Assembly: GCF_021026095.1 (NCBI RefSeq)
Contig: NZ_JAJNCU010000002.1
Coordinates: 1 to 64,000, forward strand
Length of the DNA stretch: 64,000 bases
Reading direction: 5' to 3'
From: Salinicoccus halitifaciens
GTDB taxonomy: Bacteria; Bacillota; Bacilli; Staphylococcales; Salinicoccaceae
Shown here: in pieces, positions 1 to 64,000 of the stretch
Layout: every line of letters starts with the position of its first letter
How positions within the stretch are numbered: the first letter of the stretch is position 1
Translations under genes and position numbers: made by a program
The notes under the pieces: model-generated
What the model was told of the DNA's origin: nothing
Seen by the model: only the letters and a program-made list of their open reading frames with translations
Database searches by the model: none

Positions 1-44
1 TGGTAGTTGGACATACGTCCTGCCAGAGTAGGACGCTGCCAGGC
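1..44 (+). rRNA. rrf: 5S rRNA, 3' end only
   Basis: The first bases match the 3' arm of Firmicutes 5S rRNA: a TGGTAGT block, the CCAGAGTAGGACG loop and stem, and the terminal GCTGCCAGGC. The 5' part lies outside the window, so an rRNA operon ends here. The exact last base is uncertain by one or two. Confidence 0.9.
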
Positions 45-52
45 AAATCGCA

Positions 53-83
53 AGATCCAATCCCAGTGATTGGATCTTTTTTT
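53..83 (+). terminator. Terminator of the rRNA operon
   Basis: AGATCCAATC and GATTGGATCT form a near-perfect stem followed by seven T, just after the 5S rRNA. Confidence 0.85.
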
Positions 84-120
84 GTTTTATTTATTAGTTT
101 TGTTTATTATAGGAAAATTA

Positions 121-152
121 AAGCAGCCGCAGGATGTATCCTACGGCTGCTT
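121..152 (-). terminator. Terminator of the glycerophosphotransferase gene
   Basis: AGCAGCCG(C/T)AGGAT arms form a strong hairpin. Read on the minus strand it is followed by a T-rich run, 17 bases past the stop codon of the minus-strand gene. Confidence 0.7.
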
Positions 153-168
153 ATTGATCAGCTTACTC

Positions 169-1347
169 TCATACTGCAGGAGGGCCGATGACTCTATCTG
201 CCAGACGGCGGCAGTTTTCCTGATCAAAATAATCGAAGTAATACTCCGCTTTCTCATACCAGGGATTTTTATTTTCACCTGTGACGATATGTTCCAATGT
301 ATTGATGACTTCTTTTATATCTCCTGCTTTGTATCCATACAGATCCTTATCCAGGTCGAGATAACTGCCACGTTTTTCCTCCAGCATTTTCTGGTCAAAC
401 ATATAAAAAATGATTGGTTTATTCTGATACAAGAAATCCCATGAGACACTCGTATAATCAGTCAACAGCATATCAGCATCAATCACTTCATCTTTAATGG
501 AAGCCTCATCAAAAGTGATTAATGAGATTCTATTTCCATTCTCTAAAGGCTTGAAATGATCTTCATAAGTTTTCATAAAAGGATGCAGTACAACTTTTAT
601 ATTAAGCTGATAAGATGTAATAAGCTCTTTCAATCCAGGATCGTTCAATAAATCCACCATACATCGGAAGTAATCACTTTTCAAAAATTCCTCCTCAGTA
701 AGATCAAGCAGCCATTCTCTCCATGTCATCATCAAAAGTATGTTGCGGACTTCCTCTGACGGACTGTCGGGCTGTAAACGGTCGAAACGTGCCATGCCTG
801 TCGTGATCAATTTCTCATCCGGAAATTTCCAGCCATTTAATTTTATATCGCGCTCGTATTCGGAAGCGCAATTAAAAAAGTCAGTTCTATTAAGAAGAGG
901 TCTATCTTCGGGTTGTATTAAGATTTTTTTGAAACCCTCAATTCCATGGCTGACGTGTGTCATTACGGTTTTTTTATTGAGGTGGATATACTCATCCATA
1001 TTTGGTGCAATATCATAAAGGATGGAGTGGCCATGGAATGTATAGTCAGCTCTGAAAAATAATAGATAATTTTTAAAGCTGCCGAGCGGGACCGCAGACG
1101 GGATATTCTCTGATTGAATGTAGTCGAAATTCTTGTCGTACATCCAATATGTCTTTAGATCCTGACGGTTTTCAACAAGATATGTATGGAAAACCGATGC
1201 GTTATCTTCATATTTCTCTCCTAAATTCCCTCCGACAAGTACTATCGGTTTCTTATTTTCAGGCATCCTTTTGGCAATGAATCGTGCGGCAGTTATTTTA
1301 AGATTGATGAACAGAGATTCGTACCATTTAAAAGTTTTCAGTCTCAT
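169..1347 (-). CDS. CDP-glycerol glycerophosphotransferase family protein (teichoic acid synthesis)
   Basis: 392 residues of the Glyphos_transf (TagB/TagF) family, which transfers glycerol-phosphate from CDP-glycerol to wall teichoic acid precursors at the inner face of the membrane. Seen: an N-terminal Rossmann half (VLVGGNLG, TYWMYDKN), a membrane-associating stretch near residue 90 (NYLLFFRADYTFHGHS), a TDFFNCASEYE block and the C-terminal signature LLTDYTSVSWDFLYQNKP. At this length it resembles TagB or a short TagF more than a long fused polymerase; primer versus polymerase activity cannot be decided. ATG start with GGAGGAG upstream. It is monocistronic, convergent with the rRNA operon and divergent from the GT4 gene. 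Confidence 0.85.
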   Translation of the reverse strand: MRLKTFKWYESLFINLKITAARFIAKRMPENKKPIVLVGGNLGEKYEDNASVFHTYLVENRQDLKTYWMYDKNFDYIQSENIPSAVPLGSFKNYLLFFRADYTFHGHSILYDIAPNMDEYIHLNKKTVMTHVSHGIEGFKKILIQPEDRPLLNRTDFFNCASEYERDIKLNGWKFPDEKLITTGMARFDRLQPDSPSEEVRNILLMMTWREWLLDLTEEEFLKSDYFRCMVDLLNDPGLKELITSYQLNIKVVLHPFMKTYEDHFKPLENGNRISLITFDEASIKDEVIDADMLLTDYTSVSWDFLYQNKPIIFYMFDQKMLEEKRGSYLDLDKDLYGYKAGDIKEVINTLEHIVTGENKNPWYEKAEYYFDYFDQENCRRLADRVIGPPAV

Positions 1348-1465
1348 AAATCATCTCCTCCTTGGAATTAATTAAGGGGTATTCACTTTCTATATTTATA
1401 CCCAAATTCATATCTATTCACTCTGTTTTTGTTTAAGTAGTTGCATTCCGGGTATAAAATGGGTA

Positions 1466-1574
1466 CTCAATGTAAAGAGTGTGTTAAAATAAGTATACGA
1501 TATATCAGAATATTGGTAAAATTAGCGCTCAATGTAAATATCATGTTAAGTATAACGTGATATATCTAAATATT
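1466..1574. repeat. Imperfect tandem duplication in the promoter region of the GT4 gene
   Basis: Two copies of a roughly 48-base AT-rich block, starting at 1466 and 1528. Both begin CTCAATGTAA, continue with a TGTTAA element and TATA, and end with GATATATC and AATATT. The pair fills the space just upstream of the GT4 start and probably contains its promoter(s). No gene is seen in 1348-1593. Confidence 0.6.
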
Positions 1575-1593
1575 AAGGAAAGGGTGGAGTCAT

Positions 1594-2814
1594 TTGAATG
1601 TACGAAAAATATTGTTCATTTCAGATCATGGTGACCCACTTGCGGCATTAGGTGGGGAGCAGGCGGGTGGCCAGAATAACTACGTCAAACAACTGGCAAC
1701 TTACCTCTCTGCCAGTGGAATGATGGTAGATGTGGTCACTCATTGGAGCGATGAAGCTGCGCCACGAATCGAAAGGTTTGGCAAGTCATGCCGGGTCATC
1801 CGTATCGCAGCGGGGAGGAAAGGTTTTGTTCCAAAGGCAGAAATAGCAGATCTCCTTGATGACTTTTACAGGGAAATGAAATCATTACTTAACTTAAAAG
1901 AGTATGATATTATCCATAGCCATTACTGGATGTCCGGACTTCTTGGACTTGCTGTGAAAGAAGAATTCGGCATACCACTCGTGCATACATCACATTCACT
2001 TGGTGTCGCAAAAGCGGCAGCCACAGGCGTACGGGAAGGAAGACGTTTGAGAGCTGAAAAAAGGGTGCTTAGAAACGCGGATTGCGTAATAGCGACGACC
2101 CCGACTGAAAAGAAAATCATTAAAAGATTTGCTGGCCCGAAAGCGGCTGTCTCTGTCATCCCTATTGGAGTAGCGGAAATCTTTGAAGAAACGCTGCTTC
2201 ACAAACCGCCTGTACAACCGCTCTTTGTCTACGCCGGTCGTTTTGAAGAAACTAAAGGCTTGTTCACTCTATTAGAAGCTTTTCAAAACCTTGTGAAAGA
2301 GGGTCAGGAAGGCGAACTGATTCTTGCAGGGGGAGACGAAGATGATATTGACAGAGCGACAGGTGAACCCGTCACCGCGGGCCTTTGTGAAGCCATCAAT
2401 GGTATTGAAGACAGGGTGACTTTTCTCGGACCGAAATCACAGGAAGAGCTCGCAGCGTTGTTCTCCAAGGCGACAGCCGTTGTCGTGCCTTCCTACTATG
2501 AATCGTTCGGCATGGTGGCTGCAGAAGCACAAGGATGCGGCACACCGGTCATCGCTTCTGAAACGGGCGGCTTGAAAGATGTGGTAAAAGACGGACAAAC
2601 CGGAATACTGGTGCCCCCTAAAGATTCAGAAGCACTCGCACGAGCAATGCATAAGATAGCAGAAGCGCCGGACTATGCTGAGACTCTGGGGCGGGGAGCA
2701 ATGAAGCGTGCGAGGCTGCTGTTCACCTGGTCGTCCATCGCGAATTTGACGCAGGACTTATATGAGGTGATATACAATGAAGAAAATTCGCCATTTGTTA
2801 GCGACGGATCTTGA
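1594..2814 (+). CDS. GT4 glycosyltransferase, sucrose-phosphate-synthase-like
   Basis: 406 residues with the two-domain GT-B fold. N-terminal GGEQAGGQNNYVKQLA matches the glycine-rich acceptor loop of sucrose- and mannosylfructose-phosphate synthases. The C-terminal half has VYAGRFEETKG and the EX7E donor signature YYESFGMVAAEAQGCG followed by VIASETGG. TTG start at 1594 preceded by AAGGAAAGGGTGGAG; the next in-frame ATG would remove the conserved glycine-rich loop. It overlaps the downstream sucrose-phosphatase-like gene by 38 bases, so synthesis of a phosphorylated disaccharide and its dephosphorylation are probably coupled. The donor sugar (UDP-Glc, GDP-Man) is not readable. Alternative: a generic GT4 enzyme of envelope glycan synthesis. 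Confidence 0.8.
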   Translation: MNVRKILFISDHGDPLAALGGEQAGGQNNYVKQLATYLSASGMMVDVVTHWSDEAAPRIERFGKSCRVIRIAAGRKGFVPKAEIADLLDDFYREMKSLLNLKEYDIIHSHYWMSGLLGLAVKEEFGIPLVHTSHSLGVAKAAATGVREGRRLRAEKRVLRNADCVIATTPTEKKIIKRFAGPKAAVSVIPIGVAEIFEETLLHKPPVQPLFVYAGRFEETKGLFTLLEAFQNLVKEGQEGELILAGGDEDDIDRATGEPVTAGLCEAINGIEDRVTFLGPKSQEELAALFSKATAVVVPSYYESFGMVAAEAQGCGTPVIASETGGLKDVVKDGQTGILVPPKDSEALARAMHKIAEAPDYAETLGRGAMKRARLLFTWSSIANLTQDLYEVIYNEENSPFVSDGS

Positions 2815-3502
2815 TGGTACTTTTGTAGGGGACAGAACAGGGTTAAAGAACCTTTTATCTCATTATGAAACGCTTAAAGAACTTACATCGCTTGCATATA
2901 TTACAGGACGGCACCGGGATTCTGCAGCTAAACTCATCTATGAAGAATCACTGCCGATTCCGGATCTGCTCATTACTGACGTCGGGACGGCCATCTACGC
3001 GGGTTCTGATTTTTCAGAAGATGAAGAGTGGAAAAGGAAAATGACCGCTGAATGGTACCCGGATGAAATTCTTAAAGCCGCAAGTAATATTCCCGGGCTC
3101 ACGTGTCAGAATCTGCCTGACAAGAAACGTGTCTCTTTTTATTCAGACGGGCCCCGCCCGGCTAAAGCGTTGGAAGTGAAACTTCTAAAAAGACAGATAC
3201 CACATACTTTCATATTCAGTTCAAACAGAGATGTGGATATTTTGCCAAGGGGCGGCGGAAAAGGCGAAGCACTCAAGTTTTCAATCAACAAATATGTAGA
3301 GAAAGATGCGAGTATTCTTGTGGCAGGCGATTCGGGTAACGATTTGGATATGCTGACAGCAGGTTATCCGGCTGTAATCGTTTCGAATGCACGCAAAGAG
3401 CTGGCAGAGGTGAAGGAGAATGATAAACTCTTCCGGGCAAGTTACCCCCATGCACATGGCATACTCGAAGCATGGCAGCATTTCTATGGAACAGGCAAAT
3501 AG
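2777..3502 (+). CDS. HAD-family sucrose-6-phosphate phosphatase-like hydrolase
   Basis: 241 residues, HAD subfamily IIB. Motif I is DLDGTF (Asp nucleophile near residue 11), motif II is ITGR, the Lys of motif III lies in GGGKGEAL, and motif IV is GDSGNDLDML. Length and motif set match the sucrose-phosphatase (S6PP) family, which dephosphorylates sucrose-6F-phosphate or mannosylfructose-6-phosphate. ATG at 2777 with GAGGTGA 6 bases upstream, inside the end of the glycosyltransferase gene, indicates translational coupling. Substrate is inferred from the neighbour only. A hairpin terminator follows. Confidence 0.82.
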   Translation: MKKIRHLLATDLDGTFVGDRTGLKNLLSHYETLKELTSLAYITGRHRDSAAKLIYEESLPIPDLLITDVGTAIYAGSDFSEDEEWKRKMTAEWYPDEILKAASNIPGLTCQNLPDKKRVSFYSDGPRPAKALEVKLLKRQIPHTFIFSSNRDVDILPRGGGKGEALKFSINKYVEKDASILVAGDSGNDLDMLTAGYPAVIVSNARKELAEVKENDKLFRASYPHAHGILEAWQHFYGTGK

Positions 3503-3535
3503 TTTTGTATTTATTGGAAATCAAATGTAGTATGT

Positions 3536-3562
3536 AAAGAGATCAATCTGATCTCTTTTTTT
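3536..3562 (+). terminator. Terminator after the GT4/HAD pair
   Basis: AGAGATCA / TGATCTCT stem with a 3-base loop and seven T, 34 bases after the HAD stop codon and before tsaE. Confidence 0.85.
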
Positions 3563-3619
3563 ATATGTAATTTTAGTTTTTTGGTATAATAGTTGAGGAA
3601 CTTGTGGATAGGAGTCGTA

Positions 3620-4084
3620 ATGATGAAAAAAGAAATTATTATATCTTCCTTGAACGATATGGAACGATTGGCTGGGCTGTTCGGCGAAAAAGCATATCCG
3701 AATTTAGTGCTCCTTTTATCCGGTGACCTGGGTGCAGGAAAAACGACATTTGCTCAATTCCTGGGAAAAAAACTTGGAGTAAAACGGAATATCACTTCCC
3801 CTACATTCAATATCATCAAGTCTTATAAAGGGGAGTTGCCCATTCATCATATGGATTGTTACAGATTGGAAGACAGTGAGGAAGATTTAGGGTTTGATGA
3901 GTATTTCAATGACGGTGCTTTAGTCATCATAGAGTGGTATACATATATAGAAGAGTTCCTGCCGGAGTCATATATAACTCTGGATATCAAAATAATGAAT
4001 GATCAGAGGATCGTAACGCTTGAAGGTACAGGGAGTAAAAATGAAAGAGTGGTAAAAGAAATTTATGAAGAGTTTACTGATTGA
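3620..4084 (+). CDS. tsaE: tRNA t6A threonylcarbamoylation ATPase TsaE
   Basis: 154 residues. The Walker A loop LLSGDLGAGKTTFAQ and ITSPTFNIIKSY are the TsaE (YjeE/YdiB) signature, followed by HMDCYRLED and IIEWYTY. TsaE hydrolyses ATP within the TsaB-TsaD-TsaE complex that makes N6-threonylcarbamoyladenosine at position 37 of ANN-decoding tRNAs. Start chosen at the ATG at 3620 (or the adjacent ATG at 3623) behind AGGAG; an upstream TTG at 3593 has no ribosome binding site. First gene of tsaE-tsaB-rimI-tsaD, overlapping tsaB by 20 bases. Confidence 0.93.
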   Translation: MMKKEIIISSLNDMERLAGLFGEKAYPNLVLLLSGDLGAGKTTFAQFLGKKLGVKRNITSPTFNIIKSYKGELPIHHMDCYRLEDSEEDLGFDEYFNDGALVIIEWYTYIEEFLPESYITLDIKIMNDQRIVTLEGTGSKNERVVKEIYEEFTD

Positions 4085-4703
4085 TACATCCGATCAAGTA
4101 TTATCAATTGCAGTCACTGATGAGATAATATTGGGTGAAATCAACATCAATATAAAAAGGACACATTCGGAAACACTGATGCCATATATTGCTGAGCTGC
4201 TGGATATGGTCAATGTGAAGAAAAATGAGTTGGAAAAAATCATCGTTTCAAATGGACCCGGCTCCTATACCGGAATAAGAATCGGGGTGACGGTGGCAAA
4301 AACCCTTGCTGTGGCATTGAACATCCCCTTATATACTGTCTCCAGTCTTTTTGTGATGGCGGCAAGTTACCGCGGGGTGATCGCCCCTGTGATTGATGCA
4401 CGCAGAGGAAACGTATATGGCGCAGTTTATGAGCTGGACGGTAATTCTTTTGATGTAATAAAGGAACCGGAACATATGGATTTTGCAGCATTTAATGAGG
4501 AAGTAAAAAAATATGGCGCACAGATAATCATGAACACTGCATTGAAAAGGAATTTCGAAGCGGAAGTCACACACGTGATGAGCCGCATCGGCAATGTTGT
4601 AAATTATAGAGGCGCTTTGGTACCAGTGGACGCACATGAAGTGGTGCCGGAGTATTTAAGGATATCGGAGGCCGAGAAAAATTGGATGGAAAAGAATCAG
4701 TAA
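4065..4703 (+). CDS. tsaB: tRNA t6A dimerization protein TsaB
   Basis: 212 residues of the ASKHA fold. N-terminal LLIDTSD, then GPGSYTGIRIGVTVAKTLA, the YeaZ/TsaB signature, and APVIDARRGNVYGAVY. TsaB is the inactive TsaD paralogue that dimerises with TsaD and recruits TsaE. ATG start lies inside the tsaE end, and the end overlaps the rimI start, so the operon is tightly coupled. Confidence 0.93.
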   Translation: MKSLLIDTSDQVLSIAVTDEIILGEININIKRTHSETLMPYIAELLDMVNVKKNELEKIIVSNGPGSYTGIRIGVTVAKTLAVALNIPLYTVSSLFVMAASYRGVIAPVIDARRGNVYGAVYELDGNSFDVIKEPEHMDFAAFNEEVKKYGAQIIMNTALKRNFEAEVTHVMSRIGNVVNYRGALVPVDAHEVVPEYLRISEAEKNWMEKNQ

Positions 4704-5140
4704 CGATAAGGCCGATGGGGATTGAAGATATTGATGCCGTCCATATGATAGAAACAGCGTCCTTCACCAAGTCATCATGGACGAAAGAAGCTTTCCTGAG
4801 GGAAGTCGCAGCCAATAAGTTCGCACATTATTTCGTCATGGAGAAGGATTCTGAAATCATCGGATACTGCGGCCTCTGGCTGATACTCGACCAGAGCCAG
4901 ATCACGACAATCGCCATCAGGGAAGACCAGCGGGGTCACGGGTTTGGTCATCAATTACTGCAGTTCATTAAAGAATACTCCGCAGAATCCACGACGACAC
5001 TGTCCCTGGAAGTGAATGTCGATAATGATTCCGCGAAAAGCCTTTACGAAAAAGAAGGGTTCTCCTACGGGGGGATCCGGAAAGACTATTACGGACCCGG
5101 AGAGGATGCACATGTCATGTGGGTGAAACTGGATGAATGA
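4682..5140 (+). CDS. rimI: Ribosomal protein alanine N-acetyltransferase RimI (GNAT)
   Basis: 152 residues, single GNAT domain. [12 protein letters not shown] opens the fold, [18 protein letters not shown] is the acetyl-CoA binding motif A, and [19 protein letters not shown] is the RimI C-terminal signature. It acetylates N-terminal alanine of S18 in E. coli; in Firmicutes its usual place is between tsaB and tsaD, as here. TTG start at 4682 with GGAGG at 4667-4671; the nearby ATG at 4686 is in the tsaB frame. Confidence 0.9.
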
Positions 5141-6152
5141 AAATATAACAATATTAAGCATTGAGACAAGCTGTGATGAAACGGCGTGCAGCATCGTGAG
5201 GAACGGCAGTGAATTGCTGTCGAATGTCGTCGTCAGCCAGATAGAGAGCCATAAGCGGTTCGGCGGCGTAGTGCCCGAGGTCGCTTCCAGACACCATGTG
5301 GAATCAATCACGCTTGTGATCGAGCAGGCATTGGAGGAAGCTTCCATGACACCGGATATGCTCGATGCTGTAGCGGTGACGGAAGGACCGGGACTCATCG
5401 GGGCGCTTCTGGTGGGCATCAATGCAGCAAAGGCATTCAGCTTTGCGCACGACTTGCCCCTCATCCCCGTCCATCATATCGCAGGCCATATTTATGCAAA
5501 CCAGCTGGAGGAGGAATTGACCTTCCCATTGATGGCTTTGATCGTCTCAGGCGGACACACTGAGCTGATTTACATGAAGGACCACCTGAATTTTGAAGTC
5601 ATCGGTGAAACGCGCGATGATGCAGTGGGGGAAGCATATGACAAAGTGGCCCGGGTCATCGGGCTCCCTTACCCGGGCGGCCCTCATATCGACCGGCTGA
5701 GCAAAGAGGGGAAAGACACATTCGATTTCCCGAGAGCCTACCTTGAAGGCAGTTATGACTTCAGTTTCAGCGGTTTGAAATCCGCCGTGATCAACTCACT
5801 CCACAATCACAGGCAGAAAGGCCTTGAAGTGGATCCAAAAGATGTCGCATCTTCATTCCAGCACAGTGTGGTGGACGTGCTCACCAGCAAAACGATGCAG
5901 GCGGTTGAGGAATATAAAGTCAAACACCTCATCATCGCAGGCGGCGTGGCTGCAAACAGCGGTCTGCGTGCAAGATTCGAACAGCTCGCAAGAATGCACA
6001 ATATCAACCTGCATATACCGGCCCTCAAATTCTGCACTGACAATGCAGCGATGATCGGGGCTGCTGCATATCAGCTGTATTTGAAAGATCATTTTTCAGA
6101 CCTCAATCTGAACGGCCGCAATTTCATAGACATTGAAGAATACACACATTAA
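5133..6152 (+). CDS. tsaD: tRNA N6-threonylcarbamoyladenosine transferase TsaD
   Basis: 339 residues, the usual family length. [12 protein letters not shown] and [15 protein letters not shown] at the N-terminus, the metal ligands HHIAGH at 114-119, then [23 protein letters not shown], the FSFSGLKSA motif, and [11 protein letters not shown]. It transfers the threonylcarbamoyl group to A37. ATG overlaps the rimI stop by 8 bases. Last gene of the t6A operon. Confidence 0.96.
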
Positions 6153-6162
6153 CACATTCAGC

Positions 6163-6194
6163 GCCCTGGTCTATTCCACAGATCAGGGCTTTTG
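6163..6194 (+). terminator. Terminator of the t6A operon
   Basis: GCCCTGGTC / GATCAGGGC stem followed by a short T run, directly after tsaD. Confidence 0.75.
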
Positions 6195-6236
6195 TGTAAT
6201 TATCTCTTCATAAAAACATTTTCTAAAAATTACTAT

Positions 6237-6265
6237 TTGACAGAATATTCATACCCTGTTAGTAT
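6237..6265 (+). promoter_or_regulatory. Sigma-A promoter of the S-box leader
   Basis: TTGACA at 6237-6242, a 17-base spacer, and TAGTAT at 6260-6265 with an extended TG element. Transcription would begin just ahead of the riboswitch. Confidence 0.7.
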
Positions 6266-6290
6266 GGTACTTAACTTAAAAATGAATAGA

Positions 6291-6450
6291 TTCCTTATCG
6301 AGAGCCAGGGGAGGAAATTGGTCCTGAGATCCTGCGGCAACCTCACTTTTAAAAAAGTTGAAAGGTGCCCATTCCAACAAGCGTCATGCTTGAAAGATGA
6401 GGAAGAGCAGCTTTCATCAGTGCCTCTTCCTCAGGAAGAGGTCTTTTTTT
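6291..6450 (+). promoter_or_regulatory. SAM-I riboswitch (S-box) with intrinsic terminator
   Basis: P1 is formed by TTCCTTATC (6291-6299) and GATGAGGAA (6396-6404). Between them are the S-box blocks GAGAGCCAGGGGAGG, GGTCCTGAGA, CCTGCGGCAACC, AAAGGTGCC, ATTCCAACA and a short P4 ending in GCTTGAAAGATGAGG. The terminator CCTCTTCC-TCA-GGAAGAGG plus seven T spans 6423-6450 and shares bases with the P1 3' side, so SAM binding should stop transcription. It controls the monooxygenase gene at 6506. Nothing else was seen in 6153-6505. Confidence 0.9.
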
Positions 6451-6505
6451 ATTCCTGGTTATCCACTAAGAATTAAGTTGATCAATGATATGAGGAGAGG
6501 TTATT

Positions 6506-7888
6506 ATGAAAAAACAAATCCGTCTGAACGGTTTCACTTTAAACTCTGTTGCACCGCACTCACCGGGCCTGTGGCGTCATCCGAAAGATCAGGGACACCG
6601 TCATGGTGATTTGGATTATTGGACTGACCTTGCGAAACTTCTTGAAAAAGGCAAGTTCGATGCAATGTTTTTAGCGGATGTGATGGGTATTTACGACGTG
6701 TTTGGCGACAGCTCTGATGCTGCGATTAAAAATGCTGTTCAGGTGCCGCTGCACAACCCATTGCTTCCAATTTCGGCAATGGCTGCTGTCACGAAGCATA
6801 TCGGCTTTGCAGCAACTTATTCGGCGACTTATACGGAACCTTACAAACTGGCTCGTAATTTCTCAACATTGGATCATCTGACCAAAGGTCGTGTAGCCTG
6901 GAACATCGTCACATCCTACTTGAACAGCGAGGCAGTCAATCTCGGGATGGAGGGTCAGATCAAACACGATACGAGATATGATCGTGCGGATGAATATATG
7001 GATGTCGTATATAAATTGTGGGAGCACAGCTGGGAAGAGGACGCAGTGGTGGCGGATAAAGAGACGGGAGTCTATACCAATCCTGAAAAGGTGCATCCGA
7101 TCAACCATAAAGGTGAATTTTTCAATGTGCCGGGCGAGCACCTGGTGGAACCCTCAGCCCAGCGCACACCGGTCTTATTCCAGGCGGGGGCATCATCAAA
7201 AGGGAAAGAGTTTGCCGCAAAACATGCTGAAGCCCTGTTTACGACACTCGCAAGCGATCTTGACGAGCTGAAGGCATTCACCTCTGAAATGAGGGAACGT
7301 GCAGTGGAGAATGGCAGAAATGCAGATGATATCAAGATATTCCCGGGAATCGTGCCGATTGTCGGCCGCACGGAAGAGGAAGCACAGGAAAAATACGAAG
7401 AGCTTTTGAAATATGTCAGCTATGAAGGGACGGCGGCAATGCTCTCAGGCCATACCGGCGTCGATTTTTCAAAGTATGACCCGAATGAGTATGTGGAGGA
7501 TGTTACGACTGAAGCCTCCCACGGTTTCCTGAAGAAATATTCCGCAAGCACCACAAGGAAATGGACGGTGAGGGAAGCGATACTGCATCACGGCCTCGGC
7601 ATCGGCGCCACTAAGGTCATCGGAACGCCTGAACAGGTTGCAGATGAACTGGAAGCCATGGCGAACGAAGGTGATGCGGACGGCTTCAACATCATACAGG
7701 CATCAAGCCCTTCAACTTTCGAGGATTTCATCGAGCTCGTCATTCCAGTGCTTCAGGAGCGCGGCAGTTACAGGACGGAATATGAAGCATCGACCTTAAG
7801 AGAGAATCTTTTCGGGAAAGGGAAAGTGAGGATTCCTGAGAGCCATCACGCAAGAAACGTGAAACTGACCAATGAAGTGCATATCTGA
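6506..7888 (+). CDS. FMN-dependent monooxygenase, NtaA/SnaA/DszA family
   Basis: 460 residues of the bacterial luciferase-like superfamily, NtaA/SnaA/DszA/YxeK branch. Seen: MFLADVMGIYDVFG, LPISAMAAVTKHIGFAATYS, TYTEPYKLARNFSTLDHLT, GRVAWNIVTSY and VLFQAGASSKGKEFAAKHAE, all diagnostic blocks. Such enzymes use FMNH2 from a separate reductase and oxygen to cleave C-S or C-N bonds. Being the only gene behind a SAM riboswitch argues for a role in acquiring sulfur from an organosulfur compound when methionine/SAM is low. RBS GAGGAG before the ATG. The substrate cannot be read, and no flavin reductase or transporter lies next to it. Confidence 0.88.
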   Translation: MKKQIRLNGFTLNSVAPHSPGLWRHPKDQGHRHGDLDYWTDLAKLLEKGKFDAMFLADVMGIYDVFGDSSDAAIKNAVQVPLHNPLLPISAMAAVTKHIGFAATYSATYTEPYKLARNFSTLDHLTKGRVAWNIVTSYLNSEAVNLGMEGQIKHDTRYDRADEYMDVVYKLWEHSWEEDAVVADKETGVYTNPEKVHPINHKGEFFNVPGEHLVEPSAQRTPVLFQAGASSKGKEFAAKHAEALFTTLASDLDELKAFTSEMRERAVENGRNADDIKIFPGIVPIVGRTEEEAQEKYEELLKYVSYEGTAAMLSGHTGVDFSKYDPNEYVEDVTTEASHGFLKKYSASTTRKWTVREAILHHGLGIGATKVIGTPEQVADELEAMANEGDADGFNIIQASSPSTFEDFIELVIPVLQERGSYRTEYEASTLRENLFGKGKVRIPESHHARNVKLTNEVHI

Positions 7889-7897
7889 GTGAAGTGG

Positions 7898-7926
7898 AAA
7901 GCAGCCCTGATTTCAGGACTGCCTTT
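7898..7926. terminator. Bidirectional terminator
   Basis: GCAGCCCTGA / TCAGGACTGC stem with A and T runs on either side, between the converging monooxygenase and GNAT genes. It overlaps the end of the GNAT coding region. Confidence 0.75.
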
Positions 7927-8476
7927 CTTCATATTCATCCTTCAGTATCGAATAATACACATCATTGAAGTATTCGCCTTGTTTCCATTTATGTACATGC
8001 CTCAATACGCCTTCCTTCCGCATGCCGAGACGTTCAAGGACTTTCCCGGAAGCAGTGTTCCGCTCGTCGAACATCGCGGCGATGCAATCAAGACCGAGGA
8101 CTTCAAAGCCTAATTTCAATATTGCTTCAGCGGCTTCGGTCATATACCCTTTGCCATGGTGGGCTTTATTCAGTGTATAGCCGATGATTCCCCTCGAATC
8201 TTCGGTTTTTCTTCTCAGTTCAATCGTTCCGATCATTTTGCCGGAATCCTTCAGTTCAATGCCGTACTTCCCAAGCGGGCGCTCCAGAAAATATTCCACA
8301 ATCGCCTTCTCCGTGTCAGCATGAGATTTGTGCCGTTCAAATACATAGTAAGTTGTCTCTTCATCCGAAGCATATTCGTGCATATCCTGGGCATCCTCCA
8401 AAGTGACCGGTCTGAGGATCAAACGCTGAGTTTCCAGGCGCTGATGTTTTGCAAGCAATACTTTGTAATTGTCCAT
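7913..8476 (-). CDS. GNAT N-acetyltransferase, RimJ/RimL-like
   Basis: 187 residues. LETQRLILRPVTLEDAQDMHEY is the typical start of the RimJ/RimL branch (Acetyltransf_3); IGYTLNKAHHGKGYMTEAA is the acetyl-CoA pyrophosphate loop and FDERNTASGKVLERLGM the C-terminal signature. It probably acetylates a protein N-terminus or an amine; the substrate is unknown. GGAGGG lies before the ATG. Monocistronic. Confidence 0.85.
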   Translation of the reverse strand: MDNYKVLLAKHQRLETQRLILRPVTLEDAQDMHEYASDEETTYYVFERHKSHADTEKAIVEYFLERPLGKYGIELKDSGKMIGTIELRRKTEDSRGIIGYTLNKAHHGKGYMTEAAEAILKLGFEVLGLDCIAAMFDERNTASGKVLERLGMRKEGVLRHVHKWKQGEYFNDVYYSILKDEYEERQS

Positions 8477-8519
8477 TGAAATCCCTCCACATCTCTTTTA
8501 TTTATTCTAATGATAACAA

Positions 8520-8542
8520 AAAGAAGGCCGGGGGCCTTCTTT
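8520..8542. terminator. Terminator of the small hydrophilic protein gene
   Basis: Perfect AAAGAAGGCC-ggg-GGCCTTCTTT inverted repeat, usable on both strands, between the small protein and the GNAT gene. Confidence 0.8.
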
Positions 8543-8561
8543 AAATTTGGTATTTTAAATT

Positions 8562-8801
8562 TTATCTGTACTGGTTGAACTGGTTGTTGCCTTTTTCCTG
8601 CTGGATTTCATCTTCCTGGGCGTTCCTGCTGCCCTGTGTTTCATCCTGCTTCGCCCAGGCTTTTGTATCATCATCTTTAAAGTCGCCTTGCCCAGGCTGC
8701 GCCTTCTCCTTCATCTGTGCTTTTTGTTCCTGGCCCTCTTCAGCCTGTTTCCTGGCTTCTTCCCTCATCTTTTCAGCCTGATGCTTATGTTCTTCAGTCA
8801 T
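8562..8801 (-). CDS. Small hydrophilic, charged protein of unknown function
   Basis: 79 residues, almost entirely Glu, Gln, Lys, Asp and Ala, with heptad-like AEKMREEARKQAEEGQ, and no hydrophobic core, signal peptide or cysteine. The composition suggests a disordered or coiled-coil stress protein of the kind often under sigma-B, but no family is recognised. Start taken at the ATG at 8801 with AAGGAG upstream; a GTG two codons earlier is less likely. A sigma-B-like promoter lies 35-60 bases upstream. Confidence 0.7.
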   Translation of the reverse strand: MTEEHKHQAEKMREEARKQAEEGQEQKAQMKEKAQPGQGDFKDDDTKAWAKQDETQGSRNAQEDEIQQEKGNNQFNQYR

Positions 8802-8835
8802 TATCACACGCTCCTTTGAACATTATATAATTTGT

Positions 8836-8861
8836 TTACCATCATTCCGTCATTTTTAAAC
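8836..8861 (-). promoter_or_regulatory. Sigma-B-like promoter of the small hydrophilic protein gene
   Basis: On the minus strand GTTTAA, 14 bases, then TGGTAA: close to the sigma-B consensus GTTTAA-N12..14-GGGTAT. Confidence 0.5.
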
Positions 8862-8981
8862 ACCGTTCACGGCAGCGGATGAAAAGCAGGGGGATGCTTG
8901 CAAGTGCGGTCATTACGAACATATATTCTGTTTCCAGACGGTTTATTCTCCGTTTGAGTTTGTCAACAGGGAACATTTGTT

Positions 8982-9099
8982 TTATCCACAATCTGTGGAT
9001 AACCTGTGCACAACATTAAAAGTCCTGTTGAATAAGTTACCCACAGCTGTGGGTTAAAATGTGGATAAACTTCTATTTTTATGTGTATATTGTGGATAA
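8982..9099. other. DnaA-box cluster between tsaD and the ABC-F gene
   Basis: Four perfect consensus DnaA boxes (TTATCCACA or its complement) lie at 8982-8990 (+), 8994-9002 (-), 9060-9068 (-) and 9091-9099 (-). There is also a one-mismatch TTACCCACA at 9037-9045 and weaker boxes at 9005-9013 and 9048-9056. No dnaA or dnaN is nearby, so this is not oriC. B. subtilis, as I recall, has a stable DnaA-binding cluster in the equivalent gcp-ydiF gap. Apart from a terminator at its end, the 8862-9230 gap shows no gene. Confidence 0.85.
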
Positions 9100-9195
9100 C
9101 TCCTTCAAACAGCGCTCTAATCACCTTGCTTTTGTGTATAAATCTGTGATGATCTACAATTCTGACTAGTCACCTTATACACCGAACAGCCATGA

Positions 9196-9232
9196 AAAAA
9201 GAAGCGGTTGGGACTGACCAAACGCTTCTTCT
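9196..9232 (-). terminator. Terminator of the ABC-F gene
   Basis: GAAGCGTTTGG / CCAACCGCTTC stem followed on the minus strand by a run of T, at the end of the ABC-F coding region. Confidence 0.75.
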
Positions 9233-11150
9233 ATGATTCCGTGAGCAATTCTTCACTTTCCGCCCATTCATTCATGACCTGCTCAAGCCTTTCATTCTTT
9301 TCGATGAGCTGTGTGTTCAACTCTGCGGACTTGGTGTAATCATTATATATTTCAGGATCCAGAAGCTGGGCCTCCAGATCTTCGATTTCGGTTTCCAGCA
9401 TGGCGATTTCCTCTTCGTACTGTTTGACCTGCTTTTTCAATCTGCTGATCTCATTACGGAGTTTTTTCTGCGCCTCGTAATCCAGGTTCTCTTTAGGTGC
9501 ATCTTTCTCCTTCGATGGTGCTGGAGCCACTTCAGTCTGCCGCTTCTCCTCTTTTTTATGAAGGAAATAGTCGTAGTCGCCGTTCACGAGGAAGACATCC
9601 TCTTTTTGGATTTCCAGGATGCGGTCGGCGATGCGGTTGATGAAGTATCTGTCATGCGAGACGAAGATGATCGTGCCTTCAAAATCATCCAGTGCATCCT
9701 CCAGCACTTCCTTGCTGTCTATATCCAGGTGGTTCGTCGGCTCATCCAGTATCAGGACGTTATTCTTTTCAAGCATCAGCTTTGCCAGCTGTATCCTCGC
9801 CTTTTCTCCGCCGCTTAAATCATTCACGCTTTTCAGCACTTCATCCTGTGTGAATAAAAACCGTCCCAGGATTTTTCTGATGTCGCTTTCCTTCATTTCC
9901 GGATACTCGCTCCACAGTTCTTCAAGCACATTCTTATCGGAAGTGAACTCGGCCTGTTTCTGATCGTAGTAGCCGATGGAGACATTGGTCCCGTAAACGA
10001 TTTCCCCGCTGATTTTGGAAATTTTCTTCGCGATGGTTTTTACAAGCGTCGATTTGCCGATGCCGTTCGGACCAAGTATGGCGAGCCTGTCGCCTTTTTC
10101 AACGCTGAAGCTGATGCCGCTGTTCAGCACTTCATCATAGCCGATGGCGAGATCTTTGACCCGGAAGACATCATTGCCGCTTTCCCGCCGGATCGAAAAT
10201 GAGAAATCGGCGTTTTTATGGTCCTGCCTCGGTGCATTGACTCTTTCCATCATCTCAAGCTTTTTCCGCCTGTCTTTCGCCATGCCGCTTGTCGAAGCCC
10301 GTGCAATATTCTTTTCAACAAAGGTTTCAAGTTTCGATATCTCTTTCTGCTGACGTTCGTACTGCTTCATTTCCAGCCGGTGGCGCTTTTCCTTTTCGAT
10401 GACATACTTTGAATAATTCGAGTGATAGAGGGTGCCTTTTCCAAGCTCCACTTCAAAGATCTTATCGACGGTCTTGTCCAAAAAGTACCTGTCGTGGCTG
10501 ATGATGACGACCGCACCCTGGAAATTCTTCAAATAGTGCTCAAGCCACTCGACGGTTTCCACATCCAGATGGTTGGTCGGTTCATCGAGGAGCAGCACGT
10601 CAGGCTTGCGGAGGAGCATCTGTGCCAGTGACAGCCTCGTCTTCTGGCCGCCCGAGAACTCATCTACGGGACGGTCCAGATCGGCGATGTCGAAATTCAG
10701 GCCGGTCAGCACCATTTTGATGCTGGAGTCGATATTATAGCCGTCTGCATTCTCAAAGGCATTCTGAAGCCTGGCGAGCTTATCCACATATTCCTCATAG
10801 CGGGGATGTGAATATTCATTATCTTCAAGCCAGCGGGTGACCGTATCCATTTCCTCCTGCAGTGCCAGAAGGTCTTCGAATGGGCGCATCATCTCCTCCC
10901 GGACCGTGAGTTTCGATTCGAGCGTCATCTGCTGGGTCAGGTAGCCGATCGACGTCCCTTTCGGCATGCTGATGCTGCCGCCGTCGTAACTCATTTCACC
11001 GGCCATGATCTTCATCAAGGTCGTTTTGCCGGCACCGTTCTTACCGACGATGCCTATATTTTCACCTGATTTGACCTCGAGGGTGACTTTATCGAAGACC
11101 AGATCGGTGACAAAAGATTTTCTTAAATTGGACAATTGCATTACAATCAT
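9231..11150 (-). CDS. ABC-F family ATPase (YdiF-type), ribosome-associated
   Basis: 639 residues, two ABC domains with no membrane segment. Domain 1: Walker A GKNGAGKTT (near 38), signature FSGGQKTRLSLAQ, Walker B VLLLDEPTNHLD. A linker follows (KEKRHRLEMKQYERQQKEI), the arm that reaches the ribosomal P/E sites in ABC-F proteins. Domain 2: GPNGIGKST, LSGGEKARIQLAK, VLILDEPTNHLD. A C-terminal coiled coil (LRNEISRLKKQVKQYEEEI onwards) is present. Housekeeping translation factor or ribosome-rescue ATPase; antibiotic resistance is not implied. It stands between tsaD and rex on the opposite strand, as ydiF does in B. subtilis. Confidence 0.92.
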   Translation of the reverse strand: MIVMQLSNLRKSFVTDLVFDKVTLEVKSGENIGIVGKNGAGKTTLMKIMAGEMSYDGGSISMPKGTSIGYLTQQMTLESKLTVREEMMRPFEDLLALQEEMDTVTRWLEDNEYSHPRYEEYVDKLARLQNAFENADGYNIDSSIKMVLTGLNFDIADLDRPVDEFSGGQKTRLSLAQMLLRKPDVLLLDEPTNHLDVETVEWLEHYLKNFQGAVVIISHDRYFLDKTVDKIFEVELGKGTLYHSNYSKYVIEKEKRHRLEMKQYERQQKEISKLETFVEKNIARASTSGMAKDRRKKLEMMERVNAPRQDHKNADFSFSIRRESGNDVFRVKDLAIGYDEVLNSGISFSVEKGDRLAILGPNGIGKSTLVKTIAKKISKISGEIVYGTNVSIGYYDQKQAEFTSDKNVLEELWSEYPEMKESDIRKILGRFLFTQDEVLKSVNDLSGGEKARIQLAKLMLEKNNVLILDEPTNHLDIDSKEVLEDALDDFEGTIIFVSHDRYFINRIADRILEIQKEDVFLVNGDYDYFLHKKEEKRQTEVAPAPSKEKDAPKENLDYEAQKKLRNEISRLKKQVKQYEEEIAMLETEIEDLEAQLLDPEIYNDYTKSAELNTQLIEKNERLEQVMNEWAESEELLTES

Positions 11151-11241
11151 AAAATTCCCTCACTTTCCTTCAGTTTACAATACTATGTGAAAAAAGACGA
11201 TGGAAAATCATTGACATTATTATGTAAGATCGCAGGGTGTG

Positions 11242-11250
11242 TGCTATAAT
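11242..11250 (+). promoter_or_regulatory. Extended -10 promoter of rex
   Basis: TGCTATAAT, an extended -10 element with a perfect TATAAT at 11245-11250, 36 bases before the rex start. No well-spaced -35 was found. Confidence 0.55.
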
Positions 11251-11286
11251 GGATTACATTAGCACAACAGGCAGGTGTAATTGATT

Positions 11287-11919
11287 GTGAATACAAAGAA
11301 GAGAATTCCTAACGCCACCATGAAGCGGCTACCTCTGTATTACAGATATTTTAAGCAGGCGGAGGAGGCAGCTGTTGACAGGGTCTCATCAAGAGAAATA
11401 AGTGAAGCTTTGGATATCGACTCAGCCACGATTCGCAGGGATTTCTCATATTTCGGTGAGCTTGGACGCAAAGGATACGGTTATAACGTCAAGAGTCTTT
11501 TGAACTTTTTCATGGAACATATTCAGGGTACGGACAAGAAAAACATCATACTTGTTGGTGTGGGCAACCTTGGCAGCGCATTATTGAATTATAAGTTCAG
11601 TAATTTAAGCGATAAGATGAATGTCGTTGCAGGTCTCGACAGCAATGAGGAACTGATCGGCACCAAAATCAATGATGTCAAGATACATCATGAAAGTGAA
11701 CTTGAGGACATCGTCGAAAAAGGAAATGTGGAAGTTGCGATTCTGACTTTACCGGTATCGGCAAGTCAGGAAATGGCAGAGAGGCTTGTCGATGCAGGTG
11801 TCAAAGGCATTTTGAACTTCACGCCGACCAGGCTGGATCTGGATAAGGACATCTATGTACATAACATTGATTTGGGAGTGGAACTACAGGCATTATTCTT
11901 TTATATGAAGAATCTATAG
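11287..11919 (+). CDS. rex: Redox-sensing transcriptional repressor Rex
   Basis: 210 residues. N-terminal winged helix ([49 protein letters not shown]) and a Rossmann NAD(H) domain with [11 protein letters not shown] and a domain-swapped C-terminal helix. Rex represses fermentation and anaerobic genes when NADH/NAD+ is low. Start chosen at GTG 11287 because AGGTG lies 9 bases upstream and the result aligns with other Rex N-termini; TTG at 11281 is too close to that site. First gene before tatA-tatC. Confidence 0.93.
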
Positions 11920-11933
11920 GAGGCGAATACAGC

Positions 11934-12170
11934 ATGCTTACATTTTTATTACCATCAACATTGATGATGGCCGTCGGACCGGTGAGTCTGATCGTCATCG
12001 CAGTAGTGGCCCTGATCATATTCGGGCCGAAGAAATTACCGCAGTTCGGACGCGCAGTCGGGTCCACATTAAAAGAGTTCAAGGATGCGACCAGAGGGCT
12101 TGCGGATGATGATGACGAAGAAGAAGAAAAGAAGAAAGAACCGAAGAAAATTGAATCTGATACGAAATAA
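11934..12170 (+). CDS. tatA: Twin-arginine translocase subunit TatA
   Basis: 78 residues: one N-terminal transmembrane helix ([19 protein letters not shown]), the conserved FGPKKLP hinge, an amphipathic helix ([18 protein letters not shown]) and a charged DDDDEEEE tail. It forms the pore-lining oligomer of the Tat system. RBS AGGAGGCG. A hairpin with a T tract follows before tatC. Confidence 0.92.
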
Positions 12171-12174
12171 CAGT

Positions 12175-12197
12175 GGTGGCGGAAGCCACCTTTTTTT
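12175..12197 (+). terminator. Intercistronic terminator-like hairpin between tatA and tatC
   Basis: GGTGGC-ggaa-GCCACC followed by seven T. A 6-bp stem is short, so partial read-through is likely; this would keep TatA in excess over TatC. Confidence 0.65.
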
Positions 12198-12214
12198 AAG
12201 AGGTGACCTTGATT

Positions 12215-12976
12215 ATGCACAATGATGAAAAGAAAGACGTCATGGAGCATTTGGATGAGCTGAGGAAGCGGCTGCTCATCGTAATGTATTTTTTTGTTGC
12301 TGCATTGATTGTCGGCTTTTTTTTATCCCAACCTTTAATTTATCAAATGCAGAACGCACCCTGGACGGCCAATATACAGATGCATGCCTTCCAGGTTGCC
12401 GATCCGATTAAAATATACTTGATGGTCATCGTGATCATCGCTTTTGTGGTCATCCTCCCTGTGATACTTTACCAGCTCTGGGCATTCATCTCGCCGGGGC
12501 TTTACAGCAATGAACAGAAGCTCACCTTGAGCTATATCCCGATAGTGATGATCCTGATGCTTGTCGGCATGGCATTCAGCTACTTCATCGTCGTGCCCTA
12601 CATCGTCCATTTCACATTCGACCTCTCGGAACAGATGGGCATTGCCACCACAATCGGGATCAACCAGTACTTCGGCTTCCTGTTCCGTACAGTGCTGCCT
12701 TTCGGTCTCATATTCCAGATGCCGATCCTCGTATTGTTCCTGACACAGCTCGGCATCATCACACCTATGGTGCTGAAGAAGAACAGGAAATATGCTTACT
12801 TCATACTCTTCATCATTGCTGCAATCATTGCGCCGCCGGACTTCATGACACATATACTCTTGACCATACCGATGATTTTACTGTATGAGCTCAGTATCGT
12901 CATTTCTAAATACGGCTATAAAAGATATTTGAAGGCTGAAGAGAAGGCATTGGAAGAATCATTGAACGAAGACTAG
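12215..12976 (+). CDS. tatC: Twin-arginine translocase subunit TatC
   Basis: 253 residues, six transmembrane helices. VMEHLDELRKRLL is the conserved cytoplasmic N-terminus that binds RR signal peptides, followed by FISPGLYSNEQK, VVPYIVHF and FRTVLPFGLIFQMPIL. Start at ATG 12215 with AGGTG 9 bases upstream. The minimal TatA-TatC system exports folded proteins. Which substrates are used is not clear from the window. Confidence 0.93.
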   Translation: MHNDEKKDVMEHLDELRKRLLIVMYFFVAALIVGFFLSQPLIYQMQNAPWTANIQMHAFQVADPIKIYLMVIVIIAFVVILPVILYQLWAFISPGLYSNEQKLTLSYIPIVMILMLVGMAFSYFIVVPYIVHFTFDLSEQMGIATTIGINQYFGFLFRTVLPFGLIFQMPILVLFLTQLGIITPMVLKKNRKYAYFILFIIAAIIAPPDFMTHILLTIPMILLYELSIVISKYGYKRYLKAEEKALEESLNED

Positions 12977-12987
12977 GGGGGAACCGG

Positions 12988-14487
12988 GTGGACAGACATG
13001 AAGATATTCAGTTGAAGGCGTTGGAAACTTTGAGCCATGAAGATCTAAATTCGTATATTGAACATGTCAAAAACAGCCCGTGGCGCCAAAAATACCATAT
13101 AGAGAGTGTTTTTGGCGCTTTAAATGCACCTGCTGCAATATTTTATGATGCAGCCGGTGGTTTTTATCATCTGTTTTATACATGGCTTCCGCTGCTTGAT
13201 GAGGACGAACAGTACTGGTACCATGTGACCTCGAAAAACCTTGCGGTATTTGATAATGCAGGAGTGAAACTCAAACCGGACACACTGTTCGACAGCGGGG
13301 GGCTGTCAGCGGGCTCCGCTGTACATATCAATGAAGAAAACCACCTCTTCTACGTGGGCCGCGCCGATACCCGGGGGAAGTCCACATATAAAGTGCTTGC
13401 GGCTGTCATGGATCCGGATTACAAGCTGAAGAAGCATACCGTGCCATTGGTTGAAGGCTTTGAACCATATTACAGGCAGATGAAGGATCCGGCCATGGTG
13501 GTGTCAGAGGGCAGGTATTACATGCTCATCGGTACAGAGACAAGAGATGGCAGGGGACGCATCGCGGTCTTTGGTGCCGACGAATCATCCACCTTCAATC
13601 ATATGGGCGACCTTGATACAGGATTCGATGAGTTCGGGTGGCTCTGGGAGTATCCGGGACATTTCACGGCGGATGGCCGGGATGTGCTCGTATTCTGTCC
13701 CCAGGGCGTCGACCGGTACGGTGACTTCTTCAGGAACAATTACCAGGCGGGTTATATGATCGGCTCGATCAATTTTGAGGATGCGGTGATGACCCACGGT
13801 GAGTTCCGTGAATTCGACGCAGGTTTTGATTTTTATGCACCCCGGATATTCACTGACAAGGCCGGCCGCCGGGTGATGATCGGGACACTCGGAATGCCGA
13901 CCACCACGTATCCGGATGAACACTTCCATGTCAGACACACATTGAGCGTCCCGCGTATACTGGAGGCCGAAGGTGATGTACTTCGGCAGATGCCGCACCC
14001 GGACCTCCGGGAGCTGAGGGCGGATGAAGTGACTGCCCTCGGCTATTTCAAACATTATAATAAGCGGATGAGGGATTTTTACGGAGATGCCTACGAGCTT
14101 ATAGTCGATTTCAACGAATATGATGCCTCTGAAATATACCTCCATCTCCGGGTGGGGAAAAGGGATGAGACACGCCTGATTTATGAGGTGAAAGAGCAGA
14201 AATTCACACTGGACACTTCTTTCAGCGGTGAGCAGCCGGAAGGGGTGGAGGAGTTCGACCGTTCCGTCCGGTTGAAGGAGCCGCTGTATAAGCTGCAGAT
14301 CTTCATGGATATTTCCAGTATCGAAATCTTCATCAATGACGGCGCGGCAGTGATGTCTGCGAGAATCTTCCCCGAAAAAGATGCCATCGGTGTTGAACTG
14401 GCCACCCAGAGCGGGCAGTGCTACGTTAATTTGACGCGCTATGATTTGAAACCTTTGCCGCATGAAGAAATAATATATCAAAATTAA
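12988..14487 (+). CDS. GH32-like protein with a missing catalytic nucleophile
   Basis: 499 residues with the five-bladed propeller plus C-terminal beta-sandwich layout of sucrose/fructan hydrolases (GH32). Recognisable blocks: YHIESVFGALNAPAA (37-50), where the family has WMNDPNG; GFYHLFYTWLP; SAGSAVHI; MKDPAMVV (the RDP block); and WEYPGHF (the acid/base Glu block). In the first block the Asp nucleophile is Ala (position 47) and W and G are also changed, while RDP and EC-block acids are kept. It may be a sugar-binding pseudo-enzyme or an enzyme of another chemistry. GTG start behind GGGGGG. Followed by an RpiR regulator gene. Confidence 0.75.
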   Translation: MDRHEDIQLKALETLSHEDLNSYIEHVKNSPWRQKYHIESVFGALNAPAAIFYDAAGGFYHLFYTWLPLLDEDEQYWYHVTSKNLAVFDNAGVKLKPDTLFDSGGLSAGSAVHINEENHLFYVGRADTRGKSTYKVLAAVMDPDYKLKKHTVPLVEGFEPYYRQMKDPAMVVSEGRYYMLIGTETRDGRGRIAVFGADESSTFNHMGDLDTGFDEFGWLWEYPGHFTADGRDVLVFCPQGVDRYGDFFRNNYQAGYMIGSINFEDAVMTHGEFREFDAGFDFYAPRIFTDKAGRRVMIGTLGMPTTTYPDEHFHVRHTLSVPRILEAEGDVLRQMPHPDLRELRADEVTALGYFKHYNKRMRDFYGDAYELIVDFNEYDASEIYLHLRVGKRDETRLIYEVKEQKFTLDTSFSGEQPEGVEEFDRSVRLKEPLYKLQIFMDISSIEIFINDGAAVMSARIFPEKDAIGVELATQSGQCYVNLTRYDLKPLPHEEIIYQN

Positions 14488-14609
14488 AAGCTGAAATATG
14501 TAAAATTCAGTAATAATTTGTTAAATTATAATAAAGCGGTCCAAACCATGTTATAATTGCTTAAATATTTTCTGAGTGTGACGGATTGAATAAGTTTGGA
14601 GGAAAAAAT

Positions 14610-15446
14610 ATGTTTTCGGTACTGAGCCAGATCAACAAAAGACAGGAATATATGACGCCGGTGGAACAGAGAATCGCAAATTTCATCCTGGAGAATCCAA
14701 GGAAGATCATCAATATGCCAGTGAAGGACATTGCTTTCAACAGCAACACAAGTGATGCGGCAATCGTCCGTTTTGCTAAGAGGGTCGGGCTTGCAGGGAT
14801 CAAAGAATTGAAAGTCGAATTGGCGAAGGAATTACATACACTGGAAAAAGAGAAGATCTCCAGGGTTATCGACCTTGAAGCGGATAATCACAGGGATATA
14901 TTCGACAAGGTGTTCAAAAACACGATCCAGGCACTGTATAACACCGAGAAGATCGTCAGCCGTGATGTGATGGAGGAAGCGGCACATCTGATCCTGAAGG
15001 CGGATAACACTTTCATCTTCGGCGTCGGTGACTCGGCAAATGTCGGCCATGATATAGAGCAGAAACTCCACAGGGTGAATGTCAATGCATTTTTCACCGC
15101 GGATAAGTACCTGTGCCTGACTCGCTTGTCCAATGCCAGGGAAAACGATGTTTTATTCGTCATCACCTTATCCGGCAAGACGGCGGAAGTCATAGAGGTC
15201 GTCAAGAAGGCAAAAGCGCTGGGCATAAAGATCGTGATCCTCACACAGAATCATGCTTCTATCGCAAAAAGGCATTCCGATCTTGCGATTGAAATCACGG
15301 AAGAAGAAACGAATATCCAGTATATGAATATGACGAGCAGAATCGCACAGCTGGTGATATGCGACGTTTTATTCTTCTATGTATGCCGGGAACTCGGGAG
15401 CTCGGCCTACGATACCATTATGAAAACATATGATGCTACACATTAA
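14610..15446 (+). CDS. MurR/RpiR family transcriptional regulator
   Basis: 278 residues: N-terminal HTH_6 domain (MTPVEQRIANFILENP, NTSDAAIVRFAKRVGLAGIKELKVEL) and a C-terminal SIS sugar-phosphate binding domain (FIFGVGDSANVGHDIEQKL, VITLSGKTAEVIEVVKKAK). Such regulators respond to sugar phosphates. Start at ATG 14610 with GGAGG; an upstream in-frame TTG has no ribosome binding site. Its neighbour, the GH32-like gene, is the natural target candidate. Confidence 0.88.
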   Translation: MFSVLSQINKRQEYMTPVEQRIANFILENPRKIINMPVKDIAFNSNTSDAAIVRFAKRVGLAGIKELKVELAKELHTLEKEKISRVIDLEADNHRDIFDKVFKNTIQALYNTEKIVSRDVMEEAAHLILKADNTFIFGVGDSANVGHDIEQKLHRVNVNAFFTADKYLCLTRLSNARENDVLFVITLSGKTAEVIEVVKKAKALGIKIVILTQNHASIAKRHSDLAIEITEEETNIQYMNMTSRIAQLVICDVLFFYVCRELGSSAYDTIMKTYDATH

Positions 15447-15450
15447 TGAA

Positions 15451-15480
15451 GGAGAGGGTGGATGACACCCCCTCTTTTTT
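15451..15480 (+). terminator. Terminator after the RpiR gene
   Basis: GAGGGTG / CACCCCCTC hairpin followed by six T. Confidence 0.8.
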
Positions 15481-15656
15481 ATTTGCGCCAAATATTACAA
15501 AATATATCTATTGAAATGAAATTGAAACATAAGACGGGTTGTATTAAGGGTGTGTTACATCTTTCAAATTATGTAGATACGTATATGCATATTCTATATA
15601 CTGAGTTTAAGCATTTTGAACAGTATATACATGTTTGAAAGTATGGAGGGAAAGCT

Positions 15657-16799
15657 ATGAACAAAAAGCACTTGAAAATCACGTTGATATCCATACTCAT
15701 CACATCAACACTTTTCAACTCGGCAAATGACCACATTGCTGATGCAAATGAAGATATAGATGAAAGCTATCAGGAAGAAAATGATATAGATGACGGTGGA
15801 GATGCACCGTCGGATGAGAATGAATCAGTGGCAGGGGGCCAGAACGAAGCAGGAACCGCACCGGAGGAAGCGGTGGATGATGCACCTGCAGAAACACCAC
15901 GTGCATCTGAAGATGAAGCGATACTGCAACCAGCCGATGGTGTCGAGCAGGAAATAGAGACGTTTGAAGCGACCGGGGAAGAGCCGCTTCCGGTTGAGGT
16001 TGAAGGACCTGAAGAGCCGATAGTGGAAGACCCGGCAGAAGACCCTGCAGTTCAGGATCCTGTAATTGAGGAACCTCAGGCCAAGGAACCTGTCGCTGAA
16101 GAACCCGGGGACTCCGGTGAAGGGGCTGAAAACGAAACAGAGGACCTCACCGGTGGGGGAGAAGAGAATCTTATCGGGGAACCCGATGATGGTGGCGATG
16201 TGGGGAACGGCATCAATGAAGACCCTGTGTTTGAAGAATCGGAAGATCATGTTGAGACCGGCCAGCCGGAACAGTATCAGCCGGCACAGGAAGACGATTT
16301 CACATACGACCAGCCTGTCGAAGAAGAACAGAGTGAAGCTTTGGAGAGCTACGACTATCATTATGAAGAACCGTCCGCAGAGCAGCCTGAGGAGGCCGGC
16401 AGCTGGAATACCGGGGGATACGGTGATTCAGGGACTGAAGAAGTATTGTACGAAGACCGTGCCGGCACGGCAGGGAAAAAGCTCCACCGTTATGATTACG
16501 GGGATATTTTAAGCGGAATCAGTTTCAGCCCGGGAGAATCGGATGAGTCCCTGGCACTCCTCGATAAAAGGGTCAACCGCATCATGACTTCGAAAATCCT
16601 TGAAGAGGATGAAGTATCCGAAGAGGATGTATTGGAACTTGAAGAAGAAATAAAGAATGAATCCGGCATCACTTCATCGGACCGTGATGTATTACCGAAC
16701 ACTGGTGAAGCGAGCAATTATAATTACTTATACAGCATTATGCTGATTGCAGCGGGCACCATCCTGTTCTTCATGACCAAAAGGCCGCGGCAGGAATAA
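15657..16799 (+). CDS. LPXTG cell-wall-anchored acidic surface protein
   Basis: 380 residues. N-terminal signal peptide (MNKKHLKITLISILITSTLF), then a long, very acidic, Pro/Glu/Asp-rich region with loose repeats such as EEPxxEEP, and a C-terminal sorting signal: LPNTG at 346-350, a hydrophobic helix and a KRPRQE tail. Sortase A should link it to peptidoglycan. The low-complexity stalk has no enzyme or adhesin domain that I recognise; its acidity fits a salt-adapted surface. RBS GGAGGG before the ATG. Confidence 0.85.
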   Translation: MNKKHLKITLISILITSTLFNSANDHIADANEDIDESYQEENDIDDGGDAPSDENESVAGGQNEAGTAPEEAVDDAPAETPRASEDEAILQPADGVEQEIETFEATGEEPLPVEVEGPEEPIVEDPAEDPAVQDPVIEEPQAKEPVAEEPGDSGEGAENETEDLTGGGEENLIGEPDDGGDVGNGINEDPVFEESEDHVETGQPEQYQPAQEDDFTYDQPVEEEQSEALESYDYHYEEPSAEQPEEAGSWNTGGYGDSGTEEVLYEDRAGTAGKKLHRYDYGDILSGISFSPGESDESLALLDKRVNRIMTSKILEEDEVSEEDVLELEEEIKNESGITSSDRDVLPNTGEASNYNYLYSIMLIAAGTILFFMTKRPRQE

Positions 16800-16809
16800 C
16801 TTGATCAAC

Positions 16810-16852
16810 AAAAGAACGGGCGCTTCCCGGCAGGGGAGCACCCGTTCTTTTT
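16810..16852. terminator. Bidirectional terminator
   Basis: AAAGAACGGG..GCTTCCC / GGGGAGC.CCCGTTCTTT long stem with A and T runs, between the surface-protein gene and the converging peptidase gene. Confidence 0.85.
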
Positions 16853-16872
16853 TCATTCAGAGACGGTATTAA

Positions 16873-18570
16873 TTAAAGTTTCGTATCATCTATCGCGTCC
16901 AGATAACGGCCGGCCTCCTCGATGACCTCTTTCAGGCTGCCTTCCTCGAATGGCGACCTGAGTCCTGCCATACTGACTAGCGCGTTGAACGGGAGTGACC
17001 CGCCGAGCTTGCACAGCGCCACATAATCTTTCCATGCTGCTTCAAAGTCTTCATTTGCACGTTTCCAGAACTGGAGGGCACAGACTTGTGCCAGCGTGTA
17101 GTCGATATAATAGAACGGATCGCCGAAGACATGGATTTGACGATGCCAGAATGAGCCGTCCACAAGGGGTTCGATGCCATCGTAGTCCCTGTGCGGCAAA
17201 TATTTTTCCTCGAGCTTCTTCCACTCATTGCGGCGTTCTGCCGGTGTCATTTCCGGATTCTCATAGACGATGTGCTGGAATTCATCAATCGCCACACCGT
17301 AAGGGAGGAACGATATATTGTCCGCCATATGGGAAAACTTGAATTTATCCGTATCTTCTTCAAAGAACAGATCCATCCACGGATAAGTGAAATATTCCAT
17401 GCTCATCGAATGGATTTCCGCAGATTCAAGTGTCGGGAACTGATATTCAGGCACATCAAAGCGTGACATATACGTCTGGAATGCATGTCCCGCTTCATGT
17501 GTCAGAACGGTCACATCATCCAGTGTGCCGTTGAAGTTCGAGAATATGAAAGGCGAATTATATTCGGGGATGAACGTGCAGTAGCCGCCGCCTTCCTTGC
17601 CTTTCTTCGCTTCCACATCGAATAATTCACGCTCGGTCATGAAGGTGTAGAATTCATCCGTTTCCGAAGACAGTTCCTTATACATCTTTGCCCCATTATC
17701 CATTATATCCTCAGTGTCGCCTTTCGGCGTGGCATTGCCGGTGAGGAAATCGAACGATTCGTCGTATGATTTCAATTCCGTGAGGCCGATGCGGCGGCGC
17801 TGGCGTTCCTTCAGCTTCGTGACGAGGGGTACCACGTACTCCGCAACCTGGTTTCTGAACTTCTCGACCATGTCACGGTCGTAGTCGATCCTGTTCATCC
17901 TGACATATCCGAGTTCGACGAAATCCTCGTAACCAAGCGTTTTGGCGATTTTATCCCGCGTCTTGACGAGCCTGTCATAAATATCATCAATCTCATCCAG
18001 GTTATCCCCCATGAATCCCTGGATGGCGAGTGTGGCCTCTTTTCGGGTGCTGCGGTCGGGATCCTGCATATATGGACCAAATTCGGATAAGTTCAATACT
18101 TTACCGTCGAATTCTATCTCTGCCGAAGCCAGAAGCTTCGAGTATCTGGTGGAAAGACGGTTCTCTTCCTGCACCAGCTCCTTGATCGATGAATCGTAAC
18201 TCTTCAGCTCATTTTCAGCAAGTGCGAAAAGCTGTCTGCCGTACAGATCTTCCAGCTCGAACCGGAAATCACTGTTCAATATCGCATCATAGTACTTGTT
18301 GTTTATTTCAGTTATGACCGGACCGTATTCATCAAAGAAGTTCCTTTCCGTATCATAGAACTCATCTTTGGTGTCTATGCTTGCACGTATATTTGCGAGT
18401 GTCTCCATCGTATCCAGGTGGTTGAAGATCTTATTGAGTTCATCCACGACCCTGCTCTGGGCTTTTGCGCTGTCCGCCGCGTTGAACTTTTCGATCAGTT
18501 CCGATACTTCTTTTGAGATTTGCTGTAAATCGGGTCTTTCATATTTATATTCATGGAACTTCGTGACCAT
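16873..18570 (-). CDS. M3 family oligoendopeptidase (PepF-like)
   Basis: 565 residues, cytoplasmic zinc metallopeptidase. The HEAGH zinc motif is at 358-362 with the second Glu in ESAEIHSMSMEYF, and the C-terminal region carries HIVYENPEMTPAERR and the FGDPFYYIDY motif of M3 peptidases. It cuts short peptides. ATG start with GGGGGAA upstream on the minus strand. Monocistronic, divergent from the PPK2 gene. Confidence 0.9.
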   Translation of the reverse strand: MVTKFHEYKYERPDLQQISKEVSELIEKFNAADSAKAQSRVVDELNKIFNHLDTMETLANIRASIDTKDEFYDTERNFFDEYGPVITEINNKYYDAILNSDFRFELEDLYGRQLFALAENELKSYDSSIKELVQEENRLSTRYSKLLASAEIEFDGKVLNLSEFGPYMQDPDRSTRKEATLAIQGFMGDNLDEIDDIYDRLVKTRDKIAKTLGYEDFVELGYVRMNRIDYDRDMVEKFRNQVAEYVVPLVTKLKERQRRRIGLTELKSYDESFDFLTGNATPKGDTEDIMDNGAKMYKELSSETDEFYTFMTERELFDVEAKKGKEGGGYCTFIPEYNSPFIFSNFNGTLDDVTVLTHEAGHAFQTYMSRFDVPEYQFPTLESAEIHSMSMEYFTYPWMDLFFEEDTDKFKFSHMADNISFLPYGVAIDEFQHIVYENPEMTPAERRNEWKKLEEKYLPHRDYDGIEPLVDGSFWHRQIHVFGDPFYYIDYTLAQVCALQFWKRANEDFEAAWKDYVALCKLGGSLPFNALVSMAGLRSPFEEGSLKEVIEEAGRYLDAIDDTKL

Positions 18571-18716
18571 TCTGTTTCCCCCTTATTGTTAGTCATGAAT
18601 AATTCTATCACACCCATACATGACAATCTAAAATTTGAAGGCGGGGTGCTCATTAAACCCATCATTTTCGGGTAGAGTAAAGAGATGAATACAGAAAGAC
18701 AGGGGGAAAGGTGAAT

Positions 18717-20144
18717 ATGGAAATAGATGAAGAATTGGAATATCAATTAGGTGAAGTGACAAGAAAGACCCATGATATGGAAATTCCGGTCATGATCATA
18801 ATAGAAGGACCGCCGGCATCAGGCAAATCCAGATTGTCGAACGCACTGTATATGGCACTTGATGCGAAATATACGGATTTCATAGCGACGAGGCCGGCAA
18901 GGGGGATCGACCTGCGTTATCCCTTCATGCAGCGCTTCTGGAACCACCTGCCGAAGGCCGGGGACATCAACATCCATTTCAGAAGCTGGTATGCCCAGTA
19001 TATAGAGTATAAGGAAGCGGGTATCACCGAGAACGTTGCGGTGGATTACAGTGAAATCGCAGAAGATATGCAGAATTTCGAAAAGATGCTCCACAACAAT
19101 GGTTATGAAGTCCTGAAATTTTATGTCAATACTTCTGAGGAAGTCAGGCAGAGGCATCTGGAAAAGCTGAAGGAAAACCCGGTCCTCAAATGGAAGGCGG
19201 AGGAATTTGAAGAAAACCTTGAGCTCTTCGATTATGAGGAAGAGATGCAGGACTTCGTGGAAGAAGATCAGCTCATCCCATGGACCGAAATCGACTTTGA
19301 AAATAAAAATGAAGCGATCAATACGATGTTCTCCACAATCATTGAAAAACTGGAGGCAAGGATTGAGAAAGAGAACACGACACCCGTCCCGAGAATCGTC
19401 AGTGACTTCACGCGTTATTTCGAGACGGAGCTCTTCACTTTCGATTTTGAAAAGGAGAAGATAAAAAAATCCGAGTATAAGGATATACTGCCGGACCTGC
19501 AGTTGAAAATGCGTGAACTCCAGTTCCGGCTGTATCAGCATAAGATTCCCCTGATCCTCGTATATGAAGGGATGGATGCAGCCGGCAAGGGCGGCAACAT
19601 CAAACGGACACGGGAAAGGCTCGACCCGACGGGCTATACGGTCAATGCAATCAGTGCACCGACCGACATGGAACTTGCACATCACTACTTATGGCGCTTT
19701 GCGACGAGCATACCGCGCAGCGGGCATATCGGATTCTTCGACAGGAGCTGGTACGGCAGGGTGCTCGTGGAACGGGTCGAGGGGTTTGCGAGCCAGAAGG
19801 AGTGGACGCAGGCGTATGATGAAATTAAGGACTTTGAGAAATCCCTCTACAATTCCGGGGCGGTCATCCTGAAATTCTTCTTATCCCTGGATAAGGATGA
19901 ACAGCTCAAACGATTTGAAAAGCGTGAAAACAACATTGAAAAGCAGTGGAAAATCACCAGTGAGGATTGGAGGAACAGGGAAAAATGGGATCGGTATCTG
20001 GAAGCGAGTGAAGATATGATCAAAAAGACGGATACCGATTATGCACCCTGGCATATCATCCCCGGCAACGACAAAAGATACGCACGTATCGAAGTGCTGA
20101 AGAAAATCATCTCGGCCGGTGAGAAGGTGCTGGAAGATGAGTGA
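18717..20144 (+). CDS. pap: Two-domain PPK2: polyphosphate:AMP phosphotransferase
   Basis: 475 residues made of two PPK2 domains. The first has Walker A GPPASGKS and FRSWYAQYI; the second has VYEGMDAAGKGG, FDRSWYGRVLVERVEGF and DYAPWHIIPGNDKRYARI, the intact PPK2 catalytic set. Two-domain PPK2 proteins (class II, PAP) phosphorylate AMP to ADP with polyphosphate; the divergent N-terminal domain is usually the inactive one. ATG 18717 preferred over GTG 18711 because of the spacing from AGGGGG. Followed after 58 bases by lemA. Confidence 0.87.
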   Translation: MEIDEELEYQLGEVTRKTHDMEIPVMIIIEGPPASGKSRLSNALYMALDAKYTDFIATRPARGIDLRYPFMQRFWNHLPKAGDINIHFRSWYAQYIEYKEAGITENVAVDYSEIAEDMQNFEKMLHNNGYEVLKFYVNTSEEVRQRHLEKLKENPVLKWKAEEFEENLELFDYEEEMQDFVEEDQLIPWTEIDFENKNEAINTMFSTIIEKLEARIEKENTTPVPRIVSDFTRYFETELFTFDFEKEKIKKSEYKDILPDLQLKMRELQFRLYQHKIPLILVYEGMDAAGKGGNIKRTRERLDPTGYTVNAISAPTDMELAHHYLWRFATSIPRSGHIGFFDRSWYGRVLVERVEGFASQKEWTQAYDEIKDFEKSLYNSGAVILKFFLSLDKDEQLKRFEKRENNIEKQWKITSEDWRNREKWDRYLEASEDMIKKTDTDYAPWHIIPGNDKRYARIEVLKKIISAGEKVLEDE

Positions 20145-20202
20145 ACCATTATTTTAATGTATAATCCATATAGTAAGAGATTAAAAGAAAGAGGAAGAGA
20201 AG

Positions 20203-20796
20203 ATGAGGAAATTATTATTACCCATAGGGATCATTGTTGGTTTGATCATCATTTTTGCGATTCTTGTCGTTCCGAGATACAACACACTGGTCAACCTGGA
20301 TGAAGATGTGCTGCAGGCCGAATCGAATATCCAGACCCAGCTGCAGCGGCGTGGGGATTTGATTCCGAACCTGGTCAGCACTGTTCAGGAATATGCAGAC
20401 CTTGAGCAGGAAATCTTCACTGACATCGCGGAAGCGAGAAGCAATATCACGAATGCGGATGACATGTCAGAAGTTTCTGAAGCGGATACGGAAATGCGTT
20501 CCGCCCTATCCAGGCTGATTGCGGTCGCAGAGGATTACCCTGAATTGCAGGCGAGTGAACAGTTCACGGGCCTGCGTGACGAGCTTGCCGGTGCGGAGAA
20601 CAGGATTGCCGTGGCAAGGCAGGATTACAACTCCACCGTCCAGGCTTTCAACAGGAATGTCAGGACATTCCCGGGGAACATGATTGCCGGGATATTCGGA
20701 TTTGAGGAAAAACCGTACTTCGAGGCGGATGAGGAGAGCCAAGAGGTGCCTGAAGTGAACTTCGACTCAGGCGGGGACGAGTCCGGTGATGAGTGA
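20203..20796 (+). CDS. lemA: LemA family membrane protein
   Basis: 197 residues: an N-terminal transmembrane helix (GIIVGLIIIFAILVVP), then the LemA helical bundle with RYNTLVNLDEDVLQAESNI, LQRRGDLIPNLVSTVQEYA and RQDYNSTVQAFNRNVRTFP, and a short acidic tail. Molecular role is not established for the family. It overlaps the TPM-domain gene start, a pairing common in bacteria. Confidence 0.92.
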   Translation: MRKLLLPIGIIVGLIIIFAILVVPRYNTLVNLDEDVLQAESNIQTQLQRRGDLIPNLVSTVQEYADLEQEIFTDIAEARSNITNADDMSEVSEADTEMRSALSRLIAVAEDYPELQASEQFTGLRDELAGAENRIAVARQDYNSTVQAFNRNVRTFPGNMIAGIFGFEEKPYFEADEESQEVPEVNFDSGGDESGDE

Positions 20797-21671
20797 TGAA
20801 ACACTTTTTGCCGGTCGTTGCAGCTTTATTCCTCGCTGTGCTGTTCAGTCAGGAGGCGATGGCACGGGAGGAACTGCCCGAGCTCGATACAAATAATTAT
20901 TTCATACAGGATCATGCAGATATCCTCAGCCCCCAAACGGTTGAAGAATTGAACGCACTCGGTGAACATCTTGAAGAGGGCACCGGTGCTGAGCTTCTGC
21001 TGATGACGATGCCGACCATAGGCCAGGAGCACAGGCAGGATTATGCGCTCAGGGTACTCAGGGAATACGGTGTCGGAAAAGCAGAGCATGATAACGGTAT
21101 CGTGATTTTTTTGAATCTGGACAATGGAAATGAATTCAATAACCGCGGCATCGACATCCAGGTCGGTTACGGTGTCGAAGGGTATTTGAACGATGCGAAA
21201 ATCGGAAGGATCATCGACAACACCGCAATGGAGAGTTTCCAGAACGCAGCAGCTGCACCGGATGAAAGCACTGCGAATGCATATTATGAAGAAGGGCTTG
21301 TGAACCTCTACAATGCCATCTACCAGGAATCCCTGGATGCATACGGTTTTGTCGACGGGGAATTCACGAGGGAGACACCCCAGGATGATGCGGAGGCGTT
21401 GAGTTTCTCCGGCAGCATCATCAGGATTTTACTCGCCATGGGTGTGATCTACCTGCTTTATAAAATGTTTTCCAACAGAGGCGGCCCGGGCGGTCCGCGC
21501 GGGCCGGGAGGCAGAAACAGACGCGCAAGGCGCCGTGGTGGTCCGGTTGTACTGTTCCCGCCGTCAGGCGGCGGATTCGGTTCCGGTGGCGGCTTTGGCG
21601 GCGGCGGCGGTGGTTTCGGAGGCTTCGGCGGTGGATCCGGCGGCGGCGGCGGTGCCGGCCGCGGATTCTGA
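20796..21671 (+). CDS. TPM-domain protein with Gly-rich tail
   Basis: 291 residues. Signal peptide (FLPVVAALFLAVLF, cleavage near AMA), a TPM (YgcG/Psb32-type) domain with NNYFIQDHADILSP, GAELLLMTMPTIG and IDIQVGYGVEGYLND, one transmembrane helix (IRILLAMGVIYLLYK), a basic segment and a glycine-rich GGFGGGGGG tail. ATG overlaps the lemA stop (TGATG). Probably works with LemA at the membrane; function unknown. Confidence 0.88.
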   Translation: MKHFLPVVAALFLAVLFSQEAMAREELPELDTNNYFIQDHADILSPQTVEELNALGEHLEEGTGAELLLMTMPTIGQEHRQDYALRVLREYGVGKAEHDNGIVIFLNLDNGNEFNNRGIDIQVGYGVEGYLNDAKIGRIIDNTAMESFQNAAAAPDESTANAYYEEGLVNLYNAIYQESLDAYGFVDGEFTRETPQDDAEALSFSGSIIRILLAMGVIYLLYKMFSNRGGPGGPRGPGGRNRRARRRGGPVVLFPPSGGGFGSGGGFGGGGGGFGGFGGGSGGGGGAGRGF

Positions 21672-21677
21672 TACACG

Positions 21678-21715
21678 ATGAAAAAGAGACTGGAAGAGAT
21701 TCCAGTCTCTTTTCT
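21678..21715 (+). terminator. Terminator, left edge of the aromatic island
   Basis: AAAGAGACTGGAA / TTCCAGTCTCTTTT hairpin. 34 of its 36 bases recur at 33625-33660 on the other side of the aromatic gene island. Confidence 0.85.
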
Positions 21716-21746
21716 TATTTTTAAATTTTAACAGCCGATTGGTATT

Positions 21747-22535
21747 CTACCTGAAAAACCGTGCATCATACCCAAGACGTTCGGAAGCATCTTCCCCCGC
21801 CGCAATGACTTTTGCTGCGATATCACGGATTTTATATTCTTTCATGCGCTGTATGGGGCCGACAACAGTGATTGCACTCACCACTTTCCCAGTATAGTCG
21901 CGTATCGGGGCAGCAACCGATCTCGTTCCTTCAGTCAATTCCTCGGTGCTGACCGCATAATTTTTTTCACGGATCATTTCCAGTTCCCTGCGAAGGTGTT
22001 CGGGGTCGGTGATGCTGTTTCTGGTGTGCGAAATCAATCCCTGGCTGATGACATCCTCGACCACCTGCTCTTCACTGAAAGCGAGAAGTACTTTGCCGGA
22101 GCTCGTACAGTATGAAGGGTTCCGTCTTCCAAGATGAGTAAGTATCCGAACAGGGTGGTAACATTCCTCCTTATGTATGTAGATCGTATCCAGGCCATCC
22201 ATAACTGCTAAATGTGTGGTTTCACCTGTATCGTTCACCAGTTTATGCAGGACAGGGGAAGCTTCTTTATGAATATCCAAATCAGTGGTGACAATACCTG
22301 CAAGCGTGAGTACCGAGACACCCAGCCGATAGGACTGGGTGTCTTTGTCTTTGATGATAAACCCTTCATTGGCCAGGGTTGACATTAGCCGACTGACTGT
22401 ACTTTTTGCCAGTCCCAATGATTGAGACAGTTCACCGACCCTTTTTGTCGGTTCAACCGCAGAAAAACTCTTTAGAATCCTTAAGGCGTTAGTGACAGAA
22501 GAGAGGACTTGCGGATCGGGCTTATTATTTGCCAT
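21747..22535 (-). CDS. IclR family transcriptional regulator
   Basis: 262 residues: N-terminal winged HTH (VTNALRILKSFS, VGELSQSLGLAKSTVSRLMSTLANEGFI) and C-terminal IclR effector domain with SYCTSSGKVLLAF, EELTEGTRSVAAPIRDYTGKVV and AITVVGP. IclR proteins often sense aromatic acids or their intermediates. Start at ATG 22535 behind GAGGTG. It is divergent from the meta-cleavage operon, and a 19-bp inverted-repeat operator lies in between, with a second copy ahead of the dioxygenase operon. Confidence 0.9.
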   Translation of the reverse strand: MANNKPDPQVLSSVTNALRILKSFSAVEPTKRVGELSQSLGLAKSTVSRLMSTLANEGFIIKDKDTQSYRLGVSVLTLAGIVTTDLDIHKEASPVLHKLVNDTGETTHLAVMDGLDTIYIHKEECYHPVRILTHLGRRNPSYCTSSGKVLLAFSEEQVVEDVISQGLISHTRNSITDPEHLRRELEMIREKNYAVSTEELTEGTRSVAAPIRDYTGKVVSAITVVGPIQRMKEYKIRDIAAKVIAAGEDASERLGYDARFFR

Positions 22536-22619
22536 GGACTTCACCTCATTGATTTTTGTTTTACATGAAGGAACTTAAAAAATTGAATTTTCCCGGAATA
22601 TGTATTGATTGTACCTTAT

Positions 22620-22633
22620 TGGCAGCGCTTTCT
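22620..22633. promoter_or_regulatory. Candidate CcpA cre site
   Basis: TGGCAGCGCTTTCT matches the cre consensus WTGNNARCGNWWWCAW at all but the final A. It lies in the IclR / dehydrogenase intergenic region. Confidence 0.45.
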
Positions 22634-22670
22634 AAATAGTTTTTGAAAATTCAATCAAAATATTTTTAAT

Positions 22671-22689
22671 TGTTCCATATGGAGGAACA
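22671..22689. promoter_or_regulatory. IclR-type operator, copy 1
   Basis: TGTTCCATATGGAGGAACA: TGTTCC and GGAACA arms around 7 bases. A copy with two changes occurs at 27154-27172. Position between iclR and the dehydrogenase operon suits control of both. Confidence 0.65.
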
Positions 22690-22821
22690 GTGGACTTTTA
22701 AAGGTTTTCAGCCGAATCTATAATGAACACATATCGATGAAGCAGTGGGGGACGCTCCATAATTCATTCGTAACTGTAAGTGGGTATGTATGCGCTATCA
22801 AAATTTAGGAGGATTTTATTT

Positions 22822-24279
22822 ATGAAAACTGAAACAAAACAAAGTGTGATGGAATGTCTGCATTTCATCAATGGAGAATATGTAAAGTCGTCGAATGCCA
22901 AAACGTTTGAAAATGTGAATCCCGCAACAGAAGAGGTGCTCGGCAATGTCGCAATAGGAGGAACAGAAGAAGTTGATCAGGCGGTAGCTGCTGCGAGGGA
23001 GGCATTGAACGGGGAATGGAAAAACATGCCTTTGAAAAAGCGCTCCAATATCCTCCGTAAAATAGGTGATTTAATCCTGGATAGGAAAGATGAACTGGCG
23101 GAACTCGAATCCCTCGATACAGGCAAGCCGCTATGGTTGTCCCAGAAAGTGGATATTGATCGTGCAGCGAACAATTTTTATTTCTTTGCTGATTATATGA
23201 CAACGGTTGGGACGGAGGCTTATGAGCAGGATGATATCGCCATCCATTATGCCAAGCGTCGTCCGGTAGGGGTAGTGGGGCTGATCAATCCATGGAACCT
23301 CCCGCTGTTCCTTATGACATGGAAATTGGCGCCGGCTCTGGCGGCAGGCAATGCAGCTGTGATGAAGCCTTCGGAAGTGACACCGATGACCGCCACTGTG
23401 CTGGGAGAAATCTGCAAAGAGGCCGGTGTACCGGATGGTGTGGTGAACATGGTGCATGGGTTCGGTGAAACCGGAGCGGCACTTTCCTCCCATGAAGATG
23501 TGGATGCCATCGCCTTCACCGGTGAGACGATCACAGGCACTGAAATTATGAAGGCTGCAGCACCGACATTGAAGAAATTGTCCTTCGAGCTTGGCGGCAA
23601 GAATCCCAATATCATTTTCGCAGATGCTGATCTTGAAGATGCGATTGAAACGACGGTACGTTCGAGCTTCATCAACCAGGGCGAAGTATGCCTGTGCGGT
23701 TCGAGGATTTATGTGGAACGACAGGTATATGATGAATTTCTGGATCGCTTTGCAGAAAAGACGAAAGAACTCGTGGTGGGCGACCCGTTTGATGCCGATA
23801 CAAAAGTTGGCGCCTTGGTGAGTGAAGAACATTATCAGAAGGTGCTCGGCTATCTGGATATCGCAAAAGAAGAAGGCGGCACATTCCTGACAGGCGGTAA
23901 AGCAGCTGAAGGGTTCGATAAAGGATTCTTTGTGGAGCCGACGATCATTACAGGGTTGGGGAAAGATTCGAGATGTGTGCGCGAAGAAATTTTTGGACCG
24001 GTTGTGACTGTGGTTCCATTTGATACAGAAGAAGAACTGCTGGAGCAGGTCAACGACACGCACTATGGCCTGAGTGCAAGCGTATGGACCAGTGATGTGA
24101 AGCGTGCCACCGGGTTCAGCGGAAAAATTGAAGCCGGCATCGTCTGGGTCAATACATGGTTCCTGCGTGATCTGCGCACACCATTCGGCGGAATGAAGCG
24201 CAGCGGTCTCGGCCGCGAAGGTGGGGCCCACAGTTTCGATTTCTACTCTGAATTAACGAATATCACTCTCAAAATGTAG
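22822..24279 (+). CDS. 2-hydroxymuconic semialdehyde dehydrogenase
   Basis: 485 residues, aldehyde dehydrogenase superfamily, DmpC/XylG/PraB branch. VNPATEEVLGNV near the start, cofactor region NPWNLPLFLMTWKLAPALAAG, catalytic Glu256 in FELGGKNP and Cys290 in GEVCLC, the Cys-x-Cys form typical of hydroxymuconic semialdehyde dehydrogenases, and the C-terminal TPFGGMKRSGLGREGG. It oxidises the ring-fission semialdehyde to 2-hydroxymuconate with NAD+. Start at ATG 22822 behind AGGAGG. First gene of a four-gene operon with hydratase, decarboxylase and tautomerase. A 2-aminomuconate semialdehyde substrate is the main alternative. Confidence 0.88.
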   Translation: MKTETKQSVMECLHFINGEYVKSSNAKTFENVNPATEEVLGNVAIGGTEEVDQAVAAAREALNGEWKNMPLKKRSNILRKIGDLILDRKDELAELESLDTGKPLWLSQKVDIDRAANNFYFFADYMTTVGTEAYEQDDIAIHYAKRRPVGVVGLINPWNLPLFLMTWKLAPALAAGNAAVMKPSEVTPMTATVLGEICKEAGVPDGVVNMVHGFGETGAALSSHEDVDAIAFTGETITGTEIMKAAAPTLKKLSFELGGKNPNIIFADADLEDAIETTVRSSFINQGEVCLCGSRIYVERQVYDEFLDRFAEKTKELVVGDPFDADTKVGALVSEEHYQKVLGYLDIAKEEGGTFLTGGKAAEGFDKGFFVEPTIITGLGKDSRCVREEIFGPVVTVVPFDTEEELLEQVNDTHYGLSASVWTSDVKRATGFSGKIEAGIVWVNTWFLRDLRTPFGGMKRSGLGREGGAHSFDFYSELTNITLKM

Positions 24280-24290
24280 GGGGAAATCAT

Positions 24291-25097
24291 GTGAAAACTG
24301 AATATACGACGAAAACCGTAGGTTATGCAGATCACTTGAACAGTGCCGGGAGTAAAAAGGAAGGGGTCCAGCCGATTACAGAGCTGGATCCTGAAATTTC
24401 CATCGAGGATGCTTATGATATACAACTGTATACGATAGAACAGAATGTGAAGAGCGGCCGGCGGATCACGGGCAAGAAAATTGGCCTGACATCCAAAGTG
24501 ATGCAGGAAGCGTTGGGAGTAGAGGAACCGGATTACGGACATCTATTAGATGATATGCAGGTGAAAAATGGCGGGACGATTCCACTGGGCCGTGTCCTGC
24601 AGCCGAAGGTGGAAGGAGAAATAGCTTTTATCCTGAAGGACGACCTGGAAGGGCCGGATGTCACTATCCAGGATGTATTAGAAGCCACTGAAGTGGTGGT
24701 ACCCGCCCTTGAAATCATAGACAGCAGGATAAAGGACTGGAAAATCACTTTGGCTGATACGGTCGCAGATAACGCGTCGTCCGGACTGTACCTGCTCGGT
24801 GATATTCCGACTAAAATTGAGGATATCGATCTGAAACAGGTTGAAATGACGCTCTACAAGAACGGCATTTTACAAAATACTGGAGTCGGTACAGCTGTTT
24901 TGGGAGATCCCGCAAAATGCGTGGCATGGCTGGCCAATAAACTCTCAAGCTATGGAATAACTCTGAAGGCCGGCGAAATCATCCTGTCAGGGGCGCTGTC
25001 GGCTGCTGTAGAAGCCGGGCCCGGAGATTACTTTTCCGCAAAGTTTTCGGGTCTTGAAGAAGTGCGGGTTTCATTCGATGAATATGAGGAGAGATGA
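24291..25097 (+). CDS. 2-oxopent-4-enoate hydratase
   Basis: 268 residues of the FAH-fold hydratase/decarboxylase family (DmpE/XylJ). GKKIGLTSKVMQEALGV, PDYGHLLDDM, PKVEGEIAF (metal ligands) and ALEIIDSRIKDW are family marks. It hydrates 2-oxopent-4-enoate to 4-hydroxy-2-oxovalerate. GTG start at 24291 behind AGGGGGA; the ATG two bases earlier is out of frame. It overlaps the decarboxylase gene by 4 bases, and the two enzymes usually form a complex. Confidence 0.88.
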   Translation: MKTEYTTKTVGYADHLNSAGSKKEGVQPITELDPEISIEDAYDIQLYTIEQNVKSGRRITGKKIGLTSKVMQEALGVEEPDYGHLLDDMQVKNGGTIPLGRVLQPKVEGEIAFILKDDLEGPDVTIQDVLEATEVVVPALEIIDSRIKDWKITLADTVADNASSGLYLLGDIPTKIEDIDLKQVEMTLYKNGILQNTGVGTAVLGDPAKCVAWLANKLSSYGITLKAGEIILSGALSAAVEAGPGDYFSAKFSGLEEVRVSFDEYEER

Positions 25098-25888
25098 ACA
25101 TGGAGAAAAGTAAGGTCAAAGAGCTGGCAGATTATGTGCATAATGCGGAAAAAGAGAATAAGGAAATATTGAAGATCACTGCGGAGTTGTATCCATCACT
25201 TTCCATTGATGAGGCATATCTCGTCCAGGAAGAATTGGTCCGTCAAAAGCTGGAAGAGGGTTACCAGATCACCGGACCAAAGATGGGTATTACCAGTGAG
25301 GCCAAAATGAAGCAGATGGACGTGGATGATCCAATATACGGTTATGTATTTGATAATATGATTGTCGAAGAAGGTGATTCGATTTCCATATCTGACTATA
25401 TCCACCCAAAAGTGGAACCTGAAATCGGGTTTATTTTAGGAGAAGATCTGGAAGGGCCGGGTGTAACCACGCTGGATGTGCTGCGTGCCACCGAGCATGT
25501 TTTTCCGGCTATCGAGATTATTGACAGCCGGTATGAGAATTTTAACTTTACGCTGCCGGATGTCATTGCAGATAACACTTCTGCAGCAGGTGCGGTGTTT
25601 GGCACCTGTCTAAGAAAACCTGAAGAGCTGGAACTGGATGTAGTCGGGGTGACGTTATCCATAAATGGAGAGGTCCAGTCACTGGGGGCAGGGGCTGCAG
25701 TATTGGATCATCCGGCCAAATCGATTGCGAGGCTTGCAAATATGCTGAGCAGAAAAGGAGAGAAAGTAAAAGCGGGTCAGCCCATCCTCTCCGGCGGCAT
25801 CACGGCAGCGGTGCGTTTATCTCCCGGGGATTTCGTCAGCGCGAAATATGGCGGTCTGGGTGATGTATCATTTTTCGTGAAGGAATAA
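25094..25888 (+). CDS. 4-oxalocrotonate decarboxylase
   Basis: 264 residues, paralogous to the preceding hydratase (DmpH/XylI). GPKMGITSEAKMKQM, DPIYGYVFDNM, HPKVEPEIGFIL and AIEIIDSRYENF occupy the same positions. It removes CO2 from 2-oxo-3-hexenedioate to give 2-oxopent-4-enoate, which the hydratase takes over. Assignment of which paralogue is the decarboxylase rests on PKVEPEIGF and similarity to DmpH; a swap is possible. Confidence 0.82.
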   Translation: MNMEKSKVKELADYVHNAEKENKEILKITAELYPSLSIDEAYLVQEELVRQKLEEGYQITGPKMGITSEAKMKQMDVDDPIYGYVFDNMIVEEGDSISISDYIHPKVEPEIGFILGEDLEGPGVTTLDVLRATEHVFPAIEIIDSRYENFNFTLPDVIADNTSAAGAVFGTCLRKPEELELDVVGVTLSINGEVQSLGAGAAVLDHPAKSIARLANMLSRKGEKVKAGQPILSGGITAAVRLSPGDFVSAKYGGLGDVSFFVKE

Positions 25889-25922
25889 AACAGCATTTGA
25901 ACTGACGGAGGAGGGAAGACAT

Positions 25923-26114
25923 TTGCCACTTATTAATGTGAAGATAATGGAAGGCAGATCCGAAGAAAAAATAGAAGCACTGATGAAGAATGTGACAGAT
26001 GCAGTCAGTGAATCACTCGATGCACCGAAGGAGAATGTGCGTGTGATCGTTGAGGAAGTACCGAAAACGCGCTGGGCCATCGGCGGGACGAGTGCTAAAA
26101 AACTGGGAAGATGA
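25923..26114 (+). CDS. 4-oxalocrotonate tautomerase
   Basis: 63 residues including Met; after removal the catalytic Pro1 starts PLINVKIMEGRSEEKIEAL. Conserved VRVIVEEVPKTRWAIGG contains the C-terminal active-site region of 4-OT (hexameric XylH/DmpI type). It converts 2-hydroxymuconate to 2-oxo-3-hexenedioate. TTG start with GGAGGAGGG upstream. Last gene of the lower meta-cleavage operon. Confidence 0.9.
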   Translation: MPLINVKIMEGRSEEKIEALMKNVTDAVSESLDAPKENVRVIVEEVPKTRWAIGGTSAKKLGR

Positions 26115-26126
26115 ATAAGCATTAAG

Positions 26127-26154
26127 AGCAGCAGGGATGCCTGCTGCTTTTTTT
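26127..26154 (+). terminator. Terminator of the lower meta-cleavage operon
   Basis: AGCAGCAGG-gatg-CCTGCTGCT followed by a run of T. Confidence 0.88.
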
Positions 26155-26156
26155 GT

Positions 26157-27047
26157 CTACTCAGCGTGGGCTACTGAGTACTTATGCTGGATGATCGAGT
26201 AGATGATTTTTTTAGCGACCTTTTCCATCTGCGGATTTTTGCGGTATTGGACATAGACGCTGTTCTGAAGATTATAGAGGTTGCTTATTTCCCGGACCTC
26301 TATGCCGGGTTCATGTCTTTTATCAATTCCGAGTTCAGGTATGATTCCAATCCCGATGTCATTGGCAACAGCTTTCAAAAGCATTTCATTATTCTCCACA
26401 TCAATACGTGTTAAATTGTTTGCTCCAATCAACTCTTTATCAATCAACTGCCATAATACGGAATTTCTTCTGAAACTTATAATCGTCTCATTATTCAAAT
26501 CTTCAACACTGATTGACTGCCGGCTGCATAAATGATGATTCGCCGGCAGTACGAGTATGAGATTATTCTCAAATAGATATTCCGAAACCACCTCACGGCT
26601 GTCCGCCAGCACCTCTCTTGTAAATACAATATCCATCTCCCCGGACAGGATACTTTCATTTAAGCTGACCGAATCATGACCTTCGGTCACTCTGATATCC
26701 ATTCCTCCAATTGATTTGACCGTTTTTAGGAGCTCTATGATAAAAGAATAGTCATAACCCGGGGAAAAACCGACTTTTATCACCGGGGATTTAAGTATGT
26801 TGGGAATTTCTTTCGAGTGTTTAATATAAATTAAAATTTTATTGGCGTACTCTGTCAGCATATTACCTTCGTTGGTCAGAAAGATTTCATGTCCGACCCT
26901 CTTAAAAAGTTCACACTGCATAATATCTTCCAAAGCTTTTATGCGTGATGTAATGGTTGGCTGGGTCACATTGAGTACAGCTGCAGCTTTTGAATAGCTT
27001 TTATGTTCGACTATGGTAAGAAAGGTTTGCAATTGGATTTCATTCAT
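26157..27047 (-). CDS. LysR family transcriptional regulator
   Basis: 296 residues. N-terminal HTH (LQTFLTIVEHKSYSKAAAVLNV, TQPTITSRIKALE) and a periplasmic-binding-like effector domain (VIKVGFSPGYDYSFI, GEMDIVFTREVLA, IGIGIIPELGI). Start at the ATG at 27047, behind GGGGGAAT. It is divergent from the dioxygenase operon and likely activates it in response to the aromatic substrate or an intermediate; a second regulator alongside IclR implies two-input control. Confidence 0.9.
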   Translation of the reverse strand: MNEIQLQTFLTIVEHKSYSKAAAVLNVTQPTITSRIKALEDIMQCELFKRVGHEIFLTNEGNMLTEYANKILIYIKHSKEIPNILKSPVIKVGFSPGYDYSFIIELLKTVKSIGGMDIRVTEGHDSVSLNESILSGEMDIVFTREVLADSREVVSEYLFENNLILVLPANHHLCSRQSISVEDLNNETIISFRRNSVLWQLIDKELIGANNLTRIDVENNEMLLKAVANDIGIGIIPELGIDKRHEPGIEVREISNLYNLQNSVYVQYRKNPQMEKVAKKIIYSIIQHKYSVAHAE

Positions 27048-27079
27048 TCTATTCCCCCTGAAATTCACACTTTTATTTT

Positions 27080-27093
27080 AGAAAACGTTTCCA
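27080..27093. promoter_or_regulatory. Weak candidate cre site
   Basis: AGAAAACGTTTCCA has the cre core with two deviations (first T, and one W position). It lies between the LysR gene and the dioxygenase operon. Confidence 0.3.
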
Positions 27094-27153
27094 CGTTACC
27101 ATTTTATTGGTCAAGCGGATAATTTGTCAAATTAACAGATAAATAAGGCTCAT

Positions 27154-27172
27154 TGTTCCGTATAGAGGAACA
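27154..27172. promoter_or_regulatory. IclR-type operator, copy 2
   Basis: TGTTCCGTATAGAGGAACA, 17 of 19 bases identical to the copy at 22671-22689, with the same TGTTCC / GGAACA arms. It lies 339 bases ahead of the SDR gene. The rest of 27048-27510 holds a CGGCTTT/AAAGCCG hairpin at about 27280-27309 and no gene that I can see. Confidence 0.65.
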
Positions 27173-27510
27173 GAATTTTCCATTAACACTATAAGGTGTG
27201 TTTTTTGTTGATATGAAGGGCTTTATCATCAAAGAATCCTTAGTCTCAGGCCGGTTTTCAGGAAGTGAGTGTCACTTTTTTCGGCTTTTTACAATGTAAC
27301 GAAAGCCGGTCGATAGAAGTTCCTTTAAAAATAATTAGAAAATAAAGAAAAATCTGATTTGTATCGCCGGTCTGCCGCTCTTATAATTAGAATCATAAAT
27401 AATTCATATTTGCTGCAGGTTCATGTTTGTCTGAACCATTGCAAAAGATGAATTTCTATTTGAAGAAATGTAAGTGCTTACAAGAGTTATGAGAAAGGGG
27501 AGGGTTTGGA

Positions 27511-28287
27511 TTGGAAGATCGATTGATGAGTGAATCACTGAAAGGGAAAGTGGCCATCGTCACAGGTTCGGCCAGAGGTATCGGCAATGCCATCGCATTG
27601 AAGCTGGCTCAGTCAGGGGCGGATGTAGTCATCAGCGGGACAAATGAAGAGCGTACGAAAACAGCTGCAGAAGAAATGCAGAAACTGACAAATTCGAAGG
27701 TCAGTTACTATGCCGGAGATCTTTCGGATGAAGGCAATGTTGAAGAAATGGTTGAAAATGCAATAAAGGAATCGGGAAAAATTGACATCCTGGTCAATAA
27801 CGCAGGAGGCGGCGTCATATTACCTTTCCTTGAACAGACCCCTGAAACATTAAAGATGACGATTGACAGAAATTTATGGACAACCATCTGGTCAAGCTAT
27901 AAAGTACTGCCCCACATGGTGGAGGCAGGGTACGGGCGGATCATCAATGTCGGTGCTGATTCAGTGCGGAACGGGCTTTGGGATCATGCAGCCTATAATG
28001 CTGCAAAGGGCGGTGTGCATGCGATGACCACAGGGTTGGCCCGAGAGTTTGCGGATAAGGACATCACGGTGAATACTGTGGCACCGCCTGCAGTCGAAGG
28101 TGAACTGCTGAATAAAATTAAAGAAAGAGATGCGGGACTGACAGATAAATATATCGAAATCATCCCGAAAGGAAGGGCCGCTTCAACAGCAGAAGTTGCA
28201 GATGCTGTATGGTATCTGTCGACGGACGGTGCAAGTTTCATCACGGGTCAGGTCATCAGCGTCAACGGTGGAAGCAATATGCTTTAA
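27511..28287 (+). CDS. SDR dehydrogenase, probable cis-dihydrodiol dehydrogenase
   Basis: 258 residues, classical short-chain dehydrogenase. NAD(P) loop TGSARGIG (near 19-26), NNAGGG, catalytic YNAAK with a Ser in GADSVRNG, and a C-terminal FITGQVISVNGG. Placed directly before the Rieske oxygenase genes, so it most likely rearomatises the cis-diol product to a catechol. TTG start at 27511, 6 bases after GGGGAGGG; ATG at 27526 is a possible alternative. Confidence 0.83.
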   Translation: MEDRLMSESLKGKVAIVTGSARGIGNAIALKLAQSGADVVISGTNEERTKTAAEEMQKLTNSKVSYYAGDLSDEGNVEEMVENAIKESGKIDILVNNAGGGVILPFLEQTPETLKMTIDRNLWTTIWSSYKVLPHMVEAGYGRIINVGADSVRNGLWDHAAYNAAKGGVHAMTTGLAREFADKDITVNTVAPPAVEGELLNKIKERDAGLTDKYIEIIPKGRAASTAEVADAVWYLSTDGASFITGQVISVNGGSNML

Positions 28288-28315
28288 ATTTAAATGAATA
28301 TATGGAGGTTATGAA

Positions 28316-29593
28316 ATGGAACAGATCATACAGGACAATGTAGAAAAAAGTGAATTCCTCGTCAACAGGAAAGTGTTTACAGAAAGAGAGATACTCGCAA
28401 GGGAAAGAGCGGAAATCTTCAATAAGAGCTGGCTGTTCATCGGTCATGAAACAGAAATCCCGGAACTTGGAGATTATAAGCGTAAAAAAGTCGGGGGACG
28501 CAATTTATTATTCATCCGCAGCCACGACGGTGAAATCCGGGCACTCTTCAACACCTGTCCACACCGAGGGGCACTGGTAGCCAGGGAAAGCGAAGGGAAT
28601 TCAAGGGTTTTCCGATGTTTCTATCATGCATGGAGCTTCAAAAATGATGGTGAGCTGGTGGGGATGCCCGGCCAGGATGGCTTCCCTGAAGGATTCAATG
28701 ATGATGGCACAAAAAATATGAAAGCGGTTAAAAGAGTGGAGAACTACCGCGGCTTCGTTTTTGTGAACTATGATCAGGAAGCGGTTTCACTGGAAGAGTA
28801 CTTGGGCAATGCGAAGGAATATATTGACCTGGTGGTCGACCAATCCGAATACGGTCTGGAAGCGCTGGGCGGCGTACAGGAATACAGTGTAAGGGCGAAT
28901 TGGAAGCTGCTGGCTGAAAACAGTGTCGACTTATATCATGGGATGCCGACACATAAGACGTATTTTGATATCAAACAAGGTCAGGATCCCGACTTGAAGA
29001 AGGTGAAACTGGAAGGAGAAGGTGTCGAGCTGGATAACGGTCATGCTGTCATTGAATATGTGGCACCTTGGGGAAGACCTGTTGCACAATGGACGCCAAT
29101 CTGGGATGAAGAGCTGAAAAGGGATATGGAAAAGATGAAAGAAGACCTTACTGAACGGTTCGGACCGGAACGTGCAGAACGCATCACCCACTATAACCGT
29201 AACATCCTCATCTTCCCGAACCTGGTGATCAACGACATCATGGCGGTGACTGCTAGGACGTTCTATCCGACTTCCCCGGGTTATATGGAAGTGCTGGGGT
29301 ATTCATTGGCTCCCAAAGGAGAAAAGGGCTCCCACCGCATGGCGAGAAATGATAACTTCCTGGAATTTTTAGGGCCGGGCGGTTTTGCGACACCGGATGA
29401 CAATGAAGCATTGGAACTATGCCAGGAAGCATACAACAACAATGAAGAGGTCGAATGGAACGATATTTCAAAAGGTATGGTAAGAGGCGCCGGGAATGCA
29501 CTGGCAACGGATGAAATTCAAATGAGGAGTTTCTGGAGACAATATAATATGAAAATCCAGGATTCCCTTAAGAAGGAGGTCGCTCAAAGATGA
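28316..29593 (+). CDS. Rieske non-heme iron dioxygenase, alpha subunit
   Basis: 425 residues. Rieske [2Fe-2S] ligands C81-x-H83 and C101-x2-H104 (CPHRGA, CFYHAW); catalytic domain with the bridging Asp205 and iron ligands His208 and His213 (ENSVDLYHGMPTH) and a late acidic ligand probably in WNDISKG. Length and a separate beta subunit fit the benzoate/anthranilate-type ring-hydroxylating oxygenases, which attack an aromatic carboxylate to give a cis-diol. The ring substrate cannot be read. Overlaps the beta subunit gene by 4 bases. Confidence 0.9.
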   Translation: MEQIIQDNVEKSEFLVNRKVFTEREILARERAEIFNKSWLFIGHETEIPELGDYKRKKVGGRNLLFIRSHDGEIRALFNTCPHRGALVARESEGNSRVFRCFYHAWSFKNDGELVGMPGQDGFPEGFNDDGTKNMKAVKRVENYRGFVFVNYDQEAVSLEEYLGNAKEYIDLVVDQSEYGLEALGGVQEYSVRANWKLLAENSVDLYHGMPTHKTYFDIKQGQDPDLKKVKLEGEGVELDNGHAVIEYVAPWGRPVAQWTPIWDEELKRDMEKMKEDLTERFGPERAERITHYNRNILIFPNLVINDIMAVTARTFYPTSPGYMEVLGYSLAPKGEKGSHRMARNDNFLEFLGPGGFATPDDNEALELCQEAYNNNEEVEWNDISKGMVRGAGNALATDEIQMRSFWRQYNMKIQDSLKKEVAQR

Positions 29594-30078
29594 CTGTATC
29601 AACCGTAACCCGTCAGGAAATCGTTGATTTTCTTTATACGGAGGCAAAAATTTTAGATGAGTGGAGATTGAAGGAATGGGCTGCACTGTTCACTGATGAT
29701 GGTATATATGAAATACCTCCCCTCGGTGTACCGGATGCTGATCCAAAGGAATATTTATTCTTTGCGCATGATACACGTTCACGTCTGCAGGAACGTGCAG
29801 AGAGGCTGTTGAAGAAAGAGGCACATGTTGAATATCCGCATTCTACTACGATCCATAATTATAATAATATTCTGGTCAGCGATCTGGAGTCGGATGTCAT
29901 CACGGTGGAGTGCAATTTTACGATACACAGGACCAAGAGGGAAGTGCTGGACACTTTCATCGGAAAGCATTTTTATGAACTTGTTCTCAGGGACGGCACA
30001 TTTGCGATTAAAAGTAAAAAAGTTGTCCTGCATCTTGATAGCTTGAGACCGCATGGAAAAATCAGTTTAATCTTATAG
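29590..30078 (+). CDS. Aromatic-ring-hydroxylating dioxygenase, beta subunit
   Basis: 162 residues, the NTF2-like small subunit (BenB/XylY type). LYTEAKILDEWRLKEWAALFTDDGIYEIP is the family opening, with HSTTIHNYNNI and the KVVLHLDSLRPHGKI ending. It is structural and completes an alpha3beta3 enzyme. ATG overlaps the alpha-subunit stop. Confidence 0.88.
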   Translation: MTVSTVTRQEIVDFLYTEAKILDEWRLKEWAALFTDDGIYEIPPLGVPDADPKEYLFFAHDTRSRLQERAERLLKKEAHVEYPHSTTIHNYNNILVSDLESDVITVECNFTIHRTKREVLDTFIGKHFYELVLRDGTFAIKSKKVVLHLDSLRPHGKISLIL

Positions 30079-30113
30079 AATTCCGTACCATAAGACGAAA
30101 GGTGGTCGAAGAA

Positions 30114-31142
30114 ATGATCGATGAAAAAGAAATATCAGATATCACTATTGTAGGCGGGGGTCCATCAGGTCTGTTCACGGCTTTTTATGCAGGCATGCGT
30201 CAGGCGAGCGTGAAAATCATCGAGAGCCTGCCGCAATTGGGCGGTCAGCTCTCAGCGCTGTATCCTGATAAGTATGTCTATGATGTCGCCGGGTTCCCGA
30301 AGATAAAGGGCGGCGAGCTGGTGGAGCGGCTGACGGAACAGATGAGTCAATTCGATAACGAAGTCTGCCTGAATGAAGAAGTGATCGAGGTGACGAAGGA
30401 AGAAGATCTTTTCACGATAAGAACAAGCAAACAGACCCATTACTCGAGAACCATCATCATTACTGCCGGCAACGGTGCATTTAAACCAAGAACCATGAAC
30501 TTGGGAAATGAAAAGCAATTCGAAGACAGGAACCTTCATTATAGTATAGAGAACCTGAATGATTTCAAAGATAGGAAAGTAGCCGTTTTTGGAGGCGGAG
30601 ATTCAGCTGTGGACTGGGCTTTGATGCTCGAGGATATCGCATCAAGCGTCTCCATCGTCCACCGCAGAGCGCGCTTCAGAGCCCATGACTATACCGTACA
30701 GCTGCTTAAGGATTCTACAGTCAATATACTGACACCATACACCCCGGTTCAAATAGAGGGGAAAGAAAAAATTGAAAGCATTACGCTCAAACACACAAAA
30801 GAAGAACAGCTTATCGATTTGCAGGCGGATGATTACATCGTCAATTACGGATTCATATCGAATTTGGGGCCGATCAATAACTGGGGGCTGGAGATCACAA
30901 ACGGTGCAATCCAGGTGAATTCAAAAGCCGAAACGAATATCCAGGGCATCTATGCGATCGGAGACATATCGACCTATGCAGGAAAGGTCAAACTGATGGC
31001 CACAGGATTTGGAGAAGCACCCATTGCCGTAAGCAATGCAATCGTCTACCTGGATCCAAGCGCCTCACTGCATGGCGCCCACAGCACCTCCATCATGAGC
31101 AGGAAAGAGAATGAAAATAAAGCAAAAGTAGCTGTCAAATAA
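30114..31142 (+). CDS. Ferredoxin-NAD(P)+ reductase, thioredoxin-reductase-like (YumC type)
   Basis: 342 residues. FAD loop VGGGPSGLFTAFYAGM, GGQLSALYPDKYVYDVAGFP (the YumC/FNR2 signature, lacking the CxxC of thioredoxin reductase), NAD(P) loop VAVFGGGDSAVDWA and C-terminal IYAIGDIS..KVKLMATGFGEA. It should pass electrons from NADPH to the ferredoxin at 33351 and on to the Rieske oxygenase. Start at ATG 30114 with AAAGGTGG; GTG 30102 is inside the ribosome binding site. Confidence 0.88.
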   Translation: MIDEKEISDITIVGGGPSGLFTAFYAGMRQASVKIIESLPQLGGQLSALYPDKYVYDVAGFPKIKGGELVERLTEQMSQFDNEVCLNEEVIEVTKEEDLFTIRTSKQTHYSRTIIITAGNGAFKPRTMNLGNEKQFEDRNLHYSIENLNDFKDRKVAVFGGGDSAVDWALMLEDIASSVSIVHRRARFRAHDYTVQLLKDSTVNILTPYTPVQIEGKEKIESITLKHTKEEQLIDLQADDYIVNYGFISNLGPINNWGLEITNGAIQVNSKAETNIQGIYAIGDISTYAGKVKLMATGFGEAPIAVSNAIVYLDPSASLHGAHSTSIMSRKENENKAKVAVK

Positions 31143-31195
31143 AGGTACACCCCGCTGCAAAGTATAAGGCAGCAATAAAACGAGGAGGTTATACA

Positions 31196-32206
31196 ATGGC
31201 AAAGGTCAAGGAAGAGTTAATGAGTGAAGTATCTGCACAGGAGAGGTTGGATAGTTATCTGAGGACGGTCGCCCACCTCGGACATGTGGAAATCAGCGTT
31301 GATAAGTTTGAGGCATCATTGGAATTTTTTACAGAGATCATGGGACTCGTATTGACGAAGCAAGAGGATGACCGTGCTTATTTGAGGGCATGGCAGGATT
31401 TCGATGATTATACACTTGTACTTAAGTCATCGGAAGAATCCCAGGTGAACCGGGTCGGCTGGAGAGTGAGTACGGAGGAATCCCTGAAGCTGTTTGAAGA
31501 TCAGCTGAAGGAGATGGATGTGGAGTATGAGTGGGTGGAAAGCGGCCGGAAGAGAGCCCTTGGCGAGGCACTCCATTTTAAATCCCCTACAGGTATACCG
31601 GTTGAATTGTATTGGGAAAAGGAGAAATTCAAAACTGATGATGAAAAGATCGCATCAAGACTACCGAGCCATCCAAGCAAGTACCAGATGAAGGGCGTCT
31701 CCCCGCGTCGTTTCGATCATGTCAACCTGATGGTTGATGATGTGGAGGAAGAGCAGAAATGGTGGACGGAACTCCTGGGCATCCATCATCGCTATTATGT
31801 TCAGAATAAGGAGGATGTCCGTCTCGGTTCCTGGCTCAGCAGAACCAACATCGCGCATGAAATCGCCTTTATGCGCAATTCAAACCAGAATGGTACTTCG
31901 TTCCATCACCTGGCATATTATCTGGATTCCCCGGATGAATTGATCCGGGCGGCAAACATCATGGCGGAAAATGGTATCAAAATCGAGTGGGGGCCTGGCA
32001 AACACGGCACGAGCGGTGCCCAGTTCATCTATGTTTTCGAGCCTTCCGGACACCGTGTGGAAATATGGACTGGCGGACTATTGATGTTTTCACCGGATTG
32101 GAAGCCGATTGAATGGAATTCCGAGCTGGGCGAGCTTGGACTCGAGATGTGGGGCAGCAAACCACCGGAGTCTTATTTCACATACGGCACCAAACTTGGA
32201 GAGTGA
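31196..32206 (+). CDS. Extradiol ring-cleavage dioxygenase (catechol 2,3-dioxygenase type)
   Basis: 336 residues, two vicinal-oxygen-chelate domains. The N-terminal domain (HLGHVEISVDKFEASLEFF) is non-catalytic; the C-terminal one carries the Fe(II) ligands His175 (RRFDHVNL), His237/238 (SFHHLAYY) and Glu289 (HRVEIW). It cleaves the catechol next to the diol to a muconic semialdehyde. RBS AGGAGG. It lies between the reductase and the decarboxylase genes; the ACMSD-like neighbour implies a carboxylated catechol as substrate. Confidence 0.9.
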   Translation: MAKVKEELMSEVSAQERLDSYLRTVAHLGHVEISVDKFEASLEFFTEIMGLVLTKQEDDRAYLRAWQDFDDYTLVLKSSEESQVNRVGWRVSTEESLKLFEDQLKEMDVEYEWVESGRKRALGEALHFKSPTGIPVELYWEKEKFKTDDEKIASRLPSHPSKYQMKGVSPRRFDHVNLMVDDVEEEQKWWTELLGIHHRYYVQNKEDVRLGSWLSRTNIAHEIAFMRNSNQNGTSFHHLAYYLDSPDELIRAANIMAENGIKIEWGPGKHGTSGAQFIYVFEPSGHRVEIWTGGLLMFSPDWKPIEWNSELGELGLEMWGSKPPESYFTYGTKLGE

Positions 32207-32271
32207 TCAGGGAGAGGCCGATACATCGGCTGATCCCCCTAAAATAAAGAAAACGCTGGGAGAGTTCATTT

Positions 32272-33348
32272 GTGCAAAAAAATTTAAAGATAGATTTTCA
32301 CACCCATATCATATCAGAAGAATTTTTGAACCTGGCAGAAAAATACGGCGACGACCGGTGGCCGGTCCTGGAAAAAACATGTGACTGCGGCGCCAATATC
32401 ATGATCAAAGGCAGGAAATTCAGGGAAGTGACCAATCATGCCTGGGATGCAGAAGCAAGATTGAAGGATATGGACGCAGAGGGAATCGACATTCAGGTGT
32501 TATCACCAATCCCCGTGACATTCAGCTATTGGTCAGACCCTGAGGCGGGAATCGAGCTCGCCAGGTTCCAAAATGACTTCATCGCCTCGATTGTCAGGGA
32601 ACATCCGAAAAGGTTCATCGGGCTCGGCACGGTGCCTTTACAGGATAGTGAGGCGGCCGTAAAGGAAATGGAAAGAGCAGTGAATGAACTGGGCTTGAAA
32701 GGACTTCAGATAGGAAGCAATGTGAACGGGAAGAATCTTGACGATGAAACCCTGGACCGATTTTTTGAAGCTGCGAATGAACAGAAGGTCCCATTGTTCG
32801 TCCACCCCTGGGAGACGCTCGGAAAAGAAAGGCTCCCCCGCCATAACTTCATGTACATGGTAGGCATGCCTTCAGAAACGGCACTCGCAGCAGGGAGCAT
32901 CATAATGAGTGGGATGCTGGATAAATATCCCGATCTGAAAATATGTTTCGCCCACGGGGGAGGCTCCCTTCCATATCTGCTGCCGAGAATGGATAAGGGA
33001 TGGGATGTATGGCCGCAGATCAGGAAGACGGAGAAGCCCCCGAGCCATTATGCGAAACTCCTTTATTATGATTCATTGGTGTATGACGAAAACAATCTGC
33101 AATTTATGATCGATCGATTTGGAGTTGAACAGATCATCGCCGGTTCAGATTATCCATTCCTTTTACGTGAAGCCCCATCCGGAAAAGTCGTGGATCAATT
33201 GTCCACATTGAGCGATGCAGAAAAGAGGCAGATCCACGGCTTTAATGCATTGGAGTTTTTAAACCTGGACATCGAACAATTTATAGATTCCATAAATGAG
33301 GGAGAGGTAAGCAGTATCGAAGAAGATTCATTAATAGGAGGAGGATAA
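32272..33348 (+). CDS. ACMSD-like amidohydrolase-family decarboxylase
   Basis: 358 residues, amidohydrolase_2 family. Metal ligands IDFHTH (His10, His12), FVHPWETLG, CFAHGGGSLPYLLPRM and the late Asp in AGSDYPFLL match 2-amino-3-carboxymuconate semialdehyde decarboxylase and PraH of the protocatechuate 2,3-cleavage pathway. Here it probably removes the carboxyl group of a carboxy-2-hydroxymuconic semialdehyde, feeding the dehydrogenase at 22822. GTG start behind GGGAGAG. An amino substrate (kynurenine-type) is possible, but no aminomuconate deaminase is seen nearby. Confidence 0.82.
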   Translation: MQKNLKIDFHTHIISEEFLNLAEKYGDDRWPVLEKTCDCGANIMIKGRKFREVTNHAWDAEARLKDMDAEGIDIQVLSPIPVTFSYWSDPEAGIELARFQNDFIASIVREHPKRFIGLGTVPLQDSEAAVKEMERAVNELGLKGLQIGSNVNGKNLDDETLDRFFEAANEQKVPLFVHPWETLGKERLPRHNFMYMVGMPSETALAAGSIIMSGMLDKYPDLKICFAHGGGSLPYLLPRMDKGWDVWPQIRKTEKPPSHYAKLLYYDSLVYDENNLQFMIDRFGVEQIIAGSDYPFLLREAPSGKVVDQLSTLSDAEKRQIHGFNALEFLNLDIEQFIDSINEGEVSSIEEDSLIGGG

Positions 33349-33350
33349 CC

Positions 33351-33584
33351 ATGGCATTTGTTATAACTCAACCATGTATTGCGGAAAAATCAGGTGAATG
33401 TGTAAGTATCTGTCCTGTGGATTGCATAGAAGCGGGAGAAGACCAATTTTTCATCGATCCAAATTCGTGCATTGATTGCGGTGCATGTGTCGCTGCCTGT
33501 CCGGTGAACGCAATCGTCGACGAAAACAGCCTGGGCCCGGATCAGGAATTCTTCCTGGAAAAGGCCGAAAGCTTTTTCGACTAG
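33351..33584 (+). CDS. 7Fe/8Fe-type ferredoxin (FdxA-like)
   Basis: 77 residues with eight Cys: 9, 17, 21, 25 and 40, 43, 46, 50. The first group lacks the CxxCxxC of an 8Fe protein (C-x7-C-x3-C-x3-C), which fits the [3Fe-4S][4Fe-4S] ferredoxins of the FdxA type; opening FVITQPCI is also typical. As last gene of the dioxygenase operon it is the likely electron carrier between the reductase and the Rieske centre. RBS AGGAGGA. Confidence 0.88.
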   Translation: MAFVITQPCIAEKSGECVSICPVDCIEAGEDQFFIDPNSCIDCGACVAACPVNAIVDENSLGPDQEFFLEKAESFFD

Positions 33585-33624
33585 GAAAGAGGACACACTG
33601 GATATACGAAGAAAGAATAGTATA

Positions 33625-33662
33625 GTGAAAAAGAGACTGGAAGTGATTCCAGTCTCTTTTAG
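33625..33662 (+). terminator. Terminator, right edge of the aromatic island
   Basis: AAAGAGACTGGAA / TTCCAGTCTCTTTT hairpin, two mismatches in 36 bases to the one at 21678-21713. Confidence 0.85.
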
Positions 33663-33674
33663 TATGCCTGAATT

Positions 33675-34469
33675 TTAAAAATGGATGTGGCGTATGACCG
33701 AAACGATCACAGCCATCGTCTCCTCCAGCTGCTGCAGCTCATCGATGTAATCACCGAGGAGTACATTCAGCCCGACGACGAGACTGTTCATGATCATATG
33801 GACAAAAATCGGGACGAGGAGGCGGCCGGTCATCACATACAGGAAACTGAACGTGTAACTCATGGCCAGGTAAATCAGGATATGGGTGAAGTCGAGATGG
33901 GCGACTGCGAATATCAGCCCGCTGACGAGCCCCGCAATCAGGAAGGCAAGCACTTTATATCCCGTATTATGCATGGGGAAAAGTGTGTAGACCTCACCGA
34001 ATATCGCACGCCTGAATACATATTCCTCTATGATCGGCCCGAGTATTGCGACGATCAGGATCATCAGGGGCATGGATTCGATCATGCTGATGATTTCATT
34101 CGTATTCTGGCTTTCAAGCGGATTGCCGAGGATATAGACGTTGATCATGCCGGCGATCACCTGGGAAGCATAGGCAAGGACCACACCGCCGATGATCCAG
34201 ACGATGGTCACGGGGATATCCGTCTTTTTGCCCTGTTCAATGGCATTTTTATTATGGTGCATGCCGCCGATGATGATGACCAGTATCGTCCCGATCAGAA
34301 ATGCCGCGAACTGGTACGGGATGACGGAAGTGACAAGTTCGTCGGGGGACAGTTCCGGACTGGTCAGCCCCATGATGATGCCGACGGGGAGGACGGCGAG
34401 CTGCACACCGATGAATATGATTAAGATTAAAGCACTGTTGATCTGACGTTTTCTGAACAAATTTTTCAA
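33675..34469 (-). CDS. CPBP intramembrane metalloprotease (MroQ position)
   Basis: 264 residues, about seven transmembrane helices. The CPBP motifs are EEYVFR (EExxxR), FAVAHLDF (FxxxH) and FVHMIMN. TTG start with GGAGGG. It is divergent from groESL, the same place as mroQ of S. aureus, a CPBP protease that affects Agr peptide signalling; orthology is inferred from position and family only. Confidence 0.85.
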   Translation of the reverse strand: MKNLFRKRQINSALILIIFIGVQLAVLPVGIIMGLTSPELSPDELVTSVIPYQFAAFLIGTILVIIIGGMHHNKNAIEQGKKTDIPVTIVWIIGGVVLAYASQVIAGMINVYILGNPLESQNTNEIISMIESMPLMILIVAILGPIIEEYVFRRAIFGEVYTLFPMHNTGYKVLAFLIAGLVSGLIFAVAHLDFTHILIYLAMSYTFSFLYVMTGRLLVPIFVHMIMNSLVVGLNVLLGDYIDELQQLEETMAVIVSVIRHIHF

Positions 34470-34546
34470 GTGATTCCCTCCAATGACAATAAAATAATTC
34501 TACATGAAAATTATCTCAACTTAAAGTGATATAAAATACTTGCATT

Positions 34547-34563
34547 TTTGACCTTCTTTGATT
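34547..34563 (-). promoter_or_regulatory. CtsR operator of groESL
   Basis: On the minus strand AATCAAAGAAGGTCAAA matches the CtsR heptad repeat RGTCAAANANRGTCAAA with one mismatch. It lies in the groES promoter region. Confidence 0.7.
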
Positions 34564-34576
34564 ATCATATTAATTG

Positions 34577-34603
34577 TTAGCACTATCGGTAAGAGAGTGC
34601 TAA
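34577..34603 (+). promoter_or_regulatory. CIRCE element (HrcA operator) of groESL
   Basis: TTAGCACTA, 9 bases, GAGTGCTAA: consensus CIRCE with one mismatch in the left arm, 38 bases before groES. Confidence 0.93.
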
Positions 34604-34641
34604 AATTATAAACGGAATGATGATATAAGGAGGACATTAAA

Positions 34642-34926
34642 GTGTTAAAACCTTTAGGAAATCGTGTAATCATTGATTTGACTCAAGAAGAGGAAACAAC
34701 GAAAAGCGGTATCATCTTAACAGACTCGGCAAAAGAGAGACCCCAGGAAGGTACTGTGGTTGCTGTCGGGACAGGAAAAATCCTGGACAACGGTACACGT
34801 GTGGAAGTGGAAGTGAATGTCGGGGACAAAGTCGTCTATTCCAAATTCGCCGGTACTGAATTGAAACATGAAGATAAAGATTATTTAATTTTAACTGATA
34901 ATGAAATTCTAGCAATCGTTGAGTAA
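34642..34926 (+). CDS. groES: Co-chaperonin GroES
   Basis: 94 residues, usual length. [11 protein letters not shown] at the N-terminus, the mobile loop [19 protein letters not shown], and [15 protein letters not shown] start with AAGGAGG. First gene of the groES-groEL heat-shock operon. Confidence 0.97.
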
Positions 34927-34943
34927 AAGATAAAATATTATAA

Positions 34944-36596
<1,653 letters not shown>

Positions 36597-36620
36597 GCTC
36601 AATTGAATAATGATGATTCA

Positions 36621-36650
36621 AAGGATCCGGCATCGCCGGATCCTTTTTTT
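36621..36650 (+). terminator. Terminator of groESL
   Basis: AGGATCCGGC-at-GCCGGATCCT with seven T. Confidence 0.9.
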
Positions 36651-36800
36651 GCATGGCTTTGAGACATGGCAGGAAGGAGATATAAAAGTCAAAAAATATA
36701 CAATAATGAAATAAGAGGTTGACGTTTTACCGGCATTCTGTTAATGTGTGAATAATTGAATAAACCGATAATTTTTAACAATAAAACAATTGATTAAAAG

Positions 36801-36966
36801 ACTCTTATCACGAGTTGGCTGAGGGAATTGGCCCTATGACGCCCGGCAACCGCCCCATTTTGGGGAATGGTGCTACTTCCAACAGGCAGTAATGCCTGGA
36901 AGATAAGAGGGAGAAACCTTGATATTTCATGATTTCAGCCCTCTTTCTACAGGAAAGAGGGCTTTT
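36801..36966 (+). promoter_or_regulatory. SAM-I riboswitch (S-box) with terminator, leader of the thiolase operon
   Basis: Near-consensus S-box: P1 from CTCTTATCA and AGATAAGAG, with GAGTTGGCTGAGGG, GGCCCTATGACGCCCGGCAACC, GGTGCTACTTCCAACAG and GCAGTAATGCCTGG between them (36801-36909). The terminator GCCCTCTTTC-tacag-GAAAGAGGGC plus T run is at 36939-36966. The thiolase ATG is 41 bases further on the same strand. A possible -35 TTGACG lies at 36719. The rest of 36651-37006 has no gene. Confidence 0.96.
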
Positions 36967-37006
36967 CTATAAAGAAAAATCAGAGCATGTGAAAGGATGA
37001 GGATAT

Positions 37007-38173
37007 ATGGATCAGGTGATTTTGGAAGGGGTGCGCACCCCGTTTGGAAAGTGGAAAGGTATGCTGTCGGGATTGGATGCGAAGGAGATCGGGGCACTGG
37101 CTGTGAATGAGCTGATGCAGAGAGTGCCTGAAGCAAAAGAAGCCGACGGTGTCTTACTGGGCCAGGTGCTTCAAGCCGGGCAGGGACAGAACCCGGCAAA
37201 GAGAGTGGCCTCGGATGCCGGCATATCCCTGTCCGTTCCTGCAATCACCTTGAACAGTGTGTGCCTGGCCGGTCTCGCTTCCGTTTCAGATGCCGCCCGC
37301 CGGATTCATTTCGGGGAAGGTGAGTTATATATTACAGGGGGATTTGATTCAATGACACGGGCCCCGTATACGGCTGACGTCCGTCAGGAACAGTCGATGG
37401 GTTCTCTGCAGCTGACGGATACATTGAGCAGCGACGGTCTGTGGTGTACGTTGTCGGATGAATCGATGGGTGTCCTGACCGATTCAAAGAATAAGGAATT
37501 CAATATTACCCGGGAGGACCAGGACCGGTATGCACAGCTGTCACAGGAGCGGGCGGCTGAAGCATTGCAGGAAGGCCGGCTTCAGGACGAGATTGTGCCG
37601 ATCACTTTGAAAGGGCAGACTTTAAACATAGATGAAGGCATCAGGGCCAATTCATCCCTTGAAAAACTGGCGACTTTAAAACCGGCATTTGTTGAAGGCG
37701 GCACAATTACAGCGGGAAATGCGTCTCAAATGACTGACGGGGCGAGTGCAGGGATCATCTCATCCGAAAAGAAAGCGGAAGCGCTTGGCCGGGAACCGCT
37801 GGCGCGTATTCTGGGCTGGTCTGAAGTTTCAGGACCTGATACGAGCCTGCATACAAAACCTGCACAGGCAATCAGAGCGGTTTTGGAGAAGACGAACCTG
37901 ACATTGCACGATATTGATTTATTTGAAATCAATGAAGCTTTTGCGAGTGTAGTCATTGCGAGCTGCCGGGCATTGGATATCGATTACGAAAGAGTGAATG
38001 TGAACGGCGGAGCGATCGCGATCGGTCATCCACTCGGCGGGACCGGCTTCAGGCTTGCCCTGACGCTTGCCCATGAATTGCGGCGCCGCGGCGGCGGAAA
38101 GGGAATCGCTTCGCTTTGCGGCGGCGGCGGGCAGGGCATGGCTCTGTTGATAGAAGTTCCAAAAAGCTGGTAA
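37007..38173 (+). CDS. Acetyl-CoA C-acetyltransferase (thiolase)
   Basis: 388 residues. Active-site Cys86 in LNSVCLAGL, His in VNGGAIAIGHPLGGTG, and the second Cys in SLCGGGGQGMA, all intact; EINEAFA is also present. It interconverts acetoacetyl-CoA and two acetyl-CoA, or cleaves a related 3-oxoacyl-CoA. First gene behind the SAM riboswitch, followed by a symporter pair and an acetoacetyl-CoA-synthetase-like gene, so the operon could import a 3-oxo acid, activate it and split it. RBS AAAGGATGAGG. Confidence 0.92.
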   Translation: MDQVILEGVRTPFGKWKGMLSGLDAKEIGALAVNELMQRVPEAKEADGVLLGQVLQAGQGQNPAKRVASDAGISLSVPAITLNSVCLAGLASVSDAARRIHFGEGELYITGGFDSMTRAPYTADVRQEQSMGSLQLTDTLSSDGLWCTLSDESMGVLTDSKNKEFNITREDQDRYAQLSQERAAEALQEGRLQDEIVPITLKGQTLNIDEGIRANSSLEKLATLKPAFVEGGTITAGNASQMTDGASAGIISSEKKAEALGREPLARILGWSEVSGPDTSLHTKPAQAIRAVLEKTNLTLHDIDLFEINEAFASVVIASCRALDIDYERVNVNGGAIAIGHPLGGTGFRLALTLAHELRRRGGGKGIASLCGGGGQGMALLIEVPKSW

Positions 38174-38234
38174 TGCCCTGTCTTTAATGGCATGGGCATG
38201 GCCATCGGATAAATTCAATCGAGCTGGAGGGGAA

Positions 38235-38339
38235 ATGATCATGCTGATAACTTATTTTATACTGCTTGCCTTATTCTGGGTGGCAGGTTTACTGATATGG
38301 AAAAAGAATTACGTAAAAACAGGAGAAGGTGATGAATGA
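38235..38339 (+). CDS. Symporter small accessory protein (34 aa)
   Basis: 34 residues: one transmembrane helix (LITYFILLALFWVAGLLIW) and a short charged tail KKNYVKTGEGDE. GGAGG lies just before the ATG at 38235, and the TGA overlaps the symporter ATG. Small helical partners coded directly upstream of SSS symporters (compare YhdT-PanF, YjcH-ActP) are a known arrangement; this fits that role. Confidence 0.75.
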   Translation: MIMLITYFILLALFWVAGLLIWKKNYVKTGEGDE

Positions 38340-39844
38340 TGCTTGATGTAACGGGAGGTTTATTTTGGACGATTATCATTATGCTGGTGGGTTACTTTGG
38401 TCTGGTGGTCTGGATCGGCCAGAGAGGGAAGCGCCACAGCAGTTCGATGGCCGGTTTCGCGACGGCCCGGGGAAAAGTGAACCCTGTGATCGTCGGTGCA
38501 AGCTTTGCCGCTTCCTACGCAAGCGCGAACTTGTTCATCGGCGTGCCGGGTCTTGCCTATCAATACGGTACATCGGTACTCTGGTATACACTGGGCTGCT
38601 TTGGTGTGTCATGGCTTGGACTGCTTTTATTCGCGAAGACTTTCTGGAGGTACAGCAAAAAGTTCGGCGGTGTCTCCACCTTGCCTGAATGGCTTGGAAG
38701 GAGATATAACAGCAAGGCGCTGCAGGTGCTCGTCGCTGTTTTAATCCTGTTCAACGTATACTATATCGTCGGTCAGAATGTGGGCCTTGCGACCATCTTC
38801 GAATCCGTCCTCGGTATTCCATACTTCTGGGGGATCATCATCGGCGTGGTCATCACAATACTTTACATAGGGCTCGGCGGAGCCTTCGCACAGCTTGTTA
38901 CGGACGGTGTGCAGGGGATTTTGATGTCGGTCACTTCCATCCTCATCCTCCTGTCACTGTTTTGGACGATTGGCGGGGGCTTGAATGTATTCGGGGAGCT
39001 GTCACGAAAACTCGGGGAAATCGACCCCAATCTGACGAGCGCACTCTCCACAGGCGGACCTTATGACAGCCCGATGGCAATCATGGCCGTCCAGTTCCTT
39101 TTATTCAGCTTTGTTTTGATGCCGCATCTGCTGAATAAAGTGCTGTCGCTTGAAAGTGAGGAGCAGCTCGCACCATTCACATTGTCAGCCGGGGTGATTC
39201 TATTCCTCATCTCAACATTGATGGTGCTCGGCGGTCTGGCGGCCCGGGTGGTCGCGCCGTCTTTGGCGAGTGCAGACTCTGCGATTCCGGTATATGTGCT
39301 TGAATCGTTCCCGACGATCATCGCGGCAATCATCGTCGTGGGACTCATCTCGGCAATCCTCTCGAGTACGGACAGCCTCTACCTTGGCTTGACGACCAGC
39401 ATTGGAAACGACTTCTACAAAGTGCTGGCCCCGATACTGTCGAAGAAACCGATAGCCGAGGATGTTTTGGATAGAAACGCTGTGAGAGTCGCAAAAATCT
39501 CTCTTGTACTTGCGGGTCTGGCAACATTGTATTTTTCTCTGAACAGGCCTGAATCACTGTCTTTCTTAATACAATTCAGCTTTGCCGCAATCATCTGCGG
39601 AATCATTGCACCTGTTACATTAGGGTACTTCTGGAAAAAATCGAACGGCCCCGGTGCCATAGCTGCCCTGATCACCGGCACTGTACTGTACGTATTCTTT
39701 ACGAATCAGGATATTATCGGGAATCTCTATCTGGCGATGTTCTTCGCTTCCGCTGCCGCGTTTGCAGTGATGGTGGTGACTTCCCTGGCGACCCAAAGAA
39801 CAACGGCCGTCCAGCAGGAATCGCTGACCATTTCCGATAAGTAA
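38336..39844 (+). CDS. Sodium:solute symporter (SSS family)
   Basis: 502 residues, about 13 transmembrane helices. GASFAASYASANLFIGVPGLAYQYG and GGVSTLPEWLGRRYNSKAL are SSS family blocks; AILSSTDSLYLGLTTSIGNDFYK contains the conserved Na2-site Ser region. It should import a small carboxylate or similar solute with sodium, which suits a halophile. Coupled to the small subunit by ATGA overlap. Substrate inferred only from the thiolase and CoA ligase genes around it (acetoacetate or another organic acid). Confidence 0.88.
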   Translation: MMLDVTGGLFWTIIIMLVGYFGLVVWIGQRGKRHSSSMAGFATARGKVNPVIVGASFAASYASANLFIGVPGLAYQYGTSVLWYTLGCFGVSWLGLLLFAKTFWRYSKKFGGVSTLPEWLGRRYNSKALQVLVAVLILFNVYYIVGQNVGLATIFESVLGIPYFWGIIIGVVITILYIGLGGAFAQLVTDGVQGILMSVTSILILLSLFWTIGGGLNVFGELSRKLGEIDPNLTSALSTGGPYDSPMAIMAVQFLLFSFVLMPHLLNKVLSLESEEQLAPFTLSAGVILFLISTLMVLGGLAARVVAPSLASADSAIPVYVLESFPTIIAAIIVVGLISAILSSTDSLYLGLTTSIGNDFYKVLAPILSKKPIAEDVLDRNAVRVAKISLVLAGLATLYFSLNRPESLSFLIQFSFAAIICGIIAPVTLGYFWKKSNGPGAIAALITGTVLYVFFTNQDIIGNLYLAMFFASAAAFAVMVVTSLATQRTTAVQQESLTISDK

Positions 39845-39896
39845 AAAGGAACTTTGATTCAACAGGTGTGATTTAAGTAATGAGGAGGAAGAAGCA

Positions 39897-41864
39897 ATGA
39901 TGGAACAACAGTCGAAAGTGATGGATGATCATATATTATGGCGGCCTTCCGAACAACAGGTGGCTGAATCGAACATAAAAAAATTCTCGCAGCAGACCGG
40001 GATCCCGTTTGAACCCTACGAGCATATGCACAGATGGTCGGTGGCAGAACCGGGTGCATTTTGGTCGGCGGTGTGGGAGTTCTCAGGAATCATCGGAGAG
40101 AAAGGTGAGACCGTTTATCTTCCACCGGAAGATGGAGGCATGCTGGGTGCAAAGTGGTTTCCCGAAGCGGAAATCAATTTAGCCGAAAATCTTCTGCGGG
40201 GCGACGGTTCACGTGAAGCGGTCTATGAGGCAGATGAGCGTGGGGTGCAGCGGAAGGTTGATATGGGTGAATTGCGCATCATGGTGGCAAAGGCCCAGGA
40301 AGGCTTGAGGCAGCTCGGCGTCCGGGCAGGCGACCGGGTTGCAGGCATTGTAAAAAATGATCTGCAGTCGCTGGTTGCACTGCTTGCCACATCTTCACTC
40401 GGGGCCGTGTGGAGTTCATGCTCACCGGATTTCGGCGCCAAAGGGGTGCTCGACCGGATCGGCCAGGTCCAGCCCAAAATACTCATTGCTTCCCCGGAAT
40501 ATCATTATAATGGAAAGTTTTTTGACATCCGTGACAATATATCGGCAGTCAGTGCGGAGCTGGAAAGTTTGTCTGCGGTGGTGTGTCTGTCGGATACACC
40601 GGGACTGGTGCTGGAGACTGAGGCGGAACTGCTGACATGGAACGAACTGTTGGAAAATGACGCGGAAACGCCGGCATTTACACGCGTCCCATTCGATCAT
40701 CCTCTTTATATTTTATATACATCCGGGACGACCGGGCTGCCAAAAAGCATCGTCCATTCTGTCGGAGGAGTGCTGCTCCAGCATGTGAAGGAGCATCAGC
40801 TTCATTGCGATGTAAAGGAGGGGGATGTCCTCTCATGGTATACGAGCACATCCTGGATGATGTATCCGTGGCTCGTATCCGGCCTTGCCAGCGGGGCGTC
40901 CATCTTGCTCTATGACGGCTCACCGGTCCGGAAGGATAACCTTGGTATCCTTTGGGAAGTTGCAGAAGAAGTCGGCGTCACCCATTTCGGTACAAGCCCC
41001 AAATATCTTGCGACACTGGAGAAGTGTGGATATGACGTGGGAGGAAATCATGATCTGCAGGCCTTGAAGTCACTGATGACAACGGGGGCACCGCTCATCG
41101 CCGAACAGTATACATGGATTTATGAAACGGTGAAGGAAGATCTTTTCCTGGCATCCATTTCCGGAGGAACGGAAATCATCGGCTGCTTTTTCATGGGCAC
41201 ACCCGCACATCCCGTCAGGCGCGGGGAAATCACATGCAAGGCACTGGGCATGGCGGTGGATATTTTGGATCACCGGGGTGCTTCGGTGGTTGGCAGAAAA
41301 GGCGAACTGGTCTGTACAGAGCCCTTTCCGAGCATGCCGCTCACATTCTGGGGTGAAGAGGGAGATGAACGTTATTTCAACGCATATTTCAAGGCACATG
41401 AAGGCATCTGGACACACGGCGATCTGGTAGAAGAGACGCCGGCTGGCACATTCATCATCCATGGCCGTACGGATACGGTGCTCAACCCGGGCGGTGTCCG
41501 GATCGGGACGGCGGAAATTTACCGTGTAGTGGAACAGATTCCTGAAATCACAGATTCACTGGTGTTTGGTTTTCCTATGGACAACGATGAAGAGATTGCT
41601 TTGTGCATTGTGACCGAGGAGGGCGGTGCGGAGGCGAAACTCGCCGAGGAAATCCGCCAGGATGTGAGAAGGAAGGCCTCTCCGCGCCATGTGCCGCGGC
41701 GTATTTATACAGTGAAGGAAGTACCGTATACAAACAATGGTAAAAAGGTTGAAGGTGCCGTCCGTTCGATTGTCCGGGGACAGGATGTTAAGAATAAAGA
41801 GTCTTTGAAAAACCCGGAGTGCCTTGAGGAGTATATCTCACTGGCTGAAAGTGATTATCTATAA
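39897..41864 (+). CDS. Acetoacetyl-CoA synthetase-like acyl-CoA ligase
   Basis: 655 residues, ANL superfamily. N-terminal cap with LWRPSEQQVAESNIKKF, P-loop LYTSGTTGLPKSIVHS, TSTSWMMYPW, GGTEIIGCF, GVRIGTAEIYR and the C-terminal Lys in PYTNNGKKVEGAVR. Length and the ESN..F opening match acetoacetate-CoA ligases (AACS). It activates a short 3-oxo acid with ATP and CoA for the thiolase. RBS GAGGAGGAAG. End of the SAM-riboswitch operon, followed by a terminator. Confidence 0.88.
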   Translation: MMEQQSKVMDDHILWRPSEQQVAESNIKKFSQQTGIPFEPYEHMHRWSVAEPGAFWSAVWEFSGIIGEKGETVYLPPEDGGMLGAKWFPEAEINLAENLLRGDGSREAVYEADERGVQRKVDMGELRIMVAKAQEGLRQLGVRAGDRVAGIVKNDLQSLVALLATSSLGAVWSSCSPDFGAKGVLDRIGQVQPKILIASPEYHYNGKFFDIRDNISAVSAELESLSAVVCLSDTPGLVLETEAELLTWNELLENDAETPAFTRVPFDHPLYILYTSGTTGLPKSIVHSVGGVLLQHVKEHQLHCDVKEGDVLSWYTSTSWMMYPWLVSGLASGASILLYDGSPVRKDNLGILWEVAEEVGVTHFGTSPKYLATLEKCGYDVGGNHDLQALKSLMTTGAPLIAEQYTWIYETVKEDLFLASISGGTEIIGCFFMGTPAHPVRRGEITCKALGMAVDILDHRGASVVGRKGELVCTEPFPSMPLTFWGEEGDERYFNAYFKAHEGIWTHGDLVEETPAGTFIIHGRTDTVLNPGGVRIGTAEIYRVVEQIPEITDSLVFGFPMDNDEEIALCIVTEEGGAEAKLAEEIRQDVRRKASPRHVPRRIYTVKEVPYTNNGKKVEGAVRSIVRGQDVKNKESLKNPECLEEYISLAESDYL

Positions 41865-41926
41865 ATCCGGAAAGGCAAGAACGCAGTGCCGGTCACTGTA
41901 CCGCACCTAAAAGGATTTTTCGAATG

Positions 41927-41955
41927 GCTGCTCCCTCAGGGGAGCGGTTTTTTTG
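41927..41955 (+). terminator. Terminator of the thiolase/AACS operon
   Basis: GCTCCC-tca-GGGGAGC with a run of seven T. Confidence 0.85.
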
Positions 41956-41972
41956 CCGACAAATGGCCGTCA

Positions 41973-42028
41973 TAACAATATTGTGAAATTTTCACAAGAG
42001 AAGTTGATAATACTTCGGCTTATTGTTA
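41973..42028. promoter_or_regulatory. Nested inverted repeats ahead of the NCS1 permease gene
   Basis: A perfect 17-bp palindrome TTGTGAAATTTTCACAA (41981-41997) directly follows TAACAATA (41973-41980), whose exact complement TATTGTTA is at 42021-42028. The palindrome resembles a Rex site but has a 3-base instead of a 4-base centre. It lies 122-138 bases ahead of the permease start; probably an operator. Confidence 0.5.
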
Positions 42029-42118
42029 TAGTTAAAAACGTGTCGTAATAGAATTGTGAATCAGCTCGCGTATAATAAGGTCAAAAATAGAAATTATTAT
42101 AACAGGGAGTAGATTTTT

Positions 42119-43507
42119 ATCAATTCAACTGATCATATAGAAGAGGCGGGACAGGGTGATGATTACTCACTCGAAAGGGTCCCCAGAAGTAAGAGGAACA
42201 TGGGTTGGCTGAGTATCACGAACATAACATTCGGAATTGCCACGGCAATTTTCTACTTCCAGCTTGGAAGTGTCATGGCATTGCAGTTTGGCGCGATCAA
42301 TGCGCTCATTTCATCTGCCTATGCCATTGTTGTAGCAGGGATTCTTAGTACTTTTATATCTTACTTATCTGCTAAAAGCGGTTTGAATGTCAATCTGCTT
42401 TCAAGAGGTGGCGGATTCGGTTATATCGGTGCGTCACTCACCTCTCTCATTTATGCATCAAACTTTATTATGTACTGTGCTTTTGAAGGGCTGATATTGG
42501 TCTATGCCCTTCATGCATTTTTCCCTCATATCCCGATATGGGTGTATATTTTAATTTTTGGAACAGTGGTGATACCGCTGAACTGGTTCGGCATCAAACA
42601 GCTGGACAAGCTTCAGAAATGGTCGCTTCCACTGTTCTTCGTCTTCCTGGGTGCGGCGATCATCATGGCATTCATCGTGACGCCGGCCTACACTGGAAAT
42701 GTCTTCACTTATATGCCTGAAGGTGTACAGGTGGGCGGCACGGCCTTATTGATGTGCATGGCGATGCACCACGGCATCATGGGACTGACTGCTCTGATAC
42801 CCTCGGACTATGCGCGGTTCCTGAAGCCGAAAGATATCAAGGCAACGCTTGCGATCGGCTTCATCCCGCAGATTTTCTGTTACGGATTCATGGGGATCCT
42901 CGGCATCTGGTTCGGCGTATTGCTTGCAGAACCGAACCCGGGCGTCTACATCGTTTACCTGCTGGGTGCCGGCGGTGCGTTATTCACACTGATCACCCAG
43001 CTCCGGATCAACGTGACGAATATTTACAGCAGCTCGCTGTCGCTCTCGAACTTCTTTGAGAACGCTGTGAAATTCTCACCGGGACGCCGTTTCTGGGTCG
43101 TCGTGAGCGGCGTCGCTGCAATCATATTGATGCTTGGCGGCATCGTGGATCACCTCGATGCAGCACTGACATTCCAGGGCGTCGTCCTGCTGTCATGGGC
43201 ATCAATCCTTGTGACGGATGCAGTATTCGTTAAAAAGCTGTTGAAGATCGGCCCCGGCTATTATGAGGCCAGACAGTCCAACCTGTTTAAGTGGAATCCG
43301 GTGGGCGTCACGGCACTGATTGTTTCCAGCGTGCTTGGAACAGTGGCAGCCTTCGGATTCATGGGACCTTTCCTTGAGAGCACCGCAGCATTCTTTGCGG
43401 CCCTGCTTGCGGCAATCCTTACAATCGTCATCGCACTGGTGACTAAAGGTGCCTACTATATCAGGCAGGAAGCCCACGATATACCTGCGGAGGACCATAT
43501 TGCATAA
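42119..43507 (+). CDS. NCS1 family (cytosine/purine-type) permease, non-standard start
   Basis: About 462 residues, twelve transmembrane helices. The conserved NCS1 opening DYSLERVPRSKRN lies upstream of the first ATG (42200), so translation must begin earlier. The frame is closed by TAG at 42110, and between it and the ATG only ATT, ATC or ATA could serve. ATC at 42119 is 9 bases after AGGGAG and is my choice. Later blocks: TFGIATAIFYFQLGSVMALQ and SRGGGFGYIGASLTSLIYA. NCS1 proteins import nucleobases, allantoin or hydantoins. Position beside the Mo-hydroxylase genes suggests an N-heterocycle. If only ATG is used, the product starts at 42200 without the conserved motif. Confidence 0.8.
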   Translation: MNSTDHIEEAGQGDDYSLERVPRSKRNMGWLSITNITFGIATAIFYFQLGSVMALQFGAINALISSAYAIVVAGILSTFISYLSAKSGLNVNLLSRGGGFGYIGASLTSLIYASNFIMYCAFEGLILVYALHAFFPHIPIWVYILIFGTVVIPLNWFGIKQLDKLQKWSLPLFFVFLGAAIIMAFIVTPAYTGNVFTYMPEGVQVGGTALLMCMAMHHGIMGLTALIPSDYARFLKPKDIKATLAIGFIPQIFCYGFMGILGIWFGVLLAEPNPGVYIVYLLGAGGALFTLITQLRINVTNIYSSSLSLSNFFENAVKFSPGRRFWVVVSGVAAIILMLGGIVDHLDAALTFQGVVLLSWASILVTDAVFVKKLLKIGPGYYEARQSNLFKWNPVGVTALIVSSVLGTVAAFGFMGPFLESTAAFFAALLAAILTIVIALVTKGAYYIRQEAHDIPAEDHIA

Positions 43508-43682
43508 AATAATATAGTTTCTTTTATCCATCCTTCCAAACCCGGAAGGATTTAATCTGATATCGATATGAAGATGACCATTATATGCTTCTGCTTTCTT
43601 ATTACGATACTTGATCTATTTATTCATATCCATGATTTGAAATCAGAGTCTGTAATCAATTATTCATAAAGATAAAAGAAAC

Positions 43683-43757
43683 CGGCCCGTATGCAAAGCA
43701 TACATATTACAGGGCCGATGTAAGGACCGGACATTCATCTGAATGTCCGGTTTTTTT
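43683..43757 (+). terminator. Structured 3' region and strong terminator after the permease gene
   Basis: CGGCCC (43683-43688) pairs with GGGCCG (43712-43717), enclosing GTATGC-aaa-GCATAC and an unpaired ATATTACA. Eight bases later ACCGGACATTC-atct-GAATGTCCGGT with seven T forms a perfect 11-bp terminator. The gap 43508-43953 has no gene; an isolated CCTTCC / GGAAGG hairpin lies near 43530. A leader-RNA role for the first structure is possible but matches no riboswitch class that I recognise. Confidence 0.75.
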
Positions 43758-43894
43758 ATTTTTCAACATCAGAAACTGGTACCTAAGAAAAAATCATTCT
43801 GGTACTTTATAATTTTTTGAAAATTGTGCATAGTCTAAGAGGAATCATACAAACATATGTATACATCCAATCAAGCGATGTTACAGTCAAGTTT

Positions 43895-43908
43895 TGAAAG
43901 CGTTTTAT
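43895..43908. promoter_or_regulatory. Weak candidate cre site
   Basis: TGAAAGCGTTTTAT has the cre core with two mismatches at the end, just ahead of the coxG-like gene. Confidence 0.3.
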
Positions 43909-43953
43909 TTAATTGTGGTTGATGATGAGGGGATTTTTCAACAGGAAGGGGAC

Positions 43954-44412
43954 ATGGGAGTGGAAATCAAGCATAAGTACACATTCAAAAATTTATCGAA
44001 GCAGGAAGTCTGGGATACCATCCAGGATCCTGAAGCGCTTCAGGCTGCACTGCCTAATTGCGAAGTCTTTGAAGAAGTGGGGGATGAAAAATATAAAACC
44101 GTCATGAAAGTCAACATGGGCGCCATCAAAGGTGAGTTCACAGCAGATGTCCAGCAGATTGACAAATCTGAGCCGGATTCTTACAGGCTTCTTGTGAAGG
44201 CCAGAGGGAAACCTGGAGAAATCGAAGCTAATGCGAAGATGGTTCTGGAGGAAATAGCAGAAGGTACGGAATTGTCATGTGAAGCGGATGTTTCCACGAC
44301 CGGACTGATGGCGACCGTTGGACAACGTATGGTTGGCGGCGTGGCAAAAGTGGTGCTCGGGCAATTCTTCAAGGACATCGAAAAGCAGGCCAAGCAGGCA
44401 GCGGGTCAATAA
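43954..44412 (+). CDS. CoxG-like protein (SRPBCC carbon-monoxide-dehydrogenase subunit G family)
   Basis: 152 residues. YTFKNLSKQEVWDTIQDPEALQAALPNCEVFE is the CoxG family opening, with IKGEFTADVQQIDKSEPDSY and a C-terminal helix. CoxG proteins are lipid- or membrane-binding and accompany Mo-hydroxylases. Start at ATG 43954 with AGGAAGGGG; an upstream TTG gives a longer frame without family similarity. Leads the Mo-hydroxylase operon. Confidence 0.86.
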   Translation: MGVEIKHKYTFKNLSKQEVWDTIQDPEALQAALPNCEVFEEVGDEKYKTVMKVNMGAIKGEFTADVQQIDKSEPDSYRLLVKARGKPGEIEANAKMVLEEIAEGTELSCEADVSTTGLMATVGQRMVGGVAKVVLGQFFKDIEKQAKQAAGQ

Positions 44413-44452
44413 TGCGTTAATGCTCAGTTCATAAAATTTTAGGGGTGTTTCT

Positions 44453-44956
44453 ATGAATAATGAATTAGTTAATGTGTCGATTACGCTTAATGGAGAAAAA
44501 GTGAGTGCAGAAGTGGAACCCAGGATGTTGCTCATTCATTTCATCCGGGACATCATGAACGCCACCGGTTCCCACATCGGCTGTGATACAAGTCAATGCG
44601 GCAATTGTACTATACTGGTCGACGGCCGGTCGACGAAATCCTGCACAGTTCTTGCAGTCCATGCTGATGAGACGGAGGTCATTACAGTGGAGGGGATCGG
44701 CACGACGGAAAACCTTCATCCGATACAGAAGGCATTCTGGGAGGAGCATGGTCTTCAATGCGGCTATTGTACACCGGGAGCCATGATGGCGAGTATCGAT
44801 TTCCTCTCACAGAATCCTGATCCGACAGATGATGAAATCAGGGAAGGCCTCGACGGGATCATATGTCGATGCACCGGCTACGAGTTCATCGTCAATGCCG
44901 TCAGAAGTGCTGCGAAAATGATGAATGATGACAGCGCCGTCAAAGGGGAGGTTTGA
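44453..44956 (+). CDS. Mo-hydroxylase [2Fe-2S] subunit (CoxS/XdhE type)
   Basis: 167 residues. Plant-type [2Fe-2S] site IGCDTSQCGNCTILVDG, then the second cluster LQCGYCTPGAMM and CRCTGYEFIVNAV. It passes electrons from the molybdenum centre to the FAD subunit. Good RBS, 4 bases before the large subunit. Confidence 0.95.
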   Translation: MNNELVNVSITLNGEKVSAEVEPRMLLIHFIRDIMNATGSHIGCDTSQCGNCTILVDGRSTKSCTVLAVHADETEVITVEGIGTTENLHPIQKAFWEEHGLQCGYCTPGAMMASIDFLSQNPDPTDDEIREGLDGIICRCTGYEFIVNAVRSAAKMMNDDSAVKGEV

Positions 44957-44959
44957 TTT

Positions 44960-47308
44960 ATGGAAAAGATGGTCGGTCAAAGAATTAAAAGGAAAGAAGA
45001 TCCCAAATTGATCACCGGCAATGGAATGTATTTGGATGATATGAAAATACCAGGACTGCTGCATGCAAGCATCGTGCGCAGCCCACATCCGCATGCCAAT
45101 ATAGTCAGCATCGATAAAGAGAAAGCGCTGAAGCATCCGGGCGTCGTTGCAGTATACACAGGGAAAGATCTTGAAGGGAAGATAAACCCTGTCCCGACCT
45201 CATGGAAGGTGCCAGGAATGGACCTCATCGAGACGAAACAGTATCCGCTGGCAATTAATACTGCCCGGTATGTGGGGGATGGGGTAGCGATGGTCGTCGC
45301 CGACAGCAAATATACAGCCAGGGACGCCGCGGAGCTGATTGAGGTGGATTATGAAGTGCTGCCCTCCATTGCCAATCAGAAAGAGGCGCGTAAAGACGGG
45401 GCACCGCAAATTTATGATGAAGTGCCGGGTAATGTGGCATTCAAATATGTGGCCGGTGAAGTCACTGATGAGGATTTGGAGAATGCCGAAGTGGTTATGA
45501 AAGGTTCTTACAACACTCAACGGGTCGCGCCAAGTCCGATGGAAACGAGAAATTCTCTCGCACAGTATAATCCGGGAAGCGGGGATCTGAAGCTGTATGT
45601 CGGTTCGCAGAACCCGCATATCCACAGAATGGTGTTGTCCGAAGTCCTTAATTTTCCGGAGCATAAGCTGCATGTAAAAGTTGCAGACATGGGTGGCGGA
45701 TTCGGCGGTAAAATCGGCGTATATCCTGATGAAGCGCTCGTTTCCTACGCATCAATGGATCTGAAGCGTCCCGTAAAGTGGGTGGAAACAAGAAATGAAC
45801 ATTTCCAATCCGCAAACGCCGGTCGTGATATGATGGTTGATTTGGAACTGGCGGGCACGAAAGATGGAAAAATCACAGCTTTACGTGCAGTAAACCATGC
45901 AAATATAGGTGCATATCTTGCGACTTTCGGTCCGGGCAACCCGACGATTGATTTTGGCCTGATGCTCTCAGGCGCCTACAAAATCGAGAAAGCTCAATGT
46001 ACTACGTACGGCATGTATACGAATACGATGTCTGTCGACTCCTACAGAGGGGCAGGAAAACCGGAAGTGACATTCATGCTGGAGCGGGCAGTCGATGATT
46101 TTGCGAGGAAGATCAATATGGATCCCATCGAAGTCAGACGCATCAATTTCGCCTCAAAGGAAGAATTTCCGTTCACCAATGCACAGGGTCTGATTTATGA
46201 TAGCGGGGATTATGTGAAAGCATTGGATCGGGCCGTTGAAAAGTCGGATTACCATGCATTGAGGCAGAAACAGGAGGAGCTGCGGGAAGAAGGCAGATAT
46301 ATAGGCATCGGCATCTCTTCATATGTGGAATTATCCGGATTTGGGCCTTCGGCAGTGGCCGGAGCAATAGGTTTCCAGGGAGGCATATGGGAAAATTCAA
46401 CGGTGCGTGTCCACCCGGGAGGCACAGTGACAGTTTATACAGGTACGTCCCCTCACGGACAGGGACATGATACGACGTTCAGTCAAATTGTGAAAGATAA
46501 ACTCGGTATTCCTTATGAAGATATCAACTTCGTTTTTAATGATACACGCGCAGTTTCCATGGGCTGGGGCACCTATGGCTCGAGATCCCTTGCGGTAGGT
46601 GGCAATGCGGTAGGGCTCGCCACCGATAAAGTCGTGGAGAAGGGCCGCCGGATTGCAGCACACCTGCTTGAGGCGGAAGTGGAAGATATCGAATTCGAAG
46701 AAGGCGTCTATTCAGTCAGGGACGATAACAGCAGAAGGAAGACATTCCAGGAGATTGCGAAAGCGGCAAACTTTGCCTGGAGTCTGCCGGAAGGCATGGA
46801 ACCAGGGCTCGAAGAGCAGACTTTCTTTGATCCATCAAATTTCACTTACCCGTTCGGTACGCATATCGCCGTCGTGGAAGTGGATATTGAAACAGGTGAA
46901 ATTGAAATACTGCGATACATCGCTGTGGATGATTCGGGTAAGATCGTCAATCCAACAGTGGCGGAGGGCCAAATACTCGGAGGCATCGCCCAAGGGGTCG
47001 GTCAGGCTCTCTGGGAAGGGGTCCAATACGATGAAAAAGGACAGTTGCAATCGGGTTCATTTATGGATTATGCAATGCCTAAGGCGAATTTTTTTCCTAA
47101 AATCGAAATGGAATTCACAGAAACGCTCTCTCCTGTTAACCAGTTGGGATCGAAAGGGGTTGCGGAATCAGGGACGACAGGCTCGATTGCAGCCGCTGCG
47201 AACGCTGTGATGGATGCATTGGCACCGCTTGGCGTTAAACACATTGAACTACCTTTGAAGCCTGAGAAAGTATGGCGGGCAATTCAGAAAGGGGGAGCGG
47301 AATCATGA
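44960..47308 (+). CDS. Mo-hydroxylase large (molybdopterin-binding) subunit, form-II CoxL type
   Basis: 782 residues. GQRIKRKEDPKLITGNGMYLDD opening, VADMGGGFGGKIG, the active-site loop SYRGAGK at 361-367 and the catalytic Glu in KGVAESGTTGSIAAA. True CO dehydrogenases have AYRCSFR; SYRGAG is the form II type, found in hydroxylases of aldehydes and N-heterocycles. It probably adds oxygen from water to a heterocyclic carbon. The natural substrate is not known. Overlaps the FAD subunit gene by 4 bases. Confidence 0.92.
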   Translation: MEKMVGQRIKRKEDPKLITGNGMYLDDMKIPGLLHASIVRSPHPHANIVSIDKEKALKHPGVVAVYTGKDLEGKINPVPTSWKVPGMDLIETKQYPLAINTARYVGDGVAMVVADSKYTARDAAELIEVDYEVLPSIANQKEARKDGAPQIYDEVPGNVAFKYVAGEVTDEDLENAEVVMKGSYNTQRVAPSPMETRNSLAQYNPGSGDLKLYVGSQNPHIHRMVLSEVLNFPEHKLHVKVADMGGGFGGKIGVYPDEALVSYASMDLKRPVKWVETRNEHFQSANAGRDMMVDLELAGTKDGKITALRAVNHANIGAYLATFGPGNPTIDFGLMLSGAYKIEKAQCTTYGMYTNTMSVDSYRGAGKPEVTFMLERAVDDFARKINMDPIEVRRINFASKEEFPFTNAQGLIYDSGDYVKALDRAVEKSDYHALRQKQEELREEGRYIGIGISSYVELSGFGPSAVAGAIGFQGGIWENSTVRVHPGGTVTVYTGTSPHGQGHDTTFSQIVKDKLGIPYEDINFVFNDTRAVSMGWGTYGSRSLAVGGNAVGLATDKVVEKGRRIAAHLLEAEVEDIEFEEGVYSVRDDNSRRKTFQEIAKAANFAWSLPEGMEPGLEEQTFFDPSNFTYPFGTHIAVVEVDIETGEIEILRYIAVDDSGKIVNPTVAEGQILGGIAQGVGQALWEGVQYDEKGQLQSGSFMDYAMPKANFFPKIEMEFTETLSPVNQLGSKGVAESGTTGSIAAAANAVMDALAPLGVKHIELPLKPEKVWRAIQKGGAES

Positions 47309-48162
47309 TTCCTTCTCAGTTTAAATATCTCAGGGCACAGTCGGTCGAAGAAGCGATAACAATGTTGCAGGAAACGCACGGTGAAGGGAAGATACTGGCA
47401 GGTGGACACAGTCTGGTACCATTGCTTAAGTTCCGGATCACCACACCAGGTACACTCGTCGACATTACACGCATCCCGGGGCTTAAAGATGTGCGCATCG
47501 ATGGTGATCGTTTGCTTGTCGGGGCCTTGAAAACCCACTATGAGATATCAAAAGATGAAACGATTATTGATAATATTCCGGCATTGGCAAAAACAGCAAG
47601 TGAGACGGGAGACCTCCAGGTCCGTAATTATGGGACGATTGGTGGAAACATTGTCCATGGTGACCCGGTCGCCGATTATCCGGCAATCGCACTGGCCCTG
47701 GATGCAGAATTGAAAGTGGAAGGCGAAGACGGGACAGAGATGCTGCCGGTGGATGGTTTCGCGTTGGGACCGCTTATTACGATGATGCCGGAAAACGCCA
47801 TTGTAACCGAAGTGAGCTTTGAGATTCCACCGGCCCACGCTGAGCAGACATATTTGAAGTATACCCATCCGGCGACAGGCTACCCCCTCGTCGGCGTGGC
47901 GGCAATCGCAGGGACAGGCGATGACGGGACGATCGATTACATCAGGGTCGGTGTGACGGGAGTGAGTGATGTATCATACCGCGCCCGGCCAGTCGAGGAA
48001 TTCCTGATGGGCAGGGAACCGAGTGAAGAACTCATCAAGGAAGCGGCGGAACTCGCCGTGGAAGATGCAGAGATGGGATCGGATCTGTTTGCTTCTCCTG
48101 AATACCGGGAGCACATCACCAAAATATACGTAAAACGTGCATTATATGAAGTGTTGAAATGA
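47305..48162 (+). CDS. Mo-hydroxylase FAD subunit (CoxM type)
   Basis: 285 residues. FAD contacts ILAGGHSLVPLLKFR and the YGTIGGNIVHGDPVADYPA loop are present, with a C-terminal CO_deh_flav_C domain. It receives electrons from the FeS subunit. Start at ATG 47305 overlapping the large-subunit stop, with GGGGGAG; a longer TTG version lacks support. Confidence 0.93.
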   Translation: MIPSQFKYLRAQSVEEAITMLQETHGEGKILAGGHSLVPLLKFRITTPGTLVDITRIPGLKDVRIDGDRLLVGALKTHYEISKDETIIDNIPALAKTASETGDLQVRNYGTIGGNIVHGDPVADYPAIALALDAELKVEGEDGTEMLPVDGFALGPLITMMPENAIVTEVSFEIPPAHAEQTYLKYTHPATGYPLVGVAAIAGTGDDGTIDYIRVGVTGVSDVSYRARPVEEFLMGREPSEELIKEAAELAVEDAEMGSDLFASPEYREHITKIYVKRALYEVLK

Positions 48163-48251
48163 TGATGGAGAGTCTGTGAGGGGTTCAACAGGAAGCTCCT
48201 CATAGCTGTTGATCCATGACCTCAATACGAAAGATACAGGGGTGACTTTAT

Positions 48252-48572
48252 TTGAAGGAGAACTTGAAGGTATACGAGGCAATCACTGAAGCGAAACAAT
48301 CCGGGAGGAGGGCGGCAGTGGCCACCGTCATCAAAGTGATTGGTTCAAGTTACCGCCGGGAAGGTGCAAAAATGTTCATAGATGAAAAAGAAGAGCGCGT
48401 CGGCCTGATTTCCGGTGGCTGTCTGGAAGCAGATGTAGCAGAAGAAGCTAAAGCGGTTATCAGCTCCGGAAAACCATTCACTAAATTCTATGATTTGGAT
48501 GAAGATTTTGTATGGGGGCTCGGACTTGGATGCCCGGGTAAAGTGATGGTTTACATCGAGAGGGTAAGTTAA
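48252..48572 (+). CDS. XdhC/CoxI N-terminal-domain protein
   Basis: 106 residues that make up one XdhC_CoxI domain: AAVATVIKVIGSSYRREGAKMFID, LISGGCLEADV and GLGLGCPGKVMVYIE. XdhC proteins bind the molybdenum cofactor and promote its sulfuration before insertion into the hydroxylase. TTG start with AGGGGTGA. Here the domain is separate from the Rossmann part, which is coded by the next gene. Confidence 0.85.
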   Translation: MKENLKVYEAITEAKQSGRRAAVATVIKVIGSSYRREGAKMFIDEKEERVGLISGGCLEADVAEEAKAVISSGKPFTKFYDLDEDFVWGLGLGCPGKVMVYIERVS

Positions 48573-48597
48573 ATTCATGAAGATGGGAGGAGAAAGG

Positions 48598-49434
48598 ATG
48601 CATAAGGATAAAGCATACGACTCCTGGCTGGAAGCAGTTAGAAATAATAGATCTTGTGGATTGGCAACGGTACTCCACGGGGAAGATGCTGAAAGTTTTG
48701 AACCAGCCCGTGTGTTTCTTGATGAGGATGGCGGATTGGTGAGCACAATCGATGATCAGACACTGGCAGGTGCGGTTCACACAAGGCTTAAGGAGAAACT
48801 TGTTGAAGACAATGCTAAAGGTGAGATTGTGAAAATTGCTTTAGAAGACGGCGGAGTGGTGAGTATATTTGTGGATATTCATCATCCACCTGTGCAGGTG
48901 ATGATTTTCGGAGCGGGACATGACGCGGTGCCTGTCGCAAAATATAGTATTTCGCTCGGTTTCGATACAACGGTGGTGGATGCACGGGAAACCTTCAATA
49001 ATGAAAAGAGGTTCCCCAGTTCAGAGCGCATCATCGCTCAACCGAAGTTTTATGGAGAACATATCAATATTACCAAGAATACATTCGTAGTCATCATGAA
49101 TCACCATATGGAGAAAGACAAGGAGAGCCTGGTCTTCGCATTACAATCGGAAGCCCCTTACGTGGGTGTTCTGGGGCCGCGGTCAAGGCGGGAAAAGATG
49201 ATGGACCAGCTTCATGAAGAAGGGGTGTCTTTTTCGGAATTCGAACTGTCCAGGATGCATAATCCAATTGGTCTGGATATCGGTGCAGAGTCATCGGAAG
49301 AAATCGCAATCAGCATATTATCTGAAATCATCGCACTGTCCAAAGGCCACCGTGGTGGATTCCTGCATGATAAAAACAGCATTCACAAATATCCGACCCG
49401 CTATGAAATGCCAGCCGGAAGCGTCAATGGATGA
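48598..49434 (+). CDS. XdhC family Mo-cofactor maturation protein
   Basis: 278 residues. A divergent N-terminal domain (NRSCGLATVLHGEDAE), then the XdhC_C Rossmann domain: VQVMIFGAGHDAVPVAKYS, VVDARE, VIMNHHMEKDKESL, YVGVLGPRSRREKM and NPIGLDIGAESSEEIAISI. Acts with the preceding protein on the molybdenum cofactor. Start at ATG 48598 behind GGGAGGAG. Confidence 0.88.
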   Translation: MHKDKAYDSWLEAVRNNRSCGLATVLHGEDAESFEPARVFLDEDGGLVSTIDDQTLAGAVHTRLKEKLVEDNAKGEIVKIALEDGGVVSIFVDIHHPPVQVMIFGAGHDAVPVAKYSISLGFDTTVVDARETFNNEKRFPSSERIIAQPKFYGEHINITKNTFVVIMNHHMEKDKESLVFALQSEAPYVGVLGPRSRREKMMDQLHEEGVSFSEFELSRMHNPIGLDIGAESSEEIAISILSEIIALSKGHRGGFLHDKNSIHKYPTRYEMPAGSVNG

Positions 49435-50068
49435 AAAAAAGGTTTGCGCCGTAGTGCTCGCAGCAGGGACTTCAAGCAGGATGGGGTCCTTGAAGCAGCT
49501 GCTGCCTCTTGATGGCCAGCAACAACTCGGATCTGTGATAAAGAAAGTGCTCCACAATGGTTTTACGGATGTCTATACCGTCCTTGGCCACAAGGCGGAG
49601 CAGATAAAGGCGGTACTCGATATTCCGGACGAAAATCATCATTGGCTGATCAATGAAAATTACCGAGATGGCCAGAGCACTTCCGTCAAAACAGCACTGC
49701 AACATATCATGGAGGAATACAATCATGTCATGATATTCCTTGGAGACATGCCATTCATCAAAGATGAGACGGTTGAAACGGTGAAAAATTCAGGGCGGGC
49801 GCACTGCATCGGAACCGATCCGTTCATCGTTCGCCCTGTATATCGAGGTATGGCAGGACATCCGGTATTCATCGGGAATATCAATCAGGATATTGTGGCA
49901 CAGCTGGACGGGGATTCGGGTTTCAAATCGGTGAAAAAAGTGTTTGCCTTCAGCGAACTGATTGAAACAGACGATGCCGGGGTGAATTTTGATGTCGACA
50001 CTGAAGAAGATTACCAAGTTGCGTTGAAGAGGGCAGGAGAACATCCGATATTAAAAAAGTTAAAGTGA
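49427..50068 (+). CDS. Molybdenum cofactor cytidylyltransferase (MocA-like)
   Basis: 213 residues. AVVLAAGTSSRMGSLKQLLPL is the nucleotidyltransferase signature of the MocA branch, followed by IFLGDMPFI and GMAGHPVFIG. It would attach CMP to molybdopterin, giving the MCD cofactor used by hydroxylases of this family. ATG overlaps the xdhC stop by 8 bases; longer frames upstream are read from inside xdhC and are not real. Confidence 0.9.
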   Translation: MDEKKVCAVVLAAGTSSRMGSLKQLLPLDGQQQLGSVIKKVLHNGFTDVYTVLGHKAEQIKAVLDIPDENHHWLINENYRDGQSTSVKTALQHIMEEYNHVMIFLGDMPFIKDETVETVKNSGRAHCIGTDPFIVRPVYRGMAGHPVFIGNINQDIVAQLDGDSGFKSVKKVFAFSELIETDDAGVNFDVDTEEDYQVALKRAGEHPILKKLK

Positions 50069-50144
50069 TGATGATGAAATTATCGGAATAAATATAATAT
50101 TAGGTTATATTAGTGTTATGGAATTAATTTTTATAGAACTGATT

Positions 50145-50158
50145 TGTAAACGCTTTAA
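50145..50158. promoter_or_regulatory. Candidate CcpA cre site
   Basis: TGTAAACGCTTTAA matches the cre consensus except for one base (CA is AA), 34 bases before the AHS1/PxpB gene. Confidence 0.5.
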
Positions 50159-50191
50159 TTGGAGTAATTTTTAAAGGAGAGGTGGGGCAAC

Positions 50192-51061
50192 ATGACCCGT
50201 TACGAGTATGGTGGGGATGAGTTCATTTTCGTCGAACTGTCAGAGGAAATGACATTACAGTCAAATTTCAAAGCCAAGGCAATCACGGAAGAATTAAGGG
50301 GGCGTGAGCTGCCGGGAATTGTAGATATCTGTCCGGGCAACGCTTCATATATGATCCGGTTTGTACCGGAGGAAATCCATCCGGATGAACTCATCAAAAT
50401 ATTAAAGAAAATGGAAGAGGAAGTGTCATGGAAAGAGATGACGATTCAATCAAGAATTGTCGATGTTCCGATATTCTTTGACGATCCATGGACTCATGAA
50501 GTTCTGATGAGGTTCAGGGGTAATCATCAGGACCCTGAAAGTACGGATTTGGACTATGCGGCGAGGATCAACGGTTATGATTCTAAAGAAGAATTAATCA
50601 AAGCGATCACGGATGCGCCTTATCTTGTATCCATGATCGGATTCGTACCTGGTCTGCCGTGGTGCTATCAAATGGTACCACAGGACAGACAGATTGAAGT
50701 GCCGAAATATGTCCGGCCGCGTACCTTCACCCCCGAGCGTGCTTTCGGTTTCGGCGGCGCTTTCGCCGTAATCTATCCGGTCGAAGGGGCGGGAGGATAT
50801 CAGCTGTTCGGCACTGCTGCTGCACCAATTTTTGAAAATGAACAGAAGAATAAAGATTTTAAAGATGATATCACATTCCCAAGGCAGGGCGATATCTTCA
50901 GATACAGGAGCATCGGCCGGGAAGAGTATGATGAAATCAGGGAAAAGGTCGAAGCGGGTCAATTTGAATACTTGATAAAGGATTTTTCATATAAACCTCA
51001 GGATGTTCTGGAAGATCCGGACGCTTTTTCAGAAGATGTGATTAGGAGGTTGTACAAATGA
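50192..51061 (+). CDS. pxpB: PxpB/KipI-like protein, allophanate-hydrolase subunit 1 domain
   Basis: 289 residues, longer than usual PxpB (about 240). LPGIVDICPGNASYMIRF and IGFVPGLPWCYQM..VPKYVRPRTFTPERAFGFGGAFAVIYP follow the AHS1 pattern, but the core is divergent, closer to the corresponding domain of urea carboxylases than to KipI. In PxpABC it helps phosphorylate 5-oxoproline; in urea carboxylase it forms half of the carboxyltransferase. RBS GGAGAGGTGG. Confidence 0.82.
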   Translation: MTRYEYGGDEFIFVELSEEMTLQSNFKAKAITEELRGRELPGIVDICPGNASYMIRFVPEEIHPDELIKILKKMEEEVSWKEMTIQSRIVDVPIFFDDPWTHEVLMRFRGNHQDPESTDLDYAARINGYDSKEELIKAITDAPYLVSMIGFVPGLPWCYQMVPQDRQIEVPKYVRPRTFTPERAFGFGGAFAVIYPVEGAGGYQLFGTAAAPIFENEQKNKDFKDDITFPRQGDIFRYRSIGREEYDEIREKVEAGQFEYLIKDFSYKPQDVLEDPDAFSEDVIRRLYK

Positions 51062-52029
51062 TCAAAGTGATTCAACCGGGACTGCAGACAACCGTTCAGG
51101 ATTTGGGGAGAATCGGCCATTACGAAGTGGGGATGCCGCCTTCCGGCGCGATGGACACTTACGCACTTAAAGTATCCAATCTGCTAGTTGGCAATGATGA
51201 AGACGCAGCAGGACTTGAAATAACATATATGGGACCTAAATTGCAATTTGAAGAAGATGCTGTCATCGCCATCACCGGCGGTGAAATCCCGCCTAAGATT
51301 AATGACGAAGCAGTCGGTATGTGGGAGACGATTGCGGTTAAAGCAGGGGATATTTTATCTTTTGATTTCGTCAAAAGCGGTGCGCGTGCTTATTTCGCCG
51401 TGCAAGGCGGCATTGATGTACCTGAAATCATGGGGTCCCGTTCAACTTATACATTGATAGGTATCGGTGGTTTCGAAGGCCGGGCGCTGAAGGAAGGCGA
51501 CGAGTTGAAAATTGCCGAGGATAAAAATGTAAACGTGCAGGTAGGAAGGAAAATCGATGAAGCACTGATTCCAAAATATTCGAAGGCCCATGATATACGA
51601 GTGGTGATGGGACTGTGCAGCTACCGTCTTACAGAAGAAAGCAAAGAGAAGTTCCTCAGCACTGAGTGGCAGGTCACCCCGGAAGCCAACCGTGTCGGGT
51701 ACCGTTTCAAAGGAGCAAAAATGGATTTTGTCGAAAGGGAGCAACCTTTCGGTGCGGGGAGTGATCCTTCAAACGTGACGGATCAGGGCTATCCGATCGG
51801 ATCGATACAAATTCCAGGTGGAATTGAGCCGATAGCGCTCCTGAATGATGCTGTTACAGGCGGTGGCTATGTCACTGTCGCAACCATCATCAGCACCGAC
51901 CTCGACAGAATGGCTCAGGTCAAGTCCGGTGAAAAGGTGAAGTTTGTCGCCGTTGACATCGAGGAGTCATTGAATGCCAGAAAAGAGATGAAGGATAAAC
52001 TTGAGCAGATCAGAAAACAATTATCATAG
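51058..52029 (+). CDS. pxpC: PxpC/KipA-like protein, allophanate-hydrolase subunit 2 domain
   Basis: 323 residues. LQTTVQDLGRIGHYEVGMPPSGAMD is the AHS2 opening, with ARAYFAVQGGIDVPEIMGSRSTY and SDPSNVTDQGYPIGSIQIPGG. It pairs with the AHS1 protein; ATG overlaps that gene's stop. Carboxyltransferase half in urea carboxylase, or kinase half in 5-oxoprolinase. Confidence 0.88.
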   Translation: MIKVIQPGLQTTVQDLGRIGHYEVGMPPSGAMDTYALKVSNLLVGNDEDAAGLEITYMGPKLQFEEDAVIAITGGEIPPKINDEAVGMWETIAVKAGDILSFDFVKSGARAYFAVQGGIDVPEIMGSRSTYTLIGIGGFEGRALKEGDELKIAEDKNVNVQVGRKIDEALIPKYSKAHDIRVVMGLCSYRLTEESKEKFLSTEWQVTPEANRVGYRFKGAKMDFVEREQPFGAGSDPSNVTDQGYPIGSIQIPGGIEPIALLNDAVTGGGYVTVATIISTDLDRMAQVKSGEKVKFVAVDIEESLNARKEMKDKLEQIRKQLS

Positions 52030-52049
52030 TAAACAGGGAGGAAAAAATA

Positions 52050-52298
52050 ATGAGTAACAGTGTAAAAGTACTATCGCCGATTCCAGGAGTTTTTTATCGC
52101 AGACCATCCCCCGATGAAGATGTATATGTCAACGAGGGGGACGAAGTTAAAGAAGGAGATATCATCGGACTTGTTGAAGTCATGAAAAGTTTTCATGAGT
52201 TGAAAGCGGAAGCGGGGGGAATCATCGCCGAGTTCAAAGTTGAGGAAGAAGGTATGCTTGAAGCAGGTCAGGAAATCGCAGTTATCAATCAAAAATAG
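52050..52298 (+). CDS. Biotin carboxyl carrier protein (stand-alone)
   Basis: 82 residues, biotinyl domain only. VEVMKSFHEL carries the biotinylated Lys46; the consensus AMKM is VMKS here. SPIPGVFYRRPSPDEDVYVNEGD is the typical front half. It lacks the long N-terminal linker of fatty-acid AccB. Serves the carboxylase at 52326. Confidence 0.88.
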   Translation: MSNSVKVLSPIPGVFYRRPSPDEDVYVNEGDEVKEGDIIGLVEVMKSFHELKAEAGGIIAEFKVEEEGMLEAGQEIAVINQK

Positions 52299-52325
52299 AC
52301 GCAAAAAGTTCATGAGGTGGGCATA

Positions 52326-53666
52326 TTGGCATTATTCAATAAAATATTAATCGCAAACCGTGGAGAAATCGCGTTGAGGATCATCAGAACCTGTCACCGC
52401 ATGGGCATCGATACCGTGGCAGTCTATTCGGAAGCGGACAAAGATGCACCGTTTGTGAAAGAAGCGAAGGAAGCTGTCTGTGTCGGAGAGGCGCCGGCTA
52501 AAAAGAGTTATTTGAATATCGATAAAATTATCACTGCAGCAAAAGAACTGAATGTGGAGGCGGTGCATCCAGGCTACGGCTTCTTATCCGAAAGTTCAGG
52601 TTTTGTCGAACTTTGTGAGGACGCCGGAATCACCTTCATCGGTCCCGACAGGGATGTGATGGAAGTGATGGGCAGTAAACTGAAATCCCGTCAGATGATG
52701 AAAGAAGCGGGCATACCGGTCGTCCCGGGGTCGGATAAAAAGCTGGATACCATTGATGAGGCTCTGGAAGTCGCCGAAGGACTCGAATATCCATTGATGC
52801 TGAAGGCGAGTGCGGGCGGTGGCGGCATCGGCATGAAGAAAGTCCACAATAAGGAGGAGCTCGCAGCAGCATTCAAGACAACGAAGAAGCAGGCTGAAAA
52901 CTTCTTTTCCGATGACAGATTATTTTTGGAACAGTGGATCTATGAACCGCGGCACATCGAAGTGCAGATTGCAGCGGATTCAAAGGGCAATGTAATTCAC
53001 CTGTTTGAACGGGAATGCTCGGTCCAGAGACGTCATCAAAAAGTGGTTGAAGAATCCCCTTCGCCGTTTTTGAATGATGAAGTGAGGAAGCAACTTCTTG
53101 AAGCGGCAATCATCGGCGTCGAACATCTTGGTTACAGGAATCTCGGCACGATGGAATTCATCTTTGATGCTTCGGGAAATTTTTATTTCCTAGAAATGAA
53201 TACAAGGTTACAGGTAGAGCACCCGGTCACCGAAGCAATCACCGGACTCGATCTGGTGGAGTGGCAAATCAGAATTGCAGCAGGTGAAACGCTGCCGATG
53301 GATCAGGAGGAAATCAGCAGCTCTGGTCATGCAATCGAAGCGCGGCTATACGCAGAAGATCCTAAGACTTATTTCCCGTCGCCGGGGAAAATCACTAAAT
53401 TGAGTCTGTCAGAAGATCTCGCAAGATATGATTTTGGAGTGGTTGAAGGTTCACAGGTCACCCCATTTTACGATGCAATGATAGGAAAAATTATCGTTCA
53501 TGGCGAAGACCGGGAGGATGCAATCGGTAAAATGACGGCAGCGCTGGATGGTATGAAAGTTGAAGGGATCACGACGAACCTGACACTGCTCAGGGACATC
53601 ATGACTGCTGAACAATTCACATCCGGCCAATATACGACGAATTTCCTCGATGAGTTCAATATTTAA
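52326..53666 (+). CDS. Biotin carboxylase
   Basis: 446 residues, full length. NKILIANRGEIALRIIRTC, the glycine-rich ATP lid KASAGGGGIGMKKV, ERECSVQRRHQKVVEESPSP, MEFIFDASGNFYFLEMNTRLQVEHPVTE are all intact. It carboxylates biotin on the carrier using ATP and bicarbonate. TTG start at 52326, 5 bases after GAGGTGG; a GTG inside that site is unlikely. Not the fatty-acid AccC by context: its neighbours are AHS1, AHS2, carrier and PxpA. Confidence 0.92.
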   Translation: MALFNKILIANRGEIALRIIRTCHRMGIDTVAVYSEADKDAPFVKEAKEAVCVGEAPAKKSYLNIDKIITAAKELNVEAVHPGYGFLSESSGFVELCEDAGITFIGPDRDVMEVMGSKLKSRQMMKEAGIPVVPGSDKKLDTIDEALEVAEGLEYPLMLKASAGGGGIGMKKVHNKEELAAAFKTTKKQAENFFSDDRLFLEQWIYEPRHIEVQIAADSKGNVIHLFERECSVQRRHQKVVEESPSPFLNDEVRKQLLEAAIIGVEHLGYRNLGTMEFIFDASGNFYFLEMNTRLQVEHPVTEAITGLDLVEWQIRIAAGETLPMDQEEISSSGHAIEARLYAEDPKTYFPSPGKITKLSLSEDLARYDFGVVEGSQVTPFYDAMIGKIIVHGEDREDAIGKMTAALDGMKVEGITTNLTLLRDIMTAEQFTSGQYTTNFLDEFNI

Positions 53667-53687
53667 CTTTGTAAGGTGGTGGATCGA

Positions 53688-54449
53688 ATGAAGATAGATC
53701 TTAATTGTGATATGGGAGAAAGTTTCGGTTTACATGTGCAGGGCAACGATGAAGAAATGATGAAATACATCACATCTGCGAACATCGCGTGCGGATTCCA
53801 TAGTGGGGACCCGCATGTCATGCGGGAGACTGTAGCACTCGCCAAAAAATATGGTGTGGGCATCGGTGCACATCCCGGCCTGCCTGACCTCGTCGGTTTC
53901 GGCCGCAGGCGGATGGACTGCACTGCATCGGAGATGAAGGACTTCGTCACTTATCAGATGGGCGCCTTAAGGGAATTCTCAAGGGCGAATGGTGTCAGCA
54001 TACAGCACTGCAAACCGCACGGTGCGATGTATATGCAGGCGATGGAAGACCATGAAGTGGCAAGGGCGATTCTTGAAGCGATAGAAGAGATCGATAAGAA
54101 TACAATCGTCTTTGCCGTAAATAACTCTGCTATGCTGGATGAAGCCGTGAAGATGGGGATCCCTGTCGCTAAAGAAGGCTATGCCGACCGGGAACATACG
54201 GCTGACGGCAGTCTGGTGCTCACCCGTAAAAGCAGGAACCTTGATGATTTCGATAAGATGGCAGAACGTGTCGTGCGCTTGGTGAAGGAGAAGAAGGTCA
54301 TCACTCACGATGGTGAGGATGCATCGTTGGAAGTGGAGACGATCTGCATCCACGGTGATAATCCGGATGCACCGAAACTTGCAAAATCCGTTGTTTCCGC
54401 ACTGGAGAATGCCGGTGTGGAAATTGTTCCGGTGAAGCAGCTGATCTGA
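53688..54449 (+). CDS. pxpA: LamB/YcsF family protein, 5-oxoprolinase subunit A
   Basis: 253 residues. DLNCDMGESFG, ANIACGFHSGDPHVM, GAHPGLPDLVGFGRR, CKPHGAMYMQA and EGYADREHTADGSLV are the PxpA signature. In PxpABC it hydrolyses the activated lactam. Start at ATG 53688 behind AAGGTGG. Last gene of the carboxylase set, followed by a terminator. Confidence 0.92.
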   Translation: MKIDLNCDMGESFGLHVQGNDEEMMKYITSANIACGFHSGDPHVMRETVALAKKYGVGIGAHPGLPDLVGFGRRRMDCTASEMKDFVTYQMGALREFSRANGVSIQHCKPHGAMYMQAMEDHEVARAILEAIEEIDKNTIVFAVNNSAMLDEAVKMGIPVAKEGYADREHTADGSLVLTRKSRNLDDFDKMAERVVRLVKEKKVITHDGEDASLEVETICIHGDNPDAPKLAKSVVSALENAGVEIVPVKQLI

Positions 54450-54463
54450 AGTTTAGAAATATA

Positions 54464-54496
54464 ATAAAAAGAACACAGAAATGTGTTCTTTTTATT
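54464..54496. terminator. Terminator of the carboxylase operon
   Basis: AAAAAGAACACA-gaaa-TGTGTTCTTTTT perfect stem, T-rich on both sides. Confidence 0.88.
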
Positions 54497-54617
54497 TTTC
54501 ATCAGGCCCGGATTAAAACCGATAATCATAAGTCACCCCGGCCATTTTTTGTTATACTCAACGAAAGATTAAATATTCTAAAAAATATTGACGTCCGAAT
54601 ACAAAGGGGTTATACAA

Positions 54618-55544
54618 GTGCAGGGGAAAACGCAATTTTTAAAAGGGTTCGGCATGCTGTCACGCATTCTGGCCGTCGCCTTCTCAAGTTTTGTCACAAT
54701 ACTTTCAACATCCATTCCGCTGATTTTATTTTATCCGGAGGTCAGTAACACCAATGTGCTGATTCTGATCGGCATTCTGCTGCTCGGTTCTTTTCTGACG
54801 CACGGTCTGTTGACGCATATCGTCAATGATCTCGCTGATTTCAAGTCGGGTACGGATGAGTACAGCCCCGGTGTGCTTTCCGGCGGGAGCAGGGTGATAC
54901 AGACGAAGGTGTTCACCTATGCACAGTTGAAACTTTTCGGTGTGGTGCTCACAGCGGTGATGGCTCTCGCGGCGGTCTTGTTCTTCATCTTCGGTTATAC
55001 GGTGCTCGGCATCCTCACAATCCTCGGCATGTGGGGGGCGATCTCGTACTCCATGAGACCGTTCATCTTCGCCTATAAGCCGCTTGCCGGTGAATGGCTG
55101 AGCCTTTTCCCTTCGATGCTTGCCCTGGGGCTTGCAGCGCCGTGGATCATGCTCGATTCAATACCGGTCTGGGCATGGTTCAACGCCGCAATCAATGCAA
55201 TCTGGTGCATGGCCTGGGTCATGGTCCACCATATTCCGGATATGGATGCAGATCAGAGGGCGAAACCTGTCAAGAACACGAGTGTGCTTTATGCGGCCAA
55301 CAGATGGGGCAGGCGCGCAGCACATCTCCCTGCCGTCCTGTACCTCGCCATCATCGGTGTGCTCGCCGTCATCATGACGTTCACCCGCCCGCTTGCTGGC
55401 ATCATCACACTCATTCTCATCATCATCACGATACTGATGCTTTTTGATACGGATAAGCGTGATGTTGAAGCGGTCACAGCCACTGAGAAGAAAATGCTGA
55501 TCATGGCGGCCCTGACTGCACTGATGCTCGGTTTCATCATTTAA
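54618..55544 (+). CDS. UbiA family prenyltransferase
   Basis: 308 residues, about nine transmembrane helices. First Asp-rich motif NDLADFKSGTDEY and second HHIPDMDADQRA bind the prenyl diphosphate through Mg2+. Such enzymes prenylate aromatic acceptors for quinone or heme synthesis. GTG start at 54618 behind AAAGGGG; a TTG ten codons earlier lacks a ribosome binding site. Not clearly MenA or CtaB; the acceptor is unknown. Confidence 0.85.
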   Translation: MQGKTQFLKGFGMLSRILAVAFSSFVTILSTSIPLILFYPEVSNTNVLILIGILLLGSFLTHGLLTHIVNDLADFKSGTDEYSPGVLSGGSRVIQTKVFTYAQLKLFGVVLTAVMALAAVLFFIFGYTVLGILTILGMWGAISYSMRPFIFAYKPLAGEWLSLFPSMLALGLAAPWIMLDSIPVWAWFNAAINAIWCMAWVMVHHIPDMDADQRAKPVKNTSVLYAANRWGRRAAHLPAVLYLAIIGVLAVIMTFTRPLAGIITLILIIITILMLFDTDKRDVEAVTATEKKMLIMAALTALMLGFII

Positions 55545-55595
55545 AGCCCGCTTCGGATGGTGTATAATGAAACTAAACGGCCGGAGGTTTTCGAT

Positions 55596-56108
55596 ATGGA
55601 GAAATCTTATTTGAAAAAACGGTTTCTGGCACTGCTGATCGATTACATCATCATATGGGTCTACCTTATTTTACTGTTCCTCACTTTTTCGGTCATCTAT
55701 ATTTTATTCTTTGATGAAATTCCGGAATTCAATGAAATCTCGGCGCATCTGATGGCATTTTTCACGACCGTGCTGCCCGTGACCCTGGCGTTTTCATATA
55801 TGGAGTCCAGGCACCCTTACGCGACGCCCGGGAAGAAAAAGACGGGGCTCGCAGTCGGGAATAAAACCCCCCTGCTCCCCTCAAGCCTGCTCCGGAATGC
55901 ATTCAAGTTCTTGCCGTGGCATATCGGCCATACCGGCGTGATCCGTGCAATGTATCAGGATTATTCCGTATCCTGGTTCATGGTGGGAAATGCGGGATTT
56001 GTACTCGCGGGAGTTTATGTATTGATGGTGCTCTTCAGAAATGATCACAGGCACCTGCCGGATATGATTGCCGGTGCGGAAGTGGTCGCGGGGAGGGTCG
56101 GATCATGA
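55596..56108 (+). CDS. RDD family membrane protein
   Basis: 170 residues, three to four helices. FLALLIDYIIIWVYLIL carries the R and D positions of the RDD family, followed by ATPGKKKTGL and the late DHRHLPDMIAGAEVV, a common RDD ending. Possibly transport-related. Start at ATG 55596 with CGGAGG. Overlaps the PLD gene by 4 bases. Confidence 0.83.
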   Translation: MEKSYLKKRFLALLIDYIIIWVYLILLFLTFSVIYILFFDEIPEFNEISAHLMAFFTTVLPVTLAFSYMESRHPYATPGKKKTGLAVGNKTPLLPSSLLRNAFKFLPWHIGHTGVIRAMYQDYSVSWFMVGNAGFVLAGVYVLMVLFRNDHRHLPDMIAGAEVVAGRVGS

Positions 56109-57556
56109 AGAAAAAAAGAAGGTTTCTTATGATGCTCGGCGGGCTGATACTGGTTTTTTTCATCATCATACCTTTGATTGCCGGCCTTTTCATCTATTTC
56201 AGGGACACACCTGAGAACATCACATATGAGAGCGAAGTCTACAACACCGATTCGTTGGAGTTCCTGTACGATTTGACGTATGCGGACGAGACAGGGGAAG
56301 AGGTGCACGAACAGGAAATTTTCGATGAAATTTTCCTTATGATCGAGGAAGCGGAGGACTTCCTGCTGCTCGACATGTTTTTATTCAATGATGACTATGA
56401 TCATGGGGATCCCGAGCTTGATTTCCCGCAGCTCTCGCAGGAATTATCGGATACTCTGATCCGGAAGAAGGAGCAGAATCCGGACATTGAGATCATTTTC
56501 ATCACGGACCCGATCAACACCTTTTACCGGACTTATCTGCCGTCACATATCGAAAATATGAAGCGGGCCGGCATACAGGTGCATCAGACGGACCTTGATC
56601 CGCTACGGGACTCGAACCCGCTGTACTCAAGCTTCTACAGGGTGTATCTGCAGTGGTTCGGTGATTCGCAGGCGGGCTGGCTGCCCAATGTATTGAGGCC
56701 TGAAGGTCCGGAAGTGAACCTGCGTTCTTATTTCAGCCTTCTCAATTTCAAGGCGAACCACAGGAAGACCATCATGAATGAGCGTACTGCGATCATAACG
56801 TCGGCGAATCCGCATGATGCGAGTTTCTACCATTCCAACACTGCCTTCAAAGTCGGCGGTCCGGTCCTTGAAGATCTTATGGTGAGCGAGCGCGCAGTAC
56901 TTGATATGGCAGGTGTGGATACTGAGGTGTTCGACGGATTTGATATCGACATGGATGATGATACCGGCGAATATGAAGTACAGCTCGTCACCGAAAGCAG
57001 AATCAAGGCACAGATGCTTGAGATGATCGAAGGGACCGGGGCGGGGGACGCAATCCGCACAGGCATCTTCTATATATCCGACAGGGATGTGATCCAGGCG
57101 TTGAAAGATGCCCTGGACCGCGGTGTTGAAGTGCAGATGGTGCTGGATGTGAATCAGGATGCCTTCGGCAATGAAAAGATAGGGATTCCGAACAAGCCCG
57201 TGGCCGCTGAGCTGATGGATCATGATCATCCGCCTGAAATCCGCTGGTATGAATCGCACGGGGAGCAGTATCATGCAAAATTCATGATAGCGGAGACTGA
57301 TGAGGGCATCACCGTGACCGCCGGGACCACGAATTTTACAAGGCGCAACCTCGATGACTACAACCTTGAGACGAACCTCGTCGTAACCGGAAGCAAAGAT
57401 TCTGAAGTGATGCAGGAACTGACGGCATATTATGAGCGCATCTGGAATAACGAGGAGGGGACGTACACGTCCGATTATGAGGTGCACAGTGAAGATATAT
57501 GGTGGAAGAATATTTTATACAGGATACAGGAAAATCTGGGCACATCAACTTTTTAA
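56105..57556 (+). CDS. Phospholipase D-like membrane protein
   Basis: 483 residues. One N-terminal helix (RRFLMMLGGLILVFFIIIP) anchors the protein; two HxK motifs follow, H219-R-K221 (NHRKTIMNE..SANPHD) and H390-A-K392 (YHAKFMIAE..GTTNFTRRNL). This is the cardiolipin-synthase/PLD layout, but only one N-terminal helix is present, so its active site should face outside. Possible lipid or phosphodiester hydrolase; substrate unknown. Coupled to the RDD gene by ATGA overlap. Confidence 0.83.
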   Translation: MKKKRRFLMMLGGLILVFFIIIPLIAGLFIYFRDTPENITYESEVYNTDSLEFLYDLTYADETGEEVHEQEIFDEIFLMIEEAEDFLLLDMFLFNDDYDHGDPELDFPQLSQELSDTLIRKKEQNPDIEIIFITDPINTFYRTYLPSHIENMKRAGIQVHQTDLDPLRDSNPLYSSFYRVYLQWFGDSQAGWLPNVLRPEGPEVNLRSYFSLLNFKANHRKTIMNERTAIITSANPHDASFYHSNTAFKVGGPVLEDLMVSERAVLDMAGVDTEVFDGFDIDMDDDTGEYEVQLVTESRIKAQMLEMIEGTGAGDAIRTGIFYISDRDVIQALKDALDRGVEVQMVLDVNQDAFGNEKIGIPNKPVAAELMDHDHPPEIRWYESHGEQYHAKFMIAETDEGITVTAGTTNFTRRNLDDYNLETNLVVTGSKDSEVMQELTAYYERIWNNEEGTYTSDYEVHSEDIWWKNILYRIQENLGTSTF

Positions 57557-57562
57557 TTGGAT

Positions 57563-57587
57563 GTTTACACCGGTAACCCGGGGGTAA
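57563..57587 (+). promoter_or_regulatory. Sigma-B-like promoter
   Basis: GTTTAC, 13 bases, GGGTAA, close to the sigma-B consensus, 46 bases before the 24-residue peptide gene. Confidence 0.55.
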
Positions 57588-57633
57588 AAGATAGTATGAA
57601 AGATGTGACAAATTTTTATAGGAGGCGTAAAAA

Positions 57634-57708
57634 ATGAGAAGTATTATATATATTATCGGTCTTATTGTCGTCATTGCAGCAGTACTATCCTTAATTGGGC
57701 TGATATAA
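57634..57708 (+). CDS. 24-residue hydrophobic membrane peptide
   Basis: 24 codons: MRSIIYIIGLIVVIAAVLSL followed by IGLI and TAA. It is one transmembrane helix with a single Arg at the N-terminus. A strong ribosome binding site (AGGAGGCG) precedes it, and a sigma-B-like promoter and a terminator enclose it, so it is probably a real small stress-induced membrane peptide. No family is recognised. Confidence 0.65.
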   Translation: MRSIIYIIGLIVVIAAVLSLIGLI

Positions 57709-57747
57709 TTGAGCGTTCCCAACCGAAAAATGAAGATGAAATCAAAA

Positions 57748-57776
57748 ACCACGCATGGCTTTCATGCGTGGTATAA
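57748..57776. terminator. Bidirectional terminator
   Basis: CCACGCATG-gcttt-CATGCGTGG stem between the small peptide gene and the converging TANGO2 gene. Confidence 0.85.
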
Positions 57777-57787
57777 AAATGCCTTTT

Positions 57788-58552
57788 TTAACCCTCGAGT
57801 GTGAATTCATATTTCACTTCGCCGGCTTCTTCCCCCTCTTCATAAGTCCTTTCGACAAACGTTACCTTATCCGACTGATCGATTAATATGACGGTCGAGC
57901 ACCTTGTGCCGTATTTATCCATATTGATGAAGAGCGGGGATAACTCCCGTTCAAGCGCTTTTGAAAGGCCGGTGTCCGGCAATCCTGAATCTGCGGTCTC
58001 GTCATCCCGGAGCAGTCTGAACAGTGCTTCGATATCCGCATCCCGATCTTCCATAACGGACTTCAGACCGTCCCTGCCCTTGACGACTTTCGGCCACGGC
58101 GTGTCGAGATGGTGGTTGGAAAGACCGTGCACCCCGTCTTCGACCCGGACGACTTCGTTGTCATAATTATTCAAGTAGTATAAACCATCCTTATTGCCGA
58201 CGAGCAGGTTGAAGCCGGCGTAATCTCCGCCTTCTTCTGCGACTTTCTTCAAATATTCCTCCGGCTGATCATCGCCGGTCAAAAATTCCCTGACCAGGTG
58301 TCCGCGTGACTTTGAATGGGTGGAGAGGAGTTCTTTAGTGTTCCGGACATTGGTGAGTGCGGAAAACCTGCCATCCTTTGTGATGCCGAGCCATGTGCCC
58401 ATGCCCCGGAGGTCGCGCCCGCCGAGCAGATTGGGGTGATCCTCCCAGAAATGCGCCGCTTCCGTCGGACGGCTGTACTCCTCATCACGGTTTGCCGCCA
58501 TGACGAGCTTGTATCTGCTGTGGCTGTTCAGCTGGAAATTGATCAAACACAT
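57788..58552 (-). CDS. TANGO2/NRDE family protein
   Basis: 254 residues. MCLINFQ with an N-terminal Cys2, the VMAANRDEEYSRP block (NRDE motif), GGRDLRGMGTWLGIT and ALTNVR. The family is widespread; its N-terminal Cys suggests an Ntn-hydrolase-like fold, and heme trafficking has been proposed for relatives. Monocistronic. Confidence 0.9.
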   Translation of the reverse strand: MCLINFQLNSHSRYKLVMAANRDEEYSRPTEAAHFWEDHPNLLGGRDLRGMGTWLGITKDGRFSALTNVRNTKELLSTHSKSRGHLVREFLTGDDQPEEYLKKVAEEGGDYAGFNLLVGNKDGLYYLNNYDNEVVRVEDGVHGLSNHHLDTPWPKVVKGRDGLKSVMEDRDADIEALFRLLRDDETADSGLPDTGLSKALERELSPLFINMDKYGTRCSTVILIDQSDKVTFVERTYEEGEEAGEVKYEFTLEG

Positions 58553-58720
58553 GGAATCAGTCCTATCGGGTTATAAGTTTACATACCATTATACTGGAAA
58601 ATAGATAGTGGCTCCAGTGTGTACTTGAAAAGATCAGAGAGATAAGAAAATGTTGAGAAAAAGACTTTAAATGCTTACGATAGTAATTAAGGGAAAATTG
58701 AGTGAAGGGGAGTTTTGATT

Positions 58721-61291
58721 ATGGCGAAGATAACAAAAAAAGATAATGCAGAATTTAAGCGTTCATTGAAGAATGCTAAAAATGAAGAAGACATACAAGC
58801 GGCATATAAAAGAATTTTTCATAAACGATTTGTTAGTGGGGACCCAAAAGCTATAATTAATAATCAATTTGGTAGTGATGGTTATTTACATACTCATGGA
58901 TTAGTCCTAACGTTGAGAATGTTAATGGAATTTAAAAGTGGGACCTCACTCACCGACGTTTCTACAAGAGCAAGGATCATTGCACAGGTTCTATACTATT
59001 TAAAAAGATTTGAAATTCATGGTGATGAGTTACCTAATGTTATATTTAGTGGTGATGAAGAAGAAATGTTTGTTGTATATGCTCCAGTACTTTATCACTA
59101 TTTAAAAGAGGATTATAACTGGGCTATTGCACCGAGTAATGCAGGTTTTGTAAATACCGACTTACTTCGAAAATTGATTGAGGATCCTAATCTCTCATCT
59201 TTTATATTTGATATTAGAACCCCTAATTTTGATATTAACGATGTTTTAAATGCAATTGATAGTTTGGTTATTAATGATGGTGTAGTATACAAAATTCGTG
59301 TGAATGAAGCAAATTTACGTGTGGTCTTTGAGGAATTTGTCAGGATGCTGTTCGCAGAGGATAGAAAAGTGAAGGTCGGTTTAGACCCCAAAAAACAACC
59401 TCATTTACTTGTACAAATTTTTATCCAATCAATCCTCGGGAATCCTGATATTTATCCAGTACCAAGAAAAAAGAACACACTTAAACTACCGGATGGCAAC
59501 GAAGTAAAGCTAGATACAACAGCGTATAGTTCATTTTTCACAAGGTATGAACGGAAATATACTATAGAAGAAAAAGATACGATAAAAGCGATTGCTGATC
59601 AGTTGATTGAAGAAACTGAAAGACGATACAGTGGTGATTTTTGGACACCGACAGTCTGGGCAGATAAGGCACATACCTTGATTGAACAACAGTTGGGTAA
59701 AAATTGGCGTAATGAGTATGTCGTGTGGGATCCAGCATGCGGCACTAAAAATTTAACACGTGACTATCAATTTAAAGAATTATATTCATCAACATTGTTC
59801 CAAGAAGAATTGAATATGGCGGATGCTTACAATAGAGATAGTATATCGTTTCAATATGACTTTTTAAATGATGATATAGATATTAAACCAGATTTAAACC
59901 TATTTGATTTAAAGATGCCAAAAGAATTATTCCAAGCTCTACAAAATGATAAGCCCATAGTGTTCTTTGCCAATCCTCCTTATGCAACCGCCAATGATGC
60001 CGGCGCAAAAGGCACTTCAAAACAAGGAACAGCAAAAACTCGAATTAATGAAATAATGAAAGAGGATAAATTAGGTTCAGCCTCACAACAACTTTATGCA
60101 CAATTTTTTTACAGAATATTAAAATTAAAAAAAGATTTCAAGCTTTCCAATGTTCATATTGCATTTTTTAGTAAACCAACATTTCTAAATGGGGGCTCTT
60201 ATTGGGAAAAATTTAATCAAAGGTTGTTTGAGCAATTTAAATTTAAAGATGGTATGTTACTTAAATCTGGGGAGTTCTCTGATGTAACTGATATTTGGGC
60301 TGTAACTTTTAGTATATATAGTGCTCGAAGCATGTCGGTAGAGGATTTTGAAAGAGAATTCAAAATGTCAGTAGAGCATTTAACTCCGGAAGGAATTAAA
60401 AAAATCGGTAATAAAACTATAAGAATGGTAGGACAGGAAGATTTTTTATCAGAATGGTTAAGAGAACCAACTAAAGGCCGACGAGATTATAAGGCTGCTC
60501 CTTATCCACAGTTTAGTTCAATTTTTAACGTTAACGAATCTAAAGCTCATAGAGGTAAGTTACTCAGTGATGCTTTCGGATATTTTGTTAATGTAGCCAA
60601 TAATGTCTATAATTCACAAAGAGATGTAGTTATATACAGTGGTTCAGCTTATAAAGCAAATGGAGTATCTATTACAAAAGATAATTTTGAGCGTGTTGCT
60701 GTAACATTTGCTTCACGTAAATCTGTCACTCATAATTGGTTGAATGACAATGATAACTTTAAAACTCCTCATGAGGTGGAGATGAGAACTCCCGCTTGGT
60801 CTGATTTCGTTAATGATTGTATTATTTATTCATTGTTTAATATTACTGCGAGTTATCAATCATCCCAAGCAGAAGTTTTATATAATGGTGATTTTTACGA
60901 AATAAAAAACGAAATGTTTTATATGAGTAAAGATCGTATTAAGAAGTTAGCGCAAGATCGATACCTTAATGAGATTGAAGAGCAATTGAGATTTCAACAT
61001 GAAGAGCGATATGTATATTCTTTAATAAATGATAGAAAGTTATCACCAGAAGCTCAAAGAGTTTACGATGAGGCTGTAAAACTAACAGAAAAAGCATTTG
61101 ATTATAGAGATATAGTGAATCTTGAACACCCAGAATGGAACGTAAAACGTTGGGATGCAGGTTTTTATCAAACATATAAAATAATTAACAAGTATAAAAT
61201 CATAGGATGGAATGAATTTAGAGAATTATTCAAAGAACTTGAAAGAAAAATCGAAAGGAAAGTATATAAGTTTGGAATGTTAATAGAATAA
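58721..61291 (+). CDS. Solitary N6-adenine DNA methyltransferase / Eco57I-like protein
   Basis: 856 residues. SAM-binding motif I WDPACGT (336-342) and the catalytic NPPY at 418-421 (FFANPPYAT) mark an amino-methyltransferase (gamma-type order). The about 330 residues before motif I and the 400 after are large enough for target recognition and perhaps nuclease or accessory functions, but I see no clear PD-(D/E)xK motif. Visibly more AT-rich than all neighbours, with AT-rich codons, so it was probably acquired horizontally. ATG 58721 behind AAGGGGAG; TTG 58715 is weaker. No restriction or specificity gene is adjacent. Probably epigenetic or phage-defence related. Confidence 0.8.
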   Translation: MAKITKKDNAEFKRSLKNAKNEEDIQAAYKRIFHKRFVSGDPKAIINNQFGSDGYLHTHGLVLTLRMLMEFKSGTSLTDVSTRARIIAQVLYYLKRFEIHGDELPNVIFSGDEEEMFVVYAPVLYHYLKEDYNWAIAPSNAGFVNTDLLRKLIEDPNLSSFIFDIRTPNFDINDVLNAIDSLVINDGVVYKIRVNEANLRVVFEEFVRMLFAEDRKVKVGLDPKKQPHLLVQIFIQSILGNPDIYPVPRKKNTLKLPDGNEVKLDTTAYSSFFTRYERKYTIEEKDTIKAIADQLIEETERRYSGDFWTPTVWADKAHTLIEQQLGKNWRNEYVVWDPACGTKNLTRDYQFKELYSSTLFQEELNMADAYNRDSISFQYDFLNDDIDIKPDLNLFDLKMPKELFQALQNDKPIVFFANPPYATANDAGAKGTSKQGTAKTRINEIMKEDKLGSASQQLYAQFFYRILKLKKDFKLSNVHIAFFSKPTFLNGGSYWEKFNQRLFEQFKFKDGMLLKSGEFSDVTDIWAVTFSIYSARSMSVEDFEREFKMSVEHLTPEGIKKIGNKTIRMVGQEDFLSEWLREPTKGRRDYKAAPYPQFSSIFNVNESKAHRGKLLSDAFGYFVNVANNVYNSQRDVVIYSGSAYKANGVSITKDNFERVAVTFASRKSVTHNWLNDNDNFKTPHEVEMRTPAWSDFVNDCIIYSLFNITASYQSSQAEVLYNGDFYEIKNEMFYMSKDRIKKLAQDRYLNEIEEQLRFQHEERYVYSLINDRKLSPEAQRVYDEAVKLTEKAFDYRDIVNLEHPEWNVKRWDAGFYQTYKIINKYKIIGWNEFRELFKELERKIERKVYKFGMLIE

Positions 61292-61342
61292 AAATAGGAA
61301 CTTTATCTAATATATAAAATTCACTTATATGAAGGTAAAAAA

Positions 61343-61381
61343 TAAGGGCACCTCAATAGATTAACTTGAGGTGCCCTTATA
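61343..61381 (+). terminator. Hairpin terminator after the methyltransferase gene
   Basis: AAGGGCACCTCAA / TTGAGGTGCCCTT long perfect stem, with A-rich and T-containing flanks. Confidence 0.7.
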
Positions 61382-61471
61382 GATAAATTAGGCTATTAAT
61401 TAACTCGAAAAAACAGAGTTTATATCATTAAAAGAATCTATAAATAGTTCTGTTTTAAGAGTGTCTAGTCT

Positions 61472-62368
61472 TTATTTGAAAGTCTTATGGACGGAAGCAT
61501 CGAAGATCTCTTCGACCGCCTTATCGAGTGAAGTGTTGAAATCATCGTCCGATAAGTCCGCTTTCAGGTCGGAAGCAAGCGCCCTTGAGAAGCTTGCGAT
61601 CAGGCCCTCGTTCTCTTTAAGCTTATCGTTCGCCTGACGGCGTGTATATCCGCCGGAAAGTGCAACGACCCTGATGACCTGCGGGTGGTCGATCAGTTCC
61701 TTGTAGAAGTTCGCCTTCGTCGGGATGGTCAGCTTCAGCATCACGTACTCATCGTCGTTCAGTTCATTCAGGTGGTTCATGATTTCATTTTTGAGGATCC
61801 TTTCGATCTCTTCCTTGTCCTCGGCATGAATGCTGACTTCAGGTTCGATGATCGGTACGAGGCCGGACTGTGTGATGCGCTTGCCGACTTCGAACTGCTG
61901 GTCGACGACGGCCTTGATGCCGGACTCATTCGCCTCAAGGATATTGGAGCGCATCTTCGTGCCGAACATGCCACGTTCAACCGCACGGCGGAGCAGATCG
62001 TCAAGGTCAGGCATCGGCTTCATCAGCTGTGCGCCGTTTTCCACATCGGCAAGGCCCTTGTCCACTTTGACGAACGGGACGATGCCTTTCTCTGCGAGGT
62101 AGTCACCTGTGTATTTGCCCTCGATTTTACGATCCATCGTCTGTTCGAAAAGAATCGCCCCGAGAATCCTGTCTTTGTTGAAAGAAGGTGAAGTGATGAT
62201 GCGGGAGCGCATCTCATGGACCAAATCAAACATTTCCTCGTCGCTTGAATACTGGTCCTCATCCACGCCGTAAGCTTTCAGAGCTTTTGGAGTACTGCCG
62301 CCGCTCTGGTCGAGCGCTGCGATAAATCCGTCATCATTTTTCATTCTGTTGAACTGTTCCTGATTCAC
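61472..62368 (-). CDS. fda: Fructose-bisphosphate aldolase class I
   Basis: 298 residues, usual for the Staphylococcus-type Fda[61 protein letters not shown] and the catalytic Schiff-base Lys region [12 protein letters not shown]. Reversible cleavage of fructose-1,6-bisphosphate. GTG start with AGGAGTG. Codon use returns to that of the chromosome. Confidence 0.94.
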
Positions 62369-62637
62369 TTATAATCACTCCTAAATTTTTTCTCTTCACT
62401 TATCATTATGCTAAATAAACACAATTCATGCAATGATTTAATGGGCCCGGGCCTTTACAGAGGCTGGGCGCTGCAAATGCATGGCCGGTGGAGCATCTTA
62501 CATCGATGATTCCGATGTGAAAATCCCCGTATTCTATCATTTACCCGGAATGTTATAATTTTAATGAATTTTTTCTTTTATTTTTGAGGATACAGTGATT
62601 AATGAAGGTGCCGGTGGCAGGACAGGTGGAATCTATT

Positions 62638-62773
62638 GCTCACTGGGGAGACTGAATGAGCGATGGGGCGGTTCTATCGCTCACCGGGGAGACTGAATGA
62701 GCGATGGGGACGTTCTGTCACTCACCGGGAAGATTGAATGAGCGAGGGGGAGGTTCTACCGCTCACTGGGAAG
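62638..62773 (+). repeat. 41-bp tandem repeat array 1 (plus orientation)
   Basis: Three full 41-bp units (62638, 62679, 62720) and a 13-base partial one. Framework written from the GTTCTATCG phase: GTTCTATCG-CTCA, 14 inner bases, TGAG-CGATGGG, 3 bases. Each unit has CGCTCA..TGAGCG arms able to form a hairpin. The array lies in the gap 62369-62798, which otherwise holds no gene. Confidence 0.85.
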
Positions 62774-62798
62774 TTTATTACAGAAATCGGGTGATCAC

Positions 62799-63296
62799 AT
62801 GGACTTAACAATCAGGAAAGTGACTGTGGAAGATGCAGAAAGAATCGCGGAAATCTGCAGGACGGGCTGGCTGGATACAGTGGAAGATATATTTTCGGAC
62901 ACTTATAAGCGTAAGACCGTGGAATTCTGGTATACGCCCGGGAAAGTAGAACAGGATATCAAGAAAGGCCACTATTCATATGTCGCCGAAGCCGGAGGGG
63001 AAGTCGCCGGCGTGATCGGCGGCGGTATGACCGGCAGCACTGTAAATGAAATATTCGTCTTCTACGTTGACGGCAGGTTTAGATATATGAGTATTGGAAA
63101 GAAGCTGCTCGAGACTTTCACCGAACATTTCAGGAATAAAGGGGCACGTCAGCAGTGGGCGTCCGTCCAGGAGGGGAATACACTCGGCCTGCCATTTTAT
63201 GAGGCGCAGGGTTTCCAGTGCGAAGGGGTGAAGGAGACGCGGACCGGCACCGGGGAAGTGCAGCGATCACTCAGGATGAAGCGGGAGATCGGTTGA
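62799..63296 (+). CDS. GNAT N-acetyltransferase
   Basis: 165 residues. LTIRKVTVEDAERIAEICRTGW opens the fold; NEIFVFYVDGRFRYMSIGKKLLETF is motif A with a shortened acetyl-CoA loop, and VQEGNTLGLPFYEAQGFQCEGV is the C-terminal signature. Substrate unknown. It is the only gene between two arrays of 41-bp repeats. Confidence 0.85.
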   Translation: MDLTIRKVTVEDAERIAEICRTGWLDTVEDIFSDTYKRKTVEFWYTPGKVEQDIKKGHYSYVAEAGGEVAGVIGGGMTGSTVNEIFVFYVDGRFRYMSIGKKLLETFTEHFRNKGARQQWASVQEGNTLGLPFYEAQGFQCEGVKETRTGTGEVQRSLRMKREIG

Positions 63297-63309
63297 TGGT
63301 GAAGGAGTT

Positions 63310-63700
63310 CCCATCGGCCAAGTGGGATTTCGTTTGACCGATAGAACGCTCCCATCGGCCAAGTGGGCTTTCGTTTGACCGATAGAACACGTCTACCGGC
63401 CAAGTGGGATTTCGTTTGACCGATAGAAAGCTCCCATCGACCAAGTGGGATTTCGTTTGACCGATAGAACACGTCTACCGGCCAAGTGGGATTTCGTTTG
63501 ACCGATAGAACACGCCCATCGACCAAGTGGGATTTCGTTTGACCGATAGAACACGTCTACCGGCCAAGTGGGGTTTCGTTTGCCCGATAGAACGCTCCCA
63601 TCGGCCAAATGGGGCTTTGTTTGCCCGATAGAACACGCCCATCGGCCAAGTGGTATTTCGTTTGACCGATAGAACGCTCCTACCGGCCAATTGACACTCC
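63310..63700 (-). repeat. 41-bp tandem repeat array 2 (minus orientation)
   Basis: Nine full units from 63310 at 41-bp steps (63351, 63392, 63433, 63474, 63515, 63556, 63597, 63638) and a degenerate tenth to 63700. Read on the minus strand each unit is GTTCTATCG-GTCA, 14 inner bases, TGGC-CGATGGG, 3 bases: the same framework as array 1, with other inner bases. The minus strand of the array has no stop codon in any frame, so open frames there are a by-product. The rest of the gap to 63871 shows only an AT-rich promoter-like stretch. Confidence 0.88.
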
Positions 63701-63871
63701 CATCGCCCGATAATCACCACCCCCTCCCACAATAATTTGCTAAAATAACGATATATGAATAATTCACTTCTTACGATGGATGCAGAGTGGTTACGGGATG
63801 CCTTTTCATGTAATTTAAATTATAATGAAGGCATGCAGAATGACGTGTGTCTACTAAACTGGAGGATGTAA

Positions 63872-64000
63872 ATGATGTCAACGACTAGAATATTCGGCCA
63901 TCGGGGCGCCAAGGGCCATTATCCCGAAAATACGATGCTCGGTTTCAATAAAGCCTTTGAAATGGGTGCGGACGGCATTGAAATCGATGTCCACCTGACT
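63872..64000 (+). CDS. Glycerophosphodiester phosphodiesterase, 5' part
   Basis: First 43 codons only; the gene runs past the window. [19 protein letters not shown] and [11 protein letters not shown] are the GDPD signature with the catalytic His, Arg and the metal-binding Glu/Asp. There is no signal peptide, so a cytoplasmic enzyme that releases glycerol-3-phosphate is likely. RBS GGAGG; the next codon is also ATG. Confidence 0.9.

Follow-up and report, generated by a model that had tools for sequence, protein, structure and literature searches.

Several described enzyme systems resemble the locus considered here. The PxpABC 5-oxoprolinase, some of whose operons carry AccB/AccC genes, shares with it a PxpA subunit and proteins of the CT_A_B and CT_C_D families, and an ATP-driven opening of a lactam would be expected of both. 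No explanation for biotin carboxylase genes beside PxpBC was found in the literature searched. Urea carboxylase (urea amidolyase) has in common with the locus a biotin carboxylase (BC), a biotin carboxyl carrier protein (BCCP), the same carboxyltransferase (CT) families and a base lysine, which one study identifies as K1605, the catalytic base of the CT domain of K. lactis urea amidolyase (KlUA; PMC5770610). The CapAB caprolactamase and the ATP-dependent hydantoinases likewise open lactams at the expense of ATP; CapAB uses bicarbonate and, according to its published description, is not similar to PxpABC (PMC8453981). Finally, the form II 'CO dehydrogenases' are Mo-hydroxylases that share with the locus coxSLM-type three subunits, CoxG and a YRGAG loop. 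In a 2020 article, AYRGAGR is given as the form II motif, and whether these enzymes oxidize CO or another substrate is called open (PMC7248562).

The locus lies in the window, the whole 64,000-nucleotide stretch of Salinicoccus halitifaciens DNA that was analysed, and profile searches recovered on the + strand, between 42119 and 54449, every gene that the original prediction had listed (Table 1). The first ATG of the permease gene is at 42200 (42200-43507), but the open frame upstream of it, together with a conserved GGGAG, points to initiation at 42119 on an ATC codon. Clustered relatives of the permease are present in nine of 81 loci, including the window; two others were scored, of which that of L089 matches PF02133 and that of L119 gives no match at 1e-10, and a comparison of the permease with PDB sequences yielded no meaningful match. 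The proposed division into three transcription units holds in part: + strand terminator-like stems flank the permease gene (41926 before, 43722 after) and a - strand stem lies directly past PxpA (54496-54463), but the scan found no such stem in the 123 bases that separate MocA from AHS1, and its eight sites are no excess over shuffles (mean 10.8). The gene set is accessory in the host family: AHS1 of the island type occurs in two of 33 genomes (E<=1e-20) and a large subunit at least 88% identical in three of the 33, of which one is represented by a contig fragment, with a 37% identical homologue in a fourth genome.

Table 1. Genes of the locus and their supporting profile matches (window positions).
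Feature	Coordinates	Strand	Evidence
NCS1-type permease	42119..43507	+	PF02133 37.3 bits, weak but above cut-off
CoxG-like protein	43894..44412	+	PF06240 78 bits
Mo-hydroxylase [2Fe-2S] subunit	44453..44956	+	PF01799, PF00111
Mo-hydroxylase large subunit, form-II-like, motif SYRGAGKPE	44960..47308	+	PF02738, PF20256, PF01315
Mo-hydroxylase FAD subunit	47272..48162	+	PF00941, PF03450
XdhC/CoxI N-domain maturation protein	48252..48572	+	PF02625
XdhC Rossmann-domain maturation protein	48577..49434	+	PF13478
MocA-like molybdenum cofactor cytidylyltransferase	about 49427..50068 (start is a choice)	+	PF12804; TIGR03310 135.5 bits, below cut-off 186.45
AHS1, carboxyltransferase subunit C/D (CT_C_D, PxpB-like), with K172	50192..51061	+	PF02682
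AHS2, carboxyltransferase subunit A/B (CT_A_B, PxpC-like)	51058..52029	+	PF02626; TIGR00724 311 bits, above cut-off 230
Biotin carboxyl carrier protein, motif VEVMKS	52050..52298	+	PF00364; PRK07051 above cut-off
Biotin carboxylase	52317..53666	+	PRK08591 621 bits, above cut-off 597; aligned to solved biotin carboxylases
PxpA / LamB-YcsF family ring-opening subunit	53676..54449	+	PF03746; PRK05406.1-3 329 bits, above cut-off 226

The chances appear about even that the island encodes a single catabolic route leading from a cyclic imine through a lactam to GABA. The NCS1-type permease would import a small cyclic nitrogen compound. The three-subunit Mo-hydroxylase, matured by the CoxG, XdhC and MocA factors, would oxidize a cyclic imine at its C=N carbon to give a lactam; the likeliest pair is 1-pyrroline, the cyclized 4-aminobutanal that arises from putrescine or pyrrolidine, and 2-pyrrolidone. 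Biotin carboxylase would spend ATP in loading CO2 onto the biotin of the carrier protein, AHS1 and AHS2 would pass this carboxyl on to the nitrogen of the lactam with K172 as the base, and PxpA would hydrolyse the activated ring; the resulting carbamate would lose CO2 to yield GABA, which gabT and gabD elsewhere in the genome could convert into succinate. The data themselves show the gene content, the repeated association of the two blocks, that of the lactam block with GABA transaminase, the conservation of the catalytic lysine and the biotin motif, and gabT in the genome; from these we infer the identities of the imine and the lactam, the N-carboxylation and the order of the steps. The one-lactam scheme of the original prediction, namely uptake, Mo-dependent oxidation to a lactam, biotin-dependent activation and ring opening, fits the neighbourhoods, but its aromatic N-heterocycle as the starting compound is not supported; a nicotinate, purine or oxindole-type start is disfavoured because the probable GABA product points to a cyclic imine.

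The linkage of the Mo and lactam blocks is well supported. Co-occurrence in unrelated genomes, which had been set as a check, was found in Bacillota and Actinomycetota: AHS1 led to 80 named loci (84 confirmed loci minus four not returned), of which 46 also encode the Mo large subunit, and every one of these 46 has a gene for biotin carboxylase, for the carrier protein or for both. Two gene orders occur, with the large subunit upstream of AHS2 in 20 of the 46 loci and downstream in 26. Pairwise distances of the large subunit and of AHS1 correlate (r 0.89; 43 of 47 loci, leaving out L134 and loci with no called AHS1 or a short large subunit), and a large subunit at least 55% identical lies within 20 kb of AHS1 in 17 of 27 AHS1 genomes. 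The AHS1 tree comprises 74 rows, 73 plus the window, as the gene caller gave no AHS1 in seven of the 80 loci.

The form II label that the Mo-hydroxylase had been given is borne out by the three-subunit set and CoxG, but not by the large-subunit loop, SYRGAGK, which differs from AYRGAGR by two changes. GAGK, which sets most block-linked proteins apart from form II enzymes, is found in 39 of 47 block-linked large subunits; the remaining eight, the Rubrobacter group, have GAGR, and the loop was thus rejected as a mark of all linked Mo enzymes. GAGR is present in all 12 unlinked sister large subunits examined, fetched by choice from 23 genomes that encode a large subunit at least 54% identical but have no known copy close to AHS1. 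In the large-subunit tree, which omits one linked protein (L106, short), the sister clade consists of loci without lactam genes, which counts against the main reading. Within the host genome, the large subunit is itself the sole match at E<=0.001. The large subunit of form I aerobic CO dehydrogenase carries the cysteine motif AYxCSFR; this identity was rejected, since the protein has SYRGAGKPE instead and scores 680 against the 991 of TIGR02416.

The product of lactam opening is probably GABA; therefore the lactam is probably 2-pyrrolidone, and a cyclic imine is favoured as the Mo substrate. A GABA transaminase (GABA-T) at least 50% identical to the L050 protein is encoded in 13 of the 80 loci, and the seven of these that were scored all exceed TIGR00700; the count is drawn from a 24-member aminotransferase family, 11 members of which share less than 35% identity with the protein of L050 and were excluded. 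In six of 27 genomes, representing five families, GABA-T lies within 5 kb of AHS1, against 0.096 expected (Poisson P 1e-9, ignoring kinship). None of these six has a large subunit nearby, and in the fetched flanks the enzyme (at least 50% type) accompanies four of 46 Mo-bearing loci (L057, L059, L105, L113) versus nine of 34 without Mo genes. Because GABA-T is rarely near Mo-bearing loci, the case for GABA is built largely on blocks that lack Mo genes. In the AHS1 tree, the window pairs with L056, a Lacicoccus alkaliphilus DSM 16010 locus of identical gene order, and the sister of this pair is L057, where Mo genes, GABA-T and a gene of SSADH type occur together; in both L057 and L059, GABA-T exceeds its cut-off and the SSADH-type genes fall just below theirs. 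The 12-row group that includes the window has GABA-T in three rows (L057, L059 and, at 18 kb, L063) and none in the fetched flanks of the other nine, the window among them. Elsewhere, the host genome holds two gabT genes above cut-off, one SSADH gene above and one just under; the latter adjoins an agmatinase-family gene above TIGR01230. Genes producing 1-pyrroline are absent from the island.

5-Aminovalerate, too, can be a substrate of GABA-T families, and it is conceivable, though unlikely, that the same machinery serves another small lactam, either 2-piperidone (from 1-piperideine, hence cadaverine or lysine) with 5-aminovalerate as the product, or several lactams. The scarcity of GABA-T near the Mo-bearing form would fit, as would the many loci in which one BC/BCCP/PxpA set adjoins a second AHS1/AHS2 pair, whose AHS1 shares about 38-45% identity with that of the window. 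Moreover, five Mo-bearing Bacillus/Cytobacillus loci (L061, L062, L064, L067, L074) carry, beside the block, an aldehyde dehydrogenase and a class-III aminotransferase of another kind, which speaks against the main reading. L057 and L059, with their GABA-T and SSADH-type genes, argue the other way, and no glutarate genes were recognized among those neighbours that were identified. A comparably small probability attaches to the idea that the lactam enzyme does yield GABA and that the Mo enzyme is an aldehyde oxidase (for 4-aminobutanal or succinate semialdehyde) or acts on another ring. The best named models for the Mo subunits are those of glyceraldehyde dehydrogenase, all below cut-off, some blocks with GABA-T and SSADH-type neighbours have no Mo genes, and in general a locus has either Mo genes or GABA-T; however, L057, L059 and an Oceanobacillus locus possess both a Mo enzyme and an SSADH-type gene, so the former is no replacement for SSADH there.

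The preferred reading, a biotin-dependent lactam carboxylase, draws on the residues of the second block. K172 of AHS1 aligns with K1605 of KlUA (five of the urea-carboxylase and PxpB labels in this alignment are provisional, having been assigned from length, gene neighbourhood or weak scores), and the base lysine is kept in 93 of 93 AHS1 proteins, versus arginine in 27 of 27 classical PxpB, taken from 30 PxpB loci. AHS2, at D242, and the carrier, in its biotin motif, also follow urea carboxylase. The VEVMKS of the carrier aligns with VEAMKM of E. coli BCCP, and E[VI]MK is present in 66 of 67 BCCPs, with GVMK in one. The block thus contains BC, a BCCP with the MK motif and CT subunits, as a biotin-dependent carboxylase does. 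In the Rubrobacter-group loci, a BioY-family gene adjoins it. Unlike urea carboxylase, the island has four separate genes, with PxpA in place of allophanate hydrolase, and its separate chains (BC 580, AHS2 283, AHS1 138, BCCP 23 bits) fall short of the single-chain TIGR02712 cut-off of 1303.85. A urea carboxylase/allophanate route was rejected, as no allophanate hydrolase exceeds its cut-off in the host genome and the block includes no amidase family. The domain matches of the block include no family shared with CapAB or the hydantoinases. It is very unlikely that AHS1/AHS2 phosphorylate the lactam, as PxpBC is assumed to do with 5-oxoproline in one report (PMC13274462), with BC and BCCP serving another purpose, since K172, D242 and the biotin motif all match urea carboxylase.

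The island also departs from PxpABC in its scores and residues. AHS1 reaches 73-76 bits against the PxpB cut-off of 145.55 (TIGR00370) and AHS2 251.9 against the PxpC cut-off of 500 (NF045499). Position 172 of AHS1 is lysine for arginine, position 120 of PxpA methionine for the asparagine of classical PxpA, and position 133 of AHS2 leucine in 74 of 76 proteins versus arginine in 19 and lysine in two of 22 classical PxpC; AHS2 lacks a charged residue typical of the latter. These comparisons used 71 PxpA and 76 AHS2 (including the window, one per locus, first or second pair) and, from 26 classical loci, 12 PxpA and 22 AHS2. The change R183->T in PxpA was dropped as a marker, as the adjacent invariant R184 may represent that arginine displaced by a single position. 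Furthermore, the block is tied to the Mo enzyme and, in some loci, to GABA-T. BC and a carrier adjoining PxpBC/PxpA are not special alone, because the host genome holds a separate classical PxpBC-AccBC-PxpA locus (C7); such neighbours were discarded as a lactam-clade mark, given that L188 and L199, with BCCP, and C7, with both BCCP and BC, belong to the classical type. A chance juxtaposition of an unrelated Mo enzyme and an ordinary 5-oxoprolinase of the PxpABC plus AccBC kind is highly improbable: PxpA does exceed two subfamily cut-offs (328.8 against 226 and 253.6 against 213, but below those of three equivalog models) and BCCP/BC can occur in classical loci too, yet AHS1 and AHS2 score below the PxpB and PxpC cut-offs, residues differ, the other PxpB of the genome (208 bits) sits in C7, and the Mo linkage recurs.

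Neither a biotin-dependent lactam carboxylase nor this gene set was met in the literature searched, although subscription papers lay mostly outside it, so the absence is weak evidence. Tentatively, and with the balance somewhat against it, we suggest that Bacillota and Actinomycetota may possess an undescribed route in which a form-II-like Mo clade converts 1-pyrroline to 2-pyrrolidone, and a split biotin-dependent lactam N-carboxylase with PxpA converts the latter to GABA. If true, one clade of the form II 'CO dehydrogenases' would gain a substrate, and biotin would gain a part in lactam opening. With substrate and product both named, the cluster allows the form II substrate and the association of PxpBC with BC to be tested in strains that are in culture, such as Lacicoccus alkaliphilus DSM 16010 (L056) and Bacillus badius NBRC 15713 (L123), and a biotin-dependent lactam-opening enzyme could be useful for lactam monomers.

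The window lies on contig C4 of a 2.68-Mb genome, and profile and sequence searches recovered every gene that the original prediction had named there, all on the plus strand: a permease, CoxG, a three-subunit Mo-hydroxylase, XdhC-type factors and a MocA-like protein (the Mo block), followed by AHS1 (PxpB-like), AHS2 (PxpC-like), BCCP, BC and PxpA (the carboxylase block). A terminator scan of the window, in which the number of stems did not exceed that in shuffles, placed terminator-like stems on both sides of the permease gene and one on the minus strand directly past PxpA, and none at the junction of the two blocks. The closest named relative, Lacicoccus alkaliphilus DSM 16010 (locus L056), has the same gene order from permease to PxpA, and its AHS1 is 95% identical. 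Within the family, 2 of 33 genomes have AHS1 of this type and 3 of 33 a close Mo large subunit; thus, the island is accessory. In neither species does the permease frame contain an ATG, GTG or TTG in its upstream extension (see table). An ATC codon is located 9 bases past a conserved GGGAG, with a conserved ATT two codons earlier as an alternative, and a rare non-ATG start is possible. The SAM riboswitch listed in the table is an odd regulator for the genes behind it.

Coordinates of additional features in the window, the host genome and a related locus
Location	Positions	Feature
Window	42105-42200	Permease frame extending upstream of the first ATG; conserved at the protein level in L056
Window	36802-41864	SAM riboswitch preceding acetyl-CoA acyltransferase, sodium/solute-symporter-like and acetoacetate-CoA ligase genes
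L208 (host contig C7)	197001-213000	Classical PxpB-PxpC-BCCP-BC-PxpA, then two genes (404 and 255 aa)
L109	4339-7161	940-codon frame; C-terminal half a class-III aminotransferase

An AHS1-like match at 1e-20 was found in 45 of 398 genomes of a class-wide sample, and AHS1 was at least 57% identical in 26 of these, including the host's own; together with genome G011, they form a set of 27. A large subunit at least 55% identical is encoded by 20 of the 27 genomes and lies within 20 kb of AHS1 in 17 of those 20. In G053, G073 and G340, the sole large subunit is unlinked and falls in a sister clade of the large-subunit tree. Two label changes part 46 linked proteins (window included) from 12 unlinked ones in this tree, compared with a shuffled mean of 12, a clustering that close kin easily produce. 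Scanning named genomes for AHS1 yielded 80 loci. Our own gene calls found AHS2 in 80, AHS1 and PxpA in 73 each, BCCP in 66, BC in 64, the Mo large subunit in 46, its Fe-S and FAD partners in 39 and 37, and CoxG in 35; AHS1 was the selection criterion, and neighbour counts in these loci are lower bounds, as many loci stop at contig ends. BC and/or BCCP is present in all 46 loci bearing the large subunit; 20 of these have the large subunit upstream of AHS2 and 26 have it downstream. We conclude with high confidence that this linkage of Mo and carboxylase blocks is very likely functional.

In the proposed scheme, the Mo enzyme would convert 1-pyrroline into 2-pyrrolidone, the biotin enzyme would N-carboxylate this lactam, and PxpA would open the ring to release GABA. 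The window large subunit is form-II-like, with the loop SYRGAGK, and a form I enzyme is ruled out. GAGK is found in 39 of 47 linked large subunits (window included); the other 8, which all come from the Rubrobacter group or an unclassified actinobacterial bin, have GAGR, as do all 12 unlinked sister proteins examined. Relatives in the PDB include CO dehydrogenase, quinoline 2-oxidoreductase and 6-hydroxypseudooxynicotine dehydrogenase. Aldehyde oxidases convert cyclic imines into lactams, and 1-pyrroline as the substrate is a reasoned guess that could as easily fail as hold.

A study of Kluyveromyces lactis urea amidolyase assigns K1605 a probable role as general base in the carboxyltransferase (PMC5770610). 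K172 of the window AHS1 aligns with it, and lysine occupies this position in all 93 AHS1-family proteins from the 80 loci and the window, as well as in 4/4 long proteins taken as urea carboxylases from their length, BC similarity and amidase neighbour. Arginine is found there in 27/27 aligned proteins from loci whose PxpB exceeds the TIGR00370 cut-off and in 2/2 additional PxpB-like proteins. At AHS2 position 133, 19 of 22 classical proteins (from PxpB/PxpC-type 5-oxoprolinase loci) have arginine and 2 have lysine; leucine is present in 74/76 proteins of our set. Position 242 is serine or threonine in 22/22 classical proteins and aspartate in 76/76 of the set, as in urea carboxylase. PxpA position 120, adjoining KPHGAxY, is asparagine in 12/12 classical proteins, whereas it is methionine in 69/71 of the set. 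The charge missing from AHS2 would fit a lactam that, unlike 5-oxoproline, has no carboxylate, and N-carboxylation as the mechanism is a considered guess with roughly an even chance of being right. Of 67 carriers, 66 have the biotin motif E[VI]MK and one has GVMK; BioY-family genes (one scored) adjoin the block in 8 loci, of which the Rubrobacter group contributes 7. A second AHS1-AHS2 pair accompanies a single BC/BCCP/PxpA set in L066, L075, L077, L083, L084, L101 and other loci, behind a sigma-54-type regulator whose nearest model is PrdR (both regulators scored fall below its cut-off); perhaps two lactam specificities share one biotin engine. L177 combines such a pair with an NCS1-type permease, and BC, BCCP and PxpA are absent within 14 kb.

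GABA transaminase is the telling neighbour for the product. Transaminases at least 50% identical to that of L050 occur in 13/80 loci, and all seven scored (L057, L059, L081, L101, L105, L113 and L083, the last scored as L045) pass TIGR00700. The L109 frame was left out of this count; its N-terminal half has no Pfam match at 1e-8, and its start may be wrong. An SSADH-type gene adjoins the transaminase in L050 (699.8 bits) and L081 (662 bits), over the cut-off of 646.35, and in L057 (643.9) and L059 (643.8), slightly below it. In Oceanobacillus chungangensis (L063), a transaminase over cut-off (642 bits) lies 18 kb from AHS1, on the far side of the Mo genes; an aldehyde dehydrogenase there shares 70% identity with one from the set. 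Six of the 27 genomes (families f54, f31, f32, f22 twice and f12) encode a transaminase over cut-off no more than 5 kb from AHS1, against 0.096 expected under random placement. In the AHS1 tree, the window and L056 form a starred pair with L057 as starred sister, and L059 and L063 share a weakly supported 12-row group with the window. Contig C5 of the host itself carries two gabT genes that score over cut-off, and both are accompanied by an SSADH-type gene (one passes its cut-off, the other falls slightly short); an agmatinase-family gene over TIGR01230 adjoins the second site. Agmatinase-family genes occur in 6/80 loci, and the three scored pass TIGR01230. A lactam yielding GABA is likely, if by a modest margin of confidence.

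The transaminase is present in 4/46 Mo-bearing loci (L057, L059, L105, L113) versus 9/34 others, and none of the 6 genomes with a transaminase within 5 kb of AHS1 has a large subunit near AHS1. Because the transaminase is rare beside Mo genes, mainly Mo-less blocks underlie the inferred product, which is extended to Mo-bearing blocks on the grounds that their lactam enzymes are closely related and that a few loci carry Mo genes and transaminase together. Class-III aminotransferases of a different kind occur in 11 more of the 80 loci. Five of these (L061, L062, L064, L067, L074) form one Bacillus/Cytobacillus group with Mo genes, where the aminotransferase and an aldehyde dehydrogenase immediately precede the block. 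At 1e-110, neither aminotransferase scored (L061, L064) matches a GABA transaminase model, and the one aldehyde dehydrogenase scored (L064) matches no SSADH model. Solved structures related to this aminotransferase comprise amine, putrescine and polyamine:pyruvate transaminases, with a 4-aminobutyrate transaminase ranking lower. In this group, either other enzymes process the same product or the lactam itself differs. In its general form, the scheme as a whole is about evenly poised.

Section 8 of a survey of biotin-dependent carboxylases described paired UCT genes as unstudied as of 2011 (PMC3199775). On host contig C7, PxpB of the classical locus scores 208 bits, over cut-off, and PxpC, BCCP, BC and PxpA were assigned by similarity. 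Since the host has this locus, BC beside PxpBC is not a new arrangement, and the block in the window is a second, divergent system.
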